A DNA stretch of 41,531 nucleotides from NCBI GenBank assembly GCA_003551305.1, contig PUMJ01000080.1, forward strand, positions 1 through 41,531. Direction: 5' to 3'. Positions within the stretch are counted from its first letter, which is position 1, and each line of letters starts with the position of its first letter. Below are positions 1-41,531 of the stretch, one piece after another. Under the pieces are notes generated by a model. That model was not told where the DNA came from and did no database searches. It saw nothing but the letters and a program-made list of their open reading frames with translations. The DNA comes from Candidatus Brocadiaceae bacterium. Lineage in GTDB: Bacteria; Planctomycetota; Brocadiia; SM23-32. A program made the translations under genes and the position numbers.

Positions 1-331
1 CTCGCTCTCGCGCGAGTTGATGAAACGCATCACCGAGATCCAGGTCGAAAGGCTGCGGGAACGACTGGCCGACCAGGGCATCGGGCTCGTCGTCACCGAG
101 GCCGCCAAACAGCTGCTGGCGACCGAGGGTTACGATCCCACCTACGGTGCCCGCCCCCTGAAGCGAACCATACAGAAGATCGTGGAAAGCCCGATGGCCC
201 AGAAGATGCTCGAATACGAGTACACCGAGGGCAGCACCGTGACCGTGGACGCCCGGGACGACGAGATCATCTTCTCCCATCAGCCCGCAAAACCCGAACC
301 GGCCCCAACCGCGGAAGAAGTCACCCCATGA
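1..331 (+). CDS. clpB: ClpB-type AAA+ disaggregase, C-terminal fragment (5' end outside window)
   Basis: The reading frame is open from the left edge (first full codon at base 2) and encodes the last ~110 residues of a Clp/Hsp100 ATPase. The fragment is the small, all-helical end of the second ATPase domain: an RITEIQVERLRERL helix, then GYDPTYGARPLKRTIQ, the sensor-2 region in which GAR-P-LKR is near-invariant in ClpB/ClpC. The spacing and the I-Q-x-x-x-E-x-P-x-A run fit ClpB, which resolves protein aggregates with DnaK, better than ClpA or ClpX. The tail after it is acidic and proline-rich, as in many ClpB proteins. Its TGA overlaps the ATG of the next gene (ATGA), so the two are probably translationally coupled. 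Walker motifs and the M-domain would lie to the left and cannot be checked, so ClpC remains possible. Confidence 0.85.
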   Translation, partial: SLSRELMKRITEIQVERLRERLADQGIGLVVTEAAKQLLATEGYDPTYGARPLKRTIQKIVESPMAQKMLEYEYTEGSTVTVDARDDEIIFSHQPAKPEPAPTAEEVTP

Positions 332-1116
332 GATCACCCCTGGTAGCGGCCGCCTGCCAGATGGCCACTTCCTGCGAGATCGGCCGCAACGCGGACAGGA
401 TACTGCGCGCCGTGGAGGAGGCGTCCGCGGCGGGCGCCCACCTGCTGGTGGTGCCCGAGTGCGCCCTCAGCGGCTATCTGCCGGCGGAAGACCTCGACTT
501 CGACCGCCTGCGGGGGGCACAGGAGGAACTCGCCCGCCAGGTCGCCCGCTCGGGCATCTGGCTGGCCCTGGGCACCACGCGCCGCCAGGCCAACCGATGG
601 TGGAACACCGCCGTGCTGCTCGGCCCGCACGGCGCCGTCGCCGCTCGGTACGACAAGACACACGGCACCGGCGGGGACAACGAGGTCTTCGAGTCCGGCG
701 GTGCGCTGCCCGTCTTCCAGCAGGGCGACTGGACCTACGCCATCCAGATATGCTTCGACATGCGTTTCCCCGAGAACTGGCGTATCCTGCGGCGCAAGGG
801 CGCCGAGATGGTCATCCACCTGTCGAACGCCTCCCGCAGCGACGCGTGGAAAGTGCCCGTGCTGGAGGGGACGGTGCGGGCGCGTGCGGCCGAAAATGGC
901 ATGTTCGTGGTCAGCGCCAACGACGCCCGCCGACCCCAGATGATGGTCAGCGCCATACTGGACCCCGACGGCAAAGACCTGGCCCGGGCCCCGGAGAACG
1001 AGGAGTGCATCATCTACGCCGAACTCGACCGCAGCCTGGTCAAGGAGGACTTCCTGCGCTCCCGCCGCACCGACCTGTGGAACCGCGAGGAGAACCGCCG
1101 CCTCCTGCTCGGATGA
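328..1116 (+). CDS. Carbon-nitrogen hydrolase (nitrilase superfamily amidohydrolase)
   Basis: This is a 262-residue single-domain nitrilase-superfamily protein, the usual length. The catalytic triad is visible: Glu44 (VVPECALSGY), Lys110 (RYDKTHG) and Cys142 (QICFDMRFPE). The family hydrolyses non-peptide C-N bonds in amides, N-carbamoyl compounds or nitriles through a cysteine thioester. The sequence does not fix the substrate; the R-x-P-E-N after the cysteine and the short C-terminus resemble omega-amidase or N-carbamoyl-type branches rather than true nitrilases. No signal peptide is present, so it is cytoplasmic. The start ATG overlaps the clpB stop by four bases, which supports co-transcription. 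The gene converges on trxB with only seven bases between the two stops, leaving no room for a separate terminator. Confidence 0.85.
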   Translation: MRSPLVAAACQMATSCEIGRNADRILRAVEEASAAGAHLLVVPECALSGYLPAEDLDFDRLRGAQEELARQVARSGIWLALGTTRRQANRWWNTAVLLGPHGAVAARYDKTHGTGGDNEVFESGGALPVFQQGDWTYAIQICFDMRFPENWRILRRKGAEMVIHLSNASRSDAWKVPVLEGTVRARAAENGMFVVSANDARRPQMMVSAILDPDGKDLARAPENEECIIYAELDRSLVKEDFLRSRRTDLWNREENRRLLLG

Positions 1117-1123
1117 GGCGGGC

Positions 1124-2050
1124 CTACTGGGAAAGCTCCTTGATGCGCTCTTCGGCGTGCATGGCGGCCATTATGCCCTCCCCCACCGCCGTGCCCACCT
1201 GCCTGTAGGAGCCCTTGCGCACGTCCCCCACCGCGTAGAGACCGGGCACCTCCGTCTCCATGTTGTAGTCCACCGGGATGACTCCCCCCGCGAACTCGGG
1301 CAGGACGTTCTGCAGGAAGCCCGTGTTCGGATCGTGGCCGATCAAGATGAAGACGCCTTCGCAATCCATACGGCGCGTCTCATCCGTCTTCACGTTCCGG
1401 AGGGTCACACCCTCGACCCCGTCCTCGCCGTGTATCTCGGTGACGACGGTGTCCAGGATGAACTCCATCTTCTCGTTTTCCCGGGCCTCCTTCTCGTGGG
1501 CGGGCGTGGCCCGGAAGCCCTGGCGGCGATGGACCAGCTTGACCTCGGAGGCGAATCGAGTCAGGAACACGCCCTCGGTGGTGGCGGCGTCGCCCCCGCC
1601 GACGACAACGAGTTTCTTGCCCCGGAAGAACGGCCCGTCGCAGGTGGCGCAATAGCTGACGCCCCGGCCGGAGAGCCTCTCCTCGCCGGGCACCCCCAGC
1701 TTACGATGCCTCGCGCCCGACGCGATGATGACGATGGGGGCGGTGAACTCTCCGTTGTCGGTGATGACGCGTTTGATGTTCCCGTCCGCCCGGACGTCCG
1801 CGGCCCCGGACGGCTCGATGCGCACATCGAACTTCTCCAGGTGATCGACCATCTTCTCGATCAGGTCGGGCCCGCTGATGCCCTCGGGGAAGCCGGGGTA
1901 GTTGTCCACGTCGTACGCCTCGATGATCTGGCCGCCGGTGACGGCCTCTTCCAGCACGAGGGTTTTCATCAGCGCCCGCCCTGTGTAGAGTGCGGCCGCC
2001 AGACCCGCCGGCCCGGCTCCGACCACTATCACTTCGTATTCCTCTGCCAT
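1124..2050 (-). CDS. trxB: Thioredoxin reductase
   Basis: This is a low-molecular-weight thioredoxin reductase of about 308 residues, the standard length. It moves electrons from NADPH through FAD and a redox disulfide to thioredoxin. Visible motifs (numbered from the GTG one codon upstream) are the FAD fold GAGPAGLAAA (12-21), the active-site C135-A-T-C138, the NADPH fold GGGDAATTE (152-160), and the C-terminal FAD signature VGDVRKGSYRQ (275-285). I chose the ATG at 2050 rather than the GTG at 2053 because a GAGG lies seven bases before it. Upstream in the same direction are the HIT gene and the TlpA-type fusion protein, so this may be part of a redox cluster. A ferredoxin-type electron donor cannot be excluded from sequence alone. 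Confidence 0.93.
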   Translation of the reverse strand: MAEEYEVIVVGAGPAGLAAALYTGRALMKTLVLEEAVTGGQIIEAYDVDNYPGFPEGISGPDLIEKMVDHLEKFDVRIEPSGAADVRADGNIKRVITDNGEFTAPIVIIASGARHRKLGVPGEERLSGRGVSYCATCDGPFFRGKKLVVVGGGDAATTEGVFLTRFASEVKLVHRRQGFRATPAHEKEARENEKMEFILDTVVTEIHGEDGVEGVTLRNVKTDETRRMDCEGVFILIGHDPNTGFLQNVLPEFAGGVIPVDYNMETEVPGLYAVGDVRKGSYRQVGTAVGEGIMAAMHAEERIKELSQ

Positions 2051-2137
2051 CACGGATCCTCACATGTTGCGTGCACAGTGCCGGTTCTTGTGGAACTGGC
2101 CAGGACGGTTCCCGGTGTCCCGCCCCGCCCCGGATCG

Positions 2138-2552
2138 TTAGAGTCGCCGCGCGATGGCCCGGCGCAGCTCTTCCAGTTCCTCTTCACCGTACTCGAGCCG
2201 GCGCCAGCCCAGATCGAACCCGTCGTCCGGCCGGCGCGGGATTACGTGCAGGTGCACGTGCTGGACAACCTGCCCGGCCGCCTCTCCGGTGTTATTCAGG
2301 ATGTTGAAGGCGGGGCTGCCTGTGGCTTGCGTCACGGCGGCCGCCACGCGCCTGGCGGCCACCATCGGCCTCGCTCACTTCGTCGTCCTGCATCTCCAGC
2401 AGGCTCGCCGCGTGCCGCCTGGGCACGACGAGGGCATGCCCGGGGTTGACGGGGTTGATGTCCAGGAAGCTGACGAGCGCGTCGTTCTCGAGCAGCGTGG
2501 CTGCCGGTATGTCACCTTCGATTATCTTGCAGAAGACGCAATCCTGGGACAT
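2138..2552 (-). pseudogene. HIT-family nucleotide hydrolase, interrupted by a frameshift
   Basis: Two frames together make one complete histidine-triad protein of about 138 residues. The first (2552 to about 2370) encodes MSQDCVFCKIIEGDIPAATL and continues through NPVNPGHALVVPRRHAASLLEM, a typical HIT N-terminus with a CxxC. The second (about 2368 to 2138) resumes with AARRVAAAVTQATGSPAFNILNNTGEAAGQ and contains the triad HVHLHVIPRR. The join falls near 2365-2372, where removing one base restores E-A-M-V-A-A-R-R. HIT proteins hydrolyse nucleoside phosphoramidates, dinucleoside polyphosphates or similar substrates. Because every conserved part is intact on both sides, a one-base assembly or sequencing error is as likely as a real lesion; a homopolymer does not obviously cause it. 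The gene lies 58 bases after the TlpA fusion and 87 before trxB, on the same strand. Confidence 0.8.
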
Positions 2553-2610
2553 GGGGCCCCCCTTCCTCGATGAAGTTGCGGAATTGCGAATCTCGCCCCG
2601 CGAGCCGGCC

Positions 2611-3909
2611 TTACCGAGCTCCGGCCAGCAGTTGCTCGATCAGGGCCCGCAGTTCGTCTTTCGTCTCCGGGTTGAAGCCATCCTGGGCATGGCGGACCGC
2701 ACCGGTAGCGTCAATGACGACGATGTGGGGTATGGCGCGCACGTTGTAGCTCCGGGCGATGGCCTGCTCGCTGTCCAGTAGCTGGGTGAAGGTCAGTTCC
2801 TCCTGCTCCACCAGCGCGCGCACCTGGCTCTCAGCGTCGGGGCCGTCTAAGTTCACGCCGATGACGCGCACCGGCCGGCCCGCGAACTCCCTGGCCAACT
2901 CCTCGATGTGCGGCAGCGCCTGCCGGCAGGGCCCGCACCAGGTGGCCCAGAAATCGAGCACCACCACGTTGCCGCGCAGGTCGGCAAGGCTCAGCTGCTC
3001 GCCCTGCAGGGTGGTCCCGGTGAAGTCGGGGGCACCGCCGTCCGGCTGCTGAGCCTGGGCCCCGAACCTCTCGACCTCCTGGTAGTCCTCCGGCGGTCGG
3101 AAGGTGAAGGTATCGGCCGGCACCGCCTGGTCAGCCGCGATTCCCGCGAAACGCAGCGACAGGCGGGCCTCCTGGACGCTGGCGCGGATGCCCCGGCGCG
3201 CGAGGTTCTCCGCCAGCGCCTGGCTCAGCGGCGCGCTGACGTCCACCGTCAGTTCACTCAGCAGAGCCGTCTCCTCGTCAAAGGTGGCGCTGAAGCTCAT
3301 CGGCGCGCCGGCCGGCAGCCCCTCCAGCAGCGCCTCGACCCTCCCCTCCAGCCGGGCCTGACGCTGCGGCGGCTCGGCCGGCGTGTACGAGGTCACCTCC
3401 ATCCTGGCCAGAACGTCCTCCAGTTCGACGCCGCTCAGCGCCAGCAGCGCCGGATGGGCCACGTCGGTCATGGCCGGCACGAACGGCACCAGCCGTTCAA
3501 TGTCGCCCAGTTCCGTCTCCCTGTACTGTTTGAGTTCGGGCCTGTGGAACCATACTCTCCGACCGTCGGTCAGGACGCCTCCCCCCTCGCCGAGCGCCAC
3601 GGCCAGCCGGTCCGGCCGGGCGACCGCCAGTGTGCCCGAGACGCTGCTCTGGTCCCTCAGGATCGGCTCGCCCTCCTCGGTCACGACAAGCACCGACCTT
3701 TCGGAATCGAACGAATCCCGGTAGTTCTCCAGCGTCAGGTAGCGCGTCAGGACGCGCCGGAGGGCCTGCCCTTCCGGTGTGTCGGCGCCGGTCGGCGTGA
3801 TGGGGCGGTCAGGTTCTGCGGCCATCGCGGCCGGAGCGACAACGGCCAGCAGTCCGGCCGCAGCAAATGCAATAACTGCCGTGAGTGTGGCTCTTTGGCG
3901 GGAAGCCAT
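2611..3909 (-). CDS. Secreted TlpA-type thioredoxin fused to a DUF2092/LolA-like domain
   Basis: This is a 432-residue exported protein. I chose the ATG at 3909 because AAGGAG sits eight bases upstream and a clean signal peptide follows ([21 protein letters not shown], cleavage after AMA); an upstream extension to 4005 is open but has neither. Residues ~35-285 look like the lipoprotein-carrier-like DUF2092 fold: L-x-x-Y-L-T-L-E-N-Y, an RPDRLAV segment and [14 protein letters not shown]. Residues ~293-432 are a TlpA/ResA-type thioredoxin domain with active site W-C325-G-P-C328 and the cis-proline segment IPHIVVID. Such thioredoxins reduce or exchange disulfides in envelope proteins. The first domain may bind lipid or a hydrophobic partner; that is inference. 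HIT and trxB follow on the same strand. Confidence 0.8.
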
Positions 3910-4152
3910 TCTGGTTGCTCCTTTCCTGGTGTCGCGGACATCCGTGCTCAGCGACCCGGCCCCCTGCTCGGCCCGTGGGACGCCGGACGGCCGCGCCATG
4001 TCCAATGCTCTCCAGCATAGCGCGCGCCCCCCCGCACCGCAACCCGACGACTGCGAGAGCCGGGGCTGTTCTGTTGTCGTGCCTGGCAGGTGTTGCCCTT
4101 GTCCAGCGGTCTCTCAGTTCTGCCTGTCGAGTCGGGACGGGGCCGGCGCGCC

Positions 4153-4833
4153 TCAGCGGTTCAGGCGCGAGTAGAACTCGTACCAGGGGAAGTTCCGCCC
4201 CGGACACCGCGTGCCGCGAGGGCGGATGTGGCGGTGGCCGACGATGTGCTCTGTCGGGATGTCACAGCGCTCCTGCAGGTAGTTGACCAGCCCGACCAGG
4301 GCCTCCATCTGCGCGGCCGTGGGGTGGCCGCTCTCCAGGTCTCCCACCAGGCAGATGCCGATGCCGTGCTCGTTGTACTCCCGGTCGCTGGCGTGCGCCC
4401 CCTGCATCTGCCGCTCCCAGCGGAATGTCACCTCGACCAACCCGTCCGCAGCGCCCTGCCCGTTGCCGATCACGAAGTTGTAGCCCACGCCCTCCCAGCC
4501 GCGCTCCTCCCTGTGGAAGCGGTCGAACGCCGCCCTGCTGCCGGCCTCCGTGCCGCTATGGTGGATGACGATGTACTTCCACCGCCGTCTGAGCGGCACG
4601 TCCAGGTTGCCGCAGACACGCGCCGGGCGCCTGGGGCTGAACTCCGGGGCCGAGGTCGTCAGCGGTCGCCGCATGGGTGCCGAAGACTGCTGCTGCTGCC
4701 GCTGGCGGGCGGGGGCGTCCACGGCCTCGAGTTCCTGTCGGGCCGCCTGCCTCTCGCCGGCCTTTTCAGGCGTGCTGCAGCTCAAAGCCAGCGCCATCGT
4801 CACGGAAACAAGCACCGCCACCCAACGTCTCAT
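4153..4833 (-). CDS. Lipoprotein N-acetylmuramoyl-L-alanine amidase (Amidase_2/PGRP fold)
   Basis: This is a 226-residue protein with an N-terminal lipobox (LALSC, acylated Cys19), a glutamine-rich linker (residues 25-70) and an Amidase_2 domain (about 85-226). Family features are the YIVIHHSGT segment with zinc ligand His91, the second histidine in GHRHIRP (His200 or His202), the cysteine ligand Cys210 in TRCPG, and GIGICLVGD. The domain cleaves the amide bond between muramic acid and L-alanine in peptidoglycan, so the protein is probably a membrane-tethered wall hydrolase used in recycling or remodelling. The linker would let it reach the wall. The gene lies 17 bases after dtd on the same strand. 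AmpD-like cytoplasmic function is unlikely because of the lipobox. Confidence 0.88.
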   Translation of the reverse strand: MRRWVAVLVSVTMALALSCSTPEKAGERQAARQELEAVDAPARQRQQQQSSAPMRRPLTTSAPEFSPRRPARVCGNLDVPLRRRWKYIVIHHSGTEAGSRAAFDRFHREERGWEGVGYNFVIGNGQGAADGLVEVTFRWERQMQGAHASDREYNEHGIGICLVGDLESGHPTAAQMEALVGLVNYLQERCDIPTEHIVGHRHIRPRGTRCPGRNFPWYEFYSRLNR

Positions 4834-4850
4834 CAGCCAATCCCCGAACG

Positions 4851-5300
4851 TCAGAATTGCTTCTCGCTATCGAGCAGGACTGTCACCGGGCCTTTGTTGG
4901 TCAGGCTGACGGCCATCTCCGCCTGGAACTGCCCGGTTTCGACTTCCACGCCGGCCCGGCGTAGCCGGGAGGCCACCAGGCGGTAGAGGACCTCGGCCGC
5001 CTCCGGGTCGGCCGCGCGCGTGAAGGACGGCCGGCGTCCCTTGCGGCAGTCCCCGTAGAGCGTGAACTGCGAGACCAGCAGCACCTTCCCGCCCACGTCC
5101 TGCACGGAGAGGTTCATGCGGCCCTGCCCGTCGTCGAAGATGCGCAGCCCGGCCAGTTTGCCGGCGATGTAGCCGGCGTCGGTCTCGTCGTCGCCCTCGC
5201 CCACGCCCAGCAGCACCAGCATGCCGGGGCCGATGGAGCCGACCTGTTCCCCGGCCACTGTCACCTCCGCGCAACTGACCCTCTGCACCACCACTCTCAC
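4851..5300 (-). CDS. dtd: D-aminoacyl-tRNA deacylase
   Basis: This 149-residue protein matches Dtd in length and motifs: an [15 protein letters not shown] start, the SQFTLYGDC block (about residues 77-85) and the Gly-cisPro motif N-x-G-P-V-T near the C-terminus. Dtd removes D-amino acids or glycine wrongly attached to tRNA and so guards translation fidelity in the cytoplasm. The second residue of the GP motif is lysine where aspartate or histidine is common; this position is not catalytic. The ATG overlaps the stop of the deoxyhypusine-synthase-like gene by four bases, so the two are almost certainly one operon. Confidence 0.93.
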
Positions 5301-6211
5301 CGGACACCCTCCTCGCTCATACGCACCAGCCGGCGGTGAAGCGAAGGGATGCTGCGGCGGTGGTCCGCCCGAAAGTTGAAACCCTGCCCCCCCGCCGAGA
5401 CGGGCCGCCGCACCACGTTCTTGCAGGGGCGGAAGAAATAGTCGTCAATGTCCTTGCGCAGGTCGAAAGAGGCCGTCACCAGCGGCGCCACCGGGTAACC
5501 CAGGTTGCGCGCCATGCTGAGAGCTTTCAGAAAGACCTCCGGCAGGATGACCGCCGAGCCGAAGTTCAGCAGCACGCCGCCGCTCAGTTGCGAGACGGTC
5601 TCCACGTAGTGCTGGAAGTCCCGGTGGGACGCCGCGCCCGTCTTCGCGCCGTCAAAAGTCGGGTGCTGGTGCACGATGTCCGTCCCGATGGCGACGTGCA
5701 CCGTCGCCGGCACCCCCATCTCATAGGCGCCGCACAGCACGCTGTGGTCGCGGTGGGGCAGCCGCTCCTCGCAAATGCGCCGCCCCATGGCGGCCCCGAA
5801 GCCCTCCTCGGTCGAGTTCACCGTCTCGTTGATGAACCGCCCGGTCTCCTCCGCCATGCCGAAGGAGCCGTCCTCGATGGAGTCGGCGACGTCCTCGCTG
5901 GTCCCGCCGATGAGGGCTATCTCGAAGTCATGGACCACGCACGCGCCGTTCATGGCGAGGTGCCGGACGAAACCCCGCTCCATCAGGTCGCGCACCACCC
6001 GCCCCAGCCCGTGCTTGATGACGTGAGCGCCGAACTGCATCAGCACGGGGCGGCCGGCTCGGGCGGCCTCGTAGACGCAGCGGCACAGCCGGTCGAACTC
6101 CTCATCTCCCCAGTCGGCGCCGGTGCGCTGCGGGTCAACGAAGTCCTCCAGGCTGACCAGGTTCCTTCGGTCGGCGATGGGGTAGGTGGTAAGATGGCTC
6201 AGGTCCAGCAT
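5297..6211 (-). CDS. Deoxyhypusine synthase-like protein of unknown function
   Basis: This is a 304-residue cytoplasmic protein that resembles the deoxyhypusine synthase superfamily by eye. Residues 55-110 carry a Rossmann-like stretch with [22 protein letters not shown] (88-109), like the G-G-x-x-H-D segment of the family. Later come [19 protein letters not shown] (166-184) and a [10 protein letters not shown] block (211-220), placed like the NAD-binding G-G-G-V of true enzymes. The catalytic Trp-Gly-Lys segment of deoxyhypusine synthase is not seen. Bacteria generally lack hypusinated eIF5A, so this is probably not a deoxyhypusine synthase in function; homospermidine-synthase-like or another NAD-dependent polyamine chemistry are options. 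It heads an operon with dtd (ATGA overlap). An AAGGA lies eight bases before the ATG. Confidence 0.6.
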
Positions 6212-6222
6212 CGTCCATGTCC

Positions 6223-6250
6223 TTGCGCCCGGGGCGGCTTGGCTTACAAT
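6223..6250 (+). promoter_or_regulatory. Candidate sigma-70 promoter for the response regulator gene
   Basis: TACAAT (6245-6250) is a 5/6 match to the -10 consensus, preceded after 16 bases by TTGCGC (6223-6228), a weak -35. Transcription would begin near 6257, about 70 bases before the ATG at 6328. It lies back to back with the minus-strand promoter of the dtd operon. Confidence 0.35.
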
Positions 6251-6258
6251 AGATGTCG

Positions 6259-6288
6259 ATTATACGAACGTCGGGAAAGCGGATTCAA
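6259..6288 (-). promoter_or_regulatory. Candidate sigma-70 promoter for the DHS-like/dtd operon
   Basis: On the minus strand TTGAAT (6288-6283) is followed after 18 bases by a perfect TATAAT (6264-6259). Transcription would begin near 6252 and give a leader of about 40 bases before the ATG at 6211. In such GC-rich DNA a perfect -10 box in a divergent gap is unlikely by chance. Confidence 0.5.
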
Positions 6289-6327
6289 GGCGGGCGGCGG
6301 CGCAGGTATCGCATACCGGAGGGCGCA

Positions 6328-7734
6328 ATGAGTCGCAGGGCCAGGATTCTGATAGTCGACGACAAGGAGAGCATGCTGAAAATGCTCTCCCAGTTGCTGG
6401 GCGAGGACTACGGGGTACGCACCTTCTCCAGCGCGCAGGGGGCCCTGAAAGCCCTGCGCCGGGAGCCAGCCGACCTGGTGCTGACCGACATCCGCATGCC
6501 CGGCACCGACGGGATGGACCTGCTGCGCACCATCAAGGAGGAATCGCCCGCCACCGAGGTCATCCTCATGACCGCCTTCGCCACGGTGCAGCAGGCCGTG
6601 GAAGCGGTCAAGGCCGGCGCCTACAACTACCTGACCAAACCGTTCGAGCCAGACGAGCTGAGAATCGCCATCGAGAAAGCCCTCGAACGCAAGCAACTGC
6701 GTGAGGAAGCCCGGATACTCAAAGAGCAGGTCCAGCAGAGGTACGGCTTCCCCAGCATCGTGGGCGAGAGTGAGGCGATGCAGCGCACCTTCGAGCTGGC
6801 GCGCAAGGCGGCCGAGTCCGACTCGACCGTCCTGCTGACCGGAGAGAGCGGCACGGGCAAGGAATTGTTCGCCCGCGCCGTCCACTACGCCAGCGACCGC
6901 CACGCCCGACGCTTCGTGGCCATCAACTGCGGCGCCATGCCCAAGGAACTCATCGAGAGTGAGTTGTTCGGCCACGTCAAGGGCGCCTTCAGTGGCGCTT
7001 CGAAGAACAAACGCGGCCTGTTTATGGAGGCCGACGGGGGCACGCTGTTCCTGGACGAGATAAGCGAACTGGACGCCGACCTGCAGGTCAAAATCAACCG
7101 CGCCATCCAGGAGCGCGAGATACGCCCCGTCGGAGACACCGAGGACGTGGCCGTGGACGTGCGCATCATCGCCTCCAGCAACCGGGACCTGCAGGAGGAG
7201 ATGAAGCGTGGCCGGTTTCGCGAGGACCTCTACTACCGGCTCAACGTCTTTCCCATCCGCCTGCCCCCGCTGCGGGAGCGCACCGGTGACGTCCCGCTGC
7301 TGGTGGACCATTTCCTGCGGCAGTTCCTGGGAGAGGAGGCCGAGCAGTACGAACTCACGCCGGCCGCCATGGAGATGCTGATGAACTACCGCTGGCCGGG
7401 CAACGTGCGGGAGCTGGAGAACGCCATCGAACGCGCTGTCGTCCTGGCCGAAGGAAAACGCATAACCCCGGCCCTGTTCCCCTTCATCGAAACGGCGGAA
7501 CAGAACCCGCCCACGGAGGTCGCCGCCCTGTTGGACCGCCCCTACCGCGAGGCAATGGACGAGCTGACCGCCACCTGCCAGCGGCAGTACCTGGTGGGCG
7601 TGCTGAAGAAGTACGACGGCAACGTGACGCGAGCCGCCGAGCACGCCGGCATCGAGCGGGAGAGCTTCCACCGCCTGATGCGCAAGTGCGACATCGAACG
7701 TGACGAGATAAAGCGCGAGCTGGCCGAGCGCTGA
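6328..7734 (+). CDS. Sigma-54-dependent response regulator, NtrC family
   Basis: This is a 468-residue three-domain activator. The receiver (1-120) has the acidic pair DD (11-12), phospho-acceptor Asp54 (LVLTDIRMPG), Thr82 and Lys104. The AAA+ domain (about 143-370) has Walker A GESGTGKE (172-179), Walker B FLDEIS with Asp243-Glu244, and the sigma-54 contact loop at 219-224. The C-terminus has a Fis-type helix-turn-helix (GNVTRAAEHAGIERESFHRLM). It should, when phosphorylated, hydrolyse ATP to open sigma-54 promoters. The contact loop reads GAFSGA instead of the canonical GAFTGA. I took the ATG at 6328 because GGAGG lies five bases upstream. No histidine kinase is nearby, so it is an orphan in this window. 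Confidence 0.93.
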   Translation: MSRRARILIVDDKESMLKMLSQLLGEDYGVRTFSSAQGALKALRREPADLVLTDIRMPGTDGMDLLRTIKEESPATEVILMTAFATVQQAVEAVKAGAYNYLTKPFEPDELRIAIEKALERKQLREEARILKEQVQQRYGFPSIVGESEAMQRTFELARKAAESDSTVLLTGESGTGKELFARAVHYASDRHARRFVAINCGAMPKELIESELFGHVKGAFSGASKNKRGLFMEADGGTLFLDEISELDADLQVKINRAIQEREIRPVGDTEDVAVDVRIIASSNRDLQEEMKRGRFREDLYYRLNVFPIRLPPLRERTGDVPLLVDHFLRQFLGEEAEQYELTPAAMEMLMNYRWPGNVRELENAIERAVVLAEGKRITPALFPFIETAEQNPPTEVAALLDRPYREAMDELTATCQRQYLVGVLKKYDGNVTRAAEHAGIERESFHRLMRKCDIERDEIKRELAER

Positions 7735-7746
7735 ACCCGGTAGCCC

Positions 7747-7784
7747 CCCTCGAAGGGAGCCGGCCGGGGAGCCGGCGTCGCCGG
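7747..7784. terminator. GC-rich overlapping hairpins between convergent genes
   Basis: The 61-base gap between the convergent stops holds small nested inverted repeats: CCCT/AGGG (7747-7757), GCCGGC/GCCGGC with a six-base loop (7759-7776), and CCGGCG/CGCCGG (7772-7784). No T-tract follows on either strand, so termination would rely on the stem or on Rho. Confidence 0.3.
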
Positions 7785-7795
7785 ACGCGGTCAGG

Positions 7796-8803
7796 TCAGA
7801 AGGAGAGCGTCCTGGCCCTGGTCTCCTGGAGTTGGCCGCGGGCGTTGGTCAACCAGGCCTTTTTACCGTAGAGCGTCTCCAGGTGGTCAAAGGCCGTCTC
7901 GACGCGATCCCGCTGCAGCGCCCGGCCCTGATGGCGGCACAGCTCTGCCTCGGCCCCTATAAGGGCTATGCCCTGTATGAGGGATTCGAGCGCGCCGGCA
8001 AAGAACGACTCGAGGTGAACCTTCTGCGCGCCGGGCAAGTGCCGCAACCAGCCGGTGATGTCGCCGCCTTCGCGCCCCGAGACTTCCAGCGCTTCCTCCC
8101 CCAGTTCGGCGGCGTCCTGCACCGACTCGACCAGCAGCTTCCAGACGCCCTCGGCAGTGGTCAACCAGCCGATCTGCGGCCAGGCGGCGCTCCACCACTG
8201 CCCGGCGGCGCGCAGCCCCCTCAAGGGCCAGTCCTGGGCGAAGCCCGTCTCGGCCAGCGCCCCGCCGGCCAGCGGGTCGTCCAGCCCCCTCAGCAGCGAC
8301 GCCCACTGCTGAGCTGTGAAGCCGACCTCGCCCTCGGGCACCGCGAGGGGCACCCCGAGGATGGCCGCCAGGTCCGGCGCCGAGAGTGCCACCTGCAGGC
8401 TGAACTGAGCGCACCGGATGCTCAGATCCGGGCAGTACTTGCCGCTGCCGACAACTCCGATCACGCGGAGCCGCTGATCGCCGCTCTGCGCGATGTCCTC
8501 CAGGGTGCGCGGGTTGTCATCCACGTAGAGCACGTCATCCACCCCTTCCGTCGCCAACACCTGCTGGAGGGCCTCCCGTTTGCTCTCGACCTGCTGGAGC
8601 TGGCCGGGCAGTTCCACACCGGCCTCCTCCAGTCTCTGGCGGGCGTAGCTGACGGTAGTGCGTGTCCACACCTCCAGAGCCCACCCCTTCGAGGCGAGTC
8701 CTTCCAGCAGGGCCGGCATCAGCGGAACAGGCCGGCGCAGCCCTTCGTGTTCCAGCAGCGTCCCTTCGAGGTCAAAGCACGCAACACGTCTCCGAGTATT
8801 CAT
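7796..8803 (-). CDS. HAD-like protein with an uncharacterised C-terminal half
   Basis: This is a 335-residue cytoplasmic protein. Residues 1-120 carry haloacid-dehalogenase-type motifs: motif I FDLEGTLLEH (Asp11), motif II EVWTRTT (about 45-50), a motif III lysine (Lys75) and motif IV VLYVDDNPRTLEDI (Asp95, Asp96). HAD phosphatases normally have DxD in motif I; here the second position is Glu13, which may alter or weaken catalysis. Residues ~140-335 are helical, tryptophan-rich and match no family I know. The ATG at 8803 was chosen because AAGGAGG lies ten bases upstream, ahead of a longer open start at 8827. It could be a phosphatase, a nucleotidase-like sensor or a binding protein; no substrate can be named. 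Confidence 0.6.
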   Translation of the reverse strand: MNTRRRVACFDLEGTLLEHEGLRRPVPLMPALLEGLASKGWALEVWTRTTVSYARQRLEEAGVELPGQLQQVESKREALQQVLATEGVDDVLYVDDNPRTLEDIAQSGDQRLRVIGVVGSGKYCPDLSIRCAQFSLQVALSAPDLAAILGVPLAVPEGEVGFTAQQWASLLRGLDDPLAGGALAETGFAQDWPLRGLRAAGQWWSAAWPQIGWLTTAEGVWKLLVESVQDAAELGEEALEVSGREGGDITGWLRHLPGAQKVHLESFFAGALESLIQGIALIGAEAELCRHQGRALQRDRVETAFDHLETLYGKKAWLTNARGQLQETRARTLSF

Positions 8804-8848
8804 CCCACCCCCACCTCCTTTTTGCATTCAGTCGCCGCAACCTTTCTT

Positions 8849-8877
8849 ATCTTACGAGCATTCCGGCCCGATGTCTA
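8849..8877 (-). promoter_or_regulatory. Candidate sigma-70 promoter for the HAD-like gene
   Basis: On the minus strand TAGACA (8877-8872, 5/6 match) is followed after exactly 17 bases by TAAGAT (8854-8849, 4/6 match). The predicted start near 8842 leaves a leader of about 40 bases including the AAGGAGG ribosome site. Confidence 0.45.
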
Positions 8878-9058
8878 CCCGCATTTCGTGGTATCATTGC
8901 GCCGGCAGGCAGAACGATGCGCCCGCCGGCTGGCTTCCGCACGGCCCGAAAAACCGCCGGGAGCCGGCCGCCCCGGAAAAAACAGGGAAGAAAGCGGGCC
9001 GCAACGGCAACTATAAGTAGTGAGAGCCTGCCTGTCGAGTGGACCAGCGAAGGAGAAG

Positions 9059-9622
9059 GTGCGTTTGCGGCCGACGGACGAGCAGCTTTTGAGGCAGGCG
9101 CGGGCAGGTGACAGTTCGGCCTTTCACGAAATTGTTGACCGCCACGGCGAACGCCTCTACCGGCTGGCCTACTCGATGGTCGGCAACCGCGCCGACGCCG
9201 AGGACGTCACGCAGGAGACCCTGATGGGCGCCTTCGAGTACATGCACAGCTTCAAAGGACGCTCGACGGTCAAGACCTGGCTCACGCGCATACTGATGCG
9301 CCAGGCCGCCCGCTGCCATCGCCGCAGGGGGCGCAAACGGGAGAAGCCGATGGGCGCCCCGGAGAGCGTCCCCGACGGCGCCCCCGCCGTCCAGACCGCC
9401 GGTCTGCGCATGGACGTGCGCAGGGCGCTGGAGCAGCTCTCCGAGAACCACCGACAGGTCGTGGTGCTGCGGGAGTTCGACGGCATGTCTTACGCCGAGA
9501 TGGCCGAGGTGCTCAACATCCCACAGGGAACGGTCGAGTCCCGGCTGTACCGCGCCAGACAGGAACTGAAGACCTTGCTGCGGGACTACCTGCCGCCGCA
9601 CAGCGCCCGCGGGGAGAATTAG
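9059..9622 (+). CDS. ECF-family RNA polymerase sigma factor
   Basis: This protein of about 187 residues has region 2 (the conserved helix AEDVTQETLMGAFEYM and the following DNA-melting segment TVKTWLTRILMRQAARCHRRR) and region 4 with a helix-turn-helix (SYAEMAEVLNIPQGTVESRLYRARQELK). It lacks regions 1 and 3, as ECF sigma factors do. It would direct RNA polymerase to stress or envelope promoters. The start is uncertain. AGGAG at 9051-9055 lies three bases before a GTG (9059) and nine before an in-frame TTG (9065); a GTG at 9020 has no ribosome site. It is followed two bases later by an anti-sigma gene, so its activity is probably held in check by that partner. Confidence 0.92.
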   Translation: MRLRPTDEQLLRQARAGDSSAFHEIVDRHGERLYRLAYSMVGNRADAEDVTQETLMGAFEYMHSFKGRSTVKTWLTRILMRQAARCHRRRGRKREKPMGAPESVPDGAPAVQTAGLRMDVRRALEQLSENHRQVVVLREFDGMSYAEMAEVLNIPQGTVESRLYRARQELKTLLRDYLPPHSARGEN

Positions 9623-9624
9623 AG

Positions 9625-10083
9625 ATGGCCCATTGCAAGTACAGCAAGGAAGAGTTGATGGCCCTGCACGATGGGGAACTGCCGGCCCGACACCGCCGCG
9701 AGCTGGAGCGGCACGTGGAGGACTGCCCCGCCTGCGCGGCAGAACTGGCCGAGCTGCGGGCCCTGTGCGGCCTGCTTTCCGAGGCCCGCGCCCCCGCCAT
9801 GCCGGACGGCCTGATGGCCCGCCTGCACGAGGCGGTGCCCGCCGCGCGCGAATACAGCATTGTGCGGCTTTGCCGCGCGGTGGCCCTGGCGGCGGCGCTG
9901 CTGCTGCTCGCAGGCGGGGCGCTGCTCATTCAAGAGACGGCCCGCCACACCCGCACCTCAGCCGCCCCCGCCGCCTGGGAGATGGCGGCCGTGACCCTTG
10001 ACGGCGAGATGGCCCTGGCCGGCCCGGGGGAGGCGATGGCGCTCTGGACCGTGAACGACCTTTCGCGGGAGAACGGACAGTGA
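9625..10083 (+). CDS. Membrane-bound zinc-binding anti-sigma factor (ZAS family)
   Basis: This 152-residue protein starts with a ZAS domain whose metal motif H30-x3-C34-x2-C37 (HVEDCPAC) binds zinc and clamps ECF sigma factors. A single transmembrane helix spans about residues 82-102 (RLCRAVALAAALLLLAGGAL), leaving about 50 residues in the periplasm. GGGGAG lies eight bases before the ATG, inside the sigma-factor gene. The pairing with the upstream sigma gene and the shared strand make the sigma/anti-sigma relation very likely. Its stop overlaps the next start (GTGA), so the periplasmic protein that follows may be the signal input. Confidence 0.85.
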   Translation: MAHCKYSKEELMALHDGELPARHRRELERHVEDCPACAAELAELRALCGLLSEARAPAMPDGLMARLHEAVPAAREYSIVRLCRAVALAAALLLLAGGALLIQETARHTRTSAAPAAWEMAAVTLDGEMALAGPGEAMALWTVNDLSRENGQ

Positions 10084-10580
10084 CAAGGACGAGAATGGCC
10101 CTGCTGGTATCCTTCGCACTGGTGTTCGCCGCCGGCCTGGTCGTCGGCAGGCTGGCCTGGGGGCCGGCGACCGGCGGCCCCCGGGCGGAACGTTCCTGGC
10201 TATCCGAGGAACTGAACCTGACCACCGAACAGCGCCAGCAGATGGAACGCATCTGGTCCGATGCGCTGGGAGGGCTGGGCGCCGAACACGGAGACCGACG
10301 CAGAGCGCTGGGCGAGGAGAGAGAACGGGCGATCGGAGAGTTGCTCACCGCCGAGCAAAAGGAACAATACGAGCACATCCTGGCCCAGTATCACGAGGGT
10401 CTCCAGCAACTGGGCCGCGAGCGCCAGGAGGCGTTCGAGCGGGCGTTCGAGCAAACCAGGGAGATACTCACGCCCGAACAGCGCGAACACTATGAGAAGA
10501 TAATGGACCGCATGCACCGGCGCGTGCCCCGGCGGCGCCCGCGCCGCGGTGAGCGGCCCACACCCGGCCGCCCCGACTGA
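10080..10580 (+). CDS. Membrane-anchored Spy/CpxP/CnrX-like periplasmic protein
   Basis: This 166-residue protein has an N-terminal hydrophobic segment (residues 6-28, without a good cleavage site) followed by a helical, charged domain. Three LTxxQ-type repeats are visible: LTTEQRQQ, LTAEQKEQ and LTPEQREH. These mark the Spy/CpxP/ZraP/CnrX superfamily of periplasmic chaperones and metal sensors. The tail is very basic (HRRVPRRRPRRGE). It starts with GTG overlapping the anti-sigma stop by four bases. By analogy with CnrYXH in Cupriavidus, where a CnrX sensor acts on a membrane anti-sigma factor, it may relay a metal or protein-misfolding signal to the sigma factor; this is inference from gene order. 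Confidence 0.7.
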   Translation: MTRTRMALLVSFALVFAAGLVVGRLAWGPATGGPRAERSWLSEELNLTTEQRQQMERIWSDALGGLGAEHGDRRRALGEERERAIGELLTAEQKEQYEHILAQYHEGLQQLGRERQEAFERAFEQTREILTPEQREHYEKIMDRMHRRVPRRRPRRGERPTPGRPD

Positions 10581-10586
10581 CCGGTG

Positions 10587-10613
10587 CCCCCCCGTGCGCG
10601 CTTCTCGGGGGGG
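10587..10613 (+). terminator. Strong GC hairpin after the ECF sigma operon
   Basis: An eight-base perfect stem, seven C plus G (10587-10594) with C plus seven G (10606-10613), encloses an 11-base loop just after the stop at 10580. No T-run follows, so it is terminator-like but not a classic intrinsic terminator; it could also protect the mRNA 3' end. Confidence 0.45.
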
Positions 10614-10778
10614 AGTCGTCCTCCGGCCCGTTGCCGCATCCCGGCCGGAAAAGGCGGAAGAAAAATGCGGCCGGCGGGAACTATTGTGATGACACGGGAA
10701 AAGCACGCCGTCCCCAGGGGTGGTGGTCGCTCCGGGCGCGTGCGAATGTCTCTCCCCTCCAGTTGAGGAGGCTTAACG

Positions 10779-11324
10779 ATGTTCAGTCGCAGAGCCGTGG
10801 GAGTTGTGTTAGTTCTGGTAGTGGCCGCGCTGGCGGGTGCAGGCGTCGTCCTGGCCCAGGAGCGCGCACCCCGAGGCCGGGCCGATGCGCCCCGGGGCCG
10901 GTTCGACCGCGCGGAGATAGAAGCGAGGATGATGGAGCGCATGCGGGAAACCCTCGGGGCCGATGAAGAGGAATGGGCTGTCCTGGGACCCCGACTCCAG
11001 GAGGTCATGACGCTGCAGCGTGAACTGGACGCCGGCGTGGGCGTGGGCAGGGCGGTCGTCGGGTTCAGAGGCATGGGCGCGCCCCGGGGCCCCGAGAGGC
11101 CGGCCGAGGAGGAACTGAGCACCCTGCAGCAGGCGGCCGCCAACCTGCGTGATGTGCTGGCCGACGAAGACGCATCTGCCGCAGGGATACGTCAGAGCCT
11201 GACCGCTTACCGTGAGGCCCGCGAAGAGGCCCGGCAGGAACTCGACGAAGCGCAGACGGCCCTGCGCGAGGCGCTCACGGTCCGCCAGGAAGCCCGGCTT
11301 GTCATGATGGGCCTGCTGGACTGA
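10779..11324 (+). CDS. Small secreted helical protein, function unknown
   Basis: This 181-residue protein has a clear signal peptide (VGVVLVLVVAALAGAGVVLA, cleavage before QERAP). GAGGAGG lies ten bases before the ATG. The mature part is charged, Arg/Glu/Ala-rich and probably mostly alpha-helical, with a likely coiled coil at about residues 130-175 (LTAYREAREEARQELDEAQ). It recalls Spy-like or DUF-type periplasmic proteins common next to ECF operons, but lacks clear LTxxQ repeats. It lies between the ECF operon and the secretion operon, with a hairpin on each side, so it is probably its own transcript. I do not assign a function. Confidence 0.65.
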   Translation: MFSRRAVGVVLVLVVAALAGAGVVLAQERAPRGRADAPRGRFDRAEIEARMMERMRETLGADEEEWAVLGPRLQEVMTLQRELDAGVGVGRAVVGFRGMGAPRGPERPAEEELSTLQQAAANLRDVLADEDASAAGIRQSLTAYREAREEARQELDEAQTALREALTVRQEARLVMMGLLD

Positions 11325-11348
11325 CCGTCGGCACTGGACTGAGGGGTC

Positions 11349-11369
11349 GGGGCGCCGCCCGGGCGCCCC
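11349..11369 (+). terminator. Hairpin between the small secreted protein and gspE
   Basis: GGGGCGCC (11349-11356) pairs with GGCGCCCC (11362-11369) around a five-base loop. A short pyrimidine stretch (CTTCCTTT) follows a few bases later. It lies 25 bases after the stop at 11324 and 37 before gspE. Confidence 0.5.
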
Positions 11370-11405
11370 GGCCGCTTCCTTTGCAACTCTAACCGCTCTT
11401 ACGCC

Positions 11406-13130
11406 ATGAAGGACATACTCGACACAATGGCCGCCGACGGCGTCCTGGACGAAGGGGACCTCGCGCGAGTGCGCGATATGCAAGCCGAAGGCGTGCCGCT
11501 TGACCAGGCCCTCGCCGAGGCCGGCCCGCCCCCCGAGACCCTGCTGCCCTACCTGGCCGACGCCTTCGGCGTGCCCTACGTCGAACCGGAGACCACGCCG
11601 GTGGACGGCCGGCTGGTGCGGGAGTTCCCGGCGCGGCTGCTGCTGAAGCACTCCCTGTTGCCGCTGCGGCGGGAAAACGGGGCGGTGCTGGTGGCCACCA
11701 GTCGCCTGTTCGACACCAGCGGGCTGGACGAACTTCGCCTGGCCACCGGCCGGGAGCTGCGGCCGGCCCTGGCCCCGGCCGCCGGCATCGCCCGTTGCGT
11801 CAAACAGCAACTCGGTGTCGGCGCCGACACCGTCCAGTCACTGGTCTCCGACGCCGCCGAGACCGACATCCGGGTCCTCAGCGAGACCGACGAGGCCGTG
11901 GACCTGGCCGCCGATGCCGAGGACGCCTCCATCATCCGTTTCGTCAACCAGGTGCTCACAGAGGCGATAGAGCTGCGCGCCACCGACGTGCACTTCGAAC
12001 CCTTCGAGGATGAGCTGAGCGTGCGCTATCGCGTCGACGGCGTCCTGCAGGAGGCGACCATCCCGCACGAAGTGCGCCAGTTCCAGGCCGCCATCGTCTC
12101 GCGCCTGAAGATACTGAGCCGGCTGGACATCGCCGAGAAACGCCTGCCCCAGGACGGACGAATCAAGCTGATGATGGACGGGCGGGAGATCGACGTGCGC
12201 GTCTCGGTCATCCCCATGCTCCACGGGGAAGCCGTGGTGCTGCGCCTGCTGGACCGCAGCGCCGCTCTGCTGGGGCTGGAGGGGCTCGGCATGTCCGTCG
12301 CCGATGAAACCGCACTGGCGCGCATCTGCGAGCTGCCCCACGGCATCGTGCTGGTGACCGGCCCCACCGGCAGCGGCAAGACCACGACCCTCTACGCCGC
12401 CCTGTCCCGCATCAACGACGTGCAGCGCAAAATCATCACCATCGAGGACCCGATCGAGTACCACCTGCGGGGCATCAACCAGATACAGGTCGCCGGCAAG
12501 GCCGGGCTTAGCTTCGCCCGCGGCCTGCGCTCGATCCTGCGCCACGACCCCGACGTCATCCTCGTCGGCGAGATACGCGACATCGAGACGGCCGAGATCG
12601 CCGTCCAGGCGTCCCTGACCGGCCACCTGGTCTTCAGCACCCTGCACACCAACGACGCCCCGGGCGCCGTCACTCGGCTGGTGGACATGGGCGTGGAGCC
12701 CTACCTGGTGGCCTCGTCGCTGGAGGCGGTGCTGGCCCAGCGCCTGGTGCGCCTCATATGCCCCGCCTGCAAGGAATCCTACGAGCCGACCGAACCGCAG
12801 GCGCTGGTGACGACCTTCGGCCCGCCCGCGCCGTCGGAACTCTACCGCGGCGTCGGCTGTCGGGAATGCCAGGGCACCGGCTATCGCGGCCGCACAGGCG
12901 TGTTCGAGCTGATGCCCATCAGTGAAGGCGTGCGCCGCCTGATCCTGCAGCGGGCCTCCGCCGGCGACGTGCGCGAACTGGCCCTGCAGGAGGGCATGCT
13001 GAGCCTGCGGCGGGACGGCTGGCGCCATGTGCTGGCCGGCCGCACCACGGTCGAGGAGGTGCTGCGCGTCACCAAGGACGAGCGCCTCCATGCCGACGTC
13101 CTGGTGGAGACCAGCCGGGAGGATGCCTGA
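11406..13130 (+). CDS. gspE: Type II secretion ATPase GspE
   Basis: This 574-residue protein is the cytoplasmic motor that powers pseudopilus assembly. It has a T2SSE N-terminal domain (about 15-135), Walker A GPTGSGKT (319-326), an Asp-box region (ITIEDPIEY), Walker B VILVGE (384-389), a His-box (GHLVFSTLHTNDAPGA) and a tetracysteine zinc site (C452/C455 and C485/C488), all characteristic of GspE/PilB. It is GspE rather than PilB by gene order, being first in an E-F-G-H-I-J-K-L-M-C-D operon. The ATG at 11406 lacks an obvious ribosome-binding site. Its stop overlaps the gspF start by one base (TGATG). Confidence 0.95.
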   Translation: MKDILDTMAADGVLDEGDLARVRDMQAEGVPLDQALAEAGPPPETLLPYLADAFGVPYVEPETTPVDGRLVREFPARLLLKHSLLPLRRENGAVLVATSRLFDTSGLDELRLATGRELRPALAPAAGIARCVKQQLGVGADTVQSLVSDAAETDIRVLSETDEAVDLAADAEDASIIRFVNQVLTEAIELRATDVHFEPFEDELSVRYRVDGVLQEATIPHEVRQFQAAIVSRLKILSRLDIAEKRLPQDGRIKLMMDGREIDVRVSVIPMLHGEAVVLRLLDRSAALLGLEGLGMSVADETALARICELPHGIVLVTGPTGSGKTTTLYAALSRINDVQRKIITIEDPIEYHLRGINQIQVAGKAGLSFARGLRSILRHDPDVILVGEIRDIETAEIAVQASLTGHLVFSTLHTNDAPGAVTRLVDMGVEPYLVASSLEAVLAQRLVRLICPACKESYEPTEPQALVTTFGPPAPSELYRGVGCRECQGTGYRGRTGVFELMPISEGVRRLILQRASAGDVRELALQEGMLSLRRDGWRHVLAGRTTVEEVLRVTKDERLHADVLVETSREDA

Positions 13131-14341
13131 TGCCCAGGTTCCAGTACATCGCCGTGGACGAGGCCGGACGGGAAACGACCGGCACGCTGGTGGCTGAGAG
13201 CCGCTCGGCCGCCCTGGACCAGGTGCAGGACAGGTCACTGCACCCGGTCTCTGTGGAGGAGGCCGAACCGGCCTCCGGCGGCGTGCTATCCGGACGGCTC
13301 GGCCGCATCCCGCGCTCCAGCGTGGACGCCTTCACCCGCGAACTGGCCAACTTGCTGGATGCGGGCGTGCCGCTCAACCGCGCCCTGAGCCTGCTGGCCG
13401 GGGAAGCCGGCTGGCCCGCCGCCAGGCGCTGCTGGGAGCAGATACGCCAGGACGTGGTGGGCGGCATGTCGCTGGCGGACGCCATGGCCCGGTGGCCGCG
13501 CGTCTTCCCGCCCGTTTACATCGCCATGGTGCGGGCCGGAGAGACCGGCGGATTCCTGGAGAAGGTGCTGGACCAGATTGCGGACTTCCGCCAGCGGGAA
13601 CGCGACCTGAAAGGCCGGGTCACCGCCGCGCTGGTCTACCCCGCCGTGCTGGCCTGCCTGGCCGTCGCGGTCGTGGCCTTCCTGCTCACGTACTTCATCC
13701 CGCGCTTCGCGGCGGTCTTCGCGGAGTTCGGCGGCAGGCTGCCCGGGCTTACGCGGGCCATTGTCAGCACCAGTGACTTCTTTGTGAGCCACGGTCCGAT
13801 GTTACTGCTTGTGGTGGGGGTGGGCGTCCTGCTGGCTCACCGGTTCTTCCGGGGCGAGGCGGGCCGTCGGCTGGTCGAGCGCGTCACGTTGGGGCTGCCG
13901 GCGGTGGGCCGCGTGGTCGCCCGGTTCGCGCTGGTGCGCTTCTGCCGCATGCTCGGCACCCTGCTGCAAGCCGGCGTGCCGCTGATCACCGCCCTCGGCG
14001 CCGCGCGGGAGGCCATCGGCAACCAGACCCTCTCCGACGCCGTCACAGGCGCCGTGGACCAGGTGCAGCGCGGCGCCCCGCTGGCGCGCAGCCTGCAGCA
14101 ATGCCCGCAACTGTTCCCCCCTTCCGTGGTGGAGATGGTCTCCGTGGGGGAGGAAACCGGCCGGCTGGACAGGGAACTCGTCCGCCTGGCCGAGAGATTC
14201 GAGGCCGAACTGGACCGGCGGCTGCGCATGCTGGTATCGCTGGCGGAACCGGCACTGCTTTTCGTGATGGCCGCCCTCATCGGCACGGTCGTCATCGGCA
14301 TGCTGCTGCCCGTATTCACGTTGCAGGAACTGATCCACTGA
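13130..14341 (+). CDS. gspF: Type II secretion inner-membrane platform protein GspF
   Basis: This 403-residue polytopic protein has two repeated T2SSF domains (about 67-190 and 270-395), each with the family pattern F-x-R-x-L-x-x-L-L-x-A-G-V-P-L (first copy FTRELANLLDAGVPL, second FCRMLGTLLQAGVPL). Transmembrane helices lie at about 168-190, 221-240 and 375-395. The N-terminus (FQYIAVDEAGRETTGTL) is the standard cytoplasmic lead. GspF is the platform that couples GspE to pseudopilin insertion. It is translationally coupled to gspE. Confidence 0.95.
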   Translation: MPRFQYIAVDEAGRETTGTLVAESRSAALDQVQDRSLHPVSVEEAEPASGGVLSGRLGRIPRSSVDAFTRELANLLDAGVPLNRALSLLAGEAGWPAARRCWEQIRQDVVGGMSLADAMARWPRVFPPVYIAMVRAGETGGFLEKVLDQIADFRQRERDLKGRVTAALVYPAVLACLAVAVVAFLLTYFIPRFAAVFAEFGGRLPGLTRAIVSTSDFFVSHGPMLLLVVGVGVLLAHRFFRGEAGRRLVERVTLGLPAVGRVVARFALVRFCRMLGTLLQAGVPLITALGAAREAIGNQTLSDAVTGAVDQVQRGAPLARSLQQCPQLFPPSVVEMVSVGEETGRLDRELVRLAERFEAELDRRLRMLVSLAEPALLFVMAALIGTVVIGMLLPVFTLQELIH

Positions 14342-14382
14342 GGAAACCAACTGCAGCATGCAGGAAAGGAGAGAGAAAGACG

Positions 14383-14838
14383 ATGCGAACACACCGGAAC
14401 AGACGAAACGGCGCGGCAGGCCGCCGCCCGGGCAGCGCCCGAGGCGCCTTCACCCTGGTGGAACTGCTGCTCGTGCTGGTCATACTGAGCGTGCTGGCGG
14501 CCATCGTGGTGCCCACCTTCACCGGCCGCGGCGAGCAGGCCCGCATAACGGCCGCCCGCACCGACATCGCCCGCCTGGAAGCAACGCTGGACACCTTCGA
14601 GATAGACACAGGGCGCTACCCCACCACGCAGGAGGGACTGAACGCCCTGGTGGAAGAGCCCAGCGGCGTGCGCGACTGGCGCGGGCCGTACCTCAGACGC
14701 GGCATCCCGAACGACCCATGGGGCAATCCTTACGTCTACAGATACCCCGGCGAGCGCAACCCGGACAGTTTTGACCTCTTCTCTTATGGACCGAGCGGCC
14801 GGAGCGGCGGCGATGACATCGGCAACTGGGCAGACTGA
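14383..14838 (+). CDS. gspG: Major pseudopilin GspG
   Basis: This 151-residue major pseudopilin polymerises into the pseudopilus piston. The prepilin motif is A22/FTLVELLLV with Glu27 at +5; the -1 residue is Ala instead of the usual Gly. The C-terminal GspG signature is complete: PNDPWGNPY, a PDSFDLFSYGPSG segment and SGGDDIGNW, the calcium-binding end. The leader is long (22 residues) and arginine-rich. The ATG at 14383 has purine-rich sequence (GGAGAGAGAAAG) upstream. The next gene begins inside its 3' end in another frame. Confidence 0.94.
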   Translation: MRTHRNRRNGAAGRRPGSARGAFTLVELLLVLVILSVLAAIVVPTFTGRGEQARITAARTDIARLEATLDTFEIDTGRYPTTQEGLNALVEEPSGVRDWRGPYLRRGIPNDPWGNPYVYRYPGERNPDSFDLFSYGPSGRSGGDDIGNWAD

Positions 14839-15316
14839 ACGCAGCGGCTTCACCCTGCTGGAGCTGGTCCTGGTGATGTTGATCATCACGACCGTGCTCG
14901 GCGGCGCGGCCGTCTCCCTGCGGGGTTTCTTCGTCTCCCGCAAGGCGGAGGAGACGGCTGTCCGCATCGTTTCGCTGGCGCGCTACGCCCGCTCGATGGC
15001 CGTCAGCGAGGGCCGCACTTACCGCCTGGTCTTCGACGGGCACGGGCGGTCCTTCTACCTGGTCGCCAGGGAAAACGGCGAGTTCCGTCGCCTGCGCACC
15101 GGGCTGGGCAGGAGCTTCTCCGTGCCCGATGAGGTCACCCTGGAACTGCTGCTGGAGGACGCATGGTCGGGGCGCAATTACATCAGCTTCCACCCCGACG
15201 GGCTGACCGAGCCGGCCGCCGTGCGGCTCACCGACCTCAAGGGCGGCGTCGTCGAGGTCAGGTGCGCCTCGCCCACGGAACTTTTCGCCATTTCGAGCCC
15301 GGAGGAACCGCTATGA
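14813..15316 (+). CDS. gspH: Minor pseudopilin GspH
   Basis: This pseudopilin of about 167 residues has the processing site G12/FTLLELVLV with Glu17 at +5, followed by a hydrophobic helix and a GspH-type beta domain (ARYARSMAVSEGRTYRLVFD). It is expected at the pseudopilus tip with I, J and K. I chose the ATG at 14813, with GGAG eight bases upstream; it overlaps gspG by 26 bases. An ATG at 14786 is also in frame. The stop overlaps gspI by four bases. Confidence 0.85.
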   Translation: MTSATGQTERSGFTLLELVLVMLIITTVLGGAAVSLRGFFVSRKAEETAVRIVSLARYARSMAVSEGRTYRLVFDGHGRSFYLVARENGEFRRLRTGLGRSFSVPDEVTLELLLEDAWSGRNYISFHPDGLTEPAAVRLTDLKGGVVEVRCASPTELFAISSPEEPL

Positions 15317-15696
15317 GGGAGCGAGGCCCCCGCCGGCGAGCCGGCTTTACGCTGGCCGAAGTCCTGGTCAGCCTCGCCCTGGTGGGCGTGCTGCTGCCCA
15401 CCACCGTGGCCGGCATCAGCCTGGCCATGCGCCTGGGCAGCACGGCGCGTCACCGCACCGAAGCGGCGATGCTTGCCCGCAGCAAGCTGGACGAGATGCT
15501 GGTGGAAGGCCAGTGGCAGAGCGGCAACATGTACGGCGACTTCGGCGAGCAGTGGCCGGGCTACAGCTGGCAGATGAACGTTGCGGACTGGGAGGGCGCC
15601 ACCTGCCGCGAGGTCACCATCACGGTGCACTGGATGAGCGGCGGCCGCGAGCACAGCACCTCCCTGAGCACCTTGAAGTACGTCGAGGACGACTGA
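15313..15696 (+). CDS. gspI: Minor pseudopilin GspI
   Basis: This is a short 127-residue pseudopilin with leader MRERGPRRRA, cleavage at G11/FTLAEVLVS (Glu16 at +5), and the typical GspI follow-on in which a conserved A-x-x-A-x-x-K-L-D-E-M-L stretch (AAMLARSKLDEML) appears about 40 residues later. The ATG overlaps the gspH stop and has GGAGGA seven bases upstream. It acts with GspJ and GspK in the tip complex. Confidence 0.88.
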   Translation: MRERGPRRRAGFTLAEVLVSLALVGVLLPTTVAGISLAMRLGSTARHRTEAAMLARSKLDEMLVEGQWQSGNMYGDFGEQWPGYSWQMNVADWEGATCREVTITVHWMSGGREHSTSLSTLKYVEDD

Positions 15697-15697
15697 G

Positions 15698-16387
15698 ATG
15701 CGCATAACAAGCGGCAACAGGGGGTTCACCCTGCTGGAGATGCTGGTGGCCACAACGCTGATGGCCATCCTGGCGGGGTCCCTCTACGCCACCCTCAGCG
15801 CGGGCTTCCGCGGCCGCCGCACCGCGGAGGCCGCCCTCGAGCCGCCCCGCCGCGCGGCCGCCGCCCTTGACCTGATGGGCGCGGACCTGGAAAGCGCCGT
15901 GCCCCCCACGGGCATCCTGGCGGCCGACTTCATAGGCACAGAGGAGCGTGGTGACCTCGGAGAACCGGCGGATGCGGTGCTGTTTCACGCCATGACGCAG
16001 GACCAGTCCGGCGCCACCCCGCCCTTCCCCATACGCAGGGTGGAGTTCGCCCTCGCCACCGACGCACGCACCGGCGAGACCATGCTGCTGCGACGTTCCA
16101 TCTTCAACCTGCTGGCCCCCGAGCAGCCCGAACCCATCGAAGAGATCCTCTGCCGGGGCGTGCGCGCCCTCGAGCTGGCCTACTATGACGGACAGGACTG
16201 GGTGGCGAGCTGGGACTCGGCCGCTGCCGGCGATGTGCTGCCCCGGGCCGTCCGCTTGACGTTGCGCCTGCACGTGGAAGACCGCGACGAGGGCTACGAG
16301 CTGTCCCGAGTCTTCGCCCTGCCCTGCGGCTCCCGCCCCCGGCAAGCCGAGGGCGGCCAGGCCCGGATGGGAGGTGGAGACCGATGA
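15698..16387 (+). CDS. gspJ: Minor pseudopilin GspJ
   Basis: This 229-residue pseudopilin has the site G9/FTLLEMLVA with Glu14 at +5. The C-terminal two thirds form a larger beta-rich domain (RRVEFALATD, ALELAYYDGQDWVASWD, PRAVRLTLRL), the hallmark of GspJ. It starts one base after the gspI stop and overlaps gspK by four bases. Its C-terminal ~20 residues are Gly/Arg-rich and lie outside the fold. Confidence 0.88.
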   Translation: MRITSGNRGFTLLEMLVATTLMAILAGSLYATLSAGFRGRRTAEAALEPPRRAAAALDLMGADLESAVPPTGILAADFIGTEERGDLGEPADAVLFHAMTQDQSGATPPFPIRRVEFALATDARTGETMLLRRSIFNLLAPEQPEPIEEILCRGVRALELAYYDGQDWVASWDSAAAGDVLPRAVRLTLRLHVEDRDEGYELSRVFALPCGSRPRQAEGGQARMGGGDR

Positions 16388-17712
16388 ACCGCCTCGCTGC
16401 TGCCGACAACCGCCGGGGGACCGTCCTGATCGTCACCATGTGGATAGTGCTTGCGCTGTCCGGCCTTGTGCTGGTCTTCTGCCAGTGGGCGCGTGTGGAG
16501 GCCCTCGCCTCGGCCAACCGCCGCTCGGCCATCCAGGCCGACGCCATCGCCCGCGGAGCCCTGCAGTATGTGCTCGCCTCGGTGGACGGCGCCAACGGCC
16601 GCCTGGAAGAACTGGACGAACTCGACTGGCAGCAGCGACAGGTCGGCGACGGCTTCTTCTGGGTGCTCCGCGCCAACCTGGAAGACGACGGGCAGCTTCA
16701 CTTCGGCCTGAGGGACGAAGCGGCCAGCATCAACCTCAACTCCGCTTCCTCCGAGATGCTGCTGAAGATACCCGGGATGACCGCCGAACTGGCCGACGCC
16801 ATCATCGAATGGCGCCAGAGCGGTAACGGCCCGGGGACCGCGGGCACCGAGAGCGAATACTACCTGCTGCGCGACATGCCCTACTACATCAAGGACGGCC
16901 CCTTTGAGGCCGTCGAGGAGGTGCTGCTGCTGCGGGGCGCAACAGAGGAACTGCTCTACGGCGACGACAGGAACCGCAACGGCATCCTGCACCTCAGCCG
17001 GGACGCCTCCCGCAGCGGCCCGCTGCAGAGGGGGCTGCTCGACTACGCCACCGTCTACAGCATCGAGCCCAACACCGACGCCGAGGGCCGCGAGCGCATT
17101 AACGTCAACTCCCGCGACACAGGCGACCTGGCCGACCTGCTGCGGCAGGCTATACCGGACGACCGTGTCTTCAGCATCCTGGAGAGGGTGCGCCGGCGCC
17201 GGCCGTTTGAGAACGTGCTGGATTTTTACTTCCGCATCGGGCTCCGGCCGGAAGAGTTCCGCCCCATAGCCGACCGCCTGACCACCGTGGACCGGGAAGA
17301 GTTGATAGGGCTGGTCAACGTCAACACGGCCCCACGCGACGTGCTGATGTGCCTGCCGCAACTGGACGAGAGCGACGTGGACGCCCTGCTGAACCGACGG
17401 GAGGCCCCCGACACGGACCTGAGCAGCATCGCCTGGGTGGCCGAGGCCCTGCCGCAGGAGAAGGCCGTCGTCATCGGCTCACACATCACCGCCAGATCCT
17501 ACCAGTTCTCGGCCAACATAGTGGCCGTCAGCGAGGACGGCCGCGCCTACCGTCGTTACCTGGCCGTGGTGGACACCCGCCACGGCACCCCGCGCGTGCT
17601 GCGCTGGCAGCCTTTGACGCACCTGGGCTGGCCCCTGGAACGCGAGATACTGGACGCCCTGCGAGGCGGCGAGTTCACCCCACACACTCATACGTTAGCG
17701 AGCTACCGATGA
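16384..17712 (+). CDS. gspK: Minor pseudopilin GspK
   Basis: This 442-residue protein is the largest pseudopilin. It has the atypical processing site R-R-G12/TVLIVTMW, which lacks the +5 glutamate, as is normal for GspK. A hydrophobic helix runs to about residue 34. Two helix-hairpin-helix-like segments characterise the family: INLNSASSEMLLKIPGMTA (116-134) and VNVNTAPRDVLMCLPQLDE further on. GspK caps the pseudopilus tip and may contact cargo. The start overlaps gspJ and the stop overlaps gspL, both as ATGA. Confidence 0.9.
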   Translation: MNRLAAADNRRGTVLIVTMWIVLALSGLVLVFCQWARVEALASANRRSAIQADAIARGALQYVLASVDGANGRLEELDELDWQQRQVGDGFFWVLRANLEDDGQLHFGLRDEAASINLNSASSEMLLKIPGMTAELADAIIEWRQSGNGPGTAGTESEYYLLRDMPYYIKDGPFEAVEEVLLLRGATEELLYGDDRNRNGILHLSRDASRSGPLQRGLLDYATVYSIEPNTDAEGRERINVNSRDTGDLADLLRQAIPDDRVFSILERVRRRRPFENVLDFYFRIGLRPEEFRPIADRLTTVDREELIGLVNVNTAPRDVLMCLPQLDESDVDALLNRREAPDTDLSSIAWVAEALPQEKAVVIGSHITARSYQFSANIVAVSEDGRAYRRYLAVVDTRHGTPRVLRWQPLTHLGWPLEREILDALRGGEFTPHTHTLASYR

Positions 17713-19106
17713 TCGGCAGACGCAGACACCTGGGAGTTGCCGTCGGCCAGCGGCTCGTCGTCGCCGCCGAGGTGGAGGCAGCGGGCGGCGCACGCCGCGT
17801 CCGACGGGTTGAGCAGTTCGCTCTGCCCGAAGATCTCTCCTGGGAGGAGCCCGGCAAGGTGGGCGAGCTTCTGGGCGCCTGGCTGCGCAAGAGCGGGCTG
17901 GCCCGGGACGCGGTGGTGGGCATCTCCGCCCGCTGGCTGGTCACCGCCCGGCACGAGTTGCCGCCGGCCGAGCGCGAGGCGCTGGTGGGTCTGCTGCGCC
18001 TGGCCGCCGAGAGGGCTTTCTCGCTGCCGCGCGAGCAACTGCTCTGCGACTATGCCTCCGCCCCGCCCGAAAATACGGCCGGCGAAGCCCTGCTGGTCGG
18101 CGCCCGGCGCGAGCGCGTCGAGGCCGCCATCGAGGCCGTCCGGGCCGGCGGATGCCGCGTGCGGGCCGTCACGGCAACCGCGGCTGTCCTGGCGCATGTC
18201 GGCTCGCCCCTGCCGGACAGCGTCACCGCTCGCCTCGAGGACGACGGAGCGGAGATAACGCTCACCCGCAGCGCCTCCCTGCGGGCCATCAGGCACGTGG
18301 CCTTCTCCCCTGAAGACACTGACCCGACGCGCGCCCTGCACCTCGGGATACGGTCCGTCCTGGCCAACGTCCCCTCGGCCATCGAGCAGGTGCGCCTCTA
18401 CGGCAGCAGCGCCCTGAACGAGGCGAGCGTGTCCGGACTGTGCGTGCGCCTGGGACTGGAACCGGAACGCGACCCGCCCCTGCCCGTCGAGGGTCTGGAG
18501 GAAGCGGCCGCGCAGGCTGAGTTGCCCGCCGGTCGGGTTGTGCCCGCCGTGGCGCTCGGCCTGGCCGGCTTCGAGCGCACCCTCATCCCCTTCGACTTGA
18601 GCGAACCCCGGCTGGCCCGCCGGCCGGAACGCCGCTGGAGCCGCGTCGCCGGCTGGGCCGCCTTCGTGGTGGTGGTGCTGCTGGCCGCCCTCGGCGCACT
18701 GGCCCTGGACAGGCGGGCCATCAGCCGCGAAGTGGCCGAGCTGCGAGCCCGCCGACAGAGCGTGGAACCGTCCCTGGAGTCCGCCCGCCGGCTGGTGGAG
18801 ACCGTCAGCACGGCCCGGGGCTGGTACGACCAGCGCCCGCCTTTCCTGGACTGCCTCCGCGCGATTACCCTGGCCTTTCCGGAGGAAGGGCGCAGCATGT
18901 GGGCCGCCAGCCTCGCCGTGCAGGAGGATATGCGCGGCGTGCTCTCCGGCCGGGCCACCTCCGACCAGCCCGTGCTGGACGTGCTTGAGAACCTGAAAGC
19001 CTCCGGCCAGTTCAACGACGTGAAACTGCTCTACATACGCGAGACTCGCGGCGCGGGAGGCGAAATCGCTTTCGCCATCACATACACGTACTCCGGAGCC
19101 GAATAG
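17709..19106 (+). CDS. gspL: GspL-type assembly protein (PilM-like plus PilN-like halves)
   Basis: This 465-residue protein joins a cytoplasmic actin-like PilM/GspL domain (1-292, with LVGARRERVEAAIEAV, the family's segment between subdomains) to a PilN-like part: a short IPFDLSEPRLA lead (293-303), one transmembrane helix (313-333) and a periplasmic ferredoxin-like domain (about 350-465). In T2SS, GspL links GspE in the cytoplasm to GspM in the periplasm. The gene order (after gspK, before gspM) agrees. Sequence similarity to canonical GspL is low by eye, and the layout fits a fused PilM-PilN equally well. Confidence 0.8.
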   Translation: MIGRRRHLGVAVGQRLVVAAEVEAAGGARRVRRVEQFALPEDLSWEEPGKVGELLGAWLRKSGLARDAVVGISARWLVTARHELPPAEREALVGLLRLAAERAFSLPREQLLCDYASAPPENTAGEALLVGARRERVEAAIEAVRAGGCRVRAVTATAAVLAHVGSPLPDSVTARLEDDGAEITLTRSASLRAIRHVAFSPEDTDPTRALHLGIRSVLANVPSAIEQVRLYGSSALNEASVSGLCVRLGLEPERDPPLPVEGLEEAAAQAELPAGRVVPAVALGLAGFERTLIPFDLSEPRLARRPERRWSRVAGWAAFVVVVLLAALGALALDRRAISREVAELRARRQSVEPSLESARRLVETVSTARGWYDQRPPFLDCLRAITLAFPEEGRSMWAASLAVQEDMRGVLSGRATSDQPVLDVLENLKASGQFNDVKLLYIRETRGAGGEIAFAITYTYSGAE

Positions 19107-19110
19107 CCAC

Positions 19111-19671
19111 ATGACCCTCTCCAGACGAGAAACCGTCATTGCCGTCATCGCCGCGCTGGCGGTGGCCTTGCTCGTCAGCCAGCGCTACATCATCTCCCCG
19201 CTGCGGACAGGCCGCGCGGACCTCGAATACCAGCATCTGCAGCTGACCCATGAGCTGGAAGAGAGCGCCCGCGTCTTCGAACAGCAGCGCCGGATGGCCC
19301 GGCGGTGGCAGGAGATGACCGCCGGCGGACTCGCCTCCGACCCCTCCACCGCCGAAGGACGCATCCTGCAGGCCGTCCGCGACTGGGCCCAGCAGGCCGG
19401 GCTGGCCCTCACCTCGGTGCAGCCCGAACGCAGCCGGCAGGAGGACACTCTGGGCGAGATCATTGTCACAGCCTCCGGCACGGGCAGAATGAGCGCCGTA
19501 TCCCGCTTCCTCTGGCTGGCCGAGACCACTGCCCTGCCCCTGCGCGTGCAGGAGATCCAGCTCGGCGCACGCACTGACGGAGAGGACGACCTGTCCCTCC
19601 AGTTGAAACTCTCCACACTCTATGCGGCCGGCAGCCTGCCGGAGGCGGCCGGCACGGGAGGCGCGCCATGA
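19111..19671 (+). CDS. gspM: GspM/PilO-like inner-membrane protein
   Basis: This 186-residue bitopic protein has an N-terminal helix (residues 8-28), a coiled-coil stretch (about 34-72) and a periplasmic ferredoxin-like domain (about 85-170, ILQAVRDWAQQAGLALTSV). This is the standard layout of GspM or PilO, which pair with GspL or PilN. The identification rests on layout and position rather than strong sequence motifs. It overlaps the following gspC-like gene by four bases. Confidence 0.75.
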   Translation: MTLSRRETVIAVIAALAVALLVSQRYIISPLRTGRADLEYQHLQLTHELEESARVFEQQRRMARRWQEMTAGGLASDPSTAEGRILQAVRDWAQQAGLALTSVQPERSRQEDTLGEIIVTASGTGRMSAVSRFLWLAETTALPLRVQEIQLGARTDGEDDLSLQLKLSTLYAAGSLPEAAGTGGAP

Positions 19672-20255
19672 GAAGACCCTTCCCACTGTTGGTGGCCCTG
19701 GCGCTCTTGTGCGGGCCGGCGGCCCTCGCCCTGGCCGGTTCCGACCCGGCGGAGCGAAGCTGGGAGGACTACCAGGTGCTGATGGAGCGGAACATCTTCT
19801 CCAGGGCGCGCGGCCCCCGCCCGGCGCGCCAGGAGCAGCCCCAGAGACAAGAGGAAGCGCCCCCGCCGCGGGAACGGTTCCTCATCTTGCGCGGCGTCAT
19901 CCGACGCGGAGGCCAGTTCATCGCCATCGTCGAAGACATGAGCGCCGGCAGCACCATGCACGTGCGCCGGGAAGAGACGCTGCTGAACGGCCACATCAGC
20001 GAGATAACGCTCAACGGCATTACATACACCGACGCCGAGGGGCGGGAACTCAACGTCCTCGTCGGCAAGAATCTGGACGGGGCAGCGGCGGTCCCTGCCG
20101 CCGACCCCGACGAATCGCCGGAGGAGGCCCCCCCTGCCGCCACCCCCGACGAATCGCCGGAGGAGGCCCCCCCTGCCGACGACGCACCCGAGGACGAGGA
20201 CACGGATATTCTGGAAAGACTCAGACAAAGACGAATGAGGGAGCTGGGACAATGA
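19668..20255 (+). CDS. gspC: Short GspC-like protein with an acidic repeat tail
   Basis: This 195-residue protein occupies the slot before gspD. It begins with a signal-peptide-like segment (PLLVALALLCGPAALALA). Residues 33-48 read YQVLMERNIFSRAR, the N-x-F lead that precedes the homology region in GspC, and residues 70-135 form a small beta domain (FLILRGVIRRGGQFIAIVED and LNGHISEITLNGITY). GspC normally adds a transmembrane anchor and a PDZ or coiled-coil end; here the end is an acidic Pro/Glu/Asp-rich tail with a duplicated 13-residue unit (DESPEEAPPA...). It probably links the secretin to the inner-membrane platform. PilP-like is an alternative. Confidence 0.6.
   Translation: MRRPFPLLVALALLCGPAALALAGSDPAERSWEDYQVLMERNIFSRARGPRPARQEQPQRQEEAPPPRERFLILRGVIRRGGQFIAIVEDMSAGSTMHVRREETLLNGHISEITLNGITYTDAEGRELNVLVGKNLDGAAAVPAADPDESPEEAPPAATPDESPEEAPPADDAPEDEDTDILERLRQRRMRELGQ
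20105..20178 (+). repeat. 39-bp in-frame tandem duplication in the gspC-like gene
   Basis: A unit containing CGACGAATCGCCGGAGG recurs with a period of 39 bases (first copy about 20105-20139, second about 20144-20178). The copies look nearly identical over about 33 bases, which suggests a recent duplication by slippage. It encodes DESPEEAPPA twice within an acidic linker and keeps the frame, so it changes tail length only. Confidence 0.85.
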
Positions 20256-22390
20256 CCGAACCGATACACAATCGCAGTCGTTTCGCCCGCGCACGGGTCT
20301 TCACCCCCGCCATGGCGGTCATGGTGGTCGCCGCCCTGGCGCTGGGCGCGGGATTGTGCCGGGCCCAGGCCGATGAGTCGTCCCCCGAGCGGCCCCCGGC
20401 CGCAGCGGAGGATTCCGGCATACTGTTGAACTTCCGGGACGCCCCCATCATGACGGTGCTGGAGCACCTTTCCGAGGAGGCCGGCCTCATCATCGTCGAA
20501 GAGGCCGCCGTCGAAGGCCGCATCACGGTGATAAGCCGCCAGCCCCTGAGCCTGCAGGAGGCGGTCTCGCTGCTCAACACCGTGCTGGGCGAGAAAGGCT
20601 ACGCCACCGTGCGGAGGGGGCGCGTGCTGAGGATAGTCCGTCGCCAGGACGCCAAGCAGGAGAGCATCCCCGTCCATGCCGGCGCCGACCCCGGCGTGAT
20701 CGAGCCGAACGACGACCTGCGCACCCAGATCATTCCGCTCAAGTTCGCCGACGCCACGCAGGTGCGCGAGGACCTCTCACCCCTCGTCCCCGCCTACGCC
20801 GAGCTGTCCGCCAATGCCAGCAGCAACTCACTCATCCTGACCGACACCGGCGCCAACGTGCGCCGCATCGTCGAGATAGTCCGGGCCCTGGACACGCACA
20901 TGGCCACGGTGGCGGAGGTGCGAGTCTTCCAGCTCACCTATGCCGACGCCCGGCAGACAGCCGAGCTGGTCAACCGGGTCTTCCAGGTGGAGGAAGCCCA
21001 GGGCCAGGACGGCCGGGCAGCGGTGCGCCGGGCCTTTGCCGCCCGCTTCGGCGGCCGACAGCAGGAAGAAACCCCGGAGACTGCCAGCCGCGCCCCCAGG
21101 ATCAACGCCTCGGCCGACGAACGCACCAACAGCGTGGTCGTCAGCGGTCCGGCCGACACCCTGGAGGTGGTCGCCGGCGTCATCGAGAACCTCGACTCCA
21201 ACCCCGTCGAGGAAGAGTCTGTGCTGCTCTACCGGCTCAAGAACGCCCAGGCGTCGCGCCTCGCCCCGCTGCTGAACGAGCTGTTCGGCCAGAACGACCA
21301 GGCCACCGCCGCCCGGCGCACCGAGGGCCAGACCCGCACGGAGAGGCGCGAGGCGTTCATGGCCCGTCTGGCTCAGGCCACTACCGACACGACGCGCGCT
21401 GCCGCCGGCCTCAGCGGCTCCGTCCACGTCGTGGCCGACGAAGACACCAACTCGCTCCTCATCCGGACCCAACCGGCCAACTTCGAGCGCCTCCAGAGCA
21501 TCATCGCCGACCTGGACCGCCCCGTCCCGCAGGTGCTCATCAAGGTGCTCATCGCGGAGGTCACCTGGAGTGATGAAACGGATCTGGGCGTGGAGTTCAC
21601 AATACTCAGTTCGGATGTCCTCGGCGAAGAGGGCGCGGTGGAGACCGACTTCGGCCTGGGCTGGGAGAGTGAAGGGCTCTTCTTCCGCGCATTCCGCGGG
21701 GATCTGAACGCCCTGCTGCGCGCCTTCCAGCAGGTGGGCAAGCTCGACGTGCTGTCCCGCCCGCAGATACTGACCAGCGACAACCAGACGGCCACCATAA
21801 CCGTCGGCCAGGAGGTGCCCTTCATCGTCAGCTCCCGTATCACCGAGACCGGCCAGACCATCAACACCATCCAGTACGAGGACATCGGCATCATCCTGGA
21901 GGTCACCCCACACATCAATCCCGACGGGCTGGTCATCATGGACATCCACCCGGAGATATCCCAGACCACCGCCGAGACCGTGCCTATATCCGAGACGGTC
22001 AACGCCGCCGTCTTCGCCAAGCGCGCCGCCAGCACGCGCGTCTCGATCATGGACGGCCACACCATCGTCATCGGCGGCCTGATGGAAGACCGCATCAGCT
22101 CGCGGGTCACGAAGGTCCCCCTCCTGGGCGACATCCCGCTGTTGGGCGCGCTGTTCCGACGCACCAACGAGGCCACCGAGAAGACCGAGCTGCTCATCTT
22201 CCTGACCCCCCACGTCGCTTCGGATGCTACGGAGCTTCAGGGCATGTCGGAAGACGAGCTGTCCGGCGCTAAGATCGTGCCCCAGGCGGTCGCGCCGGGC
22301 GTGTTCCAGGAGCACATGGAGGGGCTGCGCCGCGGCGCCCGCCCCGTCCCACAGGCGCAGCAGGAGCCAACGGAGATGGAGACACCCTGA
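20252..22390 (+). CDS. gspD: Type II secretion secretin GspD
   Basis: This 712-residue outer-membrane channel protein starts with a signal peptide (hydrophobic 20-35, cleavage after AQA40). Periplasmic N-domains follow: N0 (about 56-131, ILLNFRDAPIMTVLEHLSEE), N1 (about 157-214), N2 (about 222-315, with an inserted Arg/Gln-rich loop at 250-280) and N3 (about 323-422, also with a long insert at 350-385). The secretin core (about 425-655) has VPQVLIKVLIAEV, VGQEVPFIVSS and the signature VPLLGDIPLLGALFRR (622-637). About 55 residues follow the core and could hold a pilotin-binding or disordered tail. It overlaps the gspC-like gene by four bases. In the outer membrane it forms the gated multimeric pore. 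Confidence 0.95.
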   Translation: MTEPIHNRSRFARARVFTPAMAVMVVAALALGAGLCRAQADESSPERPPAAAEDSGILLNFRDAPIMTVLEHLSEEAGLIIVEEAAVEGRITVISRQPLSLQEAVSLLNTVLGEKGYATVRRGRVLRIVRRQDAKQESIPVHAGADPGVIEPNDDLRTQIIPLKFADATQVREDLSPLVPAYAELSANASSNSLILTDTGANVRRIVEIVRALDTHMATVAEVRVFQLTYADARQTAELVNRVFQVEEAQGQDGRAAVRRAFAARFGGRQQEETPETASRAPRINASADERTNSVVVSGPADTLEVVAGVIENLDSNPVEEESVLLYRLKNAQASRLAPLLNELFGQNDQATAARRTEGQTRTERREAFMARLAQATTDTTRAAAGLSGSVHVVADEDTNSLLIRTQPANFERLQSIIADLDRPVPQVLIKVLIAEVTWSDETDLGVEFTILSSDVLGEEGAVETDFGLGWESEGLFFRAFRGDLNALLRAFQQVGKLDVLSRPQILTSDNQTATITVGQEVPFIVSSRITETGQTINTIQYEDIGIILEVTPHINPDGLVIMDIHPEISQTTAETVPISETVNAAVFAKRAASTRVSIMDGHTIVIGGLMEDRISSRVTKVPLLGDIPLLGALFRRTNEATEKTELLIFLTPHVASDATELQGMSEDELSGAKIVPQAVAPGVFQEHMEGLRRGARPVPQAQQEPTEMETP

Positions 22391-22426
22391 CGGGCCGGAA
22401 CTCAGCATGACACCGGGTTTCAGGCA

Positions 22427-22449
22427 CGCCCCGGGGGAGGCACAGGGCG
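22427..22449. terminator. Weak inverted repeat between gspD and the MFS gene
   Basis: CGCCC (22427-22431) can pair with GGGCG (22445-22449) across a 13-base loop in the 79-base gap between convergent stops. There is no T-run on either side. It is the only candidate I see for ending the long secretion operon. Confidence 0.22.
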
Positions 22450-22469
22450 CTTATTCGTCCCGAACGCGA

Positions 22470-23708
22470 CTACGTGGCTCGCGGCTCGGGCACCGCGAAA
22501 AAGAGGGCCCATCCGGCCGCCGACAGCACACCGCACACGACGAACATGCCCCGGTAATCGAGCACCCCTCCCTCCAGAAGCGCGCCGATAACGGGCGGCA
22601 CCACCGCCGCCCCCAGCGTCAGGACCACGTGGGAGACCGCCGTGTAGCTCGGTCGGCGCTCGCGCCCCGCGTAACGGAACACCGCCGGGAAGAGCGCCGC
22701 AATCCGCGCCCCGAACGCCATGCCCAGCAGGCTGAACGCCACCGAGACCGTGAACGGGTCCCGGGAACTCCAGGCCACCGCCGCCGCCCCCACCGTGAAC
22801 AGGGGGAAGACCCGGAAGGGAGCTATAGGGCCCAGCCGGTCGCTCAGGGAACCGCCGACAAACGCCCCCACCGCCGAGGCCCCGAAGAAGAACAACGTGA
22901 ACGTGCCCGCCACCTCCGCGCCCACGTCAGGGTAGGTAAGGCCGTACTTAGCCAGGAACGCGGCCACGGTCATAATCGGCAGGTCGAACAAGAGCGCAGC
23001 GAGCATGAAACGGCGGAAGTCGCGGCGCCGGAACAAAATCCACGCCAGACCCTTGAAATACTCCGTCCAGCGCGTGCCGCTATGGTTGGGCAGCCCCTCT
23101 GCCGGCTCCTCGTGCACCGGCAACAGCGTCAGGAAGGACAGCGCGTAGAAAACGATGGCCACGCCCGTGATGATCTGGTAGCGCTGGGGCGAAGGGAAAG
23201 CCGCCATGACCCGCCCGATGAAAAAGTGCCCCAGCGTGATGCCCAGCACGCCGGACGTCATCCAGCGGATGCCCAGTATCTTGCCCCATATCCGCTCGGG
23301 GGCCGTCTTGGCGAACCAGTCCGACCAGACCGGCATGATCATCCCGCTCCCAAGGCTGTTGACCGCCAGCACCACAAAAAACACGATCAAGGTGAAGGGC
23401 GAGCCCCAGTGGAGGAACAGCGACGCGAAAAACACCAGCCACCCGACCCGCTGCAGCGCCGCGCACAGCAGTACGCGCCCCTTCTTGTGCGCCAGCCCTT
23501 CCACCGCCTTCGCGTGGAAGAGCTGCGGCAGCAAGGTGCCCACCGACAGGATGAACGGCACCAGCCCCAGCAACAGGTCCGAGTCCTTCAACTCGGTGAT
23601 CATCTGGGGTATCGTCACCTGATAGCTCAGCACCACCAGCGCGGCGCAGAAGAAGAGCCCGTCCAGTACGTGGAGAACCGTGTTTCTGGTTGAGACGTCG
23701 GCGGACAC
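22470..23708 (-). CDS. Major facilitator superfamily transporter
   Basis: This hydrophobic protein of about 413 residues has around twelve transmembrane helices split 6+6 by a cytoplasmic loop near residues 195-215 (LPVHEEPAEGLPNHSG). An MFS motif A-like turn is visible in the second half (GGSLSDRLGP). The substrate cannot be read from sequence; the divergent arrangement with secreted glycan-active enzymes makes sugar or oligosaccharide uptake a fair guess only. I chose the GTG at 23708, with GGAG six bases upstream (VSADVSTRN). An open upstream extension to 23765 is rich in Arg/Pro and lacks a ribosome site. Confidence 0.8.
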   Translation of the reverse strand: MSADVSTRNTVLHVLDGLFFCAALVVLSYQVTIPQMITELKDSDLLLGLVPFILSVGTLLPQLFHAKAVEGLAHKKGRVLLCAALQRVGWLVFFASLFLHWGSPFTLIVFFVVLAVNSLGSGMIMPVWSDWFAKTAPERIWGKILGIRWMTSGVLGITLGHFFIGRVMAAFPSPQRYQIITGVAIVFYALSFLTLLPVHEEPAEGLPNHSGTRWTEYFKGLAWILFRRRDFRRFMLAALLFDLPIMTVAAFLAKYGLTYPDVGAEVAGTFTLFFFGASAVGAFVGGSLSDRLGPIAPFRVFPLFTVGAAAVAWSSRDPFTVSVAFSLLGMAFGARIAALFPAVFRYAGRERRPSYTAVSHVVLTLGAAVVPPVIGALLEGGVLDYRGMFVVCGVLSAAGWALFFAVPEPRAT

Positions 23709-23846
23709 TGCTGACTCCAACCGGCGAGAAGGGGGAAGACGGCCGCGGCCCTTTTGAACCCGCAAAGGCTAACGCAAACGCCCGCCCGTGGCAACGTACA
23801 CTGCCGGCGGGCCCTGAAGCGCCCCCCGACCGGCGCGAGCACCACT

Positions 23847-23875
23847 TTGACAGCGCGCCCCGAAAAGCGTACCTT
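23847..23875 (+). promoter_or_regulatory. Candidate sigma-70 promoter for the GH2-like gene
   Basis: A perfect TTGACA (23847-23852) is followed after 17 bases by TACCTT (23870-23875), a poor -10. Transcription would begin near 23882, leaving a leader of about 60 bases before the ATG at 23942. Confidence 0.4.
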
Positions 23876-23941
23876 GCAGGGCACACGGATGGGAAGATGC
23901 GGGGAACACCGCTCACGTTCAACTTGTCGGAGAACCGTCGC

Positions 23942-26900
23942 ATGAAAGCCTTCTGGTCGCTGGTCGTCGCCGCCCTGGCGCTCTGTCCCCTCGCAGCCGC
24001 CCAATACGCTGCCGAGGAGTTCGAACTGCCCGCGCCTCCGCGTCCCGGCGCCCGCTCCACGGTGGAGCTTTCCGGCACGTGGGAGATCGCCCGCTACGAC
24101 GACCCCGACCCGGACACGAACCGGTTCGACGCCGTCAGCGAACTGCCCCCGGCCGAGGACCTGGAGTGGATGGAGGCGCCCGTCCCGGCCTCCGTGCGCA
24201 ACATGGAAGGCATGGAGGGCTGCCACCGCTTCATCTACCGCACCCATGTGCGCGTCCCGGACTACGGCGAGGACCGGGGGCACTACCTGCACTTCGCCGG
24301 CACCAACTGGATAGTCGGCGTCTTCGTCAACGGCGAGTTCGTCGGCGACCACACCAGCGTCTGGATTCCCTGGTACATGGACATCTCCGACCACGTCCGT
24401 CCCGGCGAGATCAACGAACTCACTCTCGCCATCAAGAGCCCCTGGTACGGCTTCGAGACCGAGGTCACCAATCCCCTGGGCGAACCGGGACCGGGCACCC
24501 TGAGGGAGTTCTGGGACAGGGAGAGCCTGGGCCGCCCCAGCACCGTGCCCTACGGCGCCAAGGGCGACGGCAACGGCAACGACTACGGCATCGTCAACCC
24601 CGTGTACCTGCACTGCGTGGGCGCCGCTTACACCGAGGACGTCTTCGTCAAGCCGTCCGTTCAGCACGAACGGCTTGAGACAGACGTCACCGTAAGGAAC
24701 ACCACAGGGCGCGAGCGCACCTTCCAGGTCCGCTCCGAGGCCGTCAATGACGCCACGGACGAGGTCGAACGGACCTTTGATGCGGTGGCGGTCACCGTGC
24801 CGGCCCACAGCACAGTAACTACCACCGTGGATGGCTCCTGGGAAGACCCCAAGCTCTGGTGGCCCGAGCCGAACCCCAACCTCTACCGGCTGCGCACCAC
24901 CCTCACCGAGGCCGGAGAGCCGGTGGACGTGCACGAGCAGCTTTTCGGGTTCCGTGAGGTGACCATCGAAGGCCCCGCCTTCAAGCTGAACGGGGTGCGG
25001 TATAACCTGTGGGGCTGGTGGGGGCTGAGCGAGCGCATCGAGACCGCCGAGCAGTACGCCGAGCAACTGCGCAGGGAGGGGACGCGCTTCAACCGGTTCT
25101 TCTCCCACATTGCGCTGCGCAACTTTCTGCCCGCCCAGGAAGACCGGCTCGAGTACTATGACCGCCACGGCATAAGCGGCGCCCAGGCGTCCATGATCGA
25201 GGGCATGGGGGTGCATTACGTGCTGAGCTACCTGGTGGATGACCCGGAGACCGGCGGCCAGAAGCTGGTGCTCAACGAACCGGTCTGGCGCAATTTCGAG
25301 CGGCACATGGCCCAGATCGCCAAGGCCTACCGCAACCATCCTTCCGTGCTGATGTACTCCCTGGAGAACGAGGTCGTCTACATCAACGCCATGAACTTCC
25401 ACGGCTGGGTCGCCCACACCGGCATCAGCTTCGACGAGTACATGACCATGCACGAGGAGGCGATGGCGGAGGTGGCCCGGGCGGCGCAGCAGTACGACGA
25501 CACCAAGCCCTATGTCGTCAGCGGCGCCGGGGACCTGAGCGGCCGCCTGCCCATCATCTGCTGGCACTATCCCCGCGGCTCTGTGGACTGGTACCCCGAG
25601 AACGCCTACACACTCGAACGGGTGGCCCAGAAAGTCTCCCGCTGGCCCTGGGAGCGGGAAAAGCCGGTCTGGATCGGGGAGAGCACCTTCGGCGACACAC
25701 TGAACCTGGGCACCTACGCCGTCGGGGACCGGGCCTTCGCCAGCCACCGCGAGTCCCAACGCGGCAAGGCCGTCTTCCAGCGCATGCTGTTCGGCGGTTA
25801 CCGCTGGGCCGGGGTCGGATGGTCCTGCTGCGGCAACTACGCGGAGTTCGACGAAGTACGGGACATGCTGAGCCCCCTCACCGTCGTCCCGCGCAAACAG
25901 ACACACCGCCTCTACCCCGGCCGGGAGAACGAGTTGCTGTTCAAGGTGCTCAACGACACCTTCAGCGATGAGCCGGTCACATTCGAGTGGAGCTACGAGG
26001 TCGACGGCCAGCGGATCGCCGGAGAGCGGGTCGAACTGGATATAACCCCCGGATACGGGGTGCAGCAGACCCTCGTCATCCCGGCGCCCCGGGCCGAACA
26101 GCGCCTGGACGGCGCCCTCCGCCTGCGGGTCAGCCAGCCCGGCGCCGAAACCTACGAGGAGGAGCGCTCCGTGCCGGTGATGCCGGACGTCCGGGGCCTC
26201 GCGGTGGACGTGCCCGTCACCGTGCTGGACCGTTCCGGCGAGCTGGCGGGCTACCTCGACAACATCGGGGTGGACTTCCGGCGCATCGAGTCCCTGCGTG
26301 AGCTGCAGGGCGCTGACGGGCTGCTCCTGGTGGGCCCCGATTCGCTGACCGCAGCAGAAGCCTACGGCCCGGCGCTGAAGACGGCCGCCGGCCGGGGACT
26401 GCGCGTCATCGTGCTGGAGCAGGAAAACCCCGTCGCGGGCGAGGGACTGCCCGTCTCCATCTCGACCACCGAGCACTACGGTGGTTACGTCCATCCGCAG
26501 GGGATGGCCACGCCCATCTTCCGCGACCTGGGCGAGACGGACCTCATAGACTGGGCCGGCGACTTCCCCACCTATACGAAGGCCTACCGCAAGCCCGTCA
26601 GCGGGGCGCGCAGCCTGGCCCACTGCGGCCCGCAACTGCCTTACTCCGTGCTGCTCGAGGTGCCCTGCGGCCGGGGCTACCTCGTGCTGAGCCAGTTGCG
26701 CATCGGCCGCAAGCTGGGCGTCGACCCGGCGGCGGAAATCCTGCTCAGGAACCTGGTCGAGCACTACGGCACAGCCAGACCCTCGACCGACGCGGCGGCG
26801 GTGTTTGCCCCCGGGGACCCCCTGCTGCGGGAGAACCTGGACGCAACGGGTCTGCTCCTGGAGGAGACGGACAGCCTGCGGGAAGCGCTGGACCCCGCGC

Positions 26901-28564
26901 GCTTCAGGGTCGCCGTGGTCCACGCCACGGCCGAGAACCTGCGGCGGCTCAACGCCATGCCTCAGGAGGTGTCGGCATTCCAGGATGCCGGCGGCTGGAT
27001 CATGCTCTCCGGGCTCGAGCCCGACGGCCTGGAGGAGTTCAACAGCCTGGCGGGACAGGACCGCATGATACGCCCGTTCCGGCTGGAGCGCGTCAGGTTC
27101 GAGGAGCGCGAGCACTCGCTCGGCATCACACTGACCAACGCCGACGTCAACCTCATCAGCAACGAACACATAATCCACGGGCGCATGTGGCCCAGCAAGC
27201 ACACCTTCAGTTACGTGATAGATGGGCCGGACTTCGCCCCCTTCAGCCGCCCGCCCGGCGCGCCGGAAGACCACTTCGAGTACGAGCCCACCCGCAATGA
27301 CCACGACCCCTTCAACTACGTCAACAACCTGTTCAACAGGCTGAGCTGGCGCTGCATCCGCCAGATATGGTGGGAAGGGCCCGACCCGATGGACCTGACC
27401 TTCGAGCTGCGCCGTCCCGACACCGTCGCCGCCGTGCGCCTCTGGAACAACGACAACTACAGCACCATCAGGGACATGGACATCCTGTTCGATGGCGACG
27501 AAGCCACGGCCGTCAGCATCGTCTTGCCCGACGGCGATGCCATGACCGAGGTCAAACTGCCCGAGCCGCGCCAGGTGGAGAGCACCATCACCCTGCGGCT
27601 GAGAACCCGCCGCGAGTGGCGCCAGCCGAACCTGGTCGGCATCGAGAACGTCCAGTTCCTCAGGCCACAGAGCCCCGAGGGCGCCGTTTACCTCGACAGT
27701 GTCGGCGGGCTGGTCGCCTTCCCCCGCGGCGAGGGGGGCGTCTTTTTGAACCAGGTCAAGTTCATGGAAGAGGAGCCCAATGCCGAGAACGCCGACAAGA
27801 AGCGCAGGCTCGTGGGCACGCTGCTGCAGAACATGGGTGTCGGCGTTGCCTCGCAGGTCGCCGTGCCGGGCGTGAACGTCCGCTACGAGCCGGTGGACAT
27901 CATGGGGCACGCCAATCAGTACAGGGACACAAGCTGGGTAGGGGAGAACATCTGGTTCGGGCAGGCCGACAGGCATCTGGGCGCGCTGGAGAGCCGGGAG
28001 GGCACGGTCGAGCTCGCCGACGTCGCCTACCAGTTGGTCCACTTCCGCACGGCCCCCAGCCATGACTGCATTATGCTGGCGGGCTCGGGCGCGCCGGGCC
28101 GGTTCCCGCAGGAGGTGCGCGACATCCCGGTGGACCGGGAGTGCGACCTGCTGTTCTTCCTCCACACGGCGAACGTGACGGAACCGGTAACCGCCGCAGA
28201 ACGCGACCGCATGACCGCCAGGCGGGAGCGGGACCGCTTCCAGCGGCCGAAGGTCATGGAGTACGTGCTCAACTACACCGACGGCCGGAGCGAGTCGGTG
28301 CCGGTGGTGCTGGAACAGCACATCAACCACTGGCTGCAGGAAGAACCGCAGGACCTCCAGGGCGCACGCCTGGCCTGGACGCACCGGTTCGAGGACGGCA
28401 CCTACGGCGCGCTCTACAGCATGCAGGTGCCCAACCCGCGCCCCGACGTGGCCATCGAGAGCATTGACGTGGTGGTGGCCACCGACGGGCAGGGCAACCC
28501 CGTGGATCGCGCCACTCCCGCCGTGCTGGCCATCACAACGGGCCGCGTGGTGGGGACCGAGTGA
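23942..28564 (+). CDS. Large secreted GH2-like multidomain glycoside hydrolase
   Basis: This 1540-residue exported protein has a signal peptide at 1-21 (SLVVAALALCPLAAAQ). The N-terminal half matches glycoside hydrolase family 2 architecture: a jelly-roll sugar-binding domain (about 36-220, with HYLHFAGTNWIVGVFVNGEFVG), an Ig-like domain (about 235-340, ending FGFREVTIEG) and a TIM barrel (about 345-640). Glu477 in LENE is the likely acid/base, after Asn476, and Glu580 in PVWIGES the likely nucleophile. The second half is unusual: two Rossmann/GATase-like segments (about 785-850 and 985-1040), a discoidin-like module (about 1150-1245), and a beta-rich C-terminal domain (about 1270-1540). GGAG lies nine bases before the ATG. 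A heparinase II/III-like gene follows on the same strand. The substrate is unknown. Confidence 0.8.
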   Translation: MKAFWSLVVAALALCPLAAAQYAAEEFELPAPPRPGARSTVELSGTWEIARYDDPDPDTNRFDAVSELPPAEDLEWMEAPVPASVRNMEGMEGCHRFIYRTHVRVPDYGEDRGHYLHFAGTNWIVGVFVNGEFVGDHTSVWIPWYMDISDHVRPGEINELTLAIKSPWYGFETEVTNPLGEPGPGTLREFWDRESLGRPSTVPYGAKGDGNGNDYGIVNPVYLHCVGAAYTEDVFVKPSVQHERLETDVTVRNTTGRERTFQVRSEAVNDATDEVERTFDAVAVTVPAHSTVTTTVDGSWEDPKLWWPEPNPNLYRLRTTLTEAGEPVDVHEQLFGFREVTIEGPAFKLNGVRYNLWGWWGLSERIETAEQYAEQLRREGTRFNRFFSHIALRNFLPAQEDRLEYYDRHGISGAQASMIEGMGVHYVLSYLVDDPETGGQKLVLNEPVWRNFERHMAQIAKAYRNHPSVLMYSLENEVVYINAMNFHGWVAHTGISFDEYMTMHEEAMAEVARAAQQYDDTKPYVVSGAGDLSGRLPIICWHYPRGSVDWYPENAYTLERVAQKVSRWPWEREKPVWIGESTFGDTLNLGTYAVGDRAFASHRESQRGKAVFQRMLFGGYRWAGVGWSCCGNYAEFDEVRDMLSPLTVVPRKQTHRLYPGRENELLFKVLNDTFSDEPVTFEWSYEVDGQRIAGERVELDITPGYGVQQTLVIPAPRAEQRLDGALRLRVSQPGAETYEEERSVPVMPDVRGLAVDVPVTVLDRSGELAGYLDNIGVDFRRIESLRELQGADGLLLVGPDSLTAAEAYGPALKTAAGRGLRVIVLEQENPVAGEGLPVSISTTEHYGGYVHPQGMATPIFRDLGETDLIDWAGDFPTYTKAYRKPVSGARSLAHCGPQLPYSVLLEVPCGRGYLVLSQLRIGRKLGVDPAAEILLRNLVEHYGTARPSTDAAAVFAPGDPLLRENLDATGLLLEETDSLREALDPARFRVAVVHATAENLRRLNAMPQEVSAFQDAGGWIMLSGLEPDGLEEFNSLAGQDRMIRPFRLERVRFEEREHSLGITLTNADVNLISNEHIIHGRMWPSKHTFSYVIDGPDFAPFSRPPGAPEDHFEYEPTRNDHDPFNYVNNLFNRLSWRCIRQIWWEGPDPMDLTFELRRPDTVAAVRLWNNDNYSTIRDMDILFDGDEATAVSIVLPDGDAMTEVKLPEPRQVESTITLRLRTRREWRQPNLVGIENVQFLRPQSPEGAVYLDSVGGLVAFPRGEGGVFLNQVKFMEEEPNAENADKKRRLVGTLLQNMGVGVASQVAVPGVNVRYEPVDIMGHANQYRDTSWVGENIWFGQADRHLGALESREGTVELADVAYQLVHFRTAPSHDCIMLAGSGAPGRFPQEVRDIPVDRECDLLFFLHTANVTEPVTAAERDRMTARRERDRFQRPKVMEYVLNYTDGRSESVPVVLEQHINHWLQEEPQDLQGARLAWTHRFEDGTYGALYSMQVPNPRPDVAIESIDVVVATDGQGNPVDRATPAVLAITTGRVVGTE

Positions 28565-28657
28565 CCTGCTGCAGCGGGGGCGCGCCCGCGGGCAGCGCCC
28601 CTGCGATGGCCTGCCGCTTTACCCGTCAGACTGTGAAAACCCGGAAGGGGAAGACGC

Positions 28658-30529
28658 ATGCGGACGTGGCTCCACCTGCTGGTATGTGTGGTGGCGTGGC
28701 TGTGCGCCGTGGTGCCCGTCTCGGCGGAGGAGAGCCGGGAGCGGCCCCACCTGTTTTTCGGCCCCGAGGACATACCCCGGTTGCAGGAGAGGATGGAGCA
28801 CCCGGAACTCGCCTGGCTGTGGCCAAACGTGGAGCGCGCGGCGAGAAACCCCGCCCGCAGTGCCCCCAACTGGTCGAACCACACCATGTGCGCCGGCCTG
28901 GCCTGGCAGCTCACGCGTGACAGGCGTTACGCCGAGCCGGCCATCGAAGTGGCGATGGAAATCGCCGCCATCCCCGGGCCATGGTCCCCCACAACCTCAT
29001 TTCTGAAACACGTTGACCTGACCATACCGCGCAGGACTCTGCCGCTGGCGTACGCTTATGACATGCTCTACGACGCTATGAGCGAGCAGCAGCGCGAGAC
29101 CATCCGGGAGGCGCTTCGTGAGAAAGTCTTCGCCCCCTACATGAGGGCGCTGGCGCACTTCGATGAGGAGACCAACCGGTTCGTGGACGACGACGGCCAC
29201 TGGGAGTGGTGGAGCACGGCCTACTTCAACTGGAACGCATGGGTAAACGGCGACATCGGCCTGGCGGCCCTGGCCACCCTGGGCGACATCCCGGAGGCCG
29301 AGCAAGTGGTGGAGAAGGCGCGCGCCTCGCTCCGGTTCATGCACCCGGAGTTCGACCGGGGCGAGGACGAAAGCGGCGGATGGGACGAGGGGCCGATGTA
29401 CTGGCAGGGCAGCATCTCGCACCTGACACGTTTCTACGCCGCCCTTGAGCGCGTGAAAGGCACCGACGACGGCTTCTTCGACCTGCCGGGCGTGGCGAAG
29501 ACCATGTGGTACGGCATAGACTTCACCACACCGGACGGCCGCTGGGTCACCTTCCAGAACGCCCCTAACCGGCGCATCATTGACCCGGCCAGCGTGCTCT
29601 ACTACCTGGGCAAACGTTACGAAGAGCCGCAGTTCGTGCGGCACCTGGACGTCAACGCCGCCTCGTGGCACCCGATGCCGTTCGGCATCCTGTGGCGGCC
29701 GCCCATCCCCACTCCGGAGCCGCCCCGGCGCCCGCCGACCGCATGGTATCGGGACATAGACTGGGCGGTCCTGCGCTCCGGGGACCTGTTCGTCCCTTTC
29801 AAGGCCGGGGACCTGGGTTCGAACCACCGCCACTTCGACGCCAACAACGTCCTGATCTGGGTGCGCGGGGAGCGGATGCTCGACTACCCCGGCCGCGGCA
29901 TCACGGATACCGAACTCCACAACTGCGTGCTGGTCAACGGCCGGGGTCAGCGTCCGCTGGGCAGTCGCAGCGCCGGAGTGCGCACCGACTCCTACGCGCC
30001 CATCCTGGCCTGCGGCACCGTCGGCGGGGAACCGTACGTCGTGGCCGACGCGGCGGCCTGCTACGAGGAACCCGTCCTCCGCGCCCAGCGCCACGTGGTG
30101 CTCGCCGAGGAGGGCTACGTCGTCGTGCTGGACGACCTGCTCGTGCCCGACACGGCGGAGTTTACGGCCAACTGGCACACGCTGCACGAACTGACCAAAG
30201 GGCCTGGTCACAGCGCCGTCATCGAGAGCGAGGGCGTGCGACTCCACGTCGTGCCCATCTCCGACGCCCCTATCCGGACAGAAACCGCCATCGACCCGGA
30301 GGACCGGCGGGTGTTCCGGGTCAGCCTGTCCGGCCGGCCGAGGAGGCAGTGGCGCGTCTTCACCGTCTTTGCGCCGGACGAGCAGCCGCGGGCGAGCGCC
30401 TTCTTCGAGAACGACAGCGTCGTCCTGAGCGTGAACGGCAGGGCATTCCCCTTCGAGCCACACCCCGACGGGGGCCTGCGCTACGCGGCCGGGCCCTACG
30501 AAGAGGCCCCGCCCATCGGCGAGTGGTGA
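28658..30529 (+). CDS. Secreted heparinase II/III-like polysaccharide lyase
   Basis: This 623-residue protein has a signal peptide (LLVCVVAWLCAVVPVSA, cleavage near residue 23). Residues ~30-340 form an alpha/alpha toroid with family-like residues: the N-W-N-A-W segment (191-195, Asn193) and the E-G-P-M-Y segment (Glu244 to Tyr248, a candidate catalytic Tyr). Residues ~365-610 form the beta-sheet part with NHRHFDANN (His390, His392, Asp394), the H-x-H-x-D pattern of heparinase II/III domains. Such lyases cleave uronic-acid-containing polysaccharides by beta-elimination; heparin itself is not implied. The gene is 93 bases after the GH2-like gene and probably shares its transcript. Its stop lies 15 bases from the convergent permease gene. 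Confidence 0.82.
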   Translation: MRTWLHLLVCVVAWLCAVVPVSAEESRERPHLFFGPEDIPRLQERMEHPELAWLWPNVERAARNPARSAPNWSNHTMCAGLAWQLTRDRRYAEPAIEVAMEIAAIPGPWSPTTSFLKHVDLTIPRRTLPLAYAYDMLYDAMSEQQRETIREALREKVFAPYMRALAHFDEETNRFVDDDGHWEWWSTAYFNWNAWVNGDIGLAALATLGDIPEAEQVVEKARASLRFMHPEFDRGEDESGGWDEGPMYWQGSISHLTRFYAALERVKGTDDGFFDLPGVAKTMWYGIDFTTPDGRWVTFQNAPNRRIIDPASVLYYLGKRYEEPQFVRHLDVNAASWHPMPFGILWRPPIPTPEPPRRPPTAWYRDIDWAVLRSGDLFVPFKAGDLGSNHRHFDANNVLIWVRGERMLDYPGRGITDTELHNCVLVNGRGQRPLGSRSAGVRTDSYAPILACGTVGGEPYVVADAAACYEEPVLRAQRHVVLAEEGYVVVLDDLLVPDTAEFTANWHTLHELTKGPGHSAVIESEGVRLHVVPISDAPIRTETAIDPEDRRVFRVSLSGRPRRQWRVFTVFAPDEQPRASAFFENDSVVLSVNGRAFPFEPHPDGGLRYAAGPYEEAPPIGEW

Positions 30530-30544
30530 CCCGCCAAGGCGCCG

Positions 30545-31423
30545 CTACAGCCGCGCAGGCTGGCGCACGTCCATGGCGTCGCGCAGGGCATCGCCGGTCA
30601 GGTTGAAACCGAGCACGGTGAGCGTGATGGCCAATCCCGGCCACGTCATCATGTGCGGGGCGACCAGCAGGAAGTCCCGGCCGCGGTTGAGCATGGCGCC
30701 CCACTCCGGTGTCGGCGCCTGCACCCCCAGGCCCAGGAAGCTGAGCGCCGACGCCGCCAGCACCATGTGCCCCAGCCCAAAGGTGGCCATCACCAGCAGT
30801 GGTGAGATGCAGTTGGGCAGGATGTGGCGCACCAGCAGGCGCACCGGCCCCGCCCCCAGCGCCCGCGCCGCCTCCACGTAGGGCTCCGTCCTGGCCGAAA
30901 GCACCGACCCCCGCGCGATGCGGGCGTAGGCCGTCCAGTGCACCGCCGCCAGCGCCAGCATGGCGTTGAACAGGCTCGGCCCCAGTACCCCGGCTATCAC
31001 GATGGCCAGCACGAGCCCGGGAAAAGCCAGCATCGCGTCGACCGCCCCCATGATCAGCCTGTCCGCGGCCCCGCCCGCGTAGCCGGCCACCGCCCCGAGG
31101 ACGGCACCGACCAGGAGGGAGACCGCCACGATGGCCACCCCCGTGCCCACGGAGTAGCGGGTCCCGACCAGCAGGCGGCTCAGCACGCACCGGCCCAGTT
31201 CGTCGGTGCCCAGCGGATAGCGCACCGACGGCGGCTGGAGGCGGCGGCTCACTTCGTCGGCAGCGGGGTCGTTGGGCGCCGCCAGCGGCCCGAGCACAGC
31301 GGCCGCCAGCACACCGCACAGCAGCACGCAGCCGAGGGCGCCGTCCACGCGCCCCGCCATCCTGCGCAGGCCGCTCAACAACGGCATGGCCCGACGCGCC
31401 GCGCCTGTGACGAACTCATGCAC
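30545..31423 (-). CDS. ABC importer permease, DppC/NikC family
   Basis: This 292-residue inner-membrane permease has about six helices, the OppC/DppC-type N-terminal lead, a periplasmic segment with RYPLGTDELGRCVLSRLL (typical of the C subunits) and the cytoplasmic EAA loop (EAARALGAGPVRLLVRHILPN) that docks the ATPase. I chose the GTG at 31423; its frame overlaps the end of the partner permease gene by eight bases, which implies coupling. No OppD/OppF-type ATPase gene follows: the next gene is convergent. The substrate class (peptide, nickel or opine) cannot be told from the permease. Confidence 0.85.
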   Translation of the reverse strand: MHEFVTGAARRAMPLLSGLRRMAGRVDGALGCVLLCGVLAAAVLGPLAAPNDPAADEVSRRLQPPSVRYPLGTDELGRCVLSRLLVGTRYSVGTGVAIVAVSLLVGAVLGAVAGYAGGAADRLIMGAVDAMLAFPGLVLAIVIAGVLGPSLFNAMLALAAVHWTAYARIARGSVLSARTEPYVEAARALGAGPVRLLVRHILPNCISPLLVMATFGLGHMVLAASALSFLGLGVQAPTPEWGAMLNRGRDFLLVAPHMMTWPGLAITLTVLGFNLTGDALRDAMDVRQPARL

Positions 31424-32366
31424 CGGCGCCCCCTGCCCCGTAGTGGATGCGCGGGTCGAGCCACGCGTAAACGACGTCCACCAGCAGGTTGACCAGCACA
31501 TAGACGCCCGCAAAGAGCAGCACGCACCCCTGCACCACGGCGAAGTCCCGCGCGTAGACGGAGTTGACCAGCAGCCGGCCGATGCCCGGGCGTCCGAAGA
31601 CCGCTTCCACAATGACCGCCCCTTCCAGCACCCGGCCGAACTGCAGACCCAAAACGGTGACGGTGGGGATGAGGGAGTTCTTCAGGGCGTGCTTCCACAG
31701 GATGGTCCGCTCGCTCAGTCCTCGGGCGCGCGCGGCGCGGATGTAAGGCCGGCTCAGCACCTCGACGGCGCCGGAGCGCATCACACGCGTTGTGAGGGCG
31801 GCCATGCCGGTCCCGAGCGTAACGGCCGGGAGCACCAGACGCGCCAGACCGCCGCTGCCGTAGGAAGGCAGCCAGCCCAGCCACAAGCTGAAGACGAGGA
31901 TCAGCAGCAAGGCCAGCCAGAAGTTGGGCACCGAGACGCCGAGCAGCGCCCCCCCGCGCGCGGCGACGTCCAGGGGTCGGCCCCGGTGCGAGGCGCACAC
32001 CGTGCCGACCGGCACGCCCAGAAGCAGGCTCACCAGCAGAGCGGCCACGGCCAGTTCGACTGTCGCCGGCAGGCGGCCCAGTATCTCGGCAGCGGCCGGC
32101 TCGCCGCTGACCAGGGAACGGCCCAGGTCGCCCCGCGCCGCCCGTGCCCCCCATCGGACGTACTGCACCGGCAGCGGCGCCTCCAGACCCTCCTGCTGAC
32201 GGACCTGCTCGACCTGTGCCTCTGTGACGTGCTCCCCGAACCTGCCGATGGCTATCAGCTCGGCCGGGTCGCCGGGCGCCAGGCGCATAAAGGCGAAGGT
32301 GATGAAGCTGACCACGACGGCGACCAGCACCAGGAAGCCCAGCCGTCGCACCACGTAGGCAAGCAC
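31416..32366 (-). CDS. ABC importer permease, DppB/NikB family
   Basis: This 316-residue permease begins MLAYVVRRLGFLVLVAVVVSFITF, the classic start of the B subunits, followed by RLAPGDPAE. It has about six helices, and the EAA loop reads YIRAARARGLSERTILWKHALKNS, then FGRPGIGRLLVNSVYARD, all typical for the family. The GTG at 32366 has GGGGAG seven bases upstream. It forms a heterodimer with the following C-type subunit. It lies 20 bases after the lipoprotein receptor gene. Confidence 0.88.
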   Translation of the reverse strand: MLAYVVRRLGFLVLVAVVVSFITFAFMRLAPGDPAELIAIGRFGEHVTEAQVEQVRQQEGLEAPLPVQYVRWGARAARGDLGRSLVSGEPAAAEILGRLPATVELAVAALLVSLLLGVPVGTVCASHRGRPLDVAARGGALLGVSVPNFWLALLLILVFSLWLGWLPSYGSGGLARLVLPAVTLGTGMAALTTRVMRSGAVEVLSRPYIRAARARGLSERTILWKHALKNSLIPTVTVLGLQFGRVLEGAVIVEAVFGRPGIGRLLVNSVYARDFAVVQGCVLLFAGVYVLVNLLVDVVYAWLDPRIHYGAGGAGA

Positions 32367-32386
32367 CTGTTCGCTCCCCGCAGGCT

Positions 32387-33973
32387 TCAGTCCAGCGTCA
32401 CCGAGTGCAGCCCGAGCCAGGGCCCCTCCGCGCTGATGCGATAGCCGCTGACGTTCCCGCGCGCGGCGACCACTTTCTCCTGGTGGGCGAGGTAGAAGGC
32501 CGGCAGCCGCTCCATCGTCTCCCGCTGAAGGCGGTGGTAAAGCTCGCGGCGCGCTTCTTCGTCCGGCGCAGCGTCCGCGTCCTCGACCAAACGATCGTAT
32601 TCCTCGTCGGCAAAGTGGCTGAACGGGTTCGCCGAATGGTGGAGGAAAAAGTGCCGGGGATAGCCGCCCCAGACGTAGTAACCGGTGCGCAACAGCATAT
32701 CGAAGTCGCCCGCCCTCTCGGCCCTCCGGAACGCGCCGCTCTCAAGCCGCTGCACCTCCACCTGCATGCCCACGCGCGCAAGCGCTGCCTGCAGGGCCTC
32801 TGCCATGATGGGAAAGCGGTCCCCGGCGCCGACGTTAGGGTTCTGCGTGACCAGCAGCCGCACCCGCAGGGGCCGGCCGTCCCGCTGCGCCACGTCACCG
32901 CCGGATACTTCCCAGCCCGCCTCCCGCAGCAAGGTGCGCGCCCTCGAGAGGTTATGGCGCAAGGGCACCAGATCGACGTCAGTGTACTGGAGCACCGGCG
33001 AGAGGGGACGGCCTTCGGCAGCCCGCCCCACCCCGGCCAGCACGTCCGCCACCAGCGCCTCGGTGTCCAGGGCATGGGCCACCGCGCGCCTGACGCGCAG
33101 ATCGTCGAACGGCTCCCGCGCGGTGTTGAACTGCACGAAGTCCGTGAAAGTGGACAGCACCCGATGCACCTCGACGGCGGGATGCTCGATAAGCCGGGAC
33201 ACGTCGGCGTCGGGCACTTTGACCGCCATGTGGAGTTCGCCGGCCTGCAGCGCGATGAGCCGGGCGGCGGCGTCCGGGATGACCTGGAAGACCACGCGCT
33301 CCACGCCCGCCGGCCCCTCCCGGTAGTCCGGGTTACGCCGCAGCACGATCCGCTCCCCCCTGGAATGACTCTCGAAGATGAAAGGCCCCGTGCCGATGGG
33401 ACGCACAGGGCGGCCTTCCCGGTCCAGGCCGTCGGGGCTCATGACCGGCCAGCCCACGTGCGTCAGGTAGTGGGGCAGCGCCATGGGCCGGCGCAGGTGA
33501 AATCGGACGGTCAGCTCATCCACAACCTCCACTGACTCTACCGGGCCGAGGACGGTCCGTCGGGCGTACGTGTCCGGGCCGTAGGAGAAAGCGACCGCCT
33601 CGGCCGTCAGGGGCTCGCCGTTGTGGAAGCGCACGTCGGGGCGCAGCCGGAACTCCCACGTGCGACCCCCGTCAGGCGAGTGCCAGGAGAGCGCCAGCCC
33701 TGGCACCATTTCCAACTCCGGCGTCAGGCGAACCAGTGTCTCGAAGACCTGCGACCAGACGAAACGGGCGTCTCCGTCGGGGAACTGCATCGGCGACCAG
33801 TGCTCCACGTCCGTGCCGATGCCGACCTGAAGCGTCTCGGCGACCTCTTCCCGCGGACCGCAGCCTGCCCCCAGTGCCATGACCGCCAGCAGGAGGGCAA
33901 ACCCCGCTGTGAACCCGGCGGCCGTCCGCAACTTTGCCTTCTGCGCACCGGCGTGCCGCGGAAGCGTTCTCAC
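32387..33973 (-). CDS. Lipoprotein solute receptor of an ABC importer (SBP family 5)
   Basis: This 528-residue protein has an N-terminal hydrophobic segment and lipobox LGAGC (Cys38). Family 5 signatures follow: GLALSWHSPDGGRTWEFRLR, the segment VRFHNGEPLTAEAVAFS and IGTGPFIF. The family binds peptides, nickel or other ligands for Dpp/Opp/Nik importers. Residues 441-453 hold four histidines (H441, H445, H446, H453), which could take part in metal or metal-complex binding, although the spacing also occurs in peptide receptors. The GTG start overlaps the CooT-FmdE stop by four bases. The order is CooT-FmdE, receptor, B permease, C permease. Confidence 0.87.
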   Translation of the reverse strand: MRTLPRHAGAQKAKLRTAAGFTAGFALLLAVMALGAGCGPREEVAETLQVGIGTDVEHWSPMQFPDGDARFVWSQVFETLVRLTPELEMVPGLALSWHSPDGGRTWEFRLRPDVRFHNGEPLTAEAVAFSYGPDTYARRTVLGPVESVEVVDELTVRFHLRRPMALPHYLTHVGWPVMSPDGLDREGRPVRPIGTGPFIFESHSRGERIVLRRNPDYREGPAGVERVVFQVIPDAAARLIALQAGELHMAVKVPDADVSRLIEHPAVEVHRVLSTFTDFVQFNTAREPFDDLRVRRAVAHALDTEALVADVLAGVGRAAEGRPLSPVLQYTDVDLVPLRHNLSRARTLLREAGWEVSGGDVAQRDGRPLRVRLLVTQNPNVGAGDRFPIMAEALQAALARVGMQVEVQRLESGAFRRAERAGDFDMLLRTGYYVWGGYPRHFFLHHSANPFSHFADEEYDRLVEDADAAPDEEARRELYHRLQRETMERLPAFYLAHQEKVVAARGNVSGYRISAEGPWLGLHSVTLD

Positions 33974-34575
33974 GCGCCCTCCTCCAGTTCGAACAGTTCC
34001 TCTTCGCCCATCTCCATGGCCCGGTGCGCGGCTTCGACGGCTGATTCCTCGTCAGTCATGTCCCGGACCAGCTTCTGCGCGGCCTCGCTCAGGCGCACGC
34101 GCAACGTTCTGCCTTCGGCCGTGAAAGCGGCCGCGGGGCCGTCCTCGCCCGGCGGTTCGATGCTGATGTTGCCTTTTCCCAGCGTGGCGCCGGTGCTGAA
34201 CTGCAGGCCGTCCACCATGCAGGAGACCGGCGTCTCCGCACCGGTCAAGGCTGTGACGCTGAGGTCGAAGTGCCCCTCGACCCCGAGGCGCCGACGGGCC
34301 AGCAGGCCCATGCGCAGTCCGAAGACCAGATACGGCCCCAGATGGCCGTGGAACCCGGCGGCGCGGCGCACCAGAGCCGGCAGTTCATCTTCGCGCTCCA
34401 GCACCAGGCGGTGCATCACAAGGTCCGCATACAGCAGGTGCGCCGGCACCGCGCGCTCGTTGCCGTCCACGTCCTTCAACTGCAACGAACCGTCCTGCAG
34501 CTCCAGCCAGCCCACGTCCTTCATCACGAGCTGTTCCCGCTCCCCTTCAACGACGTACACGTTCGACTGACACAT
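33970..34575 (-). CDS. CooT-FmdE fusion protein, predicted nickel or metal handling
   Basis: This 201-residue protein joins two families. Residues 1-60 (MCQSNVYVVEGEREQ to LVMHRLVLE) match the CooT family of small Ni-binding proteins, with the ligand Cys2 right after the start. Residues ~72-175 match an FmdE domain: GFHGHLGPYLVFGLRMG (74-90), ETPVSCMVDGLQFSTGATLG (114-133) and KGN. In FmdE proteins the HGH motif and a later cysteine often line a metal site; here His76, His78, Cys119 and Asp122 are kept, while the HGHxC cysteine is Gly80. AAGGAG lies nine bases before the ATG. It heads an operon with a Dpp/Nik-type importer, which supports a link to metal uptake or delivery. The exact metal is unproven. 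Confidence 0.7.
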   Translation of the reverse strand: MCQSNVYVVEGEREQLVMKDVGWLELQDGSLQLKDVDGNERAVPAHLLYADLVMHRLVLEREDELPALVRRAAGFHGHLGPYLVFGLRMGLLARRRLGVEGHFDLSVTALTGAETPVSCMVDGLQFSTGATLGKGNISIEPPGEDGPAAAFTAEGRTLRVRLSEAAQKLVRDMTDEESAVEAAHRAMEMGEEELFELEEGA

Positions 34576-34629
34576 GGTCCTTGACTCCTTCGGGTCTGAG
34601 CGCCGACAGGCTCACCGGCCGACTCGCCT

Positions 34630-34657
34630 ATTGTAACACGAAAACAGAATTCGTAAA
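34630..34657 (-). promoter_or_regulatory. Candidate sigma-70 promoter for the CooT-FmdE operon
   Basis: On the minus strand TTTACG (34657-34652) precedes TACAAT (34635-34630, 5/6) by 16 bases. Transcription would start near 34623, about 48 bases before the ATG at 34575. The surrounding AT-rich stretch stands out in this GC-rich window. Confidence 0.45.
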
Positions 34658-34671
34658 ACGCACATGCCGGG

Positions 34672-34700
34672 TTGACACGACCGCCCTCCCCTGCGAACAT
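34672..34700 (+). promoter_or_regulatory. Candidate sigma-70 promoter for the methyltransferase gene
   Basis: A perfect TTGACA (34672-34677) lies 17 bases before GAACAT (34695-34700), a weak -10. Transcription near 34707 would leave about 45 bases before the preferred start at 34753. This is a reason not to take the in-frame TTG at 34672 as the start codon. Confidence 0.35.
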
Positions 34701-34752
34701 AAGGCGTACGCGGTGCACACGATTCCTCGGGCATACAGTGGAGGGCGGAGAG

Positions 34753-35349
34753 TTGAGCGGAGGGCAGGGGCAGGCGGGACGTTCGTTCGGGGAGAGGCTG
34801 CGGGATGGTGCGCTTTTCTGCGCGCACTTCCTAACGGATCCATTCGGCCTGTCGACCCCCCTGTCGTCTTCACCCCGCATCGCGGCCACCATAGCGCGGG
34901 AACTGGTCGCGCACAACGCGCACCGGGTGGTGGAGCTGGGGGCGGGCGTCGGGGCGCTCACCGAGGGCATCCTCGAGGCCCTGGGGCCGGAAGACACACC
35001 GCTGTGCGTCGAGTTGAAACCGGCCTTTTGCCGGCGGCTCGAGGAGCGCTTCGATGGGCGTGCACACGTCGTGGCCGGCGACGCCACCCAACTGCCCGTG
35101 CTGGTGGCGGGCACGCCGTGGGAACGTCCGCACGCGGTTGTCTGCTCGGTGCCGCTGATAACGTCAACCGCACGCGACATCTGCCGCACCATCCGCGACG
35201 TGCTCCCCTCCGACGGCCTCTACCTCCAACTGGCCGTCCGGCGGGGGCCGGTCAGCGAATTCTTCCGCGTCGAGAAGACCTACTTCTTCCCGCTGAACCT
35301 GCCGCCCGAGCGGCTTCACCGGGCCTACCCACTTGAGCAGACTCAATAG
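34753..35349 (+). CDS. SAM-dependent methyltransferase, PmtA-like
   Basis: This class I methyltransferase has about 198 residues. The SAM-binding glycine loop is ELGAGVG (61-67), with the acidic post-I position in CVELKP and a V-V-C-S-V-P-L segment in place of motif IV, as in phospholipid N-methyltransferases (PmtA/COG3963). The lead FLTDPFGLSTPLSSSPRIAATIA also matches that group, which methylates phosphatidylethanolamine or related lipids. KsgA-type rRNA methylation is less likely. The start is uncertain: I prefer TTG at 34753, with GGAGG about nine bases upstream; the frame is open to 34672. It ends overlapping the stop of the convergent baeRF gene by seven bases. Confidence 0.62.
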   Translation: MSGGQGQAGRSFGERLRDGALFCAHFLTDPFGLSTPLSSSPRIAATIARELVAHNAHRVVELGAGVGALTEGILEALGPEDTPLCVELKPAFCRRLEERFDGRAHVVAGDATQLPVLVAGTPWERPHAVVCSVPLITSTARDICRTIRDVLPSDGLYLQLAVRRGPVSEFFRVEKTYFFPLNLPPERLHRAYPLEQTQ

Positions 35350-36497
35350 CGGTAGACCGCGGCGACCTCGTGACCGTTGGGCATCTGCTCGGTCTGCAGG
35401 GCGAAGACGCTGCCTCCGTGCAACAGGGTCTGTAAAGCCGCGCGGTTCAGCAGGTCGTCGTCGCCGCCCTCCTGCCGATAGTGCAGGTAGACCAGGCCCG
35501 TCTCCGGGTTGTAGTTGCCCCACTCGTGCTTTTCCAGGTCCGTCAGCAGGATCTCGACGCGCCCCCTGCCGGAGGCCTCGAGCACTTCGTCCAGGTTGCT
35601 GGAGGCGCGGTCGGTCTCCTCGAACCTCCTGTAGGCGCCGACGGCCTCTTCGCGGACCTTTTTGAACATGGGACCGACAGTCTGCCATCCGGCCTCTTTC
35701 AACTCCTCGGACCGCGTCCTGTCCGGGTTCCCATCGATGCCCTCCTCGACCAGATTGTGGTAGGAGTTGGCCTCGCGGTAGAGCGCGCGGATTTCCTTGA
35801 CCCCGGCCAGCACCAGCGGCGCGTGCTCGTCAGCCAGGACCTTCTTGACCCCATTCTCCACCTGGTGGAGGAACTCGCGCACGATCTTTTTGTGTACGGC
35901 CTTGTCCGAATCGTCGGCCTGGGTGTGGAAAACCATGCCGCCGGAAGGGCCGCCCCCGCTGCGGTACTGCACCCGCCCGTCGGAGACGACGTCATACTGC
36001 TGCGCCTCCGCCAGGCTGGTGGGCGTCTCCTGCGGCAAGGCGACCTCGTGCAGGCTGTGGCGGGTGCACTGCAGCAGGCGCACGTCATTCTGGCTCAGCG
36101 CCAGCACGTAAAAGCGGCCGTCCCCCGTCAACAGCGGCAGCAGCGGCTTGATGTGGAACTCGTCGCTGACCACCACCAGTTCCTGGAAGCGGGACGGCAC
36201 ACGATAGTAATGGAAAACCTCGGGCGACAAGAACAGGGCCAGCCCGTCGCTGTCCTGCTTCCACTGCCGCACGTTATCCAGAAAGGTCTCGGTCGGCTTC
36301 AGGAAATCCTCGATCTGCGGTCCCTTCATGCCGGTCTCGCTCAGACGCTTCTCCACTTCACGCAATACGTTCTTGAGCCGGATGCGGTTCTGCTCCCTCT
36401 CCGGTCCGCCCCGTTCGAGCGGGGTGAACATCGAGACGCATGGTTCCTGACGGTGATGGGCCAGCACGCTCAGATCGTCACGCGTCAGCAGCTTCAT
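35343..36497 (-). CDS. baeRF family 3-like protein (archaeo-eukaryotic release-factor fold)
   Basis: This 384-residue cytoplasmic protein resembles bacterial eRF1-like proteins (baeRF family 3). The N-terminus reads PCVSMFTPLERGGPE (19-33), then QNRIRLKNVLREVEKRL, the usual lead. The middle has DGRFYVLALSQNDVRLLQC (about 126-144) and the C-terminal part LADEHAPLVLAGVKEIRALYREA and KHEWGNYNPETGLVYL. The family is predicted to act in translation, for instance ribosome rescue or stress control, from its fold; biochemical evidence is thin. The ATG at 36497 has AAGGAG eight bases upstream and a promoter is predicted 87 bases away. It is monocistronic here. Confidence 0.72.
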   Translation of the reverse strand: MKLLTRDDLSVLAHHRQEPCVSMFTPLERGGPEREQNRIRLKNVLREVEKRLSETGMKGPQIEDFLKPTETFLDNVRQWKQDSDGLALFLSPEVFHYYRVPSRFQELVVVSDEFHIKPLLPLLTGDGRFYVLALSQNDVRLLQCTRHSLHEVALPQETPTSLAEAQQYDVVSDGRVQYRSGGGPSGGMVFHTQADDSDKAVHKKIVREFLHQVENGVKKVLADEHAPLVLAGVKEIRALYREANSYHNLVEEGIDGNPDRTRSEELKEAGWQTVGPMFKKVREEAVGAYRRFEETDRASSNLDEVLEASGRGRVEILLTDLEKHEWGNYNPETGLVYLHYRQEGGDDDLLNRAALQTLLHGGSVFALQTEQMPNGHEVAAVYRY

Positions 36498-37108
36498 GCC
36501 ACAGACTCCTTCCGAAGTCCCGTTACCGGGCGGAATACCCCTGCGGCCACCCGCCGGCAGCGGCTCCACCCCTCAAGAGCGCATTATAACGCCCCCCGCC
36601 CGCCGCGTCTATCTTTACGTTTCGTCGGGCGCATCCCGCGCCGCCCCAGCCGGGAATGTCAGCGCATTAGACCCCGGTAACCGCAGAGGAACGCAGATGA
36701 ACCTGGAGAGCTCGCGGCCAGAGGCGCTCCTTCAGCATGTCAACGAGCACAAATGGATTCGTTTCGCAAAAAGTCCCCCGACGCGCCCGCATCGGACAGT
36801 AATGCCCGAACGGACCCCCTGACACCGGCCCGGTCTTTCGGCAACATCACGTAAGAGCTCAGGGTCTCGGGCGCGCGGGGATCTGCCGGTACCCCTCCCC
36901 GGCCAGGGGGACGAACGATTCCCTTCTCGCTGTCCGAACCCGGCGACCGGCTTCTCCTGCCGGGGCGTCAACTCGCAATGGCTGTCGCGCGGGCCTGCAC
37001 CTATACTATACGTTCATAGGGGACGCGTCAAGCATTTCCCCGCTGGGCCCCGGCAAGCAACACCTCGGCCGCCTCTAAGCCCCCGGCCGCGCCCGCCGTC
37101 CCCCCGCC
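36498..37108. other. 611-bp gap without a convincing gene
   Basis: This is the only gene-free stretch above 300 bases. It holds the baeRF promoter (36583-36611), a tiny open frame (36697-36822, 41 codons, AGAGGA upstream) that I do not trust, several short GC hairpins such as CCCCT/AGGGG near 36894-36912, and a second weak minus-strand promoter match (TTGACG, 15-base spacer, TATAGT at 37031-37005). No tRNA, riboswitch or small RNA is recognisable. Confidence 0.6.
36583..36611 (-). promoter_or_regulatory. Candidate sigma-70 promoter for the baeRF-like gene
   Basis: On the minus strand TAGACG (36611-36606, 4/6) is followed after 17 bases by a perfect TATAAT (36588-36583). The predicted start near 36576 leaves a leader of about 80 bases. 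Confidence 0.55.
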
Positions 37109-39397
37109 TCAGCAGCCAACCCGCACGGTGAATTCCCCGCTGGCCCGAACGGTCAGAACGTGCATCTCCGTTCCTTCGACCGGCTTCACGTGGGCACGCA
37201 CGTGCGCGCCCTCCCCGTCGGTGACCGTCAGGACGGCGGGCTCGGGCAGGTTCTCAAACACCAGGTCCGCCCGCGTGGCCGACGCCATCCGGTAGAGGCG
37301 GTGTCCCTCAGCCTGCTCCACGGAGAAGAGCCGGGCGTCCGACCCGTACAGCCGCGGGCCGCCGCTGTAGTCGCCCCGCTCTATCTCCAGGCGGTTCGGC
37401 CCACTGCGCAGCAGCGCCTCAGGTATCTGCAAGGTACCCACCAGCAGCCGCCCATTCACGCGAACCGCACGGACCCCGTCACCGTCCCCTTCGGCGCGGG
37501 CGTCAACCAAACTGGTGCGGAACCGGTAGCCGCTCACGCTGTCCACCAGCTCGCTCGCCCGCGCGGCCAGTCCCATGGGAAGGCCGGTCAGGATGCGGGA
37601 GCCGACGGCGTTCAGCAGGCTGCCGGCAGAGAAAGGCAGCGCCCGCCAGCCCTCGGGCCGGTGCGCGTACTCGGTCAGCGCCCCCAGCATGGGGTACTTC
37701 TTCGTCTCGGTCAGGGCGTCGGCCAGCTCATCCTCCAGCATGGCGCGGAACTCGCCCGTGCTCAGCCCGTATTCGGCCAGCACCTCGGCCAGGGTGTTCC
37801 ACGGGCAGTAGCCGTAGGAACCCCCTTCAGGCCACGTCTCCCGGACCATCCGCAGCGACCGCAGCGCGGTGTTAAGGTCGGGGCGAAACGGCCCCTCCGT
37901 CTGCACCCACGTGTAGCCCCACGGGTTGTCGTCGTCCATCCACTCGCAGGTTCCGTCCGTCTTCTGCGCATACATGGAGCGGTAGATGCCGGTGTCGGGG
38001 TCAGTAAAGGTCTCGGCCAGCACGCACTCCATGCGGTCGCCCCACTCGCGGTAGCGTTCCCGCGCGGGTTCATCCATCTCGGGGCTTTCGGCCAGCAGTA
38101 TCTCCATCATGCGGAAGACGTTGTACATGTGGCCGTTCTGGCGCAGGGCGTGGGAGCGGAGAGTGCCTGAGCCGGCGCCGCCCCGCTGCTCCTGCATGCG
38201 GCCGTTGACGCTGTCGTAGCCGAAGTAGTCCGAGCCGGCCAGCGTCGTTTCCCCGAAAGTGTCGCTACCGAACATCTCCAGGTCTTCGTCCCAGCGCGTG
38301 GCGATCTGGTAGTCCACGGCGTCCACCAGGGGGCGGAGCGTCTCGGCGCGCAGGCACCAATCGTCGCCGGTGGTCTGGTAGAGTCGGAACAGGCAGTGCG
38401 CGGCGTGGTAGAGGCCGTCCTCCTCGCGCTTGCTCCAGCGCGTGCCGACCATCTGGAGGAACTCGGGGCAGAGTCGGCCGTCCAGAGTGCCGAACGAGGA
38501 GGGATTCTCCAGCAGGAAGGGTGTCCATATCCGGAGCATCTCGGGGTTTCCGGCGCGCGCCATCTGGGTGGCGGTCACGCTGCCGTCCCGCACCCAGATG
38601 AGGTGGTAGATGCGGTTCAGGGCGCCGAAGCAGGCCCCGCCCTCGTCCAGCCCGGAGTAGACGATCCGTCGGTTCAGGTCCAGCACCCGCTGCAACTCGT
38701 CGTCAATCACCTCCAGCCGGGCGCGGCGGAGCAGAGGCGCGATCGTTCGCTCCGTGTGGGCGATGAGTTCCTCGCGAGAGGCCCCCTCCAGCGCCACCAG
38801 CGCGCGACGGACCTGGTAGAGGTTCTCCTCGCCCCCGAGCAGAACCACGTCGCCGCCGGTGAGCTGGAGCACGTGCCGGCCGTCTTCCAGGACGCGGTAG
38901 CGGTTCTCCTCGAAGCTGTCGAACGCCACGAAGGAGACTATGCCCTCGCCACGGTCGGCGAACTCCTCGTAAAGGAGGCCGTCCTCGACCGCGAACTCCC
39001 GGTGCGGCAGAAAGGTGACCACCAGCGGGCAACGCGCGGAAATGGCAAAGGCGTTCTCATCCCCGATGTTGAGCAGGGAGATGCTGTTGCGCGCCCCGCC
39101 CGGAGCTTCCGTGCGGACCGAGGTATGGAAGGGGTCGTAACGGAACTCCTGCACGAAGTCGGCCGGTATTTCCGGCAGCTCGGCCTCGGCAAAAAGCGGG
39201 GTATAGATGTCGCGGTTGGAGAAGTTCCGCGCCGGGAAGTCCTTGCGGCGGAACCCGTTGGGCTTGTAGAGCAGTTCCAGCTCGACGAACTGCTCGTGGA
39301 ACAGGGCGGTCAACCGGTTGCCGCACCGGTTCTGCAGGATGATGTTGTGCCGGCCTTCCTCGACCTGCGGCTCGCGCCAGATGCCCCGCGTGACCAT
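37109..39397 (-). CDS. Six-hairpin (alpha/alpha)6 glycosidase-like protein
   Basis: This is a 762-residue protein without a signal peptide, so it is probably cytoplasmic. Residues ~1-230 form a beta-rich N-terminal domain. Residues ~240-640 look like an (alpha/alpha)6 barrel: IYHLIWVRDGSVTATQMARAG is a W-x-R-D-x-S/A-type motif seen in GH15 and in debranching-type enzymes, and KREEDGLYHAAHCLFRLYQTTGD follows. Other markers are CEWMDDDNPWGYTWV and GYCPWNTLAEVL. The last ~120 residues are again beta-rich. It probably hydrolyses an oligosaccharide, but neither the family number nor the substrate is clear. The ATG at 39397 has GGGGAG seven bases upstream. It is downstream of a MocA-type oxidoreductase on the same strand. 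Confidence 0.65.
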   Translation of the reverse strand: MVTRGIWREPQVEEGRHNIILQNRCGNRLTALFHEQFVELELLYKPNGFRRKDFPARNFSNRDIYTPLFAEAELPEIPADFVQEFRYDPFHTSVRTEAPGGARNSISLLNIGDENAFAISARCPLVVTFLPHREFAVEDGLLYEEFADRGEGIVSFVAFDSFEENRYRVLEDGRHVLQLTGGDVVLLGGEENLYQVRRALVALEGASREELIAHTERTIAPLLRRARLEVIDDELQRVLDLNRRIVYSGLDEGGACFGALNRIYHLIWVRDGSVTATQMARAGNPEMLRIWTPFLLENPSSFGTLDGRLCPEFLQMVGTRWSKREEDGLYHAAHCLFRLYQTTGDDWCLRAETLRPLVDAVDYQIATRWDEDLEMFGSDTFGETTLAGSDYFGYDSVNGRMQEQRGGAGSGTLRSHALRQNGHMYNVFRMMEILLAESPEMDEPARERYREWGDRMECVLAETFTDPDTGIYRSMYAQKTDGTCEWMDDDNPWGYTWVQTEGPFRPDLNTALRSLRMVRETWPEGGSYGYCPWNTLAEVLAEYGLSTGEFRAMLEDELADALTETKKYPMLGALTEYAHRPEGWRALPFSAGSLLNAVGSRILTGLPMGLAARASELVDSVSGYRFRTSLVDARAEGDGDGVRAVRVNGRLLVGTLQIPEALLRSGPNRLEIERGDYSGGPRLYGSDARLFSVEQAEGHRLYRMASATRADLVFENLPEPAVLTVTDGEGAHVRAHVKPVEGTEMHVLTVRASGEFTVRVGC

Positions 39398-39428
39398 TGA
39401 TGTGCTCCCCTCGGGTGAAGTTGAGCGC

Positions 39429-39457
39429 ATTATGCGACCGGAAGGCCCGAGGGGCAA
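39429..39457 (-). promoter_or_regulatory. Candidate sigma-70 promoter for the six-hairpin gene
   Basis: On the minus strand TTGCCC (39457-39452) precedes CATAAT (39434-39429, 5/6) by 17 bases. The start would lie near 39422, about 25 bases before the ATG, so this gene may be transcribed apart from the oxidoreductase upstream. Confidence 0.4.
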
Positions 39458-39533
39458 GCGCGAAAAGGCACAACCACCGTCCGGCGCCGTCACAGATGTG
39501 AGGCACGCACAAGCACGGACCGGCGCGGGCCGC

Positions 39534-40640
39534 TCACAGCTCGATGACCTTGCCGGGCCCTTCGGCGAACGCCTCGAAGATGCGCGTGCAGTGCATGATG
39601 TCGTCGCTGTGGCTCTTGGCGGGGCGGCGGTCTTCCAGGATTGCGCGGGCGAACTCCTCTATCTCGCCCCAGAAGCCCAGCGAGAACAGCCCCTTGCTGT
39701 AAAGCTGGCCGAGGGAACACTCCGGCTCCCAGTAAGCGGTCGCGCTTTCGGGCGGGCCGGTGAAGTGGCTGGGCATGTTGCCGTAGCCCTGCCCCTCGGG
39801 CCTCGACGGGCCGCGGGCGTAGAAGACGCGGGTGTTGTTCTCCACCAGCACGTGGTGGCCGCGCTCGCCCACCACCATCGTGCGCTCTATGCCCCCGTTG
39901 TAGGCCTGACCGTGGGTGAGCGACATGCTGCCCACAAGGCCACTGTCGTAACTGAACGTGGCGACGGCCGCGCTGCGCGGGCTGCGCTCGTAGTAAAGGG
40001 TCTGCGGCATGCCGCCGAACAGCACCAGCGCCGAAGCGATGTGGCAGATGTGGTCCAGGAACCACTTGGCCGAGTCCACGTTCTCGCCGTCAATGTAGCG
40101 GCGGACCTCGTCGGCCGGCGGCACGTTGACCGGACGCTGCAGGGTTATAAGCTGCGGAGTGCCGAAGTCCTCCCGCTGCATGAGCTCGACGGCCTTCTCG
40201 TTGGCGGGGAAGAACATGGACTTCAGGCCGGCCATGCAGAACTTGCCGCTGTCGCGCTCGGCCTCCTGCATCTGTTCCACCTCCTCGCAGGTCGTGGCCG
40301 GCGGCTTCTCCATCCACACGTGCACCCCGGCCCGCAGGCAGGCGATCGTCAGCTCCGGATGCGTCAGGTGGTTGTTCTTGTCGTAGCCGGTCGAGATGAA
40401 AACGGCGTCGAGGTCTTCTTTCTCGAGCATCTCCCGGACGCTGGTGTAGCAGGCGTCCGCCGCGAAGTGCGCGGCGAACTCGCGGGCCTTGTCCGCGTCC
40501 AGGTCGCAGGTGGCCACCAGTTCCACCGGCGTGAACTGAAAGGTTGGGAACAGGTTGCGGAAGGCGTGCGAGCCGCACCCGATGAAGCCCGCGCGGACCT
40601 GCGGTTCGTCCAGCAGTTCGCCTCTGAATCCGATGCGCAT
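39534..40640 (-). CDS. Gfo/Idh/MocA-family oxidoreductase
   Basis: This 368-residue protein is a NAD(P)-dependent sugar or cyclitol oxidoreductase by family. It has the Rossmann motif AGFIGCGSHAF (17-27), the DAVFISTGYDKNN segment and the conserved E111-K112-P113 with its catalytic lysine (VWMEKPPA). A D-H-I-C-H-I segment in the C-terminal domain fits the family's active site. The ATG at 40640 has GGAGA five bases upstream. It starts 13 bases after the end of the next gene on the same strand, so the two are an operon. The sugar substrate is not determined; many relatives act in catabolism of inositol or sugar acids. Confidence 0.85.
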   Translation of the reverse strand: MRIGFRGELLDEPQVRAGFIGCGSHAFRNLFPTFQFTPVELVATCDLDADKAREFAAHFAADACYTSVREMLEKEDLDAVFISTGYDKNNHLTHPELTIACLRAGVHVWMEKPPATTCEEVEQMQEAERDSGKFCMAGLKSMFFPANEKAVELMQREDFGTPQLITLQRPVNVPPADEVRRYIDGENVDSAKWFLDHICHIASALVLFGGMPQTLYYERSPRSAAVATFSYDSGLVGSMSLTHGQAYNGGIERTMVVGERGHHVLVENNTRVFYARGPSRPEGQGYGNMPSHFTGPPESATAYWEPECSLGQLYSKGLFSLGFWGEIEEFARAILEDRRPAKSHSDDIMHCTRIFEAFAEGPGKVIEL

Positions 40641-40653
40641 GACGTCTCCACGG

Positions 40654-41531
40654 CTATCGAGTAATGCGAACGACGAAGTAGCGACCGCCCCGGAAAGGAT
40701 CCGGGTAGAAGGAGCCGCCGCCTCGCTTGTTGACGACTTCGAAATAGTACATCTCGTCGAACAGGGGGTCAAGGTGCTCCGCCGGTATCACGGCCGAATA
40801 GGCGCTGTCGCCGGTCTTGCGCATCGCCCTCGTGCGGAACTCGGCGTTCTGGTCCACGGTCCGGTAGTGGAGTCGCACCTCGGCGACCTCCCCGTCCGCC
40901 CCGCTCTGGAGGGTCACCGTTAGGCGCAGGGGTTCGCGCGCGCAGTGCCGCTGCACGGGGTCGTGGGCCGCAATGGACGGCCCGCGGGCCTCGCGCCCGA
41001 CTGAGAGCTCGGGCAGCGGGGCGGGCTGGCGGTCCAGCGGCCGAACCGTCAGAACGCTGAGCAGCCACTTCGCTCCGGCTTCGGGCACGAACCCGATGGT
41101 CAGCCTCCCGTCGCGCGCCTCGGCCCTCACGGTCCGGTCAACGATGCGGCCGGCAGGCAGGTCCAGGTTGCGGACGATCTTCTCGCCGCCGACACGCACG
41201 GACATCCTGCCGCACTCGCCGGCCAGCCCTGTCGCCTCGCCGAGGCCGAATGTCAGCTCGTAGGCCCCGTCCGGCACATCCAGACGGAGCGTCGCGGGCT
41301 CCCGGCCCGCGATGTAGTCGCGCTGGAGGAACAGCGTCGGGTAGTCGCGCAACTGCGGCTCCTCGCTGTTTGTCACGGCGCGGCCGGCGGTCGGATGGAT
41401 GTGGTCGCGGCCCGCGACCTCGAGGCGGCCCTTCGCGGTCCAGCCCCAGCCCCGGTCGGGGTCGTAGTCGTCCTCGGGGGCCAGCCGTTCGAAGCGTGGT
41501 TCGACCAGGTCGGCATCCGACGCCGGCCGTC
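40654..41531 (-). CDS. Beta-sandwich protein, 5' end outside window (likely carbohydrate-active)
   Basis: The frame is open to the right edge with no stop, so the N-terminus lies beyond 41531; a GTG at 41376 in frame is not the start, as the preceding ~50 codons also look coding. The visible ~290 residues begin with PRFERLAPEDDYDPDRGWGW, a beta-sandwich lead seen before galactose-binding-like or malectin-like domains, and a jelly roll (LRLDVPDGAYELTFGLGEA) follows. The C-terminal ~110 residues (LRLTVTLQSGADGEVAEVRLHYRT) look like an Ig-like domain. The full protein could be a lyase, esterase or glycosidase; only the accessory part is here. It leads the operon with the MocA-type oxidoreductase. 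Confidence 0.6.
   Translation of the reverse strand, partial: RPASDADLVEPRFERLAPEDDYDPDRGWGWTAKGRLEVAGRDHIHPTAGRAVTNSEEPQLRDYPTLFLQRDYIAGREPATLRLDVPDGAYELTFGLGEATGLAGECGRMSVRVGGEKIVRNLDLPAGRIVDRTVRAEARDGRLTIGFVPEAGAKWLLSVLTVRPLDRQPAPLPELSVGREARGPSIAAHDPVQRHCAREPLRLTVTLQSGADGEVAEVRLHYRTVDQNAEFRTRAMRKTGDSAYSAVIPAEHLDPLFDEMYYFEVVNKRGGGSFYPDPFRGGRYFVVRITR

What the first reader, a model, noticed from the sequence alone, without database searches (positions are those of the whole stretch)
33970..34575. CooT nickel-binding domain fused to an FmdE domain
Seen: one uninterrupted 201-residue frame, with residues 1-60 like CooT (Cys2 kept) and residues ~72-175 like FmdE (HGH 76-78, Cys119, Asp122). Known: CooT is a small Ni(II)-binding protein, and FmdE-type domains are associated with metal- or cofactor-related functions. 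Inference: a single protein may take nickel or a related metal from the adjacent importer and pass it to a target. I do not know a described role for this combination, so it is my best candidate for an undescribed system here.
Basis: partly seen in the sequence, partly recalled or inferred. Interest (0 to 1): 0.72.

Follow-up and report, generated by a model that had tools for sequence, protein, structure and literature searches.

The report
Fused nickel-handling protein in importer operon
A Planctomycetes-type bacterium has joined two small proteins that usually sit side by side near nickel genes (CooT and an FmdE-like protein) into one, as the first gene of a nickel-type importer operon, which points to an undescribed route by which microbes hand imported nickel to their nickel enzymes.

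Summary
One 201-codon gene on the MINUS strand (34575 to 33970) encodes Pfam CooT (residues 1-60) joined to FmdE (75-195), both far above cut-off; a confident AlphaFold model matches CooT and FmdE crystal structures. It has a promoter-like site and ribosome-binding site, and its stop overlaps the start of a NikA/DppA-type binding lipoprotein followed by two nickel-type permeases, so it opens an importer operon. The genome also encodes CODH/ACS, [NiFe]-hydrogenase and NikR.
Relatives carry the case. In a family-level relative the halves are adjacent genes split by one in-frame stop. Elsewhere they sit together beside NikR, TonB/FecCD, CbiM-type ECF, HypA/HypB or [NiFe]-hydrogenase genes. The FmdE subtype here (HGHLGP; Gly replaces a metal-binding Cys) lies without CooT in CODH/ACS-LarB operons, ZnuA/ABC-3 importers and next to NikR in several phyla. 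Best reading: a cytoplasmic nickel receiver/relay, a rare fusion of a widespread, apparently undescribed nickel gene pair.
Nickel handling is strongly supported by context; metal binding, transfer direction and a joint metal site are untested. Close rivals: nickel store/sensor, or an enzyme acting on the imported nickel chelate.

The parts
33970..34575 (-). CooT-FmdE fusion gene (201 aa), first gene of the operon
34396..34575 (-). CooT domain, residues 1-60, with Cys2
   Evidence: Pfam PF10133 50.2 bits; Foldseek 6fan TM 0.94-0.96 by target, 5n76 0.79-0.83
33991..34353 (-). FmdE domain, residues 75-195, HGHLGP subtype; His76, His78, Cys119, Asp122 kept, Gly80 in place of the canonical Cys ligand
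   Evidence: Pfam PF02663 78.5 bits; Foldseek 2glz TM 0.70 by target, 2gvi; conservation counts
34630..34657 (-). sigma-70-like promoter TTTACG-16-TACAAT with extended -10 TG, upstream of the fusion; AAGGAG ribosome-binding site just before the ATG
   Evidence: 1 found, 0.0 expected in shuffles
32387..33973 (-). NikA/DppA-type substrate-binding lipoprotein; its GTG start overlaps the fusion's TGA stop by 4 nt
   Evidence: PF00496 271.5 bits; best NCBIfam NikA TIGR02294 202.5 bits, below its 393 cut-off; junction read
31416..32366 (-). NikB-type permease
   Evidence: NCBIfam Opp2B 'nickel ABC transporter permease' 361.5 bits, over cut-off 350
30545..31423 (-). NikC-type permease; start inferred at the GTG overlapping the nikB stop
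   Evidence: NCBIfam Opp2C 'nickel transporter permease' 315.3 bits, over cut-off 300; junction

Best explanation
The protein is a cytoplasmic nickel receiver and relay that works with the nickel-type ABC importer encoded directly behind it. Shown: the two domains, the operon, the linkage of both domains (fused, adjacent or alone) to nickel genes in many lineages, and the presence of nickel enzymes in the genome. Inferred: Ni2+ (probably as a small chelate, as for NikA/DppA-type binding proteins) enters through the importer, energised by ATPases encoded elsewhere; the FmdE core, through His76/His78/Cys119 in its groove, takes the ion; the CooT half, through Cys2 at a dimer interface, holds it and passes it to the CODH/ACS C- and A-cluster maturation machinery (CooC) and/or to the hydrogenase machinery. 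Fusing the two keeps donor and acceptor sites at a fixed ratio. Likely both halves form dimers, because solved CooT and FmdE proteins do.
For: Domains and fold: (pLDDT 95.7, pTM 0.79). Operon with overlapping stop/start codons and nickel-class permeases. Nickel enzymes in the same genome: CooS 659.8 bits (cut-off 478) with CooC-like ATPase, CooF-like ferredoxin, AcsB and CdhD at G000:C5; [NiFe]-hydrogenase large subunit 501 bits; NikR. Rosetta-stone evidence: CooT-TAG-FmdE in one frame in the family relative G341; true fusion in G208 directly upstream of TonB receptor, ZnuA, ABC ATPase and ABC-3 permease, an importer of another family; separate FmdE-CooT in a NikR-FmdE-CooT-TonB-Peripla_BP_2-FecCD-ATPase-CobN cluster in G039; in Bacillota DUF3842-FmdE-CooT or DUF3842-CooT-FmdE followed by CbiM-type ECF genes, or by HypA, HypB and the [NiFe]-hydrogenase small subunit, with CooT there fused to DUF4198, a domain shown to bind Ni2+ with Kd 18 nM (PMC12537917). 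The HGHLGP FmdE subtype alone: of 80 loci, 41 in CODH/ACS operons, most with LarB next door, 18 with ZnuA/ABC-3 importers, 6 with ECF S components, 7 with NikR within 2 kb (about 3e-9 by a rough chance estimate), one between HypA and HypB. Published: CooT binds one Ni per dimer through Cys2, Kd 9 nM (PMC6006190); an FmdE core (2glz) had mixed Zn/Ni occupancy (PMC2954224). CooT-bearing genomes of the phylum mostly carry CooS.
Against: No metal binding or transfer has been measured for this protein. The FmdE site lacks one of the four structurally seen ligands (Gly80). The G208 fusion has Ser instead of Cys2, so the CooT site is not indispensable in all fusions; that genome also lacks a detectable CooS, though it is only 82% complete. 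The importer is not proven to carry nickel: NikA, TIGR NikB and NikC equivalog cut-offs are not reached, and no ATPase gene lies in the operon. The family relative G341 has no close NikA homologue, so the importer link is not conserved even in the family. No NikR box of the E. coli type is present in the window.
Confidence: 0.6

Rival explanations
1. Nickel buffer, store or sensor: the protein binds imported nickel and limits toxicity or reports nickel status to the importer, without handing it to enzymes.
For: Position as first gene of an importer operon and frequent NikR neighbourhood fit a homeostasis role; R. rubrum CooT mutants are rescued by extra nickel (PMC6006190), which a buffer would also explain.
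Against: Co-location with enzyme maturation genes (CooC, LarB, HypA/HypB, CODH/ACS, hydrogenase) rather than with efflux genes; no DNA-binding domain; no His-rich storage tail.
Confidence: 0.17
2. The FmdE half is an enzyme: it uses the invariant Cys119 with His76/His78 to cleave or modify the organic ligand of an imported nickel chelate or metallophore, and the CooT half catches the freed nickel.
For: Cys119, Asp122, Thr131 and Gly133 are invariant in all 61 subtype members, with a large groove in solved relatives; an unknown ligand 1.8 A from the equivalent Cys in 2gvi suggested a thioester. Peptide/opine-class binding proteins carry nickel chelates (family knowledge). Loss of the fourth metal ligand leaves an open, catalysis-like site.
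Against: No catalytic activity is known to me for any FmdE protein; the subtype is also found within CODH/ACS operons with no importer, where no chelate is expected.
Confidence: 0.15
3. The protein serves another metal or cofactor (cobalt, zinc, molybdenum/tungsten, corrinoid), as the FmdE name suggests.
For: FmdE was named from molybdenum formylmethanofuran dehydrogenase operons; some solved members bind Zn; ZnuA/ABC-3, CobN and CbiM families also serve Zn or Co.
Against: Repeated NikR, HypA/HypB, LarB, CODH/ACS and [NiFe]-hydrogenase neighbours point to nickel; CooT is a nickel protein.
Confidence: 0.06
4. Accidental fusion without joint function, kept because both halves are translated from one message.
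For: The relative G341 makes the halves separately; 27 of 30 genomes with the FmdE subtype have no detectable CooT.
Against: Both halves keep their conserved residues in the window, the linker is short and ordered in the model, and adjacency of the two genes recurs in other phyla with different orders.
Confidence: 0.02

Closest known systems
CooT (PF10133; Rhodospirillum rubrum 5n76/6y8v, Carboxydothermus hydrogenoformans 6fan)
   Same: N-terminal 60 residues match the whole model over cut-off, Cys2 kept, fold match TM 0.94-0.96 to 6fan
   Different: Known CooT is a free ~65-residue protein, classically in CODH operons; here it is fused to FmdE and sits in an importer operon, while CODH/ACS is on another contig
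FmdE core proteins (PF02663; 2glz, 2gvi, 3d00)
   Same: Same core fold, HGH and the second Cys ligand (Cys119), Asp122
   Different: HGHLGP subtype with Gly for the third ligand; no C-terminal zinc finger; no formylmethanofuran dehydrogenase genes; forms its own well-supported clade apart from HGHxCP proteins
FmdE fusions described in Archaea (with a tRNA methyltransferase domain or a regulator; PMC11237513) and with PF00994 or UPF0066 domains (PMC2954224)
   Same: FmdE joined to another domain
   Different: None of the described partners is CooT
DUF4198 nickel-binding proteins (PMC12537917)
   Same: Nickel-operon proteins next to NikR and TonB genes; in Clostridia-type Bacillota CooT is fused to DUF4198 beside FmdE
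   Different: DUF4198 is described as secreted; not present in the window gene
NikABCDE / peptide-nickel importers
   Same: Binding lipoprotein plus two permeases of the nickel class
   Different: No NikD/NikE in the operon; NikA-equivalog cut-off not met; an orphan OppD/OppF-like ATPase pair lies at G000:C153

Membership tests
CooT (PF10133) | Match to the curated model over its cut-off | tested here: met
   50.2 bits vs 27, full length
CooT (PF10133) | Cys2, the nickel ligand | tested here: met
   M-C at residues 1-2; Cys in 10 of 11 aligned relatives, Ser in the G208 fusion
CooT (PF10133) | Homodimer binding one Ni2+ with nanomolar affinity | not testable with these tools
   needs protein; published for R. 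rubrum (PMC6006190)
CooT (PF10133) | Organism has a Ni-CODH | tested here: met
   CooS/CooC/CooF/AcsB/CdhD cluster at G000:C5
CooT (PF10133) | Gene lies in the CODH operon | tested here: not met
   it lies in an importer operon on another contig; not a strict family criterion
FmdE (PF02663) | Match to the curated model over its cut-off and core fold | tested here: met
   78.5 bits vs 22.9; 2glz TM 0.70 by target
FmdE (PF02663) | Four-ligand metal site His, His, Cys, Cys of 2glz/2gvi | tested here: not met
   His76, His78, Cys119 kept; Gly80 instead of Cys, as in all 61 HGHLGP members. 3d00 also lacks ligands, so this is a functional difference rather than a membership criterion
FmdE (PF02663) | Part of a formylmethanofuran dehydrogenase operon | tested here: not met
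   no such genes seen next to it in the window
Nickel importer NikABC(DE) | Permeases of the nickel class | tested here: met
   Opp2B 361.5/350 and Opp2C 315.3/300; but TIGR02789 and TIGR02790 cut-offs not met
Nickel importer NikABC(DE) | NikA equivalog binding protein | tested here: not met
   TIGR02294 is the best hit, 202.5 vs 393
Nickel importer NikABC(DE) | Two ATPase genes | tested here: inconclusive
   none in the operon; an orphan OppD/OppF-like pair at G000:C153 could serve

The most novel reading that the evidence does not exclude
FmdE-type domains, and the HGHLGP subtype above all, are a general and undescribed class of nickel-handling proteins that link import (NikR-regulated ABC, ECF or TonB systems) to the assembly of CODH/ACS and [NiFe]-hydrogenase in bacteria and archaea; CooT is their partner in a subset, and the window protein shows the pair as one molecule with two cooperating nickel sites.
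Probability: 0.4. Interest if true: 0.78.

Novelty: new variant of a known kind. Interest (0 to 1): 0.6.

Why it matters
FmdE is a family with several crystal structures but no established function, and CooT is a nickel protein whose partner and step are unknown. The fusion and the unfused gene pairs say that the two work together on nickel, and the CODH/ACS-LarB operons say that the FmdE half works there even without CooT. That turns an unknown family into a directly testable candidate for the missing step between nickel uptake and the nickel enzymes of the Wood-Ljungdahl pathway.

Tried and rejected
Chance or mis-assembly fusion: rejected (a second fusion and a stop-separated sister exist). 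A joint site needed because Gly80 removed a ligand: weakened, since the Gly is fixed in single-domain proteins of genomes without CooT. The Gly variant as the mark of the nickel link: not so; the FmdE beside CooT in Bacillota is HGHxCP with extra C-terminal cysteines, likely a zinc finger. A conserved NikABC partner: not found near any of the 80 relatives, nor in G341; other importer families take its place. A canonical NikR operator in the window: none. Inverted repeats upstream of the fusion: none. Literature on FmdE with nickel, NikR, CooT or DUF3842: nothing relevant in the open library, which lacks most subscription journals. NCBIfam has no model that names the fusion. Distances between Cys2 and His76/His78/Cys119 could not be measured because model coordinates are not given.

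Full report
Observation. The interval 33970-34575 holds one open reading frame of 201 codons on the minus strand (ATG at 34575, TGA at 33970-33972). Pfam finds CooT (PF10133) at residues 1-60 and FmdE (PF02663) at 75-195, each covering its model and each far above its curated cut-off. Sequence search of the PDB brings CooT 6fan and FmdE 2gvi and 2glz. One detail changes the picture of the metal site: solved FmdE proteins hold metal with His, His, Cys, Cys (His15, His17, Cys19, Cys55 in 2glz, occupied by a zinc/nickel mixture; PMC2954224). The window has His76, His78 and Cys119 but Gly80.

Anatomy. Upstream of the gene lies a TTTACG-16-TACAAT promoter-like site (34657-34630, minus strand) and an AAGGAG sequence before the ATG. 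The TGA stop overlaps the GTG start of a substrate-binding lipoprotein by four bases; two permeases follow, the second also with an overlapping start. The permeases pass the NCBIfam cut-offs for nickel permeases Opp2B and Opp2C but not those of the stricter NikB/NikC equivalogs; the binding protein's best model is NikA, under its cut-off. No ATPase genes follow; a convergent heparinase-like gene ends the operon. A pair of OppD/OppF-like ATPase genes without permeases lies on contig C153 of the same genome and could serve, whereas the pair on C91 appears to have its own permeases.

The organism. The window is a whole contig of a 3.9 Mb, 90.5% complete assembly; the genome with the other fusion, in the same phylum, is labelled Planctomycetota. 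The genome encodes a CooC-like ATPase, CooS (659.8 bits, cut-off 478), a CooF-like ferredoxin, AcsB and CdhD in one cluster, a full-length [NiFe]-hydrogenase large subunit and NikR. It therefore needs nickel for at least two enzyme systems.

Relatives with both halves. In the same family, G341 has CooT (with Cys2) and FmdE in one frame separated by a single TAG; FmdE has its own ATG shortly after the stop. G208 has a true fusion, 47% identical, with Ser instead of Cys2; it stands directly in front of a TonB receptor, a ZnuA-type binding protein, an ABC ATPase and an ABC-3 permease. The three FmdE parts form one clade with full support, the two fusions being sisters. So fusion once, after the pair existed, is the simplest history; a fusion re-split in G341 is not excluded. 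In G039 the genes are separate in the order NikR, FmdE, CooT, TonB receptor, Peripla_BP_2, FecCD, ATPase, CobN. In a Bacillota sample, 118 of 399 genomes have CooT. Of the 30 best CooT loci two have FmdE next door, and of eleven loci with a longer CooT frame ten do. These operons read DUF3842, FmdE, CooT (or DUF3842, CooT, FmdE), then CbiM-type ECF genes, or HypA, HypB and a [NiFe]-hydrogenase small subunit; the longer CooT is a CooT-DUF4198 fusion. DUF4198 has been shown to bind nickel (PMC12537917). Free CooT genes of the phylum stand next to NikR in three loci.

Relatives with the FmdE half alone. A scan of one genome for each of 84,980 species with the most conserved peptides found 90 relatives, the best 80 kept. 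All carry HGHLGPY; in the alignment all 61 members of the subtype have Gly where all seven HGHxCP proteins have Cys, while both His, Cys119, Asp122, Gln125, Thr131 and Gly133 stay invariant. The two types separate in the tree (99/95). By neighbours within 5 kb, 41 loci are CODH/ACS operons (mostly LarB upstream, CdhD, RACo and CooC-like genes downstream), 18 are ZnuA/ABC-3 importers, 6 have an ECF S component and 15 are unassigned; NikR is within 2 kb in seven loci from Bipolaricaulota, Methanobacteriota, Thermoproteota and UBP4. One unassigned archaeal locus is flanked by HypA and HypB. The LarB call is over the curated cut-off (286 vs 175). The scan was chosen by protein motif, not by context. 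A rough chance estimate for seven NikR neighbours in 80 is 3e-9. The 41 CODH/ACS loci are nearly all Omnitrophota and count as one lineage, not 41 events. Only 3 of 30 such genomes have any detectable CooT, so the FmdE half has a nickel context of its own.

Mechanism. Shown: domains, operon, contexts, enzymes present. From the literature: CooT dimers bind one Ni2+ through Cys2, and cooT mutants of R. rubrum need added nickel to grow on CO (PMC6006190). Inferred: nickel entering through the importer is taken by the FmdE groove and the CooT site and delivered to CODH/ACS or hydrogenase assembly. The order of the two sites, whether they act on the same ion, and whether FmdE is a binder or an enzyme acting on the nickel ligand cannot be told from sequence. 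Because Gly80 is fixed where no CooT exists, the open FmdE site is a property of the subtype; it may take its fourth ligand from a chelate, from another protein or from Cys2.

Known versus new. CooT, FmdE, NikR and Nik-type importers are known kinds. In the open literature held here I found no report of a CooT-FmdE fusion, of the CooT-FmdE gene pair, or of a nickel role for FmdE; the library lacks most subscription journals. Described FmdE fusions have other partners. I file it as a new variant of a known kind (nickel trafficking proteins). The wider claim, that FmdE is a nickel-handling family, is stated as the novel case at 0.4.

Limits. Gene calls in relatives are from a simple script. Most relatives are metagenome-assembled genomes with contig ends inside operons. 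No coordinates were available for the model. Absence of CooS in G208 and of NikA in G341 may reflect incomplete assemblies.

Noticed in passing
L049:9293-9976 and about 40 Omnitrophota loci (e.g. L045, L057, L067, L102): LarB (nickel pincer cofactor biosynthesis, 286 bits vs 175) is encoded inside CODH/ACS operons directly before the HGHLGP FmdE. Whether LarA or LarC is nearby was not tested; why a CODH/ACS operon should carry LarB is unexplained.
   Followed up: partly
L220-L230 (Bacillota), e.g. L226:1883-5258: Conserved order DUF3842, FmdE, CooT-DUF4198, then CbiM-type ECF genes or HypA/HypB/[NiFe]-hydrogenase; DUF3842 has no paper in the library and looks like another nickel-linked unknown.
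   Followed up: partly
L151-L159 (class relatives of the window genome): A Cys2-bearing CooT gene is often followed by a small gene for a protein with an LLPHWIEHNNNH-like motif and a His-rich C-terminus, reminiscent of CooJ; not compared with CooJ.
   Followed up: no
L004:1297-2844, L005:1369-2832, L037:6914-8398: FmdE-like domains at the C-terminus of longer proteins that look (by eye, untested) like secreted nucleoside-hydrolase-fold proteins; in L037 a TonB-receptor-like gene is divergent.
   Followed up: no
L112:1103-1711 (G208): The second fusion has lost Cys2 (Ser) and its genome (82% complete) shows no CooS, as if the CooT site degenerated once CODH was absent.
   Followed up: partly
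window 34672-35349 (+): Divergent small methyltransferase, best but sub-threshold match to ornithine lipid N-methyltransferase OlsG, also weakly rRNA-adenine-dimethylase-like.
   Followed up: no
window 35343-36569 (-): baeRF-family protein, sub-threshold match to a ribosome hibernation factor model.
   Followed up: no
window 37109-39493 (-): 794-residue protein with no Pfam match at E 0.001, next to a GFO/IDH/MocA oxidoreductase (39534-40772) and not far from a GH2-type protein (23690-28564) and a heparinase-like protein (28658-30529).
   Followed up: no
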